From Polytrichum commune (taxonomy: Eukaryota; Streptophyta; Polytrichopsida; Polytrichales; Polytrichaceae): a stretch of 64,000 nucleotides of DNA. The stretch spans positions 52,033,554-52,097,553 of the forward strand of contig OX485803.1 of NCBI GenBank assembly GCA_950295325.1, written 5' to 3'. Below are positions 1 through 64,000 of this stretch, piece after piece. A program made the translations under genes and the position numbers. Under the pieces are notes generated by a model. The model had not been told where the DNA came from. It did not search any database and saw nothing but the letters and a program-made list of their open reading frames with translations. Each line of letters starts with the position of its first letter. The stretch's first letter is position 1.

Positions 1-2261
1 TATAATGTATGTGACTTACCATTTGAAAGGGTCTATTATCATTCTAAAATGAAACTTATATTTGTGTGCTATTTTTAGTTTTAAAATTTTAAAATACTTA
101 GTTAATGCCTTCTAATTTGACAAAAACTCATACATATTTAAACTTACTAAGTGTAATTGAATGTAACAAATCATAATTAATTCAAGTAAGCACATTTTAG
201 ATATAGTTAGGCTTAATTTCCTTGGTAAGCATAAAATTTTAATCAGTTATATTTAATTTGGCTCGACACACACAATTACATTTATTCAGCTTAATGAGTT
301 CGGATATGTATGAATACTTGTAAAAGCAAAAGGCAGTAACTAAAATATCATAAAATAAATACCTAAAAATAGAACAAAATATGAGTTTCATTTTCAAATG
401 ACAAGTAGACTCTTTCAAATGGTAAGTCACAAACATTATACACTCAATGCTAATGAGGAATTTTGTAATATCATTTATTTTCAAGTTCATTACATGGTTT
501 ATTGACATTCATTTGTATGCTTTTGGTTTCAACTTTGGAAATGAAATCCCAATCAGTCATTTATTTACTAAGGGGAAGTGAACATATATATATATATATA
601 TAATTTTGGGCCTTCAAGGCAAAGTGCACTCAACATGGGATTTGTGGACAAGCAACCTTCAAGATTGCAAGGGCGATTAGTATTGGGAATCGGGCGGGGC
701 ATGCTACAATTGTCAGGTGGGATCAAAAAAATGAAAAATGGCAAGACTTCCTAGGGAGTACGATCACGGGCTTTGGCCCTGCCACCCCTTCCCCCATGAT
801 GGGGTCATGGCTCAGCTGGCCGGGGCCCGCCCAAATGGCATGAGCTCTAGCCCCAACCCTCTTCGAGTTGAGCCCCCACCATTAATATTGAGGCTAAGGG
901 GGTCTAGTAAAAACACAACAACATAGGTTTATGGTTAACTTATCACAAGTGGGTTCCTCTAGACTAACTTGGGCGTTTGATGTTAATTTTGAGGTTAAGT
1001 AATCCTATTAGAAAATATATATATATATATATATGTTATTTTGTAGTGATTTGCGTTCTCACCTTGGATTATAGTGGTTAGGACCTTGCCAACCCTTCTC
1101 TTCTCTTCTCAGGGCCGGTTTATACTATGGACCATGAAGTCGGACCATGGAAGAGGGTTTTTTTCAATAGTCCGAGTTCATGGTCCAACTTCCATGGTCC
1201 GGCTTCTTAAAAAATCAGTGTTGAAAGTCTTGGGCTCCTCAATAGGGGTAAACTGGATGTGGACCAAGAAGAAATGACCATGCACTAGAAAGTGAATGTG
1301 CTGATTTAAAAAAAACCAATTATGTGCAGAAAAATAATTTCTGTAAAAAAAAATCAAGTTTTCTCATTCTCTTGTCTTCTCTTAGGCTTTACTTGTCTTC
1401 ACTTGTTGTTAAATATGTTGAAGATGTGGCTTGCAAATCTTCTCACAATAATTTTTACAAAAAAAAATGAGCGATTTAATTTGTACATGTTCAATGTAAT
1501 TTACATGTGACATGTACCTTGTGATGTTAATTTAGCATTATTTGCAACCCACTTCACCATGTGCACTCAAATTCTTGAGTTCTAGATGTCCCACATTGTT
1601 TGATGAAACATGTGGGAGCAAGTTTAAGGGGTAGGGCATGAAAGAAATGATATGTCTCATGGGCTATGATATGATCTAGGCACATAGAGGGCATACTTGC
1701 TTCTCAAGATTCTTCACATCAAATAGATGTTGAAATGTGTGCCTTGTGAGCCTTACCTAGTGGGAAGAGTTGTATATTAAGCCCCCAAAAAAATTCATTA
1801 AAAAAGCATTATAACGGCATTTCTTTGCCATGGGCCCTTGCTTTTTCCTACCATACCACCTCTCTTGCCTCTCTCACCACAAAACCCGTTGGACCATGTT
1901 AGTGTATTAATAAGCCTTAAAATATATCTTTTGGGGACCTCAAGTCCATGATCACTCTACCATTTTTTCCTTGATATAAACCGAAGTGGTCCCGAGATGA
2001 TTCAACAACCAATCAACACTTCATGGTCGATAGTATAAACCGGCCCTCGTTGGTGTTAGTTATCTTGGTTTTGCAATCAATGCAAGTTAAGAAAACCACT
2101 TTCAAATTCATATTTGGTTCATAGCATGCTCTTTGCATGGATAAGAGGTGCACTTTGTCACAAATTTGAGTTTCATTGTCACAAAATAATAACAACATGG
2201 TATAGTCTACGTTACATTGACAATAGTATCTCACATCGCAATAGTGTGCATTTGCAATTAT
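1..2261. other. AT-rich intergenic DNA, no gene seen
   Basis: Short reading frames occur on both strands, but none has a recognisable domain or splice context. The stretch contains two TA dinucleotide runs (about 584-602 and 1015-1034) and a small GC-richer patch near 740-900. I see no RNA gene or clear transposon end here. Confidence 0.5.
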
Positions 2262-2340
2262 CACTCCATGTACATACTTAGTATATTAAACATATGACAA
2301 CACTCCATGTACATACTTAGTATATTGAACATATGACAAC
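2262..2340. repeat. 39-bp direct repeat, two copies
   Basis: A unit beginning CACTCCATGTACATACTTAG and ending in CATATGACAA occurs at about 2262-2300 and again immediately at 2301-2339. There is one clear difference (TTAAAC versus TTGAAC). It is a simple recent tandem duplication with no coding meaning evident. Confidence 0.8.
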
Positions 2341-2663
2341 ACTTGAATCCACATGCTAATAATACTAGAAGTGTGCTATTGTCATTATATTGTACATTGC
2401 ATCTGCTCATGATTATACCGAGATGATATAACTTGAATTTTGTGTTGATGCGAAAGTTAGTTGCAACAGCCCCGGGTAGCCTTTTGGCTTTGTTTGCTCA
2501 TACCCAAAAGCTAGGCAGTGAACTCACTTTGGTTGCTCGGGGTTTCATTGTCGAGTGCCATTTGATTCCTAGTAGTGAATTGTCATGCTTTGCAAGCGCA
2601 TTGAGTCACAAAGACGTCAATATCTCCTTTGTGAGTGACGCACCTTTTGGTTATTTTTAAAAT

Positions 2664-3075
2664 CATGCCTTCAAATCCCCGCCCTCGCATAATGCCTTCA
2701 AATCCCCACCCTCACTTAATGCCTTCAAATCCCCACCCTCGCTTAATGCCTTTGAATCCCCACCCTCGCTTAATGCCTTCGAATCAATCCCCACCTTCGC
2801 TTAATGCCTTTGAATCCCCACCCTCGCTTAATGCCTTCGAATCAATCCCCACCTTCGCTTAATGCCTTCAAATCAATCCTCACCGTCGCTTAATGCCTTC
2901 GAATCAATCCCCACCGTCGCTTAATGCCTTCAAATCAATCCCCACCGTCGCTTAATGCCTTCAAATCAATCCCCATCGTCACTTAATGCCTTCGAATCAA
3001 TCCCCGCCCTCGCTTAATGCCTTCGAATCAATCCCCGCCCTCACTTAATGCCTTCGAATCCCCATCCTTATAAGT
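2664..3075. repeat. Minisatellite with alternating 27-bp and 31-bp units
   Basis: About 14 units of the form AATGCCTTC(A/G)AATC...CCCCACC(C/T)TCGCTT follow head to tail. Some units carry an extra AATC (TCGAATCAATCCCC), which makes them 31 bp rather than 27 bp. The longer units dominate the second half of the array. Peptide repeats read from it (such as MPSNPHPRL) follow from the DNA repeat and are not evidence of a gene. Confidence 0.9.
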
Positions 3076-3558
3076 GAAGGGCACCATGTCGGCTATATTT
3101 AGAATAATAGTAGTCCATGGAATGCCTCCGAATCTTTACACGTGCGTACTAAATCAAACATGTGGGACACAATTTTTATTTATTTTAGAAGTCTTAAATC
3201 AATGCTTTTGTCTTGTGTGTTTGTACTAATGGATAAAACCTTCAAACAATGCATCATAAACCCATGCAAATGCTCCGCATCGCGGAATTTTCTTCCCTCG
3301 TTATTCTCTTTTGTTTTTCTTTTCATGAACTTGGGCCGAACCTGTCCACTTGCAAAACTCTACATTTGCGCAATTCGTCATCAATTAACTAAGACAAGTC
3401 GGTTCTCCTCATGAATATTGGTGGATTTTTTTACAAAAAAAACGGCATCCACTTGGTTAGAGCATAAGATATATATATATATATAATCATATTTGTCGGT
3501 TCTAAGATTAAATATCTCCACATTATTTAAGCATTTTTTAGTTCCCAAGTATTATATG

Positions 3559-3914
3559 GCCCCGGGCTAGATCACATCTTCATTCAGCTGGGCCCCGCCC
3601 CTCCCACGTCTCCTTCATTGTCCAGTCTTCCTGCCCTCACCTGCGTGGGAACTCCTCCTCGTTGGGAACCAATGTGACAATACCCGGTCAAAATTACAAA
3701 TATTCAAGTTGACATCCCTTTCATTATTCCCAAGTTCATTGATGGAGTTCCTTCACATGTCAAAGGAGCTTAATGGCTTAAGTGACCATGTATTGTCACA
3801 TTGATTCCCAACGAGGAAGAGTTCCCATGCATGTGCTGGCAGGAAGACTGGGTAGTGAAAGAGGCGTGGGAGGGGCGGGGCCTAGCCGAATGAAGATGTG
3901 ATCTAGCTTGAGGC
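3559..3914. mobile_element. Foldback MITE with long inverted repeats and 9-bp target duplication (Mutator-like)
   Basis: The left arm (about 3559-3691) is the inverse complement of the right arm (about 3782-3914), with scattered mismatches; both share CTAGATCACATCTTCATTC near their ends. The 356-bp element is flanked by TATTATATG at 3550-3558 and again at 3915-3923. Arms over 100 bp with a 9-bp target duplication are typical of Mutator-like elements. There is no coding sequence inside, so it is non-autonomous. Confidence 0.8.
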
Positions 3915-4799
3915 TATTATATGCAACTAGATTTTGAATTCATGATAACTTACATTATTATAGAAATAATTATGTGTTTATGTTATTGAGGCCATTGCAC
4001 TACATTACTCCAAGGAATTAGTCTTTTCGACATCATTTTGATTTACTTCTAGTTTTATGAGCCTTTTTGGTTTCTTGGACTTTAATTTTTTTTTTCATAG
4101 ATGTCGTTACTAATAGTAATATGTGGATGCTTCAATATAGTGAAAGTTTTGAATTGAAAATATCAAAGCTTAGTTAATCAATTTCTTTTGAGATATGCTC
4201 TTTGTAATATTATTTTAGCTACAAGCAACTACAAGACACATTTCATACCTATCACTGAGGATCACTATAAGTCTAACATACGGAGGTAATTTTGCTTAAT
4301 GTAACTTTTTTTTAACTCATTTGTCATTGCTCAGAACAAGGAATATGGAATCAATATAATTGTTGTGGGTTTAAAAATATAATATATTATAACAACAATA
4401 CAATACTATACATATTATTTTAGATCGTTTCATTTTTGTATTAAAATTTTAATGTTAGAGCCACCCTCATTTTCAACCTTCACATAAATTACATCAAGAC
4501 ATGGTATTTGCTAAATGTGCTTAATAGGGGGGAAGTAGTTCTTTACTTCTATTCCTATGTCCCGTGGACATAGGTCTAGGGGTGGAACGAACAAACACTT
4601 CATTCACATCGGTCCCCTACTGGAGACCGAAGTTTCTCCTCCTCCTGCTTAATAGGTGTGATCAATGTAGTTTGAGAATCTCCTCCATGTGGGTTGAATT
4701 CGAGAATTTGGGTGAATAACAATTGTTGCGGCTTTAAAATCTTAATCTATCTACCCTCTATACCACTATAAAACATCTATAATGTTATTAAACCTCAAC

Positions 4800-5125
4800 A
4801 TCAAGTTTCCGAGTGGGAGTTAGGCACCTCCCTCTAGAAGATCTTTGTGTTGAAGTTAGACAATTCCAATTCGGAGATATGAATTGGAGTTAGACAACTT
4901 CAAGTAGATGGATATTATTTATCGGAGCTAGACAACTCTCATTAAATAAATCTAGTTGAAATTAGATTGTTCCAACTGAAAGAATGAATGAATCAATCAA
5001 GTTGGAGTCAAACAGTTCCAACTAGAAGAATGGATGACTGGATGGAGTTGGAATTAGGTAATACCAATTTGAAGAATGGATGAATACATCAAGTGATAAT
5101 TAGACAATTCTAGTTAGAGGAATAT
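4800..5125. repeat. Degenerate tandem repeat, period about 45 bp
   Basis: The phrase GGAGTTAGACAATTCCAACT followed by AGAAGAATGGATGAAT recurs about seven times in diverged form, for example near 4852, 4890, 4925, 4964, 5005, 5048 and 5096. It is an old minisatellite. Reading frames in it are interrupted by stops. Confidence 0.6.
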
Positions 5126-5970
5126 GATTGAGCCAAAAGATTAGAGAAGATCAAACGGTGAAATGATCTATGTATATGGATAAGAAGGCTCCAATCTAAA
5201 TTTAGCAAGAATGGAAATTTCTTAAAGAGTTTCTAAGATACTATGGATAAAGATGGATAAGACTAGGAGTGCCTTTGGGGTATAAGAGTGAGCTTGGGGG
5301 AGGAGAGAGAATCATCTTATGTCTCTCCTATGGTCAGGTAGTTTGAGCTCATAGCAATCACAATATTGAGATCAAGTTGTAGATATTTTTGTAATGTACA
5401 ATGTTTAAAAGTTCTCAATATTGGTGTCTCAGGTGCATTCATGCTTTTTGTGTTATTCTTGAGTAAAAAAGGAATGTGACAGCCCAACCTTCGTTTATCA
5501 ATAATTCAAGCTAATTTGAGAACCTCCTATCATAAGTATAGTAGTTATTTTGTTGATGTGGTTGTTATACGGATGAATAAACAAAGCTATGAGTCTATAA
5601 TTTGTATGAGTAAAGAGGCCACCTAATTGGGAAGGCAAACTCTTTGCAAATATCATTGTACATCATTTTCAACATTTTCATGTCTATAACATATGTAAAC
5701 TCTTGTTAAATCTATACATGAACCATTTGTATCAACTAAGATTGGGTATGAAGTAAATCTACACTCATGCACGAGTTTTGAACATAAGGAAATCTTTATA
5801 CATCTACACCATTTATGGTAGTGTCACATGCAACATAGTGCGATTTACCTTATTGTGGGGTGTATCCTAGGTTACACTAATGATCAGAAGCTTCATTATT
5901 AATGTCACCTCATGACATTGGTGTTCAAGTGCACTTGCTAATATCTTGGTATGAGTAAATTCAATACACC

Positions 5971-6163
5971 ATTAATGGTATTTAGTCACTTACTATGTAC
6001 ACTTGTGCAACGCTATAACTGTTTACTATAGATCTCATTTTCTTAGCAAAGGTCAATTGATTTTAGATATTATAGACAAATTAGCATTACTCATTCAACA
6101 TCAACAATAAAAACTCTCAATATTGTGTAACTTCGAATAGTAAGTGACACTAAATACCATAAT
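5971..6163. mobile_element. MITE of the TATTTAGTGTCACTTACTA family, copy 1
   Basis: The ends read AATGGTATTTAGT...CACTTAC on the left and GTAAGTGACACTAAATACCA on the right, so they are inverted repeats. The interior has the family landmark GCAACGCTATAA. Related copies lie near 26080, 27300, 35350, 51105 and 60345. No coding content. Confidence 0.6.
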
Positions 6164-7179
6164 TGGTGCAGAGTTATGAGGCGTATGCTTATGTTTTACA
6201 ATTTGATCAAAACTGTACACAAATGACACTTGCCATTGGTATGCTCAAGCTTATCTTTCTCTCGCGTATTAAAATGTAAACACATGACACTTGCTATTAG
6301 TATGCTCAATAAGATCTTCCCCTTGCATACTTGAATACAAAACTATCACCTCAAGTATCTAAATGTGCTACGTTAAATGTCATAATGTAAATATCTTTTC
6401 ACTTCAAAGACTTACTTATGTTAATGAATAGTGGCATGTTGATAATCAGTGTATGTGACACTTTGAAACCTTTAGAGTGATATTAAATATTGTAAACACA
6501 TCCATAATTGTCTTTTTGATCGAATTGCTTCTCAAATTTTATGTATAGTTGTGATTGCGACCATTTCAAAATCTATATTCCAATGAGGTCTTCCAATGAA
6601 GGTGATTGAAGTTGCCTGAACAAAATTTTAAGTCGAATCCTGGCTGTAAATTAGAGCTCAAATATTCTTATGTTTTGTATGCTGGTCACCTTAAACATGA
6701 TTAGCATTACATCTTTAGACAATAGACATGATGACGATGCATTAAGTTTTTAATATTCAGGTCATTGTATCTTGTTATAAGGTAAGTGGGCCTAATTCGG
6801 TCACTGGTCTTGAACGGACACTTGTATCAAGTGTTGAATGATTATGTGTGGATCTAAGAACGGTCACCAAAAGACATATGTTCAAAAGAGATTGGACCAC
6901 TTGCTCATAATTTTTTTATCATTCTAGGCTCAATATTCAACGTTACTGGAGATGCTATATGATCATATTAATAAGATTTTCATATGAGGAAAAAAGACTA
7001 CGGACATGATGTTGATTTGCTAATCATCTTGCATTAATTGCATATTTCACATTCCACAAGAAATGGCCTTAGAGCTAAACAAAAAATGCCCGTTCAAAGC
7101 CCACCTATCTCACATAGAGAGATCACATAGAGCATACAATATGGCAATTAGGGTTCTCAAGTATGGATGTGTTAATTGG

Positions 7180-7460
7180 TTACTTTTTCAAATCAGACAA
7201 GCCTATATTTCATTGTTGTGTGGTTAGGTGAGGATCAAAGTACAAACAACATATCAAATACACACGTTGAAACAAAAGTGGACGATGTTTTCAAATTTTA
7301 CTAACTACCCACTAAAAAGTGAAAGTGATCGAGAGGATGTATGTATTCAGTGAAGAAATCAACAAACATGCAATTCTAATAAACATAACTAAATTAGGGG
7401 ATGTCCAATTTCGGCTGATGCTTCATCATAATTATCTCAAAGGATAATACATTATGCCAC
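7180..7460. repeat. Dispersed repeat, copy 1 of 3
   Basis: This block shares ordered landmarks with 9050-9340 and 33860-34170: a CTTCAAATT / ATTA segment, a 'CACTCAACA(T/G)TGAA'-like segment, a 'CAATAAAC/GATAAC' segment, then GATGCTTCATC followed by a TGC-rich tract. No open frame is conserved between the copies, so this is a decayed repeat of unknown class. Confidence 0.35.
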
Positions 7461-9049
7461 ATTTGCTCTACAATGCATTTTTGAACGAAGCAAACTTTGT
7501 GTTGCAACGTCCCATGTATAACCTCATTAGAAATAAGTTCCCATCACTATTTGAGAATGTAGTACTAGGAAGCCTCACATCTTTCTTCCAATTGGACCAT
7601 CAAGTTGACATTAGCCTATATCTCACAGAGGCCACTGCACACCACCACTCTAGGGGAGTAGACGGTTTGAAACCACCATGATGTACTCTCAGTCCCACTA
7701 GCCTTTTGGCTTCCTGGACTTTAAAGCCCCTCCCGTTGCATTTCATTTCAATGCCACACAAGTTCCGTTGTGTAAATCTAGTTGGTAGAAGTTTGGAGGA
7801 CATGATAAAAGGACACCCGCCCGCATCCATCCCCTAAACTTAGAGCAAGTGAGGGTTGTTGGAAAGCTAGATTGTCTCCATGAGGCAATGGATCGTGGGA
7901 CAAAATTTCGGTAGCGACATTAGGTTGCAATGTACAGGTGGCGGCCTGTGGTTGGTCGCATCTATGGGCTTGTAAAGGCTGGGTTTATCTGCACGGAAGC
8001 CCCCCCTTGTGGTAGCTTGTCCCTCAAGTACCATCCCTAGCATCTCCCGCATGTTGCTTCATCATTTCCATCAAATGGCCCTACCTCAATGCGCCAAAAC
8101 ACCACACCTTGAATGCGCCCTTGTAACTCTTAAATGGGCTTTGCTTTCGTAACAAACACCTAGTGATGGGTAATAGTAGTAAAAGCACGGCTCCTCTAGA
8201 TTGGTATCCCATTCGTCCAAGTTTAACATCACTAAACGAATATGGGGTCTTTTGATTCCGATTCGTGAATTAATCTCGTTGAATATACTATTCCACCCCA
8301 TGGATATGATCTGCAACAATAACCAAGGCTATTATACTCCAATCCTCACAGTTCATCCTCCTCCTTAGTGGGTGTTATGAACATTCAGTCCCATAAAACC
8401 TTATGCACCCCCACTAACTCATTGAGCTTGAGTTTTCTCAGTTTCATCCAACATCCATGATTTTTTTGGGGGGGAGGGGGGGGTTTCAAAGTTGGACCCA
8501 AGCTTTTGATGAATAGTCTATTTCAAATCACCTACTCTCTCACTAGAAACAAACCAACAATTGTGTCGAAAGCTACACCCTACTAACGTGGTCCACAACG
8601 CTTGCCTAGGCGTTGAAAGTGCAATGACCCGATCTCAATTTCGTTTGGGAGCGGAGCTCTTGGTTACATTGGCAATCGAGGAGTGACTTGCAAGCCCACG
8701 GGACTTTGCAACAAAAATCGCTTTCATCCCCTTTTAAGTTTGAAGAAGCCTCAAAAGCTAATGGTAGCAAGAACATTTTCTTGGGACTTGTTGGGTATGT
8801 TTTTAGGCTTGAATCATCCTCAAGTTTTCAGAATGGACACATGATAAACTACGAATTTGCATGTATGTAAATATATATTAAGAAATTTGGTGCAGTTAAC
8901 ATCAAGACAATGCAAAGTGGCTGCTACACTTTCTTCATGTGTTGGTTGAGGGGCTAGTCCAAACATGGTTTAGGCCCATGACGTTCTCCATGGTCGAGAA
9001 GGTCACTTGTAATTGAAGATGGACAAAAATGACATGTTATGTATTGACA

Positions 9050-9340
9050 GTTTCTAGTAGCCAACACCAAACAACCACATGTTTAAAAGAGTTTGGACTA
9101 GTATGTCTTCAAATTCTATTAACTCCTCCATACTCAATAGTGAACATAATTGGGAGGGACATGTACATTTAGTTCAGGAATCACCAAATGTGCACTTCTG
9201 ATAACTAAAACCCTAAATCAATTGGAGTTCCACTTTTCAACCCGATTTTTGTTGATGCTTTATTATAGATTTGTGCTAATGCAACACAAGGGTTCGTCGT
9301 CTAAATCTCACCGGTAGAAGTTGGAAAAGATGAAAAATGG
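9050..9340. repeat. Dispersed repeat, copy 2 of 3
   Basis: Related to 7180-7460 and 33860-34170. Shared phrases include AAAAGAG(T/A)(T/C)TGGAC, 'CTCCA(T/C)ACTCAA' and TGATGCTT(T/C)AT followed by a GCAACACAA phrase. The class of element is not recognised. Confidence 0.35.
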
Positions 9341-10063
9341 ACGACCAAAAAACCACACCCACGTACCCTTATGTACAAGCATTGTAAGGCTTGAGATGGA
9401 ACTCCAAACCTTCACAAGTATTACGAGGTTGGTGTTTTAGACATGAAAAAAAAGGGACATGTTCATGTTCCTATGTACATGGATGCATACAAGAGGTTGT
9501 GGAAGCTTATATTTCACTCCCAAGTCAAGTACCACTTGGATGGCTAATGAGCTGTCTCCCCAAAAAGCAAATGTCCAAAGTACTAAAACCATTGGTCCAC
9601 GCACACACGAGAGGAATAAGCCCCTTTGCACGAGAGGCCTTTTGGGGTACAAGGACATAAGCCAAGCATCACTTTTAATGAGCTTAAGCACAAAAAGAAA
9701 GCGAAGGGGGGGGGGGGGGAAGTTGATCATCCACGAGTATTTTGTAGTTTAAGCAACCACATGACTCCTTGCTTGGACAAACCCATGGCAACATCCGTAT
9801 GCCGACATCACTCACCCCTTTTGCGGTGGCCAATCCACCCTCAACCCAAAACAAAAACACCTAAAAGCCCTACATCTTACGGTTTGGGATTCGTGGCGTC
9901 TAGATAAATCAATCCATCGTGGATGCAGGGGATATAGTTCGTTTGAAAAAGAAAAAAAAGGAAAAAAAAGAAAAAAAACTTGCTATAAGTTTGGATCCAT
10001 TCATTCTATTGGACTTTGATTGAATGATTCATAATTTCAAATGTCGTTTTCGAGGTCAAGTAC

Positions 10064-10130
10064 ATAACATTACTCAACTTAGCCATGGTGATTTGTGGGC
10101 CATGGCTAAGTTGAGTAGTGTAATGTAAGT
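10064..10130. repeat. Hairpin-forming inverted repeat
   Basis: AACATTACTCAACTTAGCCA is followed after a short spacer by its inverse complement, ending TTGAGTAGTGTAATGT. The two CCATGG cores are about 11 bases apart. The termini resemble those of the repeat at 49857-50012, so it may be a small relative of that MITE family. Confidence 0.65.
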
Positions 10131-12771
10131 TATGTGATAAAATCTAATTGTATAATCGATCATTGCAATTTGCCTAATAATGGATGAGTTTGCCCAAAAA
10201 CCTCGAAGCTATAGCCTACATATTAGGGTATACATCACACAATTTTTACATGGTTTCTTTGGCCCAACCCATGATTTGAATGTTAACCGGACTTCGATTC
10301 ATCCACTAGTTGAGTTCAGTCAAGTGTCTTTGTTTGTCATGAATGAAAATCTCCATTATTTTATGGATGTAGTGAACATTGTGTGCTCCACATAGACAAA
10401 GGATTCATTGTGCAATGATAATATGCCATAGTATTATATCATGATCATCAATAGGTGGACAAGTTTAATGGCAATGGGCATTATTATTTTTAATTTATTA
10501 TTATTATTGTTGTTGTTGTTGTTGTTGTTGTCGAAGGGGGGGGGGGGGAGTAATGAACAATCACATATGTACGCAATCAATGGCTTTGTAGCTAGAAGAT
10601 ATAATTGTGTATTTGTATTCTAATGTGAGTTCCATTTCACTCATACTTGAATGCATGTGGGTTGTATTGGACCTCCACCCATACCAGTCTTGAGTGATCA
10701 CCGAAATACATAGTGTCACATTTTCTTGAAGATACATGACACATTGGTGTATATTTTCACCATTTCGAGTTTGCAAAGATATGTAATTGTTTACTACAAT
10801 ATAATATTCTAACATGCATATTGACTTCACAAAGTGGGTTGGGGAGTTGGGACAATTGTGATTTAATATCCAATGCACATGTTGTTGAAATGCACCATAA
10901 GGTAACATGTACATTATATGTTATAATGGAAGTCGTCCAAGCACAATGCACTGTGGTCTAAAACATGAACACAACATATTTTTTATGTCATAAACCCACT
11001 TTCCGATGCAAAGGCTTGTTCTTTAGTTTTGTAGCCAATAGGAACGACATGCACATGTGGGGAAGCAAAATAGAATTGACAAAGTGAGTTAGGTTTGAAG
11101 ATCCAAAAGATTGTTGCTACCGACATTTTGGGACCAAAACCCGAGGGTTCCGTGTACTTAGAAGAAACAAAACATTGGCAATCTCATCTAGTCCCAAACC
11201 TTTTGGACGAAGATAGGTAACCGTGTTGTGTCGGCACTTGGGTTCTTGTGCCAATGTCTAATCCTTCACAATACGGATTGCAACCACCCACTTAGATATC
11301 ATGAACATAAATAACATGGATACTTTATAAGCATACACAACATGGGAACATGATAAACTTTTGAAGGGGAAATCATCATCTCAAAGAAGTAAAATGTTGA
11401 AATAATATCATAAAGTTTTAATTACGTTCATGATAATTGCATTTTTCTAATTGAAGCATACAATTATCGAGATTGGCATATTTGGAATAAAATTATATAA
11501 ATGATATCTAGATTCAATCACATTCCAAGTATATTCCAATGCAAGTGTCACATATTACTGTGCTTTCATTTGCTCTTTTTGGTAAGTTATGCTAATTGTA
11601 GTTTCAATCTTAGAGATCAAGTCACTTCTAATTATCATCCTTGCTTGACGCTTACACAAACTCTCACGTAGATCATAAAAATGATATGGGTGCGTTCAGG
11701 TGTTAAAGCTGAGTATATGTCGACCTCTAAAAACACAGGGGTTTGAGCTTGAACCAAAAGATGTATTATAAAAATGGATTAGTTGATAATATTTGAGTTC
11801 GGTATCTCAATGTTGAAGCTCGTAAGACTATTTAAGTTGATATGTCTGAATAAGCTCTTCCCTATAAAGAAATCATGGTGAATACATGATATCTCATGAT
11901 AAATTCATGATACCCTATCAATGTTAACCTATGACTTTAGGTCATGATAAAGGGGTTGCGCTCATTGTCATGCATGGCTAGCGTTGGGAGCCAAGATCGA
12001 GTTACCTTCTAGAACAAGATAGGACCAGCCCACCGCTAACAACATTGATTAATGTATTAGTGCCTAAGTTATGGAGGCCTCCTAGTACGTCTTCGTGTGT
12101 TATAACGTGATTAGGTGGCCTTGTGTGGGACACGCCGGGCGCCTAAACCGACCCACGAGATGAAGACGCGTCGGTGGTACCTACTAACTTAGCTTCACAT
12201 ACGATTCTATTGGGTTGGACCGACTAATCTTTTGGAACTCGATCATGGTGGTGCCTGACTTGTGGGCTTCATTGTAATCATAAATCAGGTAATAAGTATG
12301 TAACGGGCTTTGGAGTAGCGGCGCGGACACAAAAACAAACAAACAAACAAACAAATGAAAAAAGAATTGTGAGATTGGAAACTCCGCCCTTCCCTCCGAA
12401 TCCTTTGCGAGATCGACGTGGCCAAAATGGGTGGGCGGGTGGGCTAATCATGCTCTTTGGCTTCCAAACGAGTACTTGATTGCCACTTATATGGGAGCGC
12501 CATACTTAAGATGGGAGCAAGGACAACCTTGGCTCATGCTATTCACAAGGTGTTCAAGCAATTGTGACTCAAATGATCTCCTCCTCAACACCCAATTACA
12601 CACCCAAAACGCATTGTAAGAAAGACCTTGACCTTGTCGACAACTTCCTCTTTACTGGTGCCTGGAAAAGAGTTCCCACACGGGATTCAAGTGGGTCTCA
12701 ACCAATGTGAAAATGACACGTGGCGAAGAGGAGGAGGGGAATGAGCGGCTTCTTTTCCGTCGCCCTCTACG

Positions 12772-14354
12772 CAGTGTTCAAGATTGAAGCCCTCATATGA
12801 GTTTCATTTTGAAGGGCTCTAAAATTTGAGCCCTTCGGTTGAAGGGCTAGTTCAAATTCAAGACGTCAATTCAGTAATATAGAAATAAAATATAAAAAAC
12901 TCATATTAAACTTATGCATGATTTATATGGTGCATGCTTCCAATACAATGTGAAGAATTAAGAATCAACCATCTAACTCCACCTCTTCTAGTGATAATGC
13001 CCTACGCTTGTTGGTTCTTGTGCCAATTTTCCAAGATTCAAAAATACCATCCCAATCCATGAATTCAACTCCTAACCCATTTAGACTAACCCTCATTAAA
13101 GCATCTAGTGTGTCAAGGTTGAGTCTAGTTCTCCTTTCACTCTTAACCCAATTTTGCTTTGAAAAACCACGCTCACAAATAGCAGTGCTAGTTGGGATCA
13201 CAAGTATGGCTTGCCATAGCGACATCATAGTTGGCCAATTAATCATGAACTCCCGGTCATTGCCACAAAAAACCCAAGCTTCTTGCATACTTCGGCGTTC
13301 ACAAACAGAACATAACATCTCCACGAATTCTAGCAATTCCGCATTGCATTGATTAACAAGGTCATCGCTCCAACGGAAATGTGTCACCAACCGGTTCAAC
13401 CATTGTTCCGTTAATGTCCCTCTGTCCAATTCATCTACGGGATAGTGCTTCGGGCTAAAAAGCCGGGCCGCATTGAAAATGGACAAGTCAGGAAATCGAT
13501 CATTGAGTGAATCGATGATCTTCTGCACATACTGCCTCCCCAACATGATGCATGCCTCCAATGAGCCTCCTACGTCACACTCGGGCATGGAATCATAATG
13601 CAAGATATGCATTTTTTTCACACCCAAAACTATCAACATACAATATTTGCCCATTGGGTACCACCTCGCGGAGAAACTTTCCTAGGTGTTTGGTTGTCAT
13701 GCCAAAACTTACACCCAGATAGTGTCTACGAAACAAGCTGATTGTTACATCAATCGTAGAAGCTATGCTAGTGATATCTACAAGATCAAACTGAAACTTG
13801 CGATTGACCTTATTCAACTCTGATAATATATCAGCTAGCATGTGAATGAAAAATTGGAACCGAAGAGAAATTAGATCCTTGTACCATGTGGGTTCTTCAA
13901 CCTCCCAAATTTCTAAAATTGCAGGCATACAAAATACCAATCTCTCCATGACCAAGCCACGGGATAACCATCTCACCGAATGGATCTGTAAAGTTGCACG
14001 GGATTTCAAATCAGCACTGATTTCACATTGATTGAATCACATCACACTACAACACTGACTCAATGCTTACCAAAGAAAGGGTTGGATTCCAATCTTTTGC
14101 AAGACCTAAAAAGTTGAATTCCAAGTCAGATCGATGTTGAATGAATCATTTGCTAGGTGTTGAGGTTGTCACTGTAGCGACCTCCTCGTCACTGTAGCGC
14201 TACAGTGTTGACGGGTGTAAAAATTTTGAGGACGTCAAGTGAAGTTTTCATTTTGAGTTTGGGGTTGCATTTTGAAGGGCTGTTTTGAGAGAGGTATATT
14301 TTGAAGGGCCAAATCGCGTTTGAAGGGCATTGAAGACTTCAATCTTGAACACTG
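12772..14354 (-). mobile_element. hAT-superfamily DNA transposon, internally degenerate, with exact 8-bp target duplication
   Basis: The left end begins CAGTGTTCAAGATTGAAG at 12772, and the right end closes with the inverse complement at 14354. The element is flanked by an identical 8-bp CCTCTACG at 12764-12771 and 14355-14362. A CAGTG terminus plus an 8-bp duplication is the hAT signature. The motif TGAAGGGC is repeated in both subterminal regions (about 12811-12850 and 14270-14330), as expected of transposase-binding sites in this superfamily. Inside is a - strand transposase remnant. At 1.58 kb it is too short for a complete autonomous copy. Confidence 0.93.
12965..14009 (-). pseudogene. 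Frameshifted hAT transposase fragment (central and C-terminal part)
   Basis: Two - strand frames cover this interval: 13593-14009 (upstream part) and 12965-13654 (downstream part). They are in different phases and overlap, so a frameshift lies at about 13593-13654. The upstream part has the block VRWLSRG, common before the catalytic region in ZNF862/ZBED-like hAT proteins. The downstream part carries the C-terminal dimerisation domain, with WPTMMSLWQAILVIPTSTA followed by ICERGFSKQNWVKSERRTRL. The N-terminal BED zinc finger and the first catalytic residues are missing. The fragment sits inside the 12772-14354 element and would not give a working enzyme. A spliced intron instead of a frameshift is possible but less likely. 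Confidence 0.85.
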
Positions 14355-14705
14355 CCTCTACGGTAAGAGGGTCTCCCAAAATGGTTTGGTGCCAATAGGA
14401 CACCTCCCTTGCTCCATATTTAAGCGTTACCAAAATGCAGCACCTCACAAATGATTGATGTTCAAAAACTTATGTTGGGCCGGGGTATGATGACTATGAG
14501 GAGGGTTTGGGGAATGACCCCGTACATTGTTGGGCAAAAGAGTGTTGGCTTTGAAGTGGTAGATTTGTGCCCGTTCCGGTTCCTCTCCTACTACGGAGAT
14601 GGACAATGCCCGTTCCGTGACGTAAACGGTACACCACTCTTCATAGTGTACAAAATATGGCATACCCTCGACCTTTGGGTTCAGGGTTCGTGGTAGCCTA
14701 GGTTA

Positions 14706-15206
14706 GGGCCACTTCACACATGAGACCAAGAGCCCGTGACCATTACACTTCAAGCACTCTCAATGGTGGAAACGGCGGAGCCGGTCCAAGTTCGCTTCCC
14801 ACCGCGCTTGAGGGACCGACGGAGTATGTGAATGCAAGATGGATGTAAAGTCCGCATGGATTCCTACATGGCATCGAATGGATCATGTTTCATGGTCACT
14901 TGGACTATTTTCAAAAACCACCTCTTAGAGGTAGGCCTCACACAAAACCGGGAGACCATGGCACTCTAAACGCTCGCAACCGTTGGTTTATACTATTTTA
15001 TCATGTGTGAGGACCCGGATGAGTTGAAATTCATTGAAATAGCATTTGGTTGAGGGTCCGGTCACGTATGACTTCACACACTACACTTGAGGGTCCGTGA
15101 CCACACTACATAGTTTTGGAGGTGTCTTGGGATGGCATTTGGACACTTTCTTTTGGGTTGTCACAATTTCATGGTCACGGCTCTTGGCTCGTGTGTGAAG
15201 TGGCCC
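14706..15206 (+). mobile_element. Tourist/Harbinger-like MITE, 501 bp, TTA target duplication
   Basis: The termini are GGGCCACTTCACACATGAG on the left and the inverse form GTGTGAAGTGGCCC on the right. They are bounded by TTA at 14703-14705 and TTA at 15207-15209. The inverted similarity continues inward for about 35 bases (ACCAAGAGCC...GTGACCA). A three-base TTA/TAA site and GGGCC-type ends fit the PIF/Harbinger (Tourist) class. No transposase is encoded. Two further copies lie at 27816-28807. Confidence 0.85.
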
Positions 15207-15209
15207 TTA

Positions 15210-18200
15210 GGGCTCATCCGCACTACCCACTTAAGTGAAATTATTAACTTATTAGTTGGTGAGGATCAGCTAGCCAAAGTAGGGTTCATGGTAGCCATGT
15301 TAGGGTACGCCCACACCATCTAGTTAGGAGAATTGGCTAACTTATGAGTTAGTGAAGATTAGTCAACGGAAATGCTAGCTAATTGGAATTATGGTCACCT
15401 TGGTTGCACTGCCTAGTTAGGAAAATTAAGTAATGATATGAGCTAGTGAGAATAATCTAACCAACATAGTAACTAATTGATCTCACACCCATCATTGACT
15501 GCAACATACCAAAGGTTGACCAATTTAAGAGAGGAGTTACAATTGACTTGCCAAAAGTTGTAAGTGACTTGCCAATTTTTTTGAAATATGACATTGATTA
15601 TGAATGCAATGATCTTTTGTGGTCCACACCACTTGGTTGCATTATGATTAATGTGAAATTGAATTAAACACATAATTTTAACATGGTACATGATATCAAA
15701 TCATTATTTTGTCAAATCATGGTATCTTATGATCTAAAATGTAAGCTAGTTAGGATGGTTTAAGAAATAGTGTGGTGCACCTCGTAGTAGAAGGGAATAG
15801 AGACATGAAAAATGAGAGGCAAGTACTCCCCATAAAAAATTGGATTAATCATTGGTAGATAGCATTAAGGGTATGAATGAGTTAAGATTTCTTCATATAA
15901 GCAAGGTTCCAAAAAGGTCAATAATTTTTATTTAAACCTAAAAATTTAACTAGGTGGTGTGGGCGTGAGATGATTAGTTTCCATGCATGTTAGATACACT
16001 AAATAGTCCTATCAGTGTGAGTAGAAAGTTCGTGTGGAAATAAATAGTGCGGGCCACACTAATTTTCTAGCCAAGGTGGAATTAATGTGGATTTAAGACC
16101 CTTGGGTCTTCCCCAAAGTCTTCATAAAGACTTCCGACCAACTCATTGAATATTACTTGTAGGAAACAAATAGCACAAAATAAATTAAACACCCACATTA
16201 ATTTTCTAGGAAATTAACGTTCCACTAGAAATTTAGCATGGGTTGAAAATTAATGTGGTCCACAGTAATAAGACTAATTAGTGTATGTCATATGTTAGTT
16301 GATTCTCTTGACTGGACATTGTGGGCACAATGTAACTAATTCAAGTGGTTACTTACTCAAAGCAAAGCCGGAAGGACGGATGGACCCATGGAGGGTTTGC
16401 TAAAAACCTATTCCATGGGAAGAACTGAATCAAATCCGGCTGCTTAGATAGGTTGAAGAAGATGAACATTCCCTTAGGCTCCACATACACCAATCCAATG
16501 GACATAGGTATCAACATGGTGACCAAGAATTGGGTGGGCTTCATCCAGCTCCACCTCCAAACATCTAAAACGAGACGGCTTTGCGTTACTATGTGGTCAA
16601 CGAGCCTTCATCACAAAGATGAAAGACGGGGGAGCAAGTGATAGGTAAAGTCAAGAACGGCTTGGAGTTGATTACCAAAACCTGAAACATGCGCCTCCAT
16701 CTCCACCGTTGCAAGGGCACTCAATAAGGCATACAAGAAGACAAAACAAATATTTCATGACAAGTAGATTTTGAATAAAACTGGACTAAATTAGAAAAAA
16801 AAAGAGTTTAAATTAATATATAATTATTCTTAATTCACTATTAATTTTAATTAGAAAATATCCACAAGTATATAATATAATATGGAGATCAAACCCATAT
16901 AAAATGTGGAGATTTCTCAATGCCTTCTGGACTAGAGATCACCCCATGTTAGTACGTAATATTTTGAACGCACTAGATAATATAATGGGGAGACCTGCCG
17001 GTTTGCATTTAAAAGACATTTTGAAGGGTTTAAGGTGAGCATAATTCATGACATCATGGGCAGATCTCCCAGTGAGGCTCCCAAGGTCAATACTGGAGAC
17101 TTCAGTAAATCACCTTTGGAGCCATACATGGAGATCTCCTGATATCGCACTCAATGAAAATTCAAATAATAAAACTACGAGATCATTTACAAGAAGATCA
17201 ATTACTTCCCTTGACGTGGCCTTTAAGACACAATCTATAAATGTTTAGACAACAATTCTAGACATACACCAAAAGAGGTAAAAACATGAAGTCAAAGAAT
17301 TTGAGACAATAGACTATACAATATACTTCAGCAGAGTTGAAGACAAAAGTTTATGAACATAAGACTCTAAGGGTTAAGACATACGACATAAGAGTTAGTG
17401 TGGACAATAACATGACATGAGGTAAAATGTCTCCATGTGGATAATAAAATATCAGAAGCCCTCTCAATGTATGATCGGGGAAAATGCATTTTAAGTCCAA
17501 CATAACATCGCTCATTGAAACACGAACAACAATCTTGATACTTGTGAGCCAAATTTTGGCCAATTAGTTTAACTACAGGCATATAGAAAAGTAGATGGTT
17601 GAAGCAACATCCAAATAGATGGGAATCGTTAACTATGGACAATAAAAAATAGTTATAACTATAGCCACATGCTTAGGAGCCCATAGTTAGTTATAATGTA
17701 ACAATCATCATCCCTGCCGAGCCAAAGGGGCTCGCAGAGGAGAAAGAAACATGCATTTTGTAGGTAGCTTGAGCGCATAGTAAAACCAAGCAGTTTTGTC
17801 TCCCTCAACACCGAGAGCGGGCAAGGCTATAGTTGAACTATAGTTTGTGAATCGAGGGTACTCACCGCAGTGATTGTGAGATTATTATTTTCTATTAAAA
17901 CACATTGTTATTTTGAATGATAAGTTGCATTGAATGGGCCGAAGAAGGTTGAACTATTTTCTTATTTGATGAGTGAATGTGAAATTGTGAACTGTTGTCC
18001 ATTGTTGTGACTGCAATTGACTGAATCTAAAGTGGTGAGTTGAGTTGAGTGAGTCCAAATTGCAAAAGAGAATGAAGAATGATGTGAGATTGATAGGGAG
18101 TTGATCGCCCTTTGAGGGAAAGAGGTTACGAGTCATAAATAGAAGAAGGCCTTGAAAGATAGAATGAAAGACGAAAAAATGAAAATGCATGAGGAATTGT

Positions 18201-20566
18201 GGAGCGAATCCAGGAGTTAAATATATAGTTGGAACAAATTGAGGATTGCGCAACAATTGTCCAAGGACCAATATTTTTTTCTTTCTAAGTTCGACATTAG
18301 AGAGAGTAGAACAAAGAGGGTTAACCTAAGTAGAGAAAGAGTAAACCATTAGCGCAGAAAATGATGGAATGACCACTACGTAAGAAACACACATAGTGAA
18401 ACTATAATGTGCTAGCACCTCGAGAGGAGAAACCCCAAGCAGCAGAGAATGGGCAAGTAGAGAGATTGTCCGATGAGGCACATGGTAACGGAAGATCATA
18501 GTTGAGTGAAACTATTGAACTCCTTGTGAGAGGGTGGAAATGAGTAGCCAAGGGTCACCTGGGATAAAATTTGTTTGAAGGATTAAGTATTGTAAAAGGC
18601 ATAAGCAATACGAGAAAGCCGAAAGATCAAGCCTCGGCATGTGAATGAAGCTATTGACAATTGTTAAAGCCTGTGAGAGGCACTGAGAGAGAAATGAAGG
18701 AAAGAAGATTAGTTGTACAGATAAATTATGATTATCGTTGAAGTAAACACTATAGTCTAGTAGTAGTGAAATCTACTAAGTTTGTTTAATTAGAGAACCC
18801 CCAATCAGTCTACAATAACAAATTTATAAAATAATAAATTTATATGCAATCTAGAGAAATTCTCAAAGTTGTCTTAAGGAAAAAATCTTTTATTGTCAAC
18901 TAGGGGGGGGGGGGGGGGTTATTGATGTTGGATTGCTAAGTGAGAATCACCAAAACATCAGCCTTATTGCAGGTGTTGCCCCCCTCTAGTGAATCATTTT
19001 TTACACCGCCTTGTTGAGCGGATAGATCCCCAATCAACCATTGTGGTTGGCCAAAGTTGGTGCTCTTCTAAAAGTGTTCTTGCATCCTTCTTATACCGCT
19101 CTTATGAATGGCCAAAGTGGTGTTATTTTATACTTGATGCCAAATTTAATTAATCAGTTTCAACAATGACTTACTTGATGGCCTCGTTGCACCCACTTGT
19201 TGACTGGATGAGGATTTAAAATAGGTGTCACCAAAAACAAGGTGACGTTTTAAGACCTCAGTACCTTAATTGGTCAAGATCCTAGTGTTTCCAAATTCAA
19301 CAAATTATATGTTGTGATCTTTTTGGTTTTTTGTTATTAATAATTTGAGGTTTACTCTATAAGTTCCTCTAGAATGATCGGTAAATTTCTTGAAGTCTTA
19401 AACTTCAATCACTTATTTATCAAACTCAACCTTTTCATTTGTAGCTATATTGATGACCCAATTAGTGAGGAAGGGCTAATAATGCATTTGGGAAACTAGT
19501 GAAGTTGATATTTAAAAAAATTACACTATGAAATTAGTGCCACCAAAAGATCTAGGAAGCATTGTTCATCTTGGCATTATTCAATAAAAACATTATTTAT
19601 AGCATCACTATTCATTGAAAGTACCGGTACTATTCATTTTGATACTAAACATTGACAAGCATGTGTTTGCATATGATTTTAGTTTTATCATTCTACAAGC
19701 ACCTTAGAGCACACACTAATTTTCTTGAAATGTTTGGTAAATGAGCTTGTATTCTTGAATCTAGCATCACTCAGTAAAAATTTCAACCCTCATTAATTTT
19801 GAGACTTGGCAAAAGAGTGTGTGCTCTGTGCATGAGTACCACACGCACAAATTGGATAATCAAGGTATTGATGTATTTAAGTAAATCTAGACATATTTTT
19901 AAATTTTAGATTTTTTGGGTTGCTTCAATCCTATCACATGATCTTACAATACACTTTTAATATTGTATGAAAGATGTGTGAATCCTTAGTGATTACTTGA
20001 TTTTTCTGTTATTAAAACATGATAAAAATAATATATCTATATTTATGTTAAATATAAATAAATAAATGTCGAATCCTAAAAATACAATCAAAGCAATTGC
20101 TATAATATTATCATAATCAACTCTACATATTTTATCAGACAACCTTCCCATATAATCATGTCGTAAGATCCTATGATAAAATTCAATATGTTATGATTTT
20201 GGACTTGGACTTCAATATGTGTTTGTAGTAGTCATTTCTCCCATTCATTGCTGCTATGAATTGAAAATACAAGAAAAATGCTACATAGATACATATCACT
20301 ATAAATGGAGGGTTAATATTGCCACCCTCTTCAGTGAAACTAGGAAATCATTTTCTCTCTTCATCTAAAATGGTCGGTTCCTTTCCTACAATTTGAAATT
20401 TAAATGGAGCTTTCTTTACCCTTTTAACTCGCTTAGTTTGTATATATAGTCCTATGAGAATGGTTATCATTTGGAGCTCCGCATTGCTATAACTTTTTAT
20501 TGGCATTATCAATTTTTGTCAAGTTAATAGCATATCCCGTGATGTTGCATACTAATTGTTTATGCC
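15210..20566. other. Intergenic AT-rich DNA, no gene seen
   Basis: I find no protein domain, RNA gene or clear transposon ends. The stretch includes a run of 16 G at 18903-18918 and a region near 17,700-18,770 with retrotransposon-like base composition but no recognisable coding motif. Confidence 0.4.
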
Positions 20567-21531
20567 ATCAAACGAAGAGAGAAATCTAAGGCTCGATGGT
20601 TGGCCATGCAAGCGAATGATAGATCAACGCAAGTCTTGGAGGCATTGGCCGAAAACATAGCTAGAGGAAAGGAGTCAAATTACCTGGCATCATAGAAGTA
20701 TATTTATTGGTATAGGGTAAATGAATTCGTTAGCATAATCCAATTTTTGGGTAAGTGCGTGTTTTTAGGTTATTTTTTTTATACTAAACCAACAACTTCA
20801 AGAATTCAGGCCATTGGTTGCAACAATGGCGGACCTTAAGTTATTTGTTAAGAATGAAAATAAGAATAAAAGTTTGAAATGAGAGGACAATTGATGTCCA
20901 ACATAAAATGAATCTTTGAACACTAAGCATACAATTGTCTTAATTATTTTGATGTTTGTTCCCCCAAAGATTGAATGACGTTGTAACCATAGGAGATTAT
21001 CTCCTTGTCCCTTCAATGGAAACATGAAGTTGTAAATGAACAATCTAGGGGTATGATATTTTGAGGGTTGAAGATTCGTTTGTGAAATTTCTTTGGTATT
21101 GTGTCTAGCGTTATCTTATAGTTTTTTTTTATTTCTTTCTTATAGTTCAGTGTTGTTTGGGAGGTTGTAAATTTTTTAGCTTCACACCAGGTATTTTTGG
21201 CTATGTTTGATATCTTCTCTATTCATTGTTGGATCTTTTGTGGGTTGTTGGCGTGTGGTGGTGCGGGGACGATGGGGGTTTCATAGTTGGGCAATGATAT
21301 TTGATCAGGGCAACTGATGGTGGGGAGCAAGCGGGAATCGCAAGATTTAGGCACCATCAAATGTAGAGAGAAATCTAAGGCTCGATGATTGGTTATGCAA
21401 AGGAATGTCAAATCAATGGGAGTCTTGGAGACATTGGCCGAAAATATAGCTAGAGAAAAAGAGTCAAATAACCCAGTATCACAAAGGTATATTTATTGGT
21501 ATAGGGTAAATGAATTCATTAGCATATTCAT
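20567..21531 (+). repeat. Pair of 178-bp direct repeats carrying a coding-like fragment
   Basis: The segment at 20567-20745 recurs in the same orientation at 21353-21531. Both contain AGAGAGAAATCTAAGGCTCG and end with TTTATTGGTATAGGGTAAAT. The first copy reads through as REKSKARWLAMQAN followed by LEALAENIARGKESN. The second keeps LETLAENIAREKESN but has a stop after KAR. Conservation of the reading phase suggests an exon or transposon-gene fragment duplicated with its flank. I do not recognise the protein. The terminal bases are not TG..CA, so these are unlikely to be LTRs. Confidence 0.55.
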
Positions 21532-24500
21532 TTTTTTTTAATAAATGTGTATTTCATGTTGCTTGCACAAGCCATTAATTGGCACACACGTTATTGCTTC
21601 TGCAACACAATTGTTCAGGGACAAGTATGTACGAATGTAGATGAAGGGCAAACCTCTCATTCATGTATTTAACAATATTGGTTTTATAGAATCTTACAAC
21701 TGTATCTAGAAGTTATAGGCATTTCCGTGATACAACTTTTGTTTTGGTACTTCTGGCTATAGTTTCACCTTGGCTTGCTACAATGTTAATTTTTTATGAG
21801 TTTTATATTTCTAGGTAAATATTGAAGTTATCTTTCTAGTCTAACTAGTCTTATTTCATTCTAGAAATTCGACTAGAAGTTATAAGCATTTTCATACGGT
21901 AAATCATAAAAAACCTCTCATTTTGATATTTTCTTTTAAATAATTAGAAATTTTAAAATATCATATTAGTTTTAGGCCACTTTGGATTGAATTTTAGTAG
22001 GATAACTAGATTTAAAGGGTCTAATTTACCTATTTCACATCAACTAAAGTTGTATTGGATTAATTAGATGTTTAGGAAGGCTAACTATGACGTTTTCATT
22101 TATAAAACTTTCAGATCTTATAATAGGTTATTTGTGAACTAAGGGTAAGTGCAAATCATCCCCTTGGCTTGGAAACTTAAGGAGTACTTACTTTACCTCA
22201 TAATGGATGAAAATTTTGCCCAATGAAAAATCTCTAATTTCAAAAACTTCCTAGCAAAATCCGATAAATTTTAGCAGAACTTGAAAAAATTCATAAAAAA
22301 TCACACAAACTCATAATTGAGTATGTGAAGTATTCATGGATATGCCTTTGAGGTTTCCATTCAAATAAATCATAATATTAAGATCTAAAGTTTAAAAAAT
22401 AAACAGAATGAAGTTTAATCTAATTATATTCTTTGTGATATGGTTTTGCACTTAGAACCCTCCACTCTACCCCCCTCCCCCGCATGCGGGGCCTTGCCAT
22501 GTGAAATGTCATTTGTCAAGGATTTAGGGTCTAATGAAGCAACTTAGTCTGCACTTTGTGTATTAGGCTTATCGGGTGGGTTAAAGTTCCACCAATCTGA
22601 GGTACATTACGAACGAGGTGACATGACTCCATAAAATGACACAATATTTATTGGAATGTTTTATGCTCATGGTATGGTTCAATAACCAGCAAAATCACAA
22701 ACGGGCTAAATATATAAAATAAGTAGCGATATCGTATATATTGGTATAAAAATAATCCAACCGACACAAAATAACTAGTGATATCATGTCACCTGACACA
22801 TCATAATTTTCTATGTATTTAGAATTTGGCCTCCAAATGTTGTACTTCAATTCCACCAGCTTTCGATGATCTGCATGTTATCTAGTCTCCATCAACAAAG
22901 TATATTTATAGTTGGATAATTCAACTTAGGACAATGAAAATCAATACATTATGGTATTTTCATCCATGTTGACAACTAGAAAGGTTTTCCAAGAGATATA
23001 GGTTGGATTCCTCCTCGTTGGTCACACTCATGAAGACAAAGACGAGCATTTTAGCCATTTGTCCAAGTAACTTTAAAAAAAATAAAAAATTGTTCTTGCT
23101 AATCTCATGAAAAGTTTCATAGAATCACATTTCATTTAATGTATTACATATTTTATTAACAAGGTTCTTGATTTTCAATCTTCCATTAAAGGTTATATTG
23201 AAGAGCTTGTAGGGTTGAAAGAAATGCACATTCTAGATTCTTTGTAGAAAACGATGAATGACATGTATTTGAATACATAAGAATATACACTTGATCTAGA
23301 GTAGTTGTTGTGAAACAATTTGGTTTGCATGTGGAATGATGATAGTTTAGGGCCCCCACTCATTTCCAAAAAACAAATCACCCACTCTCCATATTAAGCC
23401 TTTTTGGGGCCATGTTCTAGCTGGGCATTACAAAGGAAATGACAAGGAAATGACATTTGAGGATGCTCATGTTACAAATTATAAAGGAATGAGATTCCTT
23501 GCGGTAAAAGAGTTTAGATTGAAATTTGGGAGAGAGGTTGTTTGAAAATCAAAATTTACCATGAAATAATCGAGGATTACGTCACCTACTGGAAAGATGT
23601 TATTAAGGAATTAAATAATTCATTTTCCCATATATCTTACAAACTACAACTCAATTTTTGGCCAACATATACCACAACAAATGCAAGATGTTCAACGCAA
23701 TTCAAGAGGATATGATAATAAAGGATGATTCCCAAGATCTCTTCTATGAATTGCACACGACAAACCAAGAGAGTCCTACAACCCTTATAGAGATGTTATT
23801 TAAGGTTATTTTGTTTTGGTCTATCCTTTCAACACTAATATCTACCATGTGTGGATGGGTCGAGCATTTATAGTTGTGCAACTAGATGAAATCATTATTA
23901 ATATGGTTAATTCAAATGTGTTATTGGAAACCTAGGAATATATATATAAACAATACAAAGGGATTTGGGATGATAAGTGGGAGTACAATCTCACTTCCAT
24001 AGAAAAAATGCGGATAGGTAGTATCTCTAAGCTTTATTCCAATAAAGCTAGGGAAAACACAAATAACATTTTTGTTGTGCAAATAGGAAATTTGGAAAGA
24101 AACACGCCCAAAAAAGTCTAGAATTAGCGAACTCCTTCAGCCAGCCAACCAACATAAGGAAAATACTAAAAGCGTTCTTAAAGGTTTTTTTATTTAATTT
24201 TCTTATTGAACTTCATGGAGCCATTTGGGATTATATTTTCTTGTAAGTTGCATAAGTGTCTGAGCTTATCAATACATGGTAATCATTTGATAATTATAAT
24301 TTGATAATTTTAGGTATTATAATTAGATATTTGCTGTAACTTAAATATACCAAAACCAAGGTACAAACTCTGAAGGAAGGCTTTACTAGTGTCTATTACA
24401 AGCATTCATAACATTATAATTCATCAATTAGATAATATAGTTGTTATTTTCACTCTAAAACATCACTCAATCATCTTTTGTTCTTCTTTCCTTTAGGATT

Positions 24501-26079
24501 TCCTCTCCGTGTTTTTTATTTGATATTTGTGAGCCACCCAAACCACTCGCGGTTTGAGTAAGGCCCACAATTAAGTAAAAAAAGAAGTTAGTTGTGAGGA
24601 ATTACATTGATGTTCGTTAATTAGCATTTGTTAAGACAATTAGTCAATATGCAAAGATCGGCACGGCATCGAGCGGAGGATGATGTTGAACGGATGAAGC
24701 GTCAAGCGAATGAATGTGAGTAGAAAACAACGTTCAAGAGATGAAGCGTCAAGTGGATGAAGGCTATTGGATCAAGTGGGCGGCGGATGAAGACCATTGG
24801 ATTTAGGTGTTTCGAGAAGGTTAGCTAGGTGGAGTCCACCGTAGATGTCAACTGTTAGATATGGATCCGGCTAGATCTACGGTCGGTAAGGCCTTGTAGT
24901 TGGAGGGGGATAGTTCTGAGAAGGTTAGCATCAAGCTCACTCTGACTCTCACTTTCTCTTACGCGGTTAGGATACTCTCTCTCATTTTCTCTCCATCTAT
25001 GTAGATGTGTAAAATTCTTAGAATGAAATAAATATGAATGTTGAATAAAATGGTTCATAAACTCTATTAATGTTGAATAAGGTTATATGAACATGTGTTG
25101 CTGAGCGAACTATGTGTGGACGTGTATTTATTGGAGTGAAAACCGCAACCAATTGCTTTCAAGTTGTATTGTTGTCTCATTATATTAGCTTTTGATTTCA
25201 TTATGTATGCATAAGTTCTATTGCACAAGCATTGGTTACCTTACTTTCTATTGCTTTAGATTCTAATACATTAGCTGCAAATTACCTATGTTTTTGCTAC
25301 ATAAGCTTAGAAGCATGAGGCATGAGGTAGATATAGAAGTTAGTAGTTAGAGTTTGAGGTTAGTAATAAAATGAGCGATTAAGTTAGAGACTAAAGATAG
25401 AGCTAAAACTTTAGCTTTAGTCTTAATTGGAGTGTTGGCTTGGAGGGTGGTAAAAGGTCAGCCATTTGAGTACTATATCTCGGAAGGGTGGCATAATTGT
25501 TAATCCTCGTAGTACTTGGCCAACCCAACCAAGAATGACCGATGTGGAATTCCATGGAAGTTAGATACCTTGAGCAACTCCCCTCCAATCGTGGTAGCAA
25601 TAGATGATTTGTAGATGAAGTTAGGATGTTTTAGGTTCGATGAATAGCAGTTCTATAAAGAATGGAATAATAAGCTCAAGATAAATTTAGGTGGTTCACA
25701 TGGATGAATGAATGCACGGAGGGATACGATGTACAAATAAATGTGACGCACGGATGAACATAATGCAATTGAACAATTATAGGAATTAAAAGATCATTAT
25801 TTGGAGGTATTAGAGTAGTCCACCCATCTAGCCAATCTTGTGGGTTGTTACTTTGCTTGGAGTAGCAATTGTCACCACAATATTGTCTGTTTATTAGTGG
25901 GTTATAAGTTTCCATCTTGTCATGAGATTGTAGAACAATAATCTTTGAGTATTACAATTGTCTTGGTAACCATTGGCCAATGCAATTCCAACAAATCACA
26001 ACAATTCCTTCATTTATTGGTCAATGTTAATGTCAATACAAGACAAATTGTTTATTCATTAATTCTAAGGTTTAATCAT

Positions 26080-26285
26080 TACTCACAACTTGACTTACTG
26101 TTCGGAGTTATATATTCCTATATCTTTTTAATATTTAATGTATTTTATTACCAAGTAAAGATGTTAATGTTCTATAGTGTCCAAACAACCAATTCAACCA
26201 TGGTAGGCAAAAAATGAGATGCACAGTAGACAATTATAGCATTGCGTAATTCCAAATAGTAAGTCACACTAAATATCTTATTCAA
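26080..26285. mobile_element. MITE of the TATTTAGTGTCACTTACTA family, copy 2
   Basis: The right side is well preserved (GCATTGCGTAATTCCAAATAGTAAGTCACACTAAATAT, read in parts). The interior shares GTCCAAACAACCAATT and the 'AAGTAAAGATGTTAATG' block with the copies at 51105 and 60345. The left end is eroded. Confidence 0.55.
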
Positions 26286-27299
26286 TGTACATAGCACCAA
26301 GGGTAGGTTGGGATAGGTGATATTTAAAATCTTAAATTATTTTCTTCTAAATTCTCAAAAGGGCAATGCCATTTAGAGTCACTGGAGTAATGAAACCACA
26401 TATGGATGATGATACAGATTTTCATTCAAATTTGTGCATGTCCATCCAAAGTTTGGTGATTTCATCTATTTACTATGATTTTAAGGATTCTTTTGAAAAA
26501 TTCATCCATGAAGAAATATTTAAAACATATGAATATAATTTTACTTTTAAAATCACAATTTGATGACATGTTTCATGTCTAAAAAAAACATTGGTGGGGG
26601 TCAACTCTATTTCTAGGAGATTTTTGTTTTCCAACTAGGTGGCACTGATGAAGCAAATTGAATGAAAATGGTGAAAATGGATAAATTTGTGAGGAAATTT
26701 GTTTTGAGATTTGGTATGAGTTTCAACCCTAAAATTTGAAATTTGTTGTCGCCTTTGCCAACTAGGTATATTTTATCACTGAGAAAATCATTGGTTGGGG
26801 TGACACCTAGGAAGAACGAGATGGAATGGTCTTTTAAGAAAGTAGAGAATATTATGCACCATAGCTTTCTAGTAGTTTGGGCACCTTTCTGCGTAATGAT
26901 TAATTAAAGTGCAAAAGTAACTTAGGCATCCCAAGAAATTTAATATTTTAAAATTGGGAAGATTAAAAAATGAATTAAAAATAAGTTAGACATTCATCCA
27001 AGTCAATTCTATAATTCATAGATGGTTTTCCAATGAATGTCACTTGCATTATTATGATTTTAGGCACTCTTTGAGTGTTTTAATTTTAATTTTTAATTTT
27101 CAAAATTTTTTTGGAGGAGGGGGACACTCAACAAAATTAATTTCCTAGAAATTTAGGCACCTTTAATTTTTATTTTTATTTTGCCCAAGCTGCTAGAGAG
27201 CTACAGTAGTGTTCCTCTACATCGGTCATGTATTTCTTTTTGAAACTTCCTAGAGGTTGAACTCTCTTTCCTTCTATCTCTACCAATTGTTTTGTCACT

Positions 27300-27515
27300 A
27301 CATTGATTATCCCAATTAGTACATGTTACTATTCGGAATACTATAACTATTCAATGAGCATGTAAAATTTCATTAGACATAGTCATTTATGTTATAGTAT
27401 AATGTCCAAACAACCTATTGAACTTTCGTTAGTAAAAATTAAACTCCCCAGTAAGATGTTATTGCGTAGCTCCAAATAGTTACACACACTAATTGGTTTA
27501 TAATTAATGTACTTA
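27300..27515. mobile_element. MITE of the TATTTAGTGTCACTTACTA family, copy 3, degraded
   Basis: It shares the internal block GTCCAAACAACCTATTGAA and the right-hand phrase TAGCTCCAAATAGTTACACA with other copies. The ends are diverged, so the boundaries are approximate. Confidence 0.45.
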
Positions 27516-27815
27516 TTGAAGTAGCCAGTTCTGCCCGTGCATTGTTTCATGGTGCTTCTTTGCAATTAGCCTTCGTTTTGATGGTCAATCCGTTGGATGA
27601 TAAACATGTATTTCATTATTAATTAATTATAGTTTGTTTCGGGAGAAGCAAGGGGTGGATTGGGTTGAGGTGACAAAAGGTCGGGTTCCTTTCCCTCTCT
27701 CTTTGAGAATGAAGCTATTTATAATCTTTGTTTGGCCATTTCAACCTAACCATCAGATAACTTGTCGAAATCATACTATAGTTGCATGTTCTCCCCCTAA
27801 GGTAGACGTGTCTTA

Positions 27816-28807
27816 GGGCCACTTCACACACGAGCCAAGAGCCGTGACCATGAAAAACGAGCCCAAAAGAAAGTGTCCAAAGGTCATCCCAACACACCTC
27901 CAAAATCATGTAGTGTGGTCACGGACCCTCAAGTGTAGTGTGAACTCATACGTGATCGGGCCCTCAACCCAATGAATTCTATTCAAGCAGGTCCTCACAC
28001 ATGATAAAATAAAATAAATTAATGGTAGTGAGTGATCGGAGTGCCATGGTCCCTTGGTTTCGCGTTAGGGTCACTTCACACATGAGAAGGAGAGCCCGTG
28101 ACCATTACACTTCAAGCACTCTCATTGGTGGAAAAGGCGGAGCTAGTCCAAGTTCGCTTCACACTACCCTTGAGGGACCGACAGAGTAAGTATGTGAATG
28201 CAAGATGGATGTAAAGTCTACGTGAATTCCTACATGGCATCGAGTGGATCATGTTTCATGGTCACTTGGACTATTTTCAAAAACCGTTTCTTGGAGGTAG
28301 GCCTACCACAAAACCGAGAGACCATGGCACTACACCATGGCTTACAACCGTTGATTTATTCTATTTTATCATGTGCGAGGACCCGCATGAATAGAAATTC
28401 ATTGAAATAGCATTTGGTTGAGTGCCTGGTCACATATGACTTCACACTGTACTTGAGGGTCCGAGACCACACGACATGATATTGGAGGTGTGTTGGGACG
28501 GCCTTTGGACACTTTCTTTGGTCTGTCACAATTTCGTGATCACGGCTCTTGGCTCGTGTGTGAAGTGGCCCTTACGCCTACCTCCAAGAGGTGGTTTTTG
28601 AAAATTGTCCACGTGACCATAAAACATGTTCCATTTGATGCCATGTAGGAATCCATGTCGACTTTACATCCATCTTGCATTCACATACTCCGTTGGTCCC
28701 TCAAGCGTAGTGTGAAGCGAACTTGGACCGGCTGCACCTTTGCCACCAATGAGAGCTGCTTGAAGTGTAATGGTCATGGGCTCTCAGTGTTGTGTGTGAA
28801 GTGGCCC
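27816..28807 (-). mobile_element. Tourist-like MITE in reverse orientation, split by a nested copy
   Basis: The outer left part (27816-28067) is the inverse complement of the right half of the 14706-15206 element. The outer right part (28575-28807) is the inverse of its left half. Removing the insertion at 28068-28571 and one TTA leaves about 485 bp, the expected family length. TTA precedes the element at 27813-27815; after it the bases are TTC, a one-base decay of the expected TTA. Confidence 0.85.
28068..28571 (+). mobile_element. Tourist-like MITE inserted into an opposite-strand sibling
   Basis: This copy (504 bp) begins GGGTCACTTCACACATGAG and ends GTGTGAAGTGGCCC. It is flanked by TTA at 28065-28067 and 28572-28574. 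It is co-linear with 14706-15206 along its whole length. The break in the outer element falls at the position matching GTAGGCCTCACACAAAACCG in the uninterrupted copy, which shows insertion into a TTA present in the older element. Confidence 0.88.
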
Positions 28808-29552
28808 TTCCTACTATGGAGTGCAAAATGGTTTGATATCCTTGTAAAACGAGCTATTCTGGTATAATTTAGGGCTTACTACAACGGGGGTTTCTTGCTT
28901 GGGAAAGCCAAAAAGACAATGCTTAAATCAGTTGAACACCACCAACGTTTAGGTTCAAATATGTAACCACTTCAATAGATCATATATATATATGTACACT
29001 CTTTGAAATTTTGTCACAAATTGAGGTTTATCCGGTTGCCTTGAATGTTGTTTGCATGGCATTTCGATCCGTATAAATATTGGCTAATCGATTTGGTTTC
29101 TTTTCATGGATTTGTTGCACATCAATAGAAGGCCAAACCTCATGGAAGTAATTGCAATAAGCTCATCTAGAGGTCTTACATTGTTCACGGGGTTGTCACA
29201 CTCATAGTCCGCCAAGAGCCTAAGGCTAGTGTAAATGCAGCCTACAAAATTTGTGACTTGGCCTATAAAATTTTGAAAGCGTAGGACAAAGAGCCTATGG
29301 ACAATTTAAAAACATAGGATATCAACCTATGTGATAAAAAACATGTAGGAAATTTTGCCTACAAAGTTTTTAAAAGAGAGGATTTTAGCCATTCATCCTT
29401 CTTCAAATTGGGAAATTAGTTGACCTAAGTACATATCTTTAGGCTAATACTCGGGGCTCTTGGGTGGCACATAGACGGATATCAATAATAGCCCTAACTC
29501 CCTTCCTGCTAATCTTTACAAATACCATTCATCACAACTCCTCTCTCATCAG

Positions 29553-29553
<1 letters not shown>

Positions 29554-29593
<40 letters not shown>
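29554..29593. repeat. TC dinucleotide microsatellite
   Basis: About 20 TC units immediately upstream of the hAT relic. It interrupts any longer reading frame of that relic. Confidence 0.95.
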
Positions 29594-29596
<3 letters not shown>

Positions 29597-29917
29597 AAAC
29601 TGAAATTTCCTAACCTACTAACGCTTGCCGTCATTGCAAGATGCCAATGTGTTAGTACTGCTACTTGTGAGAGAGCTTTCTCTGTGCAAAATAACATCAA
29701 GCAGAAGAAAAGGAATCGAATGACAACAACACACTTGGATAGTGTGATGCGGGTGGCGATTGAAGGACCAACCAAAAATTTTGAGTTTATTTTGGAGGAA
29801 GCTATATCTTTGTGGAAGGATTCAAGAAAGTTTCGATTCTTGTTTACTAATCCTGAGAAATATCTTGCAGGAAGAGTAGAGGTTGAATTAGAAGATGGTG
29901 AGGACTTTCACCCTTAA
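29594..29917 (+). pseudogene. hAT transposase C-terminal dimerisation domain relic
   Basis: The 107-codon frame contains LTLAVIARCQCVSTATCERA, then FSVQNNIKQKKRNRM and a following LDSVMRVAIEG. This is the hAT C-terminal pattern (STA.CER.FS..N.IK...R.RM...L). The frame ends at a stop at 29915-29917. No catalytic domain is found upstream, where a TC microsatellite intervenes. It is a different copy from the 12772-14354 element and lies on the other strand. I did not find a convincing pair of ends; CAGTGTCCGAAAAG-type sequence, read as the inverse of 30256-30275, is a candidate right end. Confidence 0.75.
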
Positions 29918-30851
29918 ACTCATTTGAATTTTAGCAACCTTTCATTATAATCAACTCTTTAAAAAAGAGTTGGTTAATCCTTGGCCTTCAAACGTGGTGA
30001 AGGGCTTAGCCAGGTCCAATTCCTGCCAAGGATACCACTTAGTACTCAAATTTTGAATTTAAAGCCTACAACATTAAAAGATATGAAGGATTTTAACCTA
30101 CTAAAAATTAGTTTTGAAGGCAATTGGCGGGTAACTTAAAAACTCAAAAGGTTTTCAACTTACACAAATTTGATATTGTAGGATGCAACCTATGCCATGA
30201 GGGAAATAGCCTATGCCCTTTTAAAGAGGTAGGCAATTAACCTCAATAACTTCAAAAACTTTTCGGACACTGGTCACACTAGGTCGGCAAACCAACTAAA
30301 CTGGTCTCCTAGCTTGTCCAAAGTTGAAATTGATTCATGGAAATTGGGGAGACAAGTTATTGTTTGCGAGGTTCTAGCATGTTATTACCTTGTTCTCCGA
30401 GTTCCAGTTGGGCCCACTACCGATTTCAAAAAACTTGAAGTAAAGTACAAAGTCGAGCTATTTGAGGTACAAACAAACTAGATATCCATGTACCCATTTT
30501 TGACCCCAATTGGTTTGCTTGACAATATTGGAGTTGAGTGTGGTTGGGCCATTATACCACGGCCACACTAGGGTCGTTCGCCACTGCTTGGCTATAGGAG
30601 GAGTCCCTCTTCATAGGGAAACTTCATCTCTTTCCAAAATCTACTACTACTAGTAAGGATTTTCCGTCTTGCTTGCATAAACCTCATTGGGTATTATGGA
30701 TTGCAGTTTCATCAATGCATACAAGACATAAACTCTTATCAAGATGGAAACTCCCCACTCAGCATGGACCGATCGTTTGGTCCTAGACTCCTCATGTGGA
30801 CATGTTATCACTTAGGTTGTTCATTTGCAAATCACTCTCACGTGATGGTGA

Positions 30852-31126
30852 GGGCCATTTCACACCTGAGCCAAGGGCCGTGACCATGTACTCGTGTGGG
30901 GCCCTGACTCTCATCCAAAGGTCATCCCTGTTGTCTAAGTCCCTTGAATCTCACACTGTCCTCCATGTGGGACCCTGTAGACTTTCAACCATGATAATGT
31001 CTCTTTGAGCCCTTCGGCCTTCACCTTCTAGTGTGAAGTGAACTTGGACGGCCTCGGCTTTTTTGACCAACGAGAGATCTTAGAATGAATGGTAACATGC
31101 CTTCAATTTCGTGTGTGACGTGGCCC
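30852..31126. mobile_element. Short MITE related to the Tourist-like family
   Basis: It begins GGGCCATTTCACACCTGAGC and ends GTGTGTGACGTGGCCC, matching the family ends, and continues with CCAAGGGCCGTGACCATG. The interior differs from the 500-bp copies. No perfect target duplication is visible. Confidence 0.6.
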
Positions 31127-31264
31127 GAATCAGATGGTTGATTGTTTAAAATAAATTTAAATCGTATTTATTTATAGCATGCCCACACTTACTGGTGTGG
31201 GGCAGCTAGTGAATGGCTCCTATTAGCATGGACCACTTTTATCTCCACTTTGACCAGTGATGAC

Positions 31265-31308
<44 letters not shown>

Positions 31309-31684
31309 CCAGTGTTGGTCTCACATGGTCCTCCATGTAGGAATCATGTCGACTTTCGACCATGGTAATGTCTTTGAGCCCTTCGGCTTTCACCTTCTAG
31401 TGTGAAGTGAACTTGGACGGTCTCGACCTTTTTGACCACCAAGAGATCTAAGAACGGAATGGTAACATGCCCTCAATTCCGTGTGTAAAGTGACCCAAGT
31501 CCGATGGATGATGATAATTCTTCTTATTATTAAAAAAATGTTTATTTATTTATTTATTTATTTATTTATAGCATGCCCGCACTCACTGGTGTGGGGCAGC
31601 TAGCGAAGGGCTCATGTCAGCACGGACCACTTTTAGCTCCAATTTGACCAGGGATGGCCACCAGATACATAACCAGCGTTGGTA
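30951..31684. repeat. Tandem duplication of about 370 bp
   Basis: Copy 1 runs from about 30951 to 31320 and copy 2 from 31321 to about 31684. Shared landmarks in order are CCTCCATGT, TTTGAGCCCTTCGG, CACCTTCTAGTGTGAAGTGA, a TTTATTTATAGCATGCCC block, GGTGTGGGGCAGCTAG and a closing ATAACCAG(T/C)GTTGGT. Copy 1 carries the AT microsatellite at 31271-31306 and copy 2 a TATT run at 31538-31569. Confidence 0.85.
31271..31306. repeat. AT dinucleotide microsatellite (18 units)
   Basis: Uninterrupted ATAT run inside the first copy of the 370-bp tandem duplication. The second copy has only 'ATACAT' there, so the expansion came after the duplication or was lost from copy 2. Confidence 0.95.
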
Positions 31685-31727
31685 GGAACCGTTCACTCGT
31701 GGCCCACAGCGGTGCGTGTGGTCATGC
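31570..31727. mobile_element. MITE with GCATGCCC(A/G)CACT ends
   Basis: The left end GCATGCCCGCACTCACTGG and the right end (GGTGCGTGTGGTCATGC) are inverted repeats. The inner parts include GTGGGGCAGCTAG and its diverged inverse. The element is related to 36385-36534, sharing GGTAGGAACCGTTCA near the right end. Confidence 0.6.
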
Positions 31728-33859
31728 TATCGGCTCCTCGGGTGGGTTATGTGGGCCCCACTCCGGAGGCGGGGCAGGCCTGACAAGCCAGGAATAGGGT
31801 GAGGCGATGCCCTGGAATCCGGGCAGGGGTGAAAAATGTCGGCACGGGGAGGGTGTCAGAACATGGGTGGGGCAGCCGGGCAGGAGCAGATCACGGACGG
31901 GCAGGCAGGGGCGAATAATCAGCCAGGAATTAAGATACATGGATCCCCTTCTGGAGGACCACTAGCTTAGCCTTGCCTTGCCTAGCCTATGCATGCTATC
32001 CATCTGCCTTGGACTCCGGCCTAAATTGGCCCCCAATAACTTATTATTATTACCCTTTTCCCTCGCAAATAATGATTGTGGTGTGAGAGTTTCGAGCCAA
32101 GCCAAGCAAAGCGACCCTACCTACCTAGCCCACAACGTTAGCCTAGGTGTTGAAAGTGCGACGACCCAATCTCGGACTCCCGGCCCTTTCGATTTCAAAC
32201 GTCACCACTCCGGGTCCCAAATAGATATATATATATATATATGTATGTATGTATGTATGTGTATATATAACCCTTGATGATGGGAATAATGAGGAGTTAT
32301 GTATGGGAGTCCCCTCAAAGAAGAGGGATGAAATCGTGGGCTATGATCGGGGAGAACCGGTAGTTCGTTACAAGTGATCCGGTTGAGTTTGATAAATGAC
32401 CGGTGGAAGTTCAAGATTGTAGGAAAATTACCGATCATTTTAGAGGAGTTTATAGAATGTACCCCAATTTAATAAAGGAAAACGGAAGGATGCCAACATG
32501 TAACCAGTTGGACTTGCTAACACACTAGGATCTCAACCGATTATGCGCAAAATCCTCCTTGATTACTAATTGTGGGTTTGATCCTTCTTTGAGAAAAAAG
32601 CTTGTTTAGCTCGTCGTGTATCGAAGCCTGTTTTGAAAGCTGGGTGAAGTTTTTGGGATTTACAATAGGGCATGCATATGAGACCCGCCCTTTTCTTTAC
32701 TAGTTTAAACCACACTACCCTTCAAAAGTGCATATGTCACTTCTCTCCCCTTTTTTTCCTTTTAGGAAACAATTGAAATGAATTCATGTAACCAAAAAAA
32801 GGGTCCACTCGCCGATCTGTTACCCACTCACTAGAAACAATTGGGTAGGGAACCAACTAACAACTACAACTACACCATACTACTATGGCCTACAAACTCG
32901 AGGTGTTGTAAGAAGCAATGACCCGATCTCAAGTTTGTTGCCTCTTAGTTTCATTGGTAGGTTAGGTTCACACTTTGGCGGTGAAGGGATGTATTCACAT
33001 ATGAGGTTGTCATAATAGAAATTTGTCTTGCACAAGTGCCTACAAGTTATATATATATATAGTGTGTGTGTGTTTTTCAAGTTCCATCTTTTAAATTTGT
33101 GTGGAAGTTTACATCATGTAGAGCCATGCAAGAGAAAATAATGAAAGTAAGATTGGACAAACTCTTAATATTTGTGCCCAACATTTCTAGTAGGTTATGC
33201 TTGTGATTCACATAACATGTAACTTGCAAAGCTTCCATGTGAGAAAGGTTAAGCCACAATACCTAAAAGTGTCAAAATGTGAATGTGACTGAGAGCGGAA
33301 CGTGGCAAAACTCAATAATTTGAAAGTAAATCTAGAGGCACATGGGGAGCTCCACAAGAAGAGAGGGTGGGTGCAAAAAGCCCCCCAAAAGTCATCATTT
33401 GTCATCTACATGTTGCTTGCTCTCAAGCCTCCTATCCATAGTTCAAGCCTCATGGTTGGGTGGTTCATGCAACATAAACTCCTCTAGACTTATAGATTAT
33501 AAAGATATATATATATGGATTTGTATCAGTTTAACTCGTAAGTATATAGGTTACAAATTTCTTGCTTTATGTATTTTCAATCACATTCTAGGTCCAACCA
33601 CATTATATTTAAAAGTACAATACATAATGGATATTGACAAGTAGTTTCTCAATTTTATATCCAAATGGTACTAAATCGACAATAGAACTATGCATTTCCA
33701 TCCAAAATATGCAAGGCACATGTTTTCGCATGGGACACTTGCTTTGCCATCCATGATGTAGATGCAAGTGTGGGATGAGTGGCTTTACTAATAAGGTATG
33801 TGGGGTGTGGGGTGGCCACTTCTCAACATTTTTACTTGATCGGGAAGACCCATATTTAA

Positions 33860-34170
33860 TGGGTATGTGGTTTAGTGAGTATCAAAGAACAAACACCACA
33901 ACAACACATGTTTAGAAGAGACTGGACCATATCTTCAAACATTATTAAATATTCCACACTCAACATTGAACACAGTTGCAAAGAGACCTACACATACATT
34001 AAAAACAAAATCTCAATAAACTCCAAAAAACCCACCAACAAACATGAAACTCCACCAAAGAAAACCCTGATGATTTTGAACCCAAGTTATGTCGATGCTT
34101 CATCGTACATTTGCTACTGCAACACAATCCTCGTTATATATGAAGTTATCTAATTGATGGAAGTTAGCAA
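33860..34170. repeat. Dispersed repeat, copy 3 of 3
   Basis: Related in order and phrases to 7180-7460 and 9050-9340 (AGAGACTGGACCATATCTTC, CCACACTCAACATTGAACAC, GTCGATGCTTCATCGTACAT). The class of element is not recognised. Confidence 0.35.
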
Positions 34171-35349
34171 ACATATTCACAACAACAACAACAACAAAGT
34201 ACCTTATGGTTTCCACTTGTGGCACCAAGAGCGGCGGTGGTCACAAATGGCCACGGGTGCATACTTACCCTAGCCACCACTTAGCCTAGATGCTCCTCCT
34301 AGAAGCTAGTATAAGAAGTTAGTAGTACTACAACAACAATAACAACAACAACAACAACAAATGGCCATAGGTGGGGACTCGACCGTTGTTTACCTCCACC
34401 TCGGACGTTTGATTGGATGAAATTTATTCGGCCTCTTTCGTGGGAATCATTGTCAGCTCCCCTTGATGATGATCCGCATTGTCTCAAACGTAAGTCATTC
34501 ATCCTAAATCCGTGTCCGCCTCCTTGTCCCATGGCATGTACAAAACTTGCCGGCCCCACCATTCGGGTGAAATTTATAAAGGCATCTTCCCCGAACTCAC
34601 TCTCCCCCCCCCCCTTCCCCCTTCCCAAATTTACCTTCAATTTCCCAAATCCCCATCTTCCCGGAACAACACTCACGAGTAATAAATACGAATATTCCCG
34701 GTTTCAAGTTCTTGCTTTCTTTGTGTGTGTGGGTGTGTGTGTACGGGTTCACTCACGGCTTCGGAGCATGCATGTAAGGTGGACGGGTGTTGAATGGTTA
34801 CATTTTTTTGACTAGCCCGCTTCGGCCTAGGGTATAAAATGCGCGCTTAAGTGGTACAAGATGGTTAGCGCCTCCGAACTGAGGCCGTTAGCCACTTTCC
34901 TCACGATCTTCGGAGCTCGTATAAATATCTTATTCACTATCGAAGCGGACGATTCTCGTGCTCGTGGAAATGGTCATATAGGTTTCTCTGGTGATGTCCA
35001 CTATCGAGCCTAGAATGGCTATCATATTATAAGCGCGCAATCCAATTTGTTTTAAATACATGTCCTTTTGGTTGGTGTCCATCATTGGAGCCGCACCTAA
35101 CTAGATACCACTCAAATATAGATGTCCAATCGAGATAAGTGGCCATATCAGGCATATCCACCTTACGTAAAATTCTAGGGGCAAGTGGCATGATTTTGGG
35201 TGGATTTTCAACTTATTTACTCGTGGGAAACCCTATCTTAGGGTGAGTTTCCACGCAGGCTGCTTGTCCACTAAATTCTAGTGAGAACAAGGACAAACTT
35301 GCCCAAATGTAGATGGAATCTAGTGGTGTGGGGTTTGCATGTGATAACT

Positions 35350-35572
35350 ACACTAAATATTGAATGCGGTTTCATGTACTAACTGGAACTATGCAATGCT
35401 ATATTGATTTATTGTATATTATCTCATATTCTACCAACGAACATCAAATTGGTCGTTTGGACATCATAGAACATTAACAACTTTACTTGGTAAAGAATTG
35501 CATCGATAGTGAAAAGATATAGCAATGTGTAGCTCCAAATAGTAGGTGATATTAAATATCATAGCTTCTCAT
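35350..35572. mobile_element. MITE of the TATTTAGTGTCACTTACTA family, copy 4
   Basis: The left side contains GGAACTATGCAATGCTATAT, and the right side GTGTAGCTCCAAATAGTAGG then GATATTAAATATCAT. The interior shares TTGGTCGTTTGGACATCATA and AACATTAACAACTTTACTTG with the copy at 60345. The two ends are inverted relative to each other. Confidence 0.65.
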
Positions 35573-35873
35573 CTTCTCAAATTCGGGCCCACATACTAAC
35601 CTCTTCGAAAACCAATATTCAATCCTTTGGTGACCGGCACTTGTAGGTTTAGTGGGCGCATGGAAGTCTAGTGGCATGTGTCCATGGCCCTCCACACTCT
35701 AGCATGGCCACTAGAATGTGGTTGGTTGGTGGCGTGTGCTTATCTACATGCGAACACCTCCAACCCACAATTATCTAGATCTAGTGGGCGAGCGGCCTAC
35801 GTGGAAACTCACCCTTAGCATACTAGATCCCATTTCAGTACAACTATTATAGTGGGCTGAAAGGTAGCATGGG

Positions 35874-36043
35874 CATAACATTATTCAAATCCATAACAGT
35901 GCTTTGTGAAATTGGCAGTATTCAACATAATATTCCCGAATATTCCCCATACATTCAATATGAATGTGGGGGAATATTCGGAAATATTACGTGGAATACT
36001 GCCAATTTCACAAAGCACTGTTATGGATTTGAATAATGTTATG
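35874..36043. mobile_element. Near-perfect hairpin element (about 76-bp arms)
   Basis: The left arm starts CATAACATTATTCAAATCCA and includes CAGTGCTTTGTGAAATTGGC. The right arm is its inverse complement, ending GGATTTGAATAATGTTATG at 36043. I count only a few mismatches across roughly 76 paired positions, with a loop of about 17 bases near 35950-35966. It encodes no protein. Such high arm identity suggests a young insertion or a template for hairpin small RNA. Confidence 0.8.
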
Positions 36044-36384
36044 GGTGAAACATATTGTGGTCCACTCTAGTTTATGTGTGGGTTGAAAATTAGGGTGGCT
36101 TATAAACTAATGGACTATTAATATGAAAATATATTAAGATGATAAATTATAACATCAGAGCATTGACAATTTTGGTATAAATGAATGTAATACTTCTCAA
36201 TCCACAATGATTGGTGTTCGTGTAAAACACATTGATTCCATATTCTTACTTTTTCTAGCACCATTGGGTGTTTTCTAGCACCATGATCTCAAACAATAAA
36301 TCTATATTTATATTTCTGGTGGCCCCATACTTACAAGATTGACATGACTCTAAAACGAGGTGAAAGGAGAAATAGGGTAATAGC

Positions 36385-36534
36385 CCACCCACACTTACTA
36401 GTGCGGGCCACCAGTATACAATGAGTACTAGCACCAGTTGCATCTAGTGGCTCTCACTGGCTGAACCAGCTCCCAAAGTGGCCCCTACTGGTAGGAACCG
36501 TTCAGTGGTGGCCCGCACCAGTAAGTGTGGGTGG
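36385..36534. mobile_element. 150-bp MITE with CCACCCACACTTACT ends
   Basis: CCACCCACACTTACTAGTGC at the left is mirrored by GCACCAGTAAGTGTGGGTGG at the right, and the next bases GGGCCACCA / TGGTGGCCC also pair. It shares GGTAGGAACCGTTCA with 31570-31727. No target duplication is clear. Confidence 0.75.
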
Positions 36535-37249
36535 ACTAGAAGTTAGTCGACTTTCCATGTGAGTCGTGGCATTCGTTGTGGGGGTTTGGTTGCTTTTGTC
36601 AAGAAACTTATCACATTTTGATCTCGATTCACAAACACAAAATAGTGGCCAAATCGTCTTCTAAGGTGCTAGGTGCACCTTTCATGGACATTGGATCGCA
36701 ACACAGAGTGTTGAAGTTTGGCAACTCAATACATACGTACATGTATTTATCAACAAATCCAAATGAAGAACATAAAAAAAATAAAAAAATAAAAATTATC
36801 GGTTGAGATAGAAATTTATCTTTCACTTAAAATTTCAATAATTTCTCTCACTTAGGTTCCAAAAGACTAAATTGGGGTCTTTGACCACAAAAAGAGAATG
36901 CATGGCCTTAAAATAGAAACCACCGGGGTTTTCAATGGAGCCTCCAATGTGAAACATTACATTTAGAGGACACCGAAACTTTGCTCGCCATGTGAAAGGA
37001 AACCGCACTTGAAGAACGGGCAAGTCTCATCACTCTAAGGGAGGCAGGATTTAAGGTCTAAATGAGTCACCTACACACTTACATCTCCCTTGCATCTGCT
37101 GCTGCTAGGAAGGTACCGATTGCAAATTTAATAAAGGAGGAAATTGTTGGCTCGGTTCTTGATACTTAGGACCATCCCTAGCAACGACTTTTTGGGTGGG
37201 CCTATAGGGCTAGAGCATTGAATGGGGAGAACCAAGTTCAAAATTCCAC

Positions 37250-37415
37250 GAAAATTACCCATCGTTAAAGAGGCATTCATGATATTACGCGACGATGTGG
37301 TCATTAGAATACAACGGTGAGATGTTGGGAGTTCAGTCTGAATCTAAGTCTCTCTGCGTAACTTTTCGAGCATCTCACTGTTATGTTTTGAGAGTTGAAC
37401 ATTGAGTGATGTTAT
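37250..37415. repeat. Dispersed repeat paired with 49857-50012
   Basis: Both copies share GAGATGTTGGGAGTTCAGTC-like sequence, then AATCTAAGTCTCT, AACTTT(T/C)CGAGCATCT and a closing GAGT(G/A)(A/G)TGTTATG. This copy is the more diverged. Confidence 0.6.
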
Positions 37416-38800
37416 GTGTGTGGAATATACTTTAAACTAATGGAAAAAGAGAACTGAAAGATGACGGCATGTAACCGGTTGACTGGGAAACACTAGGATG
37501 TGTGATCGATCGTGCCCAAAGATATCCCCAAACAATGCGCTAAAATGTCCGCACACATTTGGATATGGCCTTAAGGCATACGGCTTTATTTCCAAACTCC
37601 ATGGAATGATTGGACCTTTGGATCGGACTAGACATTGTTTCATTCTGCCATAGATTGTGAATTACAAAGGTTGTTATTTCAAGTTTTAGAATCAAAGTTG
37701 AGATGTAGAAGTTATAGCAGGTCAAAGTGAGGTTTTTTATTTTTATTTTTTAAAATAATTTTATATATGTATATATAAGTATTTTTTTTCGTGTGATCAC
37801 AAAGGCGTTGTCATATTGTGTTGATTGCTGAATTTTAGAATGGTTAACAATGTTTTGAGCACATTGTCCAATCTCATTGCAACATGTGTAGACTCCTTTG
37901 AGTGTCCAACCTTAACCAATGTATGCATGTTGCTAGTTTGGCGCCAATGTGCCACATAGTCTATTATATTTCCAAAAAAAATGTTGGCAATTTCAGTAAC
38001 TTAGAAGAAAAACCCATTTATTTTAAATGCATCCTTTGGTAATCTTGTGAGGCCAAAGAAATTGATGTTGTGACACCTTACAATCTTGCACAATTATAAG
38101 TACACATTGATTATGAGAATGCCCACCACCTTAACATCAATCTCCCATGTTGGTCCCCCCCCCCAACTCAACTCAATCAAGAAATCACCTCGCATTACAT
38201 TGATTTCACATATTGTCATGATAGATTCCTGGACATGGCCATCAAGAGAAATATTGGAATCCCATGTGGATTGCGAAATCAGGTCCTAGCTAAACAAACA
38301 CTTTTAGCTTTGCCTCCCCCATTGCACCCACTTGTCATACGATATGAGACACACAAGTAGTGCAAGATGATTAGCATATCCAAATTGTGTATGCAACACG
38401 TCTCCTCATAATTTGGGAGCTCTATGAATATCTTAATCATTATCAAACTGATCATTGTTTTCTTTTGTAAGAAATGATGATATAAGTCCCCACCCCCCTC
38501 CAAATTATGTTGATTGTTGAAATTGGATTGGTTAACAAATTTGGAGGACGTTTGCCCAATTTCTTACAGCACATATCTTGTTGGTGTTTGTTCTTGATCC
38601 ATGATTGACCATATACCACTCAAATATAGGTGTCCAACATTTAATACAAGTACACAAATTAGGGCGGCTTACTTTACCTTATGCGTGTTCACCCTCCTTC
38701 ATGCATAGGTGTCATGATACTTTACCCACACTTGGGGGTTGGGTGATGTGTCGTAGCACCTACCAAGGGGGAGGGTGAAAACGTTGGTTGCTAACATGTA

Positions 38801-39213
38801 CTCCCTCCGTTTCAAAATAAAAGTTACGTTTGGACATAAATTGCATTACAAAATAAAAGTTACATTTGGTGAAATTTCTCTCAAACTTCGCCAAATGAAG
38901 TGGAATGTTGTCAGAAATAATGTAAATGTTGTTGCTAATGAACTACCAAGTCAAATAACAGTCTACACTTGTTTAACAATTGATCTTTGGACTCGACGGG
39001 CGTCGATGCACATCAATGCGGGTTTATGTGTGAGATCAATCGGTGTCAATCGTTAATGACGGTGAATGAGCGTTACTATGGACACCCCTAGCTCGCCGGA
39101 AAGCGCTTAGTGAGAGCTATGCAATGCACGCAATTTTCGTGCTAAAAGTGCGAAAAATGACCTTAAGCCCACGGAATTTCTAAAACGTAACTTTCATTCT
39201 GCAACGGAGGGAG
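38801..39213. mobile_element. Stowaway/mariner-like element with CTCCCTCCGTT ends and TA target site
   Basis: The left end CTCCCTCCGTTTCAAAATAA and the right end (inverse: CTCCCTCCGTTGCAGAATGA) match over about 31 bases including AAAGTTACGTTT. TA flanks both sides (38799-38800 and 39214-39215). CTCCCTCCGT termini with TA duplication are the hallmark of plant Stowaway MITEs mobilised by mariner-like transposases. At 413 bp it is longer than typical Stowaways. A frame through 38775-39056 shows no recognisable DDD transposase motif. Confidence 0.9.
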
Positions 39214-39333
39214 TACAACCTAGGGATTGTCGTTTTGATCCCAAATAACACCTAAATTTGGGCTCAAAGACCTAGAACTAGTCTATTGTTAGATTAATAT
39301 GAATGAACAACTAACCATTAGTGAGGATATTCT

Positions 39334-39786
39334 AACTAAGGTGAATGTTCACAACACCTACCTAGGGGGCACGGAGGGTAGGTGGTAAGGACAAACATGG
39401 GGAGGGCGAGGGTGAAAACACTGGACTACTATCATAGGCCCCGAGGATTACAATTTCAAAACATATTAAGACCTGAATCAAAATCAAAATTTTGAATTAG
39501 TCCAGAGAGTTTAAATTGGGAACGAATCAACCACCAATCTATCAGGGGGTATGGGTTCTTTACCCCTTCTATTTTCCTCTCAGCTCGGGTTAGGAAACAG
39601 AAACCCATTTCCTATGGTTGTTGATACATTTCCAGTTTGAGTCGTCTACACTAATGTAGGGCCTCTGACCTTGATTTAAATCCTCATATGTTTTGAAATT
39701 GTAATGCTCACGGCCTATGATAGTATGCAATGTTTTCACCCTCCCCCCTCCCCCTCGGTAGGTGTTGTGAATATTGAGCCTTAGTT
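39334..39786. mobile_element. Foldback element of about 450 bp
   Basis: The left arm reads AACTAAGG..TTCACAACACCTACC..GAGGGTGAAAACA..ACTATCATAGGCC..ATTACAATTTCAAAACATAT. The right arm is the inverse complement over about 125 bases. A fragment of the same arm occurs in direct orientation just upstream (about 38730-38790: GTAGCACCTACCAAGGGGGA then GGGTGAAAACG). No coding sequence or sharp target duplication is seen. Confidence 0.75.
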
Positions 39787-39789
39787 GTG

Positions 39790-41634
39790 GTGTTGGGCCA
39801 GTGCATTATTTACCACTTGTTACAAACCTCCCTCTCCTCACTTTACTTACCTTTCCGCTACTTCACTTTACCAGGCAGATTGTTGCCCTCCCGCCCGCCG
39901 GCCCACCACCGGCCCACCGCCAGCAGGCAGGCCGCATGAAATGAGAGGAAAAAGGAGGCAAAATGGAGGCTGATTTGTAGCTTCCGGGATCATGTCTGCT
40001 ACATACTTACCTACAAAGCTTAGACGCTGCATGGGTCACAATCCACCCGGTGCGTAGTAACATAACTTAGTGATGATGAGTGAGGAGGCGGAGCGGAGGG
40101 GAGGTGAGGTGAGGTGAATTCTTAAGAAACTGGTGCGAATTGCTAGCTGTAGCCACCCACCACCATCAGGCGACACAGCCCCCGAGATGCAGAAGAAGTA
40201 GCAGCAGCAGCGGCAGGCACTAATTTAGTGCAGATGATGCTGATGAGCAGCAGCAGCCCTGGCGCATCATACTTACCTTACACCCACCGATATTCCATGC
40301 TCGCGTGACGCTCCCCACCGCGGCCGACTGCCAAATAAAGAGCGCCTTTGACTTGCTGACTCTGCCCATATCCTCCTTCCCTCCCTCGCTCCTCCCTCTT
40401 TCCATCGCATCGCATCCCCTCACACCACCAACAATAACCACAACACCAACAACACCAACAAGTAATTATAAGACTAGTCAGTCCTTCCTTCCTTCCCTCA
40501 CAGCCTGCGGAGAGGGTATTTCTACGTCCCCTCCTTCCTCAAGACGCTTTCCTTTCGTGCATGCCTTTCGACTCCTGCTGCCCTCCCCCCCCCTTCTCTC
40601 TCTCTCACTCTCTCTCTCTCAACCTTCAAAAGCCCTTGCGCACTGCCGTCCCACCCCATTTGTTTCTTCTTCCTTCATACGGTGATGAGGCTTATGTGAC
40701 AGCATCACAATAATCTCACTCTGTGGTTCTGCGTTTCTCTCTCTTTCTCGCCTGCAGGGGCGATCGTCACTCACTACTTACGTACATGGTGCACTAGGAA
40801 TCCTCCGGAGGTTTTGGGCTGTATATGTGTGTTGGGGTGGGGATGAGACGATCCTCAGACTGTGAGACATAGACGGCCTGTCCCCGTGGTTTAAGTTGTG
40901 AGTGCATACATACACCTGGACTCACTGAACGGGCTGTCTGTCTGTGTCTGTGTTTGTGTGCATCCATCAGGCTGCGGCGTAGTAGTAACTTGGGTTTGGG
41001 TTGGGGTTAACATCATCTTTGTTGGCAGAGTGGTTGGGGTTAACATCGCTTAGGATTCGGGGTTAAGTGTGGTGGGTGATGATGCATCCCAGTTGTGTAA
41101 TGTTTTTGGGTTCATGACCACCAGCAAGACTGAACCTCGCAGATTGTATGTACCCGGCTGATCATGACGAGGCACATGAATCAAGCGAAAAGAATTAGCC
41201 TCTGCGAACGAACCCCCGAGACCGTCAGGTTGAGAGAGGGAGGGAGAGAGGGAGAGAGAGAGGGAGGGAGAGAGAGAGAGAGCTTAGAAGAGCGGCGGTT
41301 ACGGAATTGATCTTCAAAAGGGAGTAATGACGCTGCCTGCACAGATAGTTGGGTGACATTAATAATGAACAAGAGTTGGGGGGGGGGGGGGGGGGAGGGG
41401 AATAAACTTGTAGAACGGCATTATATGTTATAGTTCCTGAGCCTGCAGGTGTTTTCTTGTGGCGTACAGATGATGCACTAACTAATGCGCTTGCTCATCA
41501 TAATTTGGGGGCAAGAGTGGTGATGACAACAAGACTAAACCTCTCGGGTTTATTCATGGCTGATCATGATGGTCATGCATACGCGTCAGGCGGCTAGAAT
41601 TATTAGCCTCTGCGAAGCCCAACTCATCAGCTTG

Positions 41635-41669
<35 letters not shown>

Positions 41670-41985
41670 TTAGAGAGCGCAGTTACAAAAATTTCCGTAA
41701 GGGATCATTATTGAACAGGAGTTGGGGGGAGAGATATTGGAATGAAGTTGTAGGAGTCTAGCATATTCTAATACTTGTTCCTGAACCTGCCGCAGGTGTT
41801 TAGGCAGCTTGTGGCTTACACTATCATGTGTTTAAATATGGCACTTGCTCATCATGATTTGGGTGTAAAGAGTGGTGATCAAGTGCATGTGAAAATATAT
41901 ATATGTCGCAGTAAGTATATATGTTGATGTTGTTGCTTGTGGTGGTGCAGAGGGTAGAAATAAGTGAATAGGGAAGGAAAGCAAG
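39790..41985 (+). promoter_or_regulatory. 5' region of the NAC gene, GC/CT-rich, with an internal tandem duplication
   Basis: Base composition changes here from AT-rich to GC- and CT-rich (for example 40368-40440 and 40586-40625), as is common for plant promoters and 5' leaders. A segment is duplicated: landmarks at 41158 (CTGATCATGACG) recur at 41560 (CTGATCATGATG), followed in both by TTAGCCTCTGCGAA, a GA microsatellite, a TTAGAG(A/-) block, AACA(A/G)GAGTTGGGG and GTTCCTGA(G/A)CCTGC. A third partial copy begins near 41847. TTGTGGTGGTGCAG, ending at about 41950 just before the start codon, could be the acceptor of a leader intron. I cannot place the transcription start. Confidence 0.5.
41085..41890. 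repeat. Imperfect tandem duplication upstream of the NAC start codon
   Basis: Two diverged copies (about 41085-41480 and 41480-41840) are followed by the start of a third. The period is about 400 and then 360 bases. Each copy contains a GA microsatellite (41221-41281 and 41636-41667). Copy 1 also contains a run of 18 G (41378-41395). Confidence 0.7.
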
Positions 41986-44413
41986 ATGAGCCAACTGACG
42001 GCCGCCCGAGTTCCAGTGGGTTTTAGATTTCACCCCACTGATGAAGAATTGGTGGGTTACTACCTCCCCAAGAAAGTCGGTGCAATCAAGATTGATTTGG
42101 ACCTCATCCGCGACTTGGATCTATACAAGCTTGAGCCATGGGACCTGCAAGGTCAGCAACCGAAACTCTTCCTTGCAAAACAGTACATGCATCCAGGATC
42201 ATCATGTGTAGGCTATTCTGCAGATCATCCGGACAGACCCCCCCCCCAAAAAGAGTATTATAATCCATACCTGCAAGATGACGGAACTTGAAAATTTACA
42301 TGAATGATGACGATGATGATGATGATAGAACCAGCCGCATGCTTAAAATCCAAAAGCTCGGCTAGGATTCAGTAGACTTGGGCACATGAAATCCTGTCGA
42401 ATTATTTTTGAGTGATCAATGATCATCCCAGTACTACTGCAGGCATTCTCCTAGTTGGTTCAAAACACCCTCAGAAACCGAAAGGTAGGATTTCATTGTG
42501 TTAACGATCGGACTTGCACATTGCCTGTGGACATGTATTGCAACTTATAATAGGCACCATGAGCCCAATTGGTTCGTTGTGATCGGTTGTTAGGCTTGCA
42601 GGATTTCCACTAACGAGTTGGATTGTATGAACGACGTCACAGAGCTGTGCAAGATTCAAGCGGACACAAATGAGAAGCAAACGGACTACTACTTCTTCAG
42701 CCGGAAGGACAAGAAGTACCCGACTGGCAATCGCGCCAATCGGGCTACTACCAAAGGGTTTTGGAAAGCCACAGGGCGTGACAAACCCATCTACACCAAA
42801 CTGCAGACCTTGATTGGCATGCGTAAGACGCTCGTTTTCTACGAAGGCCGTGCCCCCCACGGCGTCAAGACGGACTGGATCATGCACGAGTTTCGCCTTG
42901 ACGATGGCCCTGGTCGACCGGCTCATGTAAGACTTGATCCCCTCCTCTCCTCTCCTCTCCTCACATCCCACCAATTCATTCTCTCTTCGGTGCATGCCTG
43001 CCCTCTTAATCACATAACCCAAGTAGCAACAATATTACAGACCCTTATTGTTATAAGTTAACTCCACGTAAAAAAAAACCCCAAGTGGCAAAGATCCCAC
43101 AGGCACGCTTATAAACCCACATCATAACTCAAGTAGCCAAAAGCCCACAAGCACTTATAAGTTAACCCACATCGAAACCGAAACCCAAGTAGCTAGAATC
43201 CCGCAGTCTCTTACACGTTTACTCACATAAAACCCAAGTAGCAACAATCCCACAGGCACTTGTAAGTTAAATCGCATAGGATCCAAGTAGCAAGAATCCC
43301 ACATGCACTCATAAGTTAACTCATAAAATCCAAGTAGCAAGAATCTTACAGGTACTTATAAGTTAACTCATGTAAAATCCAAGTAGCAAGAATCCCGCAG
43401 GAACTTATATGTTGCTAACCCACATAAATGCCGAGTAGCAAGATCTCACAGGCCTTACACGTTAACCTACATAGAACCCAAGTAGTCACTTATACGTTAA
43501 CCCGCTTAAATGCCATATAGCCTCAAGGTTTCAGAGGCTGTACCGAATGGGTGAACTCCAACCTATCTTACAATAAGGCTTGCATCATGAGAAGTAGAGG
43601 CGGCGATGATGAGAGGACTGTTGGTTTTGGAATTGCTTGGTGTTTGTTGCATGTCTGATAAATAATTCATGCTTCGGCGGTTTCCAGGAGGACGGTGGCT
43701 GGGTGGTGTGCCGAGTGTTCAAGAAGAACAAGAATTTCAAGATGAAGATGCAAGAGAGGGCATGCTCATTCGAGGAGCAGATAGGTCTGTTGCCGGAGAT
43801 GAGTTCGCCTGACATCCTTTCAGGAGGCGGTGGCAGCCATCAACATCATCATCATCATCACAACAACAACAACAACAACAGCAGCAGCAGCAGAAGCTAC
43901 ACATTCCCCAACAATCATCATCACTACGGCGTCAAACAGGAAGTGATTAATCTGGACGAGTATAACCCCTGCGGCCACGGCCAGTACTTCAATTCTCTCG
44001 CACAGCTTGGCATGAACAAGCTTGCATCTACAGAGCGCCATTCTATGCCGTCCGCCTCCGAGTGCCGGTCCCTCATCATCAAGAAAGACGACTACTTGGT
44101 CGACCCTTACCCCGAAAACTCATTGAGTGTGTTGGAGGAGCCGCAGAGCAGCGTAAACAACAACATCAATAACAATGAGGAGGCTATCTCGGGGCTGGAG
44201 AATTTGGACTGGAATGCTCTATACGAGGCTCCTGGGAAAGAGTTTCGGTCAAGTACTGCACAGCTTATTATACCCGGCACTACTGCTACTGCGAAGAGTG
44301 AGCCGTTGGTGGGGGGTGACATGAGCATCCTATTGCAGCTCAAGAGGCAAAACTCGGACATTCTCTCTTCGTTGGACCTTTGGAACTACACTCAGGTGGC
44401 CCAGCAGAAGTAG
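41986..44413 (+). CDS. NAC-domain transcription factor, VND/NST/SMB-like (VNS) class, three exons
   Basis: Exons are 41986-42151, 42643-42926 and 43688-44413. The join gives 391 codons plus a stop. The first acceptor was chosen because G plus AG restores DLQELCKI, the usual NAC continuation after PWDLQ; the second junction restores the glutamate before [13 protein letters not shown]. The NAC domain covers about residues 9-164: [20 protein letters not shown] (dimer and A/B subdomains), [20 protein letters not shown] (C), [12 protein letters not shown] (DNA contact) and [18 protein letters not shown] then WIMHEFRL (D). Motif spacing and the intron positions after PWDLQ and before WVVCR fit the VNS group, which drives secondary-wall, water-conducting or root-cap programmes. 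The usual W of (E/D)WYFFS is Y here. The third exon holds a His/Asn/Ser-rich run (about residues 207-225), LPEM and a C-terminal [11 protein letters not shown], probably the activation region. The protein should be nuclear. Assignment to VND, NST or SMB is not settled. Confidence 0.92.
43019..43513. repeat. Tandem repeat inside NAC intron 2, about 10 units of 48-62 bp
   Basis: Each unit has (C)CAAGTAGCAAGAATCCCACA, then GG(C/T)ACTTATAAGTTAAC and CACATAAA. Units vary in length and are diverged. The array fills most of the second intron (42927-43687). Related frames on the other strand are only translations of the repeat. Confidence 0.85.
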
Positions 44414-45309
44414 AAAATTAAGCGAGGCAAAATGCATGCATCAGTAGATCAGATCGTTGCATCCGTCACTCATTCATCATCAACCACATTGTACACAGAA
44501 AACATCATCAACAAGGGGGGTTTGGGTCAGGGAGAAGTGCAATAGGGAGTTCCAGGAATGCAGCCACCGAAGCTCATCATGTATAGGGAGGGCAACAAAT
44601 AATGTGTACATGGAAGGCTCGAGTCTCACGAGCTCGGGAAAAACAGAGTGGATTTGTACATATAGACTGCAGACAACCCAAAAGCTAGCGCAGGATCACT
44701 GGATGTACTGGCATCACAGAATTCCATGACGCATTTGCATGACAACATTGGTTTCCACAGGAGGAAGATCGACATCGCAACCCGAAACGGTGCAGACTGC
44801 AAATGATCCAACAAATGGCACACACCAAAACCCATCATCTCCTTGCTCATAGGAAACAACAACCACCAACAGACAGACCAGAGTAAATGACCGCAGATTT
44901 AACAAAGTTCTTCATAATTGCATGCGTGTTGTGTTTGATCTTACAAATGGATGGCCCTCAGCCTCCTGATAAAGTGGGCGGGCTGATCCTCAACCCTTGC
45001 ATCATGGTCAGGGTGAATGAATGAATGACTGACCCCACGGCTAAAACTTTTAGTGGGGAAAAATAGCAGCGCTTTAAGGTTAGTTAGCCAAGTTTTACAG
45101 AATACTAGACTGTTGATAGACATTGTATACAAATTTATATTCCTCGTGAGTCTGCGAGGAAAGGTTTACTACCATAGCAGGAGCCACACATTGTGGAGAA
45201 ACCATATACTTCCTTCTTGTATCATACTCTGATTTGCACTTATAAAATGGATACAAGAGCATTTGATGATGCGTTTCATACGATCCCCCATCTTGCTATG
45301 TTGCACCGC
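44414..45309. other. Intergenic gap between two convergent genes
   Basis: This holds the 3' untranslated regions of the NAC gene (+) and the LRRCC1-like gene (-). I see no further coding sequence and no strong AATAAA signal on either strand close to the stops. Small frames here have no domains. Confidence 0.6.
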
Positions 45310-47185
45310 CTATGTTGCAGTGTCTCGCAGCTCTTCCAACAGTTTCCCCAGTTGATTGACCTGAGAGGTTGCAAAAAAAGAAAAGAAAAAGAAAAAAGAG
45401 GTTTATGTTGCAAGTATGACATCAGAGACTTGATTTGGTTTCCTGTATTTGTTTCTCTGGCAGTTTACAAAACTGTGGTATGTCAAGCAGGGATCAGCTC
45501 AGATGGTTGTTGAGTTATAAGAACACTTGTTGTCTTCTGGTGTCTGTCAATTCTGAGCATCAGTCTTCGAGGTGCCAGTCTATTTATCAAAGTGCAGGGT
45601 TTGAATATTTTTGAGGTTGTTTTTTTTTGTTTTTTTTTTCCCTGCATTTATAAGCACATGACTGACATTCTAGTTGTACATAAAGAAGGGCTTGAATTAA
45701 AGGCACGAGGTGCTTCACTAAGACTACATGCAACATGTAGACTCTCTGTGCAAGGAGATAAGCTACAAGAGGGAGAAGTTTGATATGGACCTTGGCAGTG
45801 GAGACTGCCTTCTGCCTCTCCAAGGTCAAAATACGGGAGTGCATTTGGGCTTCGACCTCCAGCACTTTCATGTTCAATTCTGCAATCAGGGCGTCCTTCT
45901 CCTCCAACGCAGCATTTGTCTTCTTTTCTTGAGTCTGTCCGAAAACATGGTCATACTTTTGTGAGCATCTTCTTGGCATACATTCACTATCCTTCGGTCC
46001 AGTTTTTCAAAAATGCCCATATTGTACATAGACCAGATGTAGACAAAGGATGTCTGTCACAGCTAATTGTTGGTTCCAAATTCTAAGTAAAATCCAGTCC
46101 CAAGTTTTGCTTGTATTGGGAATAGCTCATTTGGCGATTGCCATGATCAAGTTATTTGGACAAGGCTTTAGAAAACTCTACGAGCTGATGTGATGGAGAA
46201 CCGCAGGGATCTTGTGCATCTCATGACCTTACGACCAATGAAGACCCGCAAAAACTCGATCAAAGTAATCTGAAGTAGAAAGCATGAAAGCTTTCTCATT
46301 GTGCTGTTTAGCGACTTACTAAACACCGTACACAAAACTGAAATAAAAAGAAAGAACGAGTAAATTCAGGAATACACTGCAAACCTTGAAGGAAAATGAA
46401 GGCGAAGGAACTATCAACTCCCCTTTCTGTTGCTTTCTCTACATGGCTTGATACTGAATCAAACGCTTTCACTTGTGACTTTGCGACTGAGATTCTGAGA
46501 AGAGAGTGTTCATTATGTTTACTGTGTCTGAAGCCAATGTTTGTTTGGTGTGACTTCCATTACAGGATGTTGATCTCCCTTCACTTTCATGTATGACAGA
46601 TCATGATGAGGATGGAGTGCAATTTCTGGCATTGTAATGCAAAGTACCATGTGCTTAACTACGTACACTGCCCCCCAGGACACCTTTTACCACAGAACTG
46701 ACCATCTCACAACTTGAGGTGCCCGCCCCTGACATGAAGGATACAAAAGAAATTAAATTGTTTGCTTTCGGTGACTATGGTCACTGCCTTTCTTAAAAAT
46801 CAATTAGTGAATCAATCAATTAATCTAACCTCCATAAATTTGGCTGTTTTCTCAGATTGAGCTCGCAGTGTAGCCTCAGCTGCCGATTCTGCTTCAGCCA
46901 TTTTCTGTCATGCACAAACCCATGGAGCCAATGTTCACCTCCTGACTGACGTGGGACCACTGAATGATGAGAAGTAGACTAAAATAAAATACAGTTGGAA
47001 TCTGATCTCTGATATTATTATTGTGGTGGTGCAGATATTAGTCTGCAGGTTCATGTGAGAGAGGTAAGGAAATGTTCTTGGTGAGACTCTTCTTTTATAG
47101 CTTGAGGAACTGTAAAGAATCCACGACATCATCTGCTATACTTAACAACTTTCAGAAGGGGTATTACAAGTTCCAAAGTAAGAGA

Positions 47186-47216
<31 letters not shown>

Positions 47217-50200
47217 CCTTCTGAAGAGCTTTGAGCTCCTCTAAAGCCTGATCTCGTTGAACCACAACGTTTCTCTCTTTGCCTTCATACAGGCTCTTCA
47301 CACGGCTGATCTCTTCCTCCACATACCTGCCATCCCAGCGCCTCTCCCATCATCATGAATATGATGAAGATTATATTGAAAAGTATTCTCTGACAATTGA
47401 AACGCTTAAATTCCTTGCCAACAAACATACAAGGCCCGGGCTGGCAATTCTCCCCTTTCTAATTCACTTCGTATACTTCTGATGTGTTGATGATTTGTTA
47501 TGTCCCAAAGAGAGGCAACATGTTTGGAAACATGGCATCGAGAGGAATCCATTGATACAATTGTGTCTAGATTAGAGTAAGTTTGCACTTCCATATTTGT
47601 CATGTTTAGATTTATTTTATTTTTTTCATCAAAAACATGGGTCACCATCCAAGGTACTATTGAGTTTCACTTTTGATAAGTTTTTAGTCTTACATCATTT
47701 TATAATGTGAAAGTGGCTCCAACATAATGCTTCTTAAGAATGGTTTAGCATTTCCAAAGTAAGTTTTAAAAAACAAAGAGAGGGGCAACTCTCTGGGAGG
47801 CACAAAATGGAATTGGACAACCCTCCTCTCCTAGAGATATGAGGATTTGATCCTTCTTATTAGGGCTCAATTTAGGAACACATCACTATGGGGATCGTGT
47901 GGTCTTACCATAGTTTGGTACCCAACCACTAGATGGTTACAAAAGATGTGGATATGGATTTAGAATTTACTGCCTTCATGATAGATCACCGAATCATCTT
48001 GTGACCAGGAAGCAAGGTCCAAACTGTGGTACTACCACATGTTCCCGTAGTGCTTGTCACTCGAGTGCCACTTGGGAGCTCCTTGGGAGATCAAACTAAT
48101 GAGGTAGGTAATGGCCTAGGGGATGGATTCTTTATTGGAAACCTAAATGACATGCGTGGGTCACTATGAAATTAAACCCCCTATACACAAGAATTTCATA
48201 GAGAAAAACAAAAGTATACATTCTAACAGCATGCTAGAAAATTGGCTCATATATTTATACTAATATTTTCAATATCATGTAATAAATGCCTCCGCTACAT
48301 ATACAAAATATAGATCATGAATTAAATAGGCCTTATTACATATGGAATCCACTTTCACTTTCCAATGAGAAAGTCATATGAATTGTTTTTTCATTCATAG
48401 CATGTAATTCAAGAATTGCATCAAATTGTCAAAAAAGACAAGAACACAATAACTTAAACATAATCCAAAGAGCGAAACTCAAGGGAGCCCATGATGAGCA
48501 CTTCAAGAGCCTTCAATTTGTAAAAACCTAAAACCCAAATGCAAATCATAACAAGAACGGACATGGTAGTCATTAAGGACTACTACCACATGACAAACAC
48601 AAATTGGATGAAGTTAACACATCTATAGTCAAACCTTAGGGCCCTCTATTGTACATCTACCTTTACGTGCAAAAGATAAATCAATGGGCATTTTAAATGT
48701 ACAAACTAAAGAAAAAGAATACCTCTCCCTTTTGTATACTATGTATACTAATGCCTCAAATAATAACTCCTTCCTACATTCACATTAGCACATACATGGT
48801 ATGAAGAGTCCACCCCTGGGAGTAATGGTGGCCATAATGCTTTTGCATACTCCATTGGGATTTCTTCAAATACATGTAAATATGTACATACAATTTTGAT
48901 TTTTTTAGTTTAATTTTTTTTTTTTCCAGCCTGCCATGTCTAGCCGATGCCATAATTGATGTGATGGTCAATCGCTTGGTCGACTATCACATCTATTATG
49001 ACACCCATGCCATGGACATAGGTTCCGAAGAAGCAAGTGTACTAGCATCAACCTATGTGAGCCTTGTCCTAGTGCACATAAATTGCAGCAATACGATTCA
49101 TGTGATGTGTCCAGTAAAAACCTACCCCCTATAGGTTTATGGTTGATTCATCCCAACATAATCCCGTTTTCTCATGAAATCCAGTTAGGAGTTTCTCATG
49201 CTAAATTTTGTGGCCAATTCATGCTAAATTCTCATGCTAAGGGGAAAAAATTCTCTAAGCCATAAGGAATTGCCAACATGTTTACTCTCAACTGACATGA
49301 TTAGCATGGATCCGTGGCCCTTGGACACTGCCTCTGTGCAATGTGTTCTTTGTACTAGACAATATACACAATACCACTGAGAGAGATTATATGTGGGACT
49401 AGTCACTGAACTCTGTACTCGAGTTTCAAAGGAACGACCGCCCTGGTGGCCAAGCATACACCTCTTATTCTTCCATGAGGGATCCCAGTTAGTAAAAGGT
49501 GATATGCAATAACCCATCTTATAATTATTATAACACAATGCAATATTGAGCCACGACAATCCGGTGAATGAAAGTTTAGGAGTGATGACCTGAGCATGGA
49601 ATCCACATCATTAACTTTCTGTTGGAGAGCTTTGCATGCATTCTCTGCTGCAGTTTTTGCGCCTTTCACAATCTTGAGTTCCATCGCCATATCAGAAATA
49701 ATAGCCTCTTGGTCTGTCAGCTCACTTTGCAGTGCATGATTCTGCAATACAGGATGCATGATATATCTTCATATTAAGAGGACGCGATTAACGTATAGGA
49801 GGAGGACAAAGCAAGGAGCTCACCATCCAAAAGTGATAATTCGGTGATAAGTAAATCGTAACATTACTCAGCGATGTGGGCCTTTGGAACATAACATGCG
49901 GATGTCGGGAGCTCAGTTAAAATCTAAGTCTCTTTGCACAACTTTCCGAGCATCTGACTGTTGTATTCCAAGGGTCCATTGAATGAGCACTAAGTACTGA
50001 GTAGTGTTATGATGGGAGCTTTATAGGAAGAGGACAAAATCATTAAAAATAACTCAGGTGATGCTTGTAGTCTATTAGTTTGGACCAAAGCTTTAAAAGA
50101 TGTAGAGGAGAGGAGGCCTTCGGCTACGAGAAAGTCATGGACAACTTCGTTGTGCATTGGAAAGCCAATAATTCCCTCTTTTTTCGGGTAGATTAGTTGT

Positions 50201-53200
50201 GGGTGTCATTGTACATAGCATTCTTCAGGAGCTTAACAATGTTCACTTTCTAATTTGGTACCACACATTGCTCGTGCCGGTGTCAAGCACAGGCTAGGTA
50301 ATAGGGTTCTTTGTAATAAATGACAACCAACGTAATTAAGCCTACCGGTTTCTTGGATATTTGGTGAACTTCTCCCATCTACCTAGTTAGAACCCGACTG
50401 AAAATTTATAAGTATGCGCCATTTATTTGCAATTGAGTCGAGAATCTTTGCAACAAGAAACTGGCCGCACTGAACATGATAGGTCAATTGAAGAATGTTC
50501 CGTATCTTTCTTGAGATTGTCTAGCTCCACCATATACAGCCTAGAGAGAACTTCCCCTTTCTTTGGTGTGGGTCACAGTAGTCTTGGATGTTTCATGTTT
50601 TTATATATAATAAACAAGAATAATGAAGTGGGGCATTGCAACGACAACAGCCCCTGTACCTTGGACACTAAAGGCTCATTTTCCCTAGTACGCTGACAGG
50701 CTCTTTGGTCCGTGATTTAATGACAAAACTAGTGAGTGAACCTTTCAACATTGGGAATTTTCGGAAAGGCCAGAACAATCTGAAGAATAAAGGGTCCAAG
50801 AAACATACGGATTGCGCTTCATTTGACACCTGCATAGTGAGTAGGTTGGAAGTGATGTTTACCAACTGTAGGCCTTATCTCTTAGATTATAAAGACGACT
50901 ATTTGTCTTGCCTGGTCAATTTCCTCTTGTAAACGTTGTTGCCAATCAGATTCAAGGACTTTGGCTTTGGTGATGGATTCTTGGGCTACCCCCTTCGCCT
51001 CAACAAGCTCGCTTTTGAGCTGTCGAATAGTCTCGTTTTGACTGTCCAACATCTTACTTTTCACCTGCATCAACATGTGCATCGTGCTGAATTCGGCTCC
51101 ACAGTACACTAAATATGGGTATTCAGTGTTACTCACGCTTTGGAGTTACACAATGCTACATCTTTTTACTACTGAATGTAGCTTTTAACCCAAGTAAAGA
51201 TGTTAGTGCTCTATGCTGTCCAAACAACCAGTGTGACCTTTGTTGGCAAGAAGTGAGATATACAGTAAATGGTTATAGCATTGCATAATCCTGAATTGTA
51301 ACTGACACTAAATACAATATTTAGTGGAGTGTATTTTCCCTGAGAATGTCTAAATGTGACTAGCTTGTTAAACTACGACCAGGATAAGCTCCACAATGAT
51401 ATATCTGCTGGGGGGGGGACAGACTCAGGACTAAAACACATTGAGAAAGATAAACAATTTCTCACAGTGAGAATTTGTAACCGGGAAAACTAGCAGAGGT
51501 GAATCCATGGACACTGCGACGTAAGTTAATCTCATATTATCATTTTTCCGGTGAGGAATAAATGCGGATCGAAATGCACCATGGCACAAATTTCGTTTTG
51601 AAAATTTTACAACGGTCATTGCCCATTAAAACTGTCCGTTATGGTACGATCTGAGGTTGAATATAGAACCTGTAAGGTTTATGATTCTTAACCAGAAGAT
51701 ACAACCCACATGAGGTACCTACCCTGACGACGTCCTCAGTCTCTTGAAGTTTTTGCATCAATGCCATAACTTCGGAGGCCGCCTTCTTGTTTTCAACTTT
51801 AAGAGCAGACAACTGCGCCCGTGCAGCTTTCTCGAAGGATTTCTGCTCTCTTTCGGAGACGCATGACACACTTGCAAGTTCACGTCGAAGTGCATCCACT
51901 TCCAAAGCCTTCTCTTCTGCAACTTGTGTCTTCTCACGTAACTCTGTGACCACCCCTCGGAGGTGCTCTACCTCCTAATAACCCACCATGGAAATTGTTT
52001 GCAAGGATTGATAAGCAAGTGGAAAAACATATTCTATAATCATTATAGAGATATCCTTTAACCGAATGAGGTTTCTTGTCGGGGGAGTCATTCGGATTCA
52101 TTCCCTTATGATTTTGAATTGGTTCTTTTGCGTGCTTTTTAACTAATTTTTTCTGAACATGTGTAGTGCATGCTCAGAGGTAATGCTTGAATTTGAATTT
52201 GAATGAAGAGCAACCTATTTCTGTTTGTTGATGGCCAAACTCATTCCAACGTCTCTTGGCATGCCAAAATGAATTTGACCCTCAATGAACCAATATAATA
52301 TATTAGAATGTTCTTCCTTCAAACCTCCACACTAGCTCCAAGCATGCAACACAAATTTACCAAACATGGGAGGCATTCCATGCAAAACAATCAACTACTG
52401 ACCAAAAGTGATGTTGAGGTAGAGGATAACGCTAATGTGGTGGGAATATGAGGTTCTTAAATATCATGTGCACAAGATTGAGCTCATCATGACTGATAAT
52501 TGATTGTTGCACATATTCTAAAATGACTTGACAAATTAATGATGCTATGATAGAAACCTCATTAAAAATAAAAATAAACCACAACTTGATGAATGGATAT
52601 AACAAAACGTTGGTTTTGCTCGGGAGCAAGCATGAATGAAGAGCCTCTTCGTCCGCAGGTTACTACCCCATTTTGGGGGTGTTCATAAAATCACTTATTG
52701 ATTATAGGGATCATCGTTCATGTAAACTGGAATAATTGTAGGGAGATATTTCTTAAAAACATCTTGGTGAATAATCATCCCCAACTTAACATAACTGAGC
52801 CCTCACTGCTACAAATAAACCAAGATTTATGCCAACATAATTCACTTGAGATCATGATTCAAGTGGATGGCACAATCAAAACAAACACCATGCTTTGACC
52901 TATGCATTAGGGCATCGTCATATTGGGAAGAGAATTGGGTTATATTATGAAGTACTCCATCAAATTGCATACTCAATGAGGATAGGTTGGACCTTCACAT
53001 GTACATGAAGAATGGCATTAAACATTTAAAAGTGAGCTCAATTCCAATGTGCATTTGCTAGCTACCAAAGGGAGTCTCACCTTCTCACTAATGGCAAGGC
53101 GATCCAAATCATGTTGCACTTTTTGCAACCTTAGTTTCTGCATACCCATGATTCCAACTCTTAGTCAACATATTAGGTCCATTCCACAGGGTTTGTCCAC

Positions 53201-56200
53201 ATTACCACATATTTTCCTTGGTGGTAATTAGATTGCCAAATGTTCCTTGTGAGAATGTAGCTTTAAAATTCAAGCTTCCATCAAACAACGTTTTGATGTC
53301 TAGGGAGCAACTATTTGTAGCACCCATAGGGATCAACTTCTTTGGAGTTTGGTTTGGAACTATTTAAGAAACGTTATTTGGGAGTTTCTTTCACATAATG
53401 AGCATTTATAAGACTACGAGTTTTAAGAAATTTTATAAATTTTCAAGGAAGTAAAAATATTATTAAAAAAAACCAGGGTGTAGGGTTAACCCTTATTTTA
53501 AAAAAATTCTTTTGAGTATTTTTAAAAATGATATATGAAATGGTATAAATGGTGCAAATGGATTCCTCTCAATGCATATGCTCTTTTCAAGCACCTTCCT
53601 CCTCTTTGGGATGTACCTAATCATCAATTCACTAGGAACATGAGAAATGACGAAAAAACAATTGATCTAAATTGGAAAGTTGCCACCCACAGCATTAACG
53701 TATAAGATGCAAATAAACCTGAGCACGGATAACATCAGTTAATTCAGTGATCAATTCCTCCGCTCCTCTCTCCTGAATCACAAACAATAAACCATATCAT
53801 AAGATCCGGGATACTCCCTCTACAATATCACATACAAAACAATCCATAGGATTGGCCTTCCATACAAAAATAAACTAAATCTGTCCAAGTGCATTCCCAG
53901 TGACCACGCAAACTGTCACTCAATCATTGTGTGCATAAGTTTGAAACCAATAAAGAAATTTCGGTTTATAAAATCAAGGTAAGAGTAAAGGAGCTACACC
54001 TTTTGTTGCAACTAGTCTGGACAAGAGTCGAGTGGATCACATCAATTTTCAAATCCCTTAAGTTAGAACTAGAGTGGAGGATGTACGATCAACACAAACG
54101 CAAACAATAGTAGCATAGTGTCACATGACTTGGAGTGATTCATAAATTATTCGATGAGCGACCGTGACAAGTGGCACGATGAGAGTGATTCACACCAATG
54201 ATGACCGTGGCCCCACATGACATACAACCAAGATTCTTGACATTTATTGGACTCCATGATGCTAAACACCAAAATATCGCATGACACATGGCTTCGTGGG
54301 ATGTGCCCACCAAGGACAATAGATTAACTAGTTATACTATCGACTTCACAACACACCCTCTTTCTAGGACCTAAAAATTTCATGTGGTATACATCGGGCA
54401 CACGCCAATTGTTTGGGAGCAAAATTCTCGTGGGTTTTAGGATATAATTTGATTCACATTGATTCTAAAGTTTTGGAGGCTTAGAAACTTTGTAGTGTTA
54501 TCTATACTATTTGAGCAAAAGGTGTCGTGTGTTGGTTTCAGAAATATGGCCCCAAAATGATTTGGTCAACTTGGGGAACCAACCTTTTCTCTGATTGATT
54601 CGACTGTTGCCTTCAGTTGTGTGACTTCCTTTTCCATGTCGTCACGAAATTTCTTCATGTTTTGTAGATTTGTTGCATTGTCTGCCAGTTGCACACATAC
54701 ATTGAATGCAAAATAAAAGAAAACAAAGAACAACCTCATGCAAATATTCAAGATATGCAAAAGCTCCCCAGAAACTAGACTCGCTAGGTCTCTGACAACA
54801 ATATTAGGTGCTCGCCATTTCATTGTCCCAAATAATAAAATGAAGTGGCACTCAATGTTATTCCCCTCAAACCCTACCAGCTCCTCTAAATTTGGACTCC
54901 TCCTCATGCAAGTTACTCTTTGGTCAGTTTGAGTGGAGTAGGATGACTTGACCTTGAACAACCACAGATGGGACGAGAAAGATGGACCAAAACCATTCAG
55001 CAAGGTATTATGGACTCATGCAAAGATCACATGAACCAAAACAAACGAAACTTGATCAATCCGCCTTCAACTATGAGAGTTTTTTTAACCACTTCGACTC
55101 TTCTTGGAGAACTAACAACTTATCCTACTTTCATGGAGTCCCACTCCAAGATTTTGTGGAATATCAAATCAAGCAATGTTGGATCATTTTAACCATGTTG
55201 ACGGGGCACCTCGTCACCTTTCTTGAGGTTATCTAGTTACACCGCAAGTGCCCAAGAAAGCCGCCCAGTGGCTTTGTAGTCGTCGTTGTTTTTTCTTAGT
55301 ATTCTTCTTCTACAACAATAGTGGAATGAAAGAAGATAGCATTACACTTTCTCTCCAACTCCACCCGAAAAAAGTGCCCTCAAATAAACAGCAGAATTGC
55401 ACGTGTTCATTTCATTATACACTACAGCTAGAATCGATGGTGTTGTGGCACCTTGAAGGGACTGTCGGAGCTCAGTTTGTGTAAGCAAAAGCTTCGATTG
55501 CAACTCCTCCCGAACATGTGCCATGTCCTTTTCAGCTTTCTCTCGCCAGAACACCTCTAAAGCTGCCGACTCCCGCTCCAGCTTACTTCTCACCTCTAAC
55601 TCCTTTTCCCTGCACAAATGAGGAACAAGGTTGTATGGACAAAGTATGGACAATTTTTGGGGGGTTTAGATTAACCCTCCCTCTTCATGCTTCTTAATTA
55701 ATATCATGAAGCAATGATTTGTAACGACACAAAGAGAAGCAACATGCATGGTTGGCAAGAGGGCATTGAGAGGAATCCATTGATTTTCGCCTGAATGAGA
55801 AATTAAAGCTTAGTTTACACATTCAATCACTATATTTGTTAATCGGAGACTTTGAAAAGTCTCAAAATAAATGCAAATGGTTTAATATTTGGTCCAATTT
55901 CTTATTCTGATGACATGTATTTGTGCCAAATTGGTTAGTGCCACCCATGTGAATTGGTTTATTAAGTCACATTGAATATATATTTGTGTTTTCCTTGTTC
56001 TTTATTTGAAAACCATGTCCCTAAGTAGTCTCAAAATCATGAAAAAGTCTCCAATTACCGAATATAGTGATATTCATATATTGATCTTAGAACTATGTTC
56101 ACATGGGTTTCAAGTGGAGTTGCAAGTCCCACTCATGTTAGCAAGTTCCAATATGGAGGCAAAGTCTGGACCTTCGAGCCTTAACGAACCATGAGGATGT

Positions 56201-59200
56201 GATTGATTATCAGTAAGCTCAGGTCTTGATTATTTTTTTGCGAAAATGTTCACAGGACGTGTGTTGAGAGTTGGGTCTAACTTTTTGCTCGACCCAACTC
56301 TCAACGCATGTCCCAAGCCTCACCTCCAAAAAGTGTTGCCATGTAGGCATCCGTGTCATGCCTTGGGACTTAAGACTTGGGACCATGTGTGAAGTGGTAC
56401 GTCCCAAACTCCATGCTCTCGATGGTGAAGATTGCACGGATTGACCTCAAGTGACTTGGGATCCCATGTGAACTTACCTTCAAAAGCAATATTTCAAAAG
56501 TAAACGTATGGGTCATTGTGCAGACACCCTACGTATTTATTCTCGTTTAAAAGAGAATGCTGATGCCAAAAATGTCTTATCAACTCTGAGTCGTGTCCTA
56601 AAGATTTTGGCCTTTGCGGGTGTTATAGATAATTGCCATCTTGGGCATCACATATATGAGATATGGTTTTCAAGCATCATTGTGGTAAAGTATGTAACAT
56701 ACATGCCACATTCAATCAAGTCATGATACATCCTCTAGTGGACAAGCATCACGAGCTAGGATTGCTCCTAAAGAGATGTAGGCCTTATGTGGTCAATCTT
56801 TTCAATCAAACACCTATATTTGGGTGGCACATGGCAAGGCTTGTAGTCATGAACATAAAAAAAAAATTAAAAAATTAAAAAATTAAAACATGTTTTAATG
56901 GGAGTAGACTATGTGCTTAGAATGTAGACATCATTTTAGGTTGAATAGTTATTAATGCAAATGTGAGAGCCCACATGATCTCTTAAAGAGAAAAAAAAGA
57001 ATCTCAATTTTTACTATTAAATCTTTTGCATCTCAACTCCAATTCCAAAACCTGAATTGACAATCTTTACGATTCATAATTGATAACCAGATCCCCACAG
57101 CTTAAAAGTATGTCTTCAAGACTCACAATTTGGAGTTTTTATACTCTTGTAGCTCCTTGTGGACCCACTCAAGCTCTTTTGTAAGCCAATTGCATTCCTC
57201 AAGCCTCTTCTTTTCTTGATGCGCACATTTTTCCTGAACAACAGAGTACCAAAGCCCACAGAAAACTCAAGTTAGATACAAGGAAACAAGTCTGCAAATA
57301 AAAATGTAGTGACAAGTATTAGATGGCATGCTTTCATACAGGCCACTTGGCAATCTTATATTGCTTGGAAAGGAATCCACAGTTCGGAATCCAAAAACAT
57401 GAACCTCCTGCACCTTGCAGTAAATCCAACTTCACATGTACCGCATTCATGTCAACCCCCAACATCTAATAAACTAACAAGGTTTTTCTTTGGCCAAAGA
57501 CTTCTAGGTTCCCAGGGAGGTCACTAATTGTAAGATATTAAGAACCACGTGCAAAAAAAATATAGGGTGGAATAAACTCCAAAGAAGTAAAATTCATAAA
57601 ACAATGAACATACACCTAGGATACTAGAAATTCATTTTGAGACCTTATTACTTATATTTCAAGAATATTTATCAAATATATGAAACATCCCTAGATTATG
57701 CACATTGCTTGCTTCATAGGCCCTTAAGTTACCCCTTTATCGCATGTGATTCATATCCCAAAAAGGGAGCTATCTCTCACCCCCCCCCCCTCCCCAAAGG
57801 AGCTTAGTAATGTTATGTACAAACATGTAGGCAAAAAAAAGTTACATTTTTTCATCATGAGTTTTAAGAAATAAAAATGAGCACAAATCGATTTGAAAGT
57901 GGGAGGCCAATACATTACCAGCTCCTCCTCTGCAATTTTGAGTTTAGTGCGTTGCTCATCCAATGTTTTCGCCAACACTGTTGACGTCTCACTCACCCTC
58001 TCCATCTCACACATTGCATCTCCTAGTGCCTTCTCCGTCGTCTACAATGAGGTTAAATTTTACAATGATATATAGTCTACCCCTTTTCGAAACATATTTT
58101 GATCATCCAAAGCTCCCAAGCACTTCATATTTAATTTAAAATTCTAGCCACGAGCATCTTTGTAAGGTTTGGTGTTGCTTATAGGTAAATATGGCAATGT
58201 GAAGACAGTGACCATTTATGAATTTTGAGCCTATCATTCTGACAAAATTAATACATGAATTAAGTACATCCGGACTTTAAGGAATTTGAAACATACATGA
58301 CATGAGGTCAACCTGGCGTGCATTTTTGGCAAGGTCCAAGGCCTCCTTCAAGGCCAAAACCTCAAAATTCATTGTTGACAACTTAGCTTCTGCCTTCAAC
58401 CGAATGGTTGCTGCAATGTGATTTCGATCTGCAAGCAACCGCTTCTCCGCCACCGCAACAATGTCCCTCAATTTCTGAACCTCTTCTTCGTAATCCTACA
58501 GTAACCCAACTCAAGAATTTTCCTTACTTCACTAAAATCTTGGACAAAAGTCATTGAAACTCATTAAAAACGTCACATCCACATCAACTCAATACCATAG
58601 TAGACTTATCCATAAATTCTCTCAAATTTCTTGGTTTGATTGGGAGCTTTGGCTCATTTTGGACATTTGATCATGTATAAGGAGTGTTCAAGTGGTGTCG
58701 GAACCCCAATTCTTTTTGTAAAACAGAGAGAATGACTTTGGCCAAAAGATGGCTATATACAAATGAACTCCTTATCAAACTTTGAGTAATAAAACCAAGA
58801 AGGTGTTGACCATTCATAATGATGATGCATCCAATTTACCAACAAATATTGCAAGTTGTCAAGTCAAAATGCAAGTGATTAGGGTCTAATGTTGAGTCAG
58901 TTGTTGATACATACCTACCTTTGAGGGTTTGGCATATTTTTTCAATGCTCACCAAAGGTTTAGGAAATGATTCATTCCACATTGATTCAGCTCATTTCAA
59001 CCTTTTAGGTGGGTTAGAACTTTGGAATATAGATTACAAAAAACTTAGCCCTGTGTTTGGTACTCATTCAATGTTGTCAAAGTTTGACAAGATTGAGTGA
59101 ATGTGAAATGAATGTTGATGATACATGAATTTAAAGGATTCTGATGATGATTTTACATTGAAGGAACCCACTTACAGGATAGTCACCTTAAGCTTCAATT

Positions 59201-59946
59201 CTAGATTCGCAATAGTCATCGACTTCCTTTCATCCTCCAATTGAAAGCGCTCCCTTTCACTGCACAGAATTTGCTTCGATGTTGCCACTTCACCTTCCAA
59301 CACTTTCCGGTCTTCAATCAGCCTAAAAATCTCAGTATCTTTCTTTGCAAGCTCCACTTTTGCATTTTGATTCTTGCTTTCCATTTCAGCTATTGTGGAG
59401 CCTTCAATTAGCTTCCGCGAGAAAGATTCATCAGCTTTTCGACTCATGCTCGCCACCTCCAATTGCAGGTTGCTCACCTTGTCATCATCAACATTTTGAT
59501 ATTGAGTATTAAAAACCGTGACCCATCATCTCATAATTCAAGTGAATAGCATTTCATATTGATAGATACCCTTCAGGATTTGATATCTTCTTTTTTGTGC
59601 GAATCCAACATTTAGCTAATAATTCCTTCAACATTGATTCAACTCAAAATTTAACTGAATGGGTGTTGAAACTTCTATTTTAAAATAAATAAAATATTAA
59701 AATTGCAACCTTACGTTTGGTAGGCATTACTTCAATTATGTTGGAATTTGATATGATTGAATCAATGCAAAAATTTGCAAATAAAGTCGTACTAAGTTAG
59801 CTTTCAAACAACCATATTAATTTATTCATTTTTAGAGCAAGTGAAGAATTAGAAACCTCATGGCACAACCGCTCCAGAACAGGTTCAGGAACAGAATCCG
59901 TTTGAGCACCCGCCTCTTTGTATGTGCGGATTGGATCCTTTTGCAC
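45310..59946 (-). CDS. LRRCC1: LRRCC1-like gene, exons 3-18: coiled-coil region
   Basis: Sixteen small exons (51-291 bases) encode charged heptad-rich sequence, for example LEVRSKLERESAALEVFW, LRREL..SEREQKSFEKAA and ALEEKDALIAELNMKVLEVE. Exon 18 adds VNQLGKLLEELRDTAT and the stop. Several exons are multiples of three flanked by phase-0 introns (exons 3-6, 10-13, 16 and 17), so exon skipping would keep the frame. Exon 13 seems to use a GC donor (CAG|GCAAGA at 50910-50911). Confidence 0.8.
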
Positions 59947-62900
59947 CTACATTCAAGCCTTCCAACCATTTCATCAACAAACAAACATCATGACAAACCT
60001 CTATGTTCAATCACATCAAACTATCAGTATCTCATTTTTGGTAAGCATTAATTCAATGTTGATCACAAAAACATGCAAAGCCTACACAAAAATCCTCGAC
60101 AGTTCATGATTGACTATCATTGCGGATGTCATCAACAACTAAACATCACAACCTCTATATTTATATAGCAATACCGGTTTCACATTGATTCAACGACATC
60201 AAACTATAACCTCACTACAACATTGAACCTATGCCTACAAACAGAGGGTTGCAATTTTAATCGTTTGTTTCTTTATTGTATTATTGCAGTCTATCTATAA
60301 GGCTCAATTAAGTTAAATCAATGTTGAGTGAATCAATACACTACATATGATATTTAGTGTCACTTACTATTTGGAACTATGCAACGCTATAATTGATTAT
60401 TGTACATCTCATTTTTTACCAACAAAGGTTGAATTGGTTGTTTGGACATTATAGAACATTAACATCTCTACTTGCTAAAAATTACATTAATAATAATAAA
60501 AAGATATATGAATGTGTAACTCCAAATAGTAAGTGACAATAAATATCATATTCCGTGTAGCTAAATGTTGAGTTGGGCTAGCAAATAAATATCAAACCCC
60601 CTGAAGCATAGGTATGTATCAACACTGACTCCACATTAACCTCTATCCACTTTCATTTTGAGACTTGATGAGCGCATGCAACATTCAAATTAACACCTTC
60701 CAACAAAGAAAAAATTCACCAATGTGAATGTCAACAATGAATATTTCGTGGCATAGATTCAGCCACATCAACCTAAAACCTCACTCCAACATCAAACCAA
60801 TGTCTACAAACCCAGGTTACGATTTTAATCTTCTGTTTCTAAATGCTATAGTTGCGATCTACCAAAATGGAAGTTGAATGATGAGTTGAATCAATCCAAA
60901 AAAAAACCGAACCCTGAAGGAAGGGTTGAACAATAACCACTATAATCTATTCACTTGCATGATGAACCTTGAAGAGCTCATTCGACTTTCATAAACCTTC
61001 CATCAAAGAGAGCAAGGACGATTTCAGACACCAATGTTGCTTTGTGATGCAACTCAACAGCCAGAGGCCACATCACATTCATTTGTATGTCCCTGATAAT
61101 GCGTATATCAATCTCCATTTTGCCAATTCGTCGCAAAATTATGAAAAACTCACATAAACAAAAACCCTTGACAGCTTAGTCGGTTGAAGAGTGCCTACCG
61201 GTGTGGTGGAGTTTTTCGAATTCTTGCGGCCCACAAACCGAACATACCGGTTTCGGTGGGTGGGAAGAGCACCAGATGCAGCAACAACAACACTACTCTC
61301 AGAAGATCGGTCATCAGTGGCCGACGAGTCGCCTGCAACATCATCCTCCGCTAATTTTCTCCGAGGACTACTAATTTGCCCTCTTGAGGATAATTCCAAC
61401 CCACTCGCTTTTGCAAGTTGGCCCACAAGATCCAGCACCCGCACTTCCAACCTCCCTAACCGTGCTTCATGGTTATCATTCTCCCCTTGCTTTTTTTTCC
61501 TCGCACCATCAACCTCGCCGTCCGTCATCATGTCCGCACCATAATGCGGGCCATTATACGTCCCCTTTCCCATCTGCTGAGGGTAATGTGTCTGCAATAC
61601 TGGTCCACCTTGACAATTTGCAAACTGGGCATTCTTCGAATTAGGATGAATCCATTGAGTTTGGGATGATGGCCCAGACATGACTTCACCACATTGCGGT
61701 TTTTGAGGACCTCTCTGGGGTCTTTCCTTGGAAGGGCTTTTCCACCGGGGTTTATGAGGCTCCGGTACTTGATGAGGGTGGTGACTTCGTTTCTTTGCAA
61801 CAGGGTAAGGGTTAGGATACAATGGTGTCACACCATAACTATCCTGATACTGATGCTGTTCAACCCTAATCTGCTCCCTGGGATTTTGGGGGGACGGTGT
61901 TGAAGGGATTTCATATGGAGTGGGGGAGGTGGTGACATTATTGTTATTATTAACATGATTAGGGTTGTAAAAGACAGGGGGATGGTTGGGTGGGTAGCTA
62001 TGTTGCAATGCCCAAATGGGTAGTGGAGGCACCGACACCATCTCCAATGTTGATGATGGTGTCGCGCTGCTTGTCTGATCCATGGGTTTAAATTTGTTGT
62101 TTCCGTCCAAGCTTCGAAGGCACGGAACCACGGATCGAAGTGTCGAGTGGTATGTGCTTGCTTCGCACACCGGGTTCGTGTAACCACCATGTTGGAACAC
62201 TACTTCTTCGAGGTGGAGACAGCCTGCGAGCACCCATAATTCACACAGATATTCCACCAGGTTGCCTTGCAATTCGAGGTGCTGCAATGCGTACCTGAAT
62301 GAAATGTAATGAAGTGAAATTGATCATAAAGTCTGGGACTCCAAAAGGCTTATGGGACTTAAAGTACATCAAGATGGTGTCAAAAAGGTTATTTCACTAG
62401 AGTAGCGGAATGCAGAAGCCTCCGTGACATAGAGGCTAATATCAACTTGATGTTCCAATTAGAAGAAAGGCTTAAGACTCCCTAGTACTACGTTCTCAAA
62501 TACTGAAAGGAACTTATCTCCAATGGAGTCAACAAATTATTGAATCAAGTCATCAAATCCATCCCTTACTGCAATTTAGTTGCATGATGATGTCATATAA
62601 AATTTCCCCTCTGGAAGTTAAGTAGATCACCACATCCAGCTGACAAAAGATCAAAAGCAATCAAGTCAGCTAATACAAGTGCCAAGTGTAGCAAACCTCA
62701 TCGCAGGAGGCGATGGCAATCACGAGGAAGATTTTATGAAATGTATTGGAACTAAATGGGGTCACATAAATTCCCTCAGAGGCAAAGTAGTTGCACTCAA
62801 ATCGACACACAATTTTACATGTGATTTTGGAGGTTTTAGAGTCTCCACAGGACACAAAATATTATGTGTTTCCACCGACAGCTTGTTGCAGAGGAGAAAC

Positions 62901-63962
62901 GGGTCCAATAAGCCTTGAATCTCGATCTACCATAGCTGATTGATGATGAATGAGGGAGTCATGAAAGTCAAAGAAATGAAATAAATGAGCTGCGCTCTCA
63001 CACTAGCCCGTGCTGCCTCCTTTTTACAATGTGCAAACATTTTAGTCAAACCCAGCTGGCTATTACCATCAATTCAGTTGTTGAGTAAACATTGTAAGGA
63101 GGAAAATTACCAAATAAAAAAATAAAAAATATTGTTCAAAACACACTGCAGACGGAAAAAAAAGACGGAGGAGACGGAAAAAGCCTTCATCTATGATGAG
63201 GTTTTGGACCATTTTGACAGGATATGGAGAGCCAATAATCTTCTCTAAGTTACTGATGTTCAAACTCTTAACATTTTTTGGAACATCCACACGCTACTGT
63301 TGACTCAGTTGATCATGCTTAGGTTTCTCTTTTATTTTTGTGGTGTGAGATGGTTCCACCATGTGCACCCCAGAGAGTATCCCGGGTCTCTGTTTTAGGT
63401 CCCAATGGCCTTGTCTGGTATTTTGGCAATGAAATAAATTGTTTCCTTTGTCTCAACACAAAAACTGTAAAATATCAAAAAAAATCCCAAGGATATAAAT
63501 TAACACACATATAGTCACGAAAGTGATGAGTAATCATGACAGATGAGCACACTGATTGAAGCACCAGATAAAAATATATCCTAATTAGAAATAGAGGACT
63601 AGGTACTCACTGGGGTCCGTGGACAGCCGACAATCCACCAAGCAGGGCAATCCGGTTGTGGGAAAGGATGAGATGTTGGAGAGCCACCAACCCATGCAAG
63701 CCAGTGATTTCCCGGATCTTGTTACTCGCAAGATTGAGGACCCGGAGGTTTTTGAGGTGAGAAATACCCTCCATTCGTGCAATGTTGTTGGACGACAGGT
63801 TGAGTGTCACAAGAAGGCTCAACACCTCCAAGCCCTCGATACGTTTGATCTGGTTGTCATGCAAATTCAGCGTCTGGAGGTTGACAAATTTGGAGAGACC
63901 CACGATCGCATTCGGGGACTGTAGAGAAGCTCCAAGCGCATATATCTCCTTGATCTCATGAT
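45310..63962 (-). CDS. LRRCC1: LRRCC1-like leucine-rich repeat and coiled-coil (centriolar) protein, 5' end beyond window
   Basis: Eighteen exons in transcript order: 63611-63962, 61154-62294, 59857-59946, 59187-59477, 58313-58495, 57919-58041, 57127-57233, 55452-55609, 54584-54681, 53719-53772, 53081-53137, 51723-51974, 50912-51064, 49590-49741, 47218-47326, 46830-46904, 45791-45934, 45310-45360. All 17 junctions keep one reading phase and the joined frame is open for 1195 codons to a TAG at 45310-45312. Order of domains: SDS22-like LRRs (residues about 25-160), LRR cap with NPVC and LRSLDG, a disordered P/N/Q/H-rich linker (about 180-490), then an almost unbroken coiled coil to the end. Human LRRCC1 (1032 aa, recalled length) has the same plan and a matching LHG...L.YIDLHSN / NPVCRLPGYR section. 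In animals the protein sits at centrioles and centrosomes. The first exon starts in phase 2, so at least one more exon lies to the right. Weak points are the donor at 45789-45790 (GTCCAT), the acceptor of exon 4, and the end of exon 2, where a second in-phase donor exists near 61200. The gene symbol denotes the family, not proven orthology. Confidence 0.85.
47188..47212. repeat. CA dinucleotide microsatellite
   Basis: A CA run lies a few bases beyond the donor of exon 15 (47216-47217), within intron 15 on the transcribed strand (GT repeats in the RNA). GU repeats close to a donor can influence splicing. Confidence 0.9.
47327..49589 (-). other. Long intron 14 of the LRRCC1-like gene
   Basis: At 2.26 kb this is the longest intron. 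It contains a segment near 47500-47590 (AGAGAGGCAACATG, GAGAGGAATCCATTGAT) also found near 55730-55800 in intron 7. No nested gene is seen. Confidence 0.6.
49857..50012. mobile_element. MITE with GTAACATTACTCAG ends, in intron 13 of the LRRCC1-like gene
   Basis: The left end GTAACATTACTCAGCGATG and the right end CTGAGTAGTGTTATG are inverted repeats. The body shares AAATCTAAGTCTCTTTGCA and CCGAGCATCTGACTGTTGTA with 37250-37415. No coding sequence. Confidence 0.7.
51105..51325. mobile_element. MITE of the TATTTAGTGTCACTTACTA family, copy 5, in intron 12
   Basis: The left side reads ACTAAATATGGGTATTCAGT then GTTACTCACG; the right side GCATTGCATAATCC then GTAACTGACACTAAATACAA. The interior shares GTAAAGATGTTAGTGCTCTA and CCAAACAACCAGTGTGACC with other copies. 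It sits between exons 12 and 13 of the LRRCC1-like gene. Confidence 0.65.
56263..56305. repeat. Short perfect hairpin, 15-base arms
   Basis: GTTGAGAGTTGGGTC at 56263-56277 pairs exactly with GACCCAACTCTCAAC at 56291-56305 around a 13-base loop. It lies in intron 7 of the LRRCC1-like gene. It could be the remnant of a small inverted-repeat element. Confidence 0.7.
60345..60552. mobile_element. MITE of the TATTTAGTGTCACTTACTA family, copy 6, best preserved
   Basis: The left end ATATGATATTTAGTGTCACT continues TACTATTTGGAACTATGCAA. The right end is the inverse complement (AACTCCAAATAGTAAGTGAC then AATAAATATCATAT), giving paired ends of about 40 bases. It lies in intron 2 of the LRRCC1-like gene. 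It encodes nothing. No clear target duplication is seen at these ends. Confidence 0.75.
61154..62294 (-). CDS. LRRCC1: LRRCC1-like gene, exon 2: last repeat, LRR cap and disordered linker
   Basis: The acceptor ATTCAG gives Y-ALQHLELQGNLVEYL, the fifth repeat, then EEVVFQHGGYTNPVCEAS and RSVVPCLRSLDG, an LRR cap. From about codon 75 the exon becomes rich in P, N, Q, H and S (for example HVNNNNNVTTSPTP and KSPSKERPQRGPQ), without predicted structure. A short amphipathic stretch, RLGRLEVRVLDLVGQLAKA, may start a helix. The chosen donor is TTTAT|GTGAGT at 61148-61153. Long frames on the + strand here (61191-61903) are shadows. Confidence 0.85.
62295..63610 (-). other. Intron 1 of the LRRCC1-like gene
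   Basis: This 1.3-kb interval separates the repeat-encoding exons. It contains only short frames on both strands with no domain, plus A-rich stretches near 63110-63180. No nested gene or clear transposon end is seen. Confidence 0.6.
63611..63962 (-). CDS. LRRCC1: LRRCC1-like gene, first visible exon: leucine-rich repeats
   Basis: Acceptor GTCCAG precedes 63962 and donor CCCA|GTGAGT follows 63611. The exon encodes four consecutive 22-residue SDS22-type repeats: LQTLNLHDNQIKRIEGL, LVTLNLSSNNIARMEGI, LRVLNLASNKIREITGL and LQHLILSHNRIALLGGL. It ends in AVHGPQ, whose last codon is split. Taken alone, such repeats also occur in dynein light chain 1 and PP1 regulatory subunits; the downstream coiled coil decides for LRRCC1. 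Confidence 0.88.
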
Positions 63963-64000
63963 CTGGACATATACAATCACAGTTAAAGGGTGACAATGTA

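What the first reader, a model, noticed from the sequence alone, without database searches (positions are those of the whole stretch)
45310..63962. A plant gene with the full LRRCC1 (centriole protein) architecture
Seen: SDS22-type repeats, an LRR cap and a coiled coil of roughly 700 residues, joined by 17 phase-consistent introns over 18.6 kb. Known: LRRCC1 localises to centrioles/centrosomes in animals. Most flowering plants lack centrioles, while mosses, lycophytes, ferns, cycads and Ginkgo form them de novo in sperm cells. Inference: this plant probably makes ciliated sperm, and the gene may act in the blepharoplast or basal body.
Basis: partly seen in the sequence, partly recalled or inferred. 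Interest (0 to 1): 0.85.

Follow-up and report, generated by a model that had tools for sequence, protein, structure and literature searches.

The report
Moss basal-body protein gene, LRRCC1/VFL1-like
This is a moss gene, seen in one copy, for a protein built like the animal and algal basal-body protein LRRCC1/VFL1, and the same genome carries other parts needed for swimming sperm, so it fits a known kind of protein in a plant where it is expected.

Summary
My minus-strand model has 19 exons and 1203 residues (18 introns, 17 of them GT-AG); exon 1 lies about 0.8 kb beyond the window. The protein has SDS22-type LRRs plus a cap, a 300-residue Pro/His/Asn-rich linker, and 667 proline-free residues with a 3.5-residue hydrophobic period. 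No second copy was seen.

The key inference was testable in the window's own genome (408 Mb, seven large contigs). It carries SAS-6, eight clusters of dynein heavy-chain exons, IFT46 and PACRG. Of three LEAFY loci, two were compared with solved structures; both are closest to the moss (Physcomitrella, recalled) protein. Type II and type I residues occur together, as reported for mosses outside Bryopsida. So this is a moss and very probably makes flagellate sperm.

Orthology to LRRCC1/VFL1 rests on architecture, copy number and genomic context. No animal or algal LRRCC1 sequence was available, so reciprocal best hits and a tree could not be run. Best reading: a VFL1/LRRCC1-type protein marking one side of sperm basal bodies. 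New member of a known kind, modest interest.

The parts
63611..63962 (-). exon 2: LRR domain, first part (residues 23-140)
   Evidence: open frame, acceptor gtccag|, donor |gtgagt, phase 1 in, phase 2 out; Pfam LRR_4/LRR_8/LRR_9
61199..62294 (-). exon 3: last LRRs, LRR cap and Pro/His/Asn-rich linker (residues 140-505)
   Evidence: acceptor attcag|, donor |gtaggc
59857..59946 (-). exon 4 (residues 506-535)
59187..59477 (-). exon 5: start of coiled coil (residues 536-632); weak acceptor
58313..58495 (-). exon 6, coiled coil
57919..58041 (-). exon 7, coiled coil
57127..57233 (-). exon 8, coiled coil
55452..55609 (-). exon 9, coiled coil
54584..54681 (-). exon 10, coiled coil
53719..53772 (-). 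exon 11, coiled coil (54 nt, chosen by the program alone)
53081..53137 (-). exon 12, coiled coil (57 nt, chosen by the program alone)
51723..51974 (-). exon 13, coiled coil
50912..51064 (-). exon 14, coiled coil; GC donor, 3' boundary uncertain
49590..49741 (-). exon 15, coiled coil
47218..47326 (-). exon 16, coiled coil
46830..46904 (-). exon 17, coiled coil
45791..45934 (-). exon 18, coiled coil
45310..45360 (-). exon 19, end of coiled coil and TAG stop codon
   Evidence: acceptor tctcag| after a long pyrimidine tract; not found in the stricter model

Best explanation
The gene encodes the moss member of the VFL1/LRRCC1 family. This is a basal-body protein whose N-terminal SDS22-type LRR domain binds a partner and whose long C-terminal coiled coil makes it a rod. 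By analogy with Chlamydomonas Vfl1p and human LRRCC1, it would sit at a few microtubule triplets near the distal end of each sperm basal body. There it would mark one side of an otherwise ninefold-symmetric structure, so that the fibres and microtubule band of the sperm attach with the right orientation. Shown: gene structure, architecture, no second copy seen, moss identity, and a genome with centriole and axoneme genes. Inferred: orthology, localisation, expression in antheridia, and function.
For: Architecture: LRR plus cap, linker, 667-residue proline-free heptad region. Copy number: of 20 matches in the genome, 16 are this gene's own exons and 4 are LRR-only fragments at two other loci (38 of 204 candidates scored). 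Genome context: SAS-6_N 77.5 bits, dynein heavy chain AAA_6 37 exon matches in eight clusters plus one lone fragment, PACRG 8 matches, IFT46 3 matches. Moss identity: the two LEAFY copies compared score 218.7 and 201.3 bits to PDB LEAFY homolog 1 (4bhk; Physcomitrella, recalled) against 171.1 and 180.6 to PDB PROTEIN LEAFY (2vy1; Arabidopsis, recalled). Type I plus type II LEAFY in one genome is reported for Polytrichum commune and other mosses outside Bryopsida (PMC6588583, passages). Role of the family: PMC8983040 (passages).
Against: No sequence comparison with any LRRCC1 or Vfl1p was possible. The LRR domain matches many SDS22-type proteins, with bacterial LRR proteins and PP1R7 above any ciliary one among the 60 shown. 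The coiled coil matches nothing solved at E <= 0.01. A motif recalled for the male-germline regulator DUO1 is not enriched in the 2 kb upstream: 1 site where 0.66 is expected, and 0 of its stricter form where 0.25 is expected. Flagellar gene hits were not assembled into genes: 10 of 37 dynein, 2 of 8 PACRG and 2 of 3 IFT46 matches contain a stop, which may be intron read-through or decay.
Confidence: 0.7

Rival explanations
1. It is another ciliary or centrosomal LRR/coiled-coil protein (recalled candidates: centriolin/Nud1, CEP97, CEP72, DRC3, LRRC9), so its job is elsewhere in the basal body or axoneme.
For: SDS22-type LRR plus coiled coil is shared by several such families (recalled); the DRC3 LRR region matches at 65 bits.
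Against: The match to solved DRC3 chains covers LRRs only, and the coiled coil has no solved match at E <= 0.01. A separate LRRC9-like gene appears to lie at C2:42.085-42.089 Mb (L041, name recalled). Size and order fit VFL1/LRRCC1 best (recalled sizes: Vfl1p about 128 kDa, LRRCC1 about 1030 aa; here 135.6 kDa).
Confidence: 0.17
2. It is a plant cytoskeletal or scaffold LRR/coiled-coil protein unrelated to centrioles, present also in flowering plants.
For: No flowering-plant genome could be searched. The LRR domain alone is not diagnostic.
Against: No second copy was seen, in a genome with many flagellar genes. I recall no flowering-plant protein of this layout (recall only).
Confidence: 0.1
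3. Two adjacent genes were joined: an LRR protein and a coiled-coil protein.
For: No transcript data. The exon 3-4 intron is 1252 bp, the linker is long and low in complexity, and the program only looks for one chain.
Against: Exon 3 has a good donor with no stop codon before it, and exon 4 an acceptor in phase.
Confidence: 0.03

Closest known systems
Vfl1p (Chlamydomonas) / LRRCC1 (human), VFL1 family
   Same: N-terminal SDS22-type LRRs with cap, long C-terminal coiled coil, similar size (known members' layout and size recalled), organism with basal bodies
   Different: About 300-residue Pro/His/Asn-rich linker between the LRR domain and the coiled coil; whether relatives share it was not tested. 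Sequence orthology not tested.
DRC3 (dynein regulatory complex subunit 3)
   Same: SDS22-type LRR plus coiled coil; 65 bits over the LRRs
   Different: About 520 residues; its coiled coil does not match here
PP1R7/SDS22 and DNAL1
   Same: SDS22-type repeat pattern
   Different: No long coiled coil (recalled); an SDS22-like LRR gene lies elsewhere in the genome (L040; name recalled)

Membership tests
LRRCC1/VFL1 | N-terminal block of SDS22-type LRRs (about five, recalled) closed by an LRR cap | tested here: met
   Pfam LRR_4, LRR_8 and LRR_9 over cut-off; five repeats and a cap read by eye at residues 50-205
LRRCC1/VFL1 | Long C-terminal coiled coil in the same polypeptide | tested here: met
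   667 residues without proline, period 3.50, heptad score 9.0 SD above shuffles; joined in one predicted chain, no cDNA
LRRCC1/VFL1 | Reciprocal best hit / tree position with known members | not testable with these tools
   No LRRCC1 or Vfl1p sequence or other plant genome was reachable; viral-contig scan with the LRR domain empty
LRRCC1/VFL1 | Carried by organisms with basal bodies or centrioles | tested here: met
   SAS-6_N, dynein heavy chains, PACRG, IFT46 in the same genome
LRRCC1/VFL1 | Rotationally asymmetric position at the distal basal body | not testable with these tools
   Needs imaging; described for relatives in PMC8983040 (passages)
DRC3 | LRR plus DRC3 coiled coil, about 520 residues | tested here: not met
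   Coiled coil has no match to any solved chain at E <= 0.01, solved DRC3 included; 1203 residues
CEP97, centriolin | Family-specific sequence outside the LRRs | not tested
   No reference sequence reachable; no Pfam family other than LRR families over cut-off

The most novel reading that the evidence does not exclude
In mosses, which build centrioles from nothing only in sperm-forming cells (recalled), a VFL1/LRRCC1-type protein sets the sidedness of newborn basal bodies. That would couple them to the lamellar strip and microtubule spline, showing that rotational asymmetry can be laid down without a parent centriole as template. The long linker would be the adaptor for that plant-specific structure.
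Probability: 0.25. Interest if true: 0.6.

Novelty: new member of a known kind. Interest (0 to 1): 0.3.

Why it matters
It gives a well-delimited candidate, seen once in its genome, for how basal bodies get their sidedness in a lineage that makes them de novo, in a group where gene removal is routine in the laboratory moss Physcomitrium (recalled). It also shows that the ciliated-sperm inference drawn from raw sequence was right for a reason that can be checked (SAS-6, dyneins). As a discovery it is modest, because a basal-body protein is expected in a moss.

Tried and rejected
Flowering plant: my first assumption from intron lengths, the NAC gene and seven large contigs. Rejected once SAS-6, dynein heavy chains and moss-type LEAFY were found.

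Relatives in viral contigs, LRR domain as query: 4 stretches matched a pattern, none confirmed. Solved structures for the coiled coil: none at E <= 0.01. The LRR domain gives 204 PDB sequences at E <= 0.001, 60 shown, too generic to name the family.

Small contigs as a source of a plastid genome to name the species: I sampled the first 9.9 kb of 14 of the 57 small contigs, scanned all 14 for tRNAs and 6 with Rfam, and listed ORFs in three, L009, L010 and L014. L010 reads as a fungal mitochondrion and L014 as a phage; no plastid DNA was recognised in these pieces.

DUO1-like motif upstream: not enriched. Other gene models: a stricter run with 18 exons that skipped several clear exons, and a looser run with three more short exons, weakly scored, one of which breaks the coiled coil with prolines (second run). 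The choice between the runs rests on an exon penalty that I set.

Literature: VFL1 with land plants gave one paper, whose passages are not about a plant VFL1. LRRCC1 with plant gave 12, none about a plant LRRCC1 by its title. LRRCC1 with evolution, centriole and lost gave 4. Four further searches for plant centriole or LRRCC1 papers gave 0, 0, 0 and 4, one gave an unspecific 1,312, and one for the species gave 8 unrelated by title. I make no claim that the plant gene is unreported. Six papers looked up by recalled identifiers were not held. The radial spoke (PF04712) and C2CD3 (PF25339, accession recalled) searches did not complete.
Full report
What was checked. The finding claims a gene on the minus strand from 63962 down to 45310 with 17 introns, SDS22-type LRRs, a cap and a coiled coil of about 700 residues. 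I rebuilt the gene with a dynamic program over splice sites and codon scores, starting from an ATG chosen by eye. Its codon scores in those calls were trained on peptides of this same gene, and phase consistency is a condition of the program, so the independent control is below. One further exon lies outside the window (window numbering 64790-64724, G000:C1:52098277-52098343) and supplies the start codon in phase. The full model is 19 exons, 1203 residues, 135.6 kDa. Of 18 introns, 17 are GT-AG and one is GC-AG. A stricter run gave 18 exons with a different end, and a looser one gave 22 exons.

More than chance. With codon scores trained only on exons 2 and 3 and any ATG allowed, the stretch downstream of them scores 81.6 (17 exons, 2103 bp; this chain was not traced exon by exon). 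Its opposite strand scores 11.2, four other strand/region tests score 7.0-14.5, and eight Markov resamples score 2.1-6.5. Two further tests score higher: 70.1 for the plus strand of 30000-46100, which holds a NAC gene, and 40.1 for its minus strand, which overlaps the last exons of this gene and the strand opposite the NAC gene (not traced).

Anatomy. Residues 23-205: LRRs and cap; Pfam LRR_4 57.9 bits, LRR_8 42.7, LRR_9 35.0, all over cut-off. Residues about 206-505: linker rich in Pro, His and Asn. Residues 537-1203: no proline; over 531-1203 the dominant hydrophobic period is 3.50 and the heptad score, with weights of my own, is 0.646 against 0.411 +/- 0.026 for 200 shuffles. The LRRs match 204 distinct PDB sequences at E <= 0.001; among the 60 shown, bacterial LRR proteins and PP1R7 lead and DRC3 is the best ciliary one. 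The coiled coil matches none at E <= 0.01. So the domain architecture is clear, but the family name does not follow from the LRRs alone.

Copy number. In the window's own genome the protein gives 20 matches at E <= 0.001: 16 are exons of this gene and 4 are LRR-only stretches at two other loci. 38 of 204 candidates were scored. One of those loci (L040) reads as an SDS22-like LRR gene, the other (L041) as an LRRC9-like gene; both names are recalled and come from reading fragments.

Which plant. The assembly has 407.8 Mb and seven large contigs of 77.9, 70.3, 59.2, 59.1, 52.9, 44.7 and 42.1 Mb. I first took it for a flowering plant. The family searches overturned that. SAS-6_N gives one match, 77.5 bits, E 2.1e-19, in an open frame that reads as a SAS-6 N-terminal domain. 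The dynein heavy-chain domain AAA_6 gives 37 exon matches in eight clusters plus one lone fragment (a reading frame). PACRG gives 8 matches and IFT46 gives 3. The tool's 14 control genomes gave 0 over cut-off for each of these families; AAA_6 rang below cut-off in 3 of 14. Those three are prokaryotes, so this is no control against other plants. All these hits lie on chromosome-sized contigs, so the fungal contaminant contig noted below does not explain them.

LEAFY gives 6 matches at three loci. Two copies read MRD and WCQACY at two of the three specificity positions, and one reads MRH and WRQACY; which residues mean type II and type I is recalled, and the third position was not examined. Two of the three copies, one of each kind, were compared with the PDB. 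Both are closest to LEAFY homolog 1 (4bhk; Physcomitrella, recalled), 218.7 and 201.3 bits, ahead of PROTEIN LEAFY (2vy1; Arabidopsis, recalled) at 171.1 and 180.6. A paper reports that LEAFY members from Bryopsida mosses are type II, that several moss lineages outside Bryopsida have both types, and that Polytrichum commune has been cited as such a case (PMC6588583, passages). The plant is therefore a moss, probably outside Bryopsida. Seven chromosomes fit the Polytrichaceae (recalled). Sperm of the moss Physcomitrium have two basal bodies and two flagella (PMC8128824, passages), while Gnetum, conifers and flowering plants lost many flagellar structural genes (PMC9023351, passages).

How it most likely works. 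Vfl1p in Chlamydomonas sits mainly at two triplets, and in its mutant the fibre, centriole position and centriole number go wrong. Human LRRCC1 has a similar asymmetric pattern and its depletion perturbs C2CD3 recruitment (PMC8983040, passages). Chytrid fungi are listed among the holders of LRRCC1/VFL1 orthologs (PMC12659703, passages). The moss protein has the same kinds of parts in the same order (layout of the known members recalled). The simplest reading is that it does the same work in spermatids, where centrioles arise de novo (recalled), marking the side on which the lamellar strip and spline attach. Gene content and anatomy are shown; orthology, expression, location and action are inferred.

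Limits. Two planned family searches, radial spoke and C2CD3, did not complete. The ends of exons 5 and 14 and the short exons 11, 12 and 19 are the least secure parts of the model.

Verdict. The ciliated-sperm inference is strongly supported by independent genes. The LRRCC1 name is likely but untested by sequence. The gene is an expected member of a known family in a moss.

Noticed in passing
L042 (G000:C1:40571878-40572195), L043 (C1:62299295-62299612), L044 (C7:8635861-8636175): Three LEAFY loci in one moss: two with type II residues (Asp/Cys) and one with type I residues (His/Arg) at two of the specificity positions. The coexistence is already reported for mosses outside Bryopsida (PMC6588583, passages).
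   Followed up: partly
L010 (contig C9) and L014 (contig C16): Assembly contaminants by reading of ORFs: C9 (67 kb) reads as a fungal mitochondrion with cob/nad6 pieces and intron ORFs, and C16 (34 kb) as a phage. No family scan was made.
   Followed up: partly
L001, window numbering 68676-69551, minus strand: A 292-codon reverse transcriptase stretch (Pfam RVT_1, 71.9 bits) about 4 kb upstream of the gene; by eye of group II intron type, with YADN in place of the usual YADD.
   Followed up: partly
41974-44413, plus strand: A NAC transcription factor gene (Pfam NAM, 141.9 bits) lying tail to tail with the LRR/coiled-coil gene, less than 1 kb between the two coding ends.
   Followed up: partly
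12965-14036 minus; 29513-29917 plus: hAT transposase remains: Dimer_Tnp_hAT found in the ORF 12965-13681; 13593-14036 and 29513-29917 look alike by eye and were not scanned.
   Followed up: partly
L041 (G000:C2:42081000-42090900): A separate LRR gene that reads like the ciliary protein LRRC9 (name recalled), a further flagellar candidate in this genome.
   Followed up: no
G000:C1:29.97-30.12 Mb and C2:45.725 Mb: PACRG-domain exons at two main loci, plus separate fragments nearby on C1, suggesting PACRG and a PACRG-like gene or duplicates.
   Followed up: no
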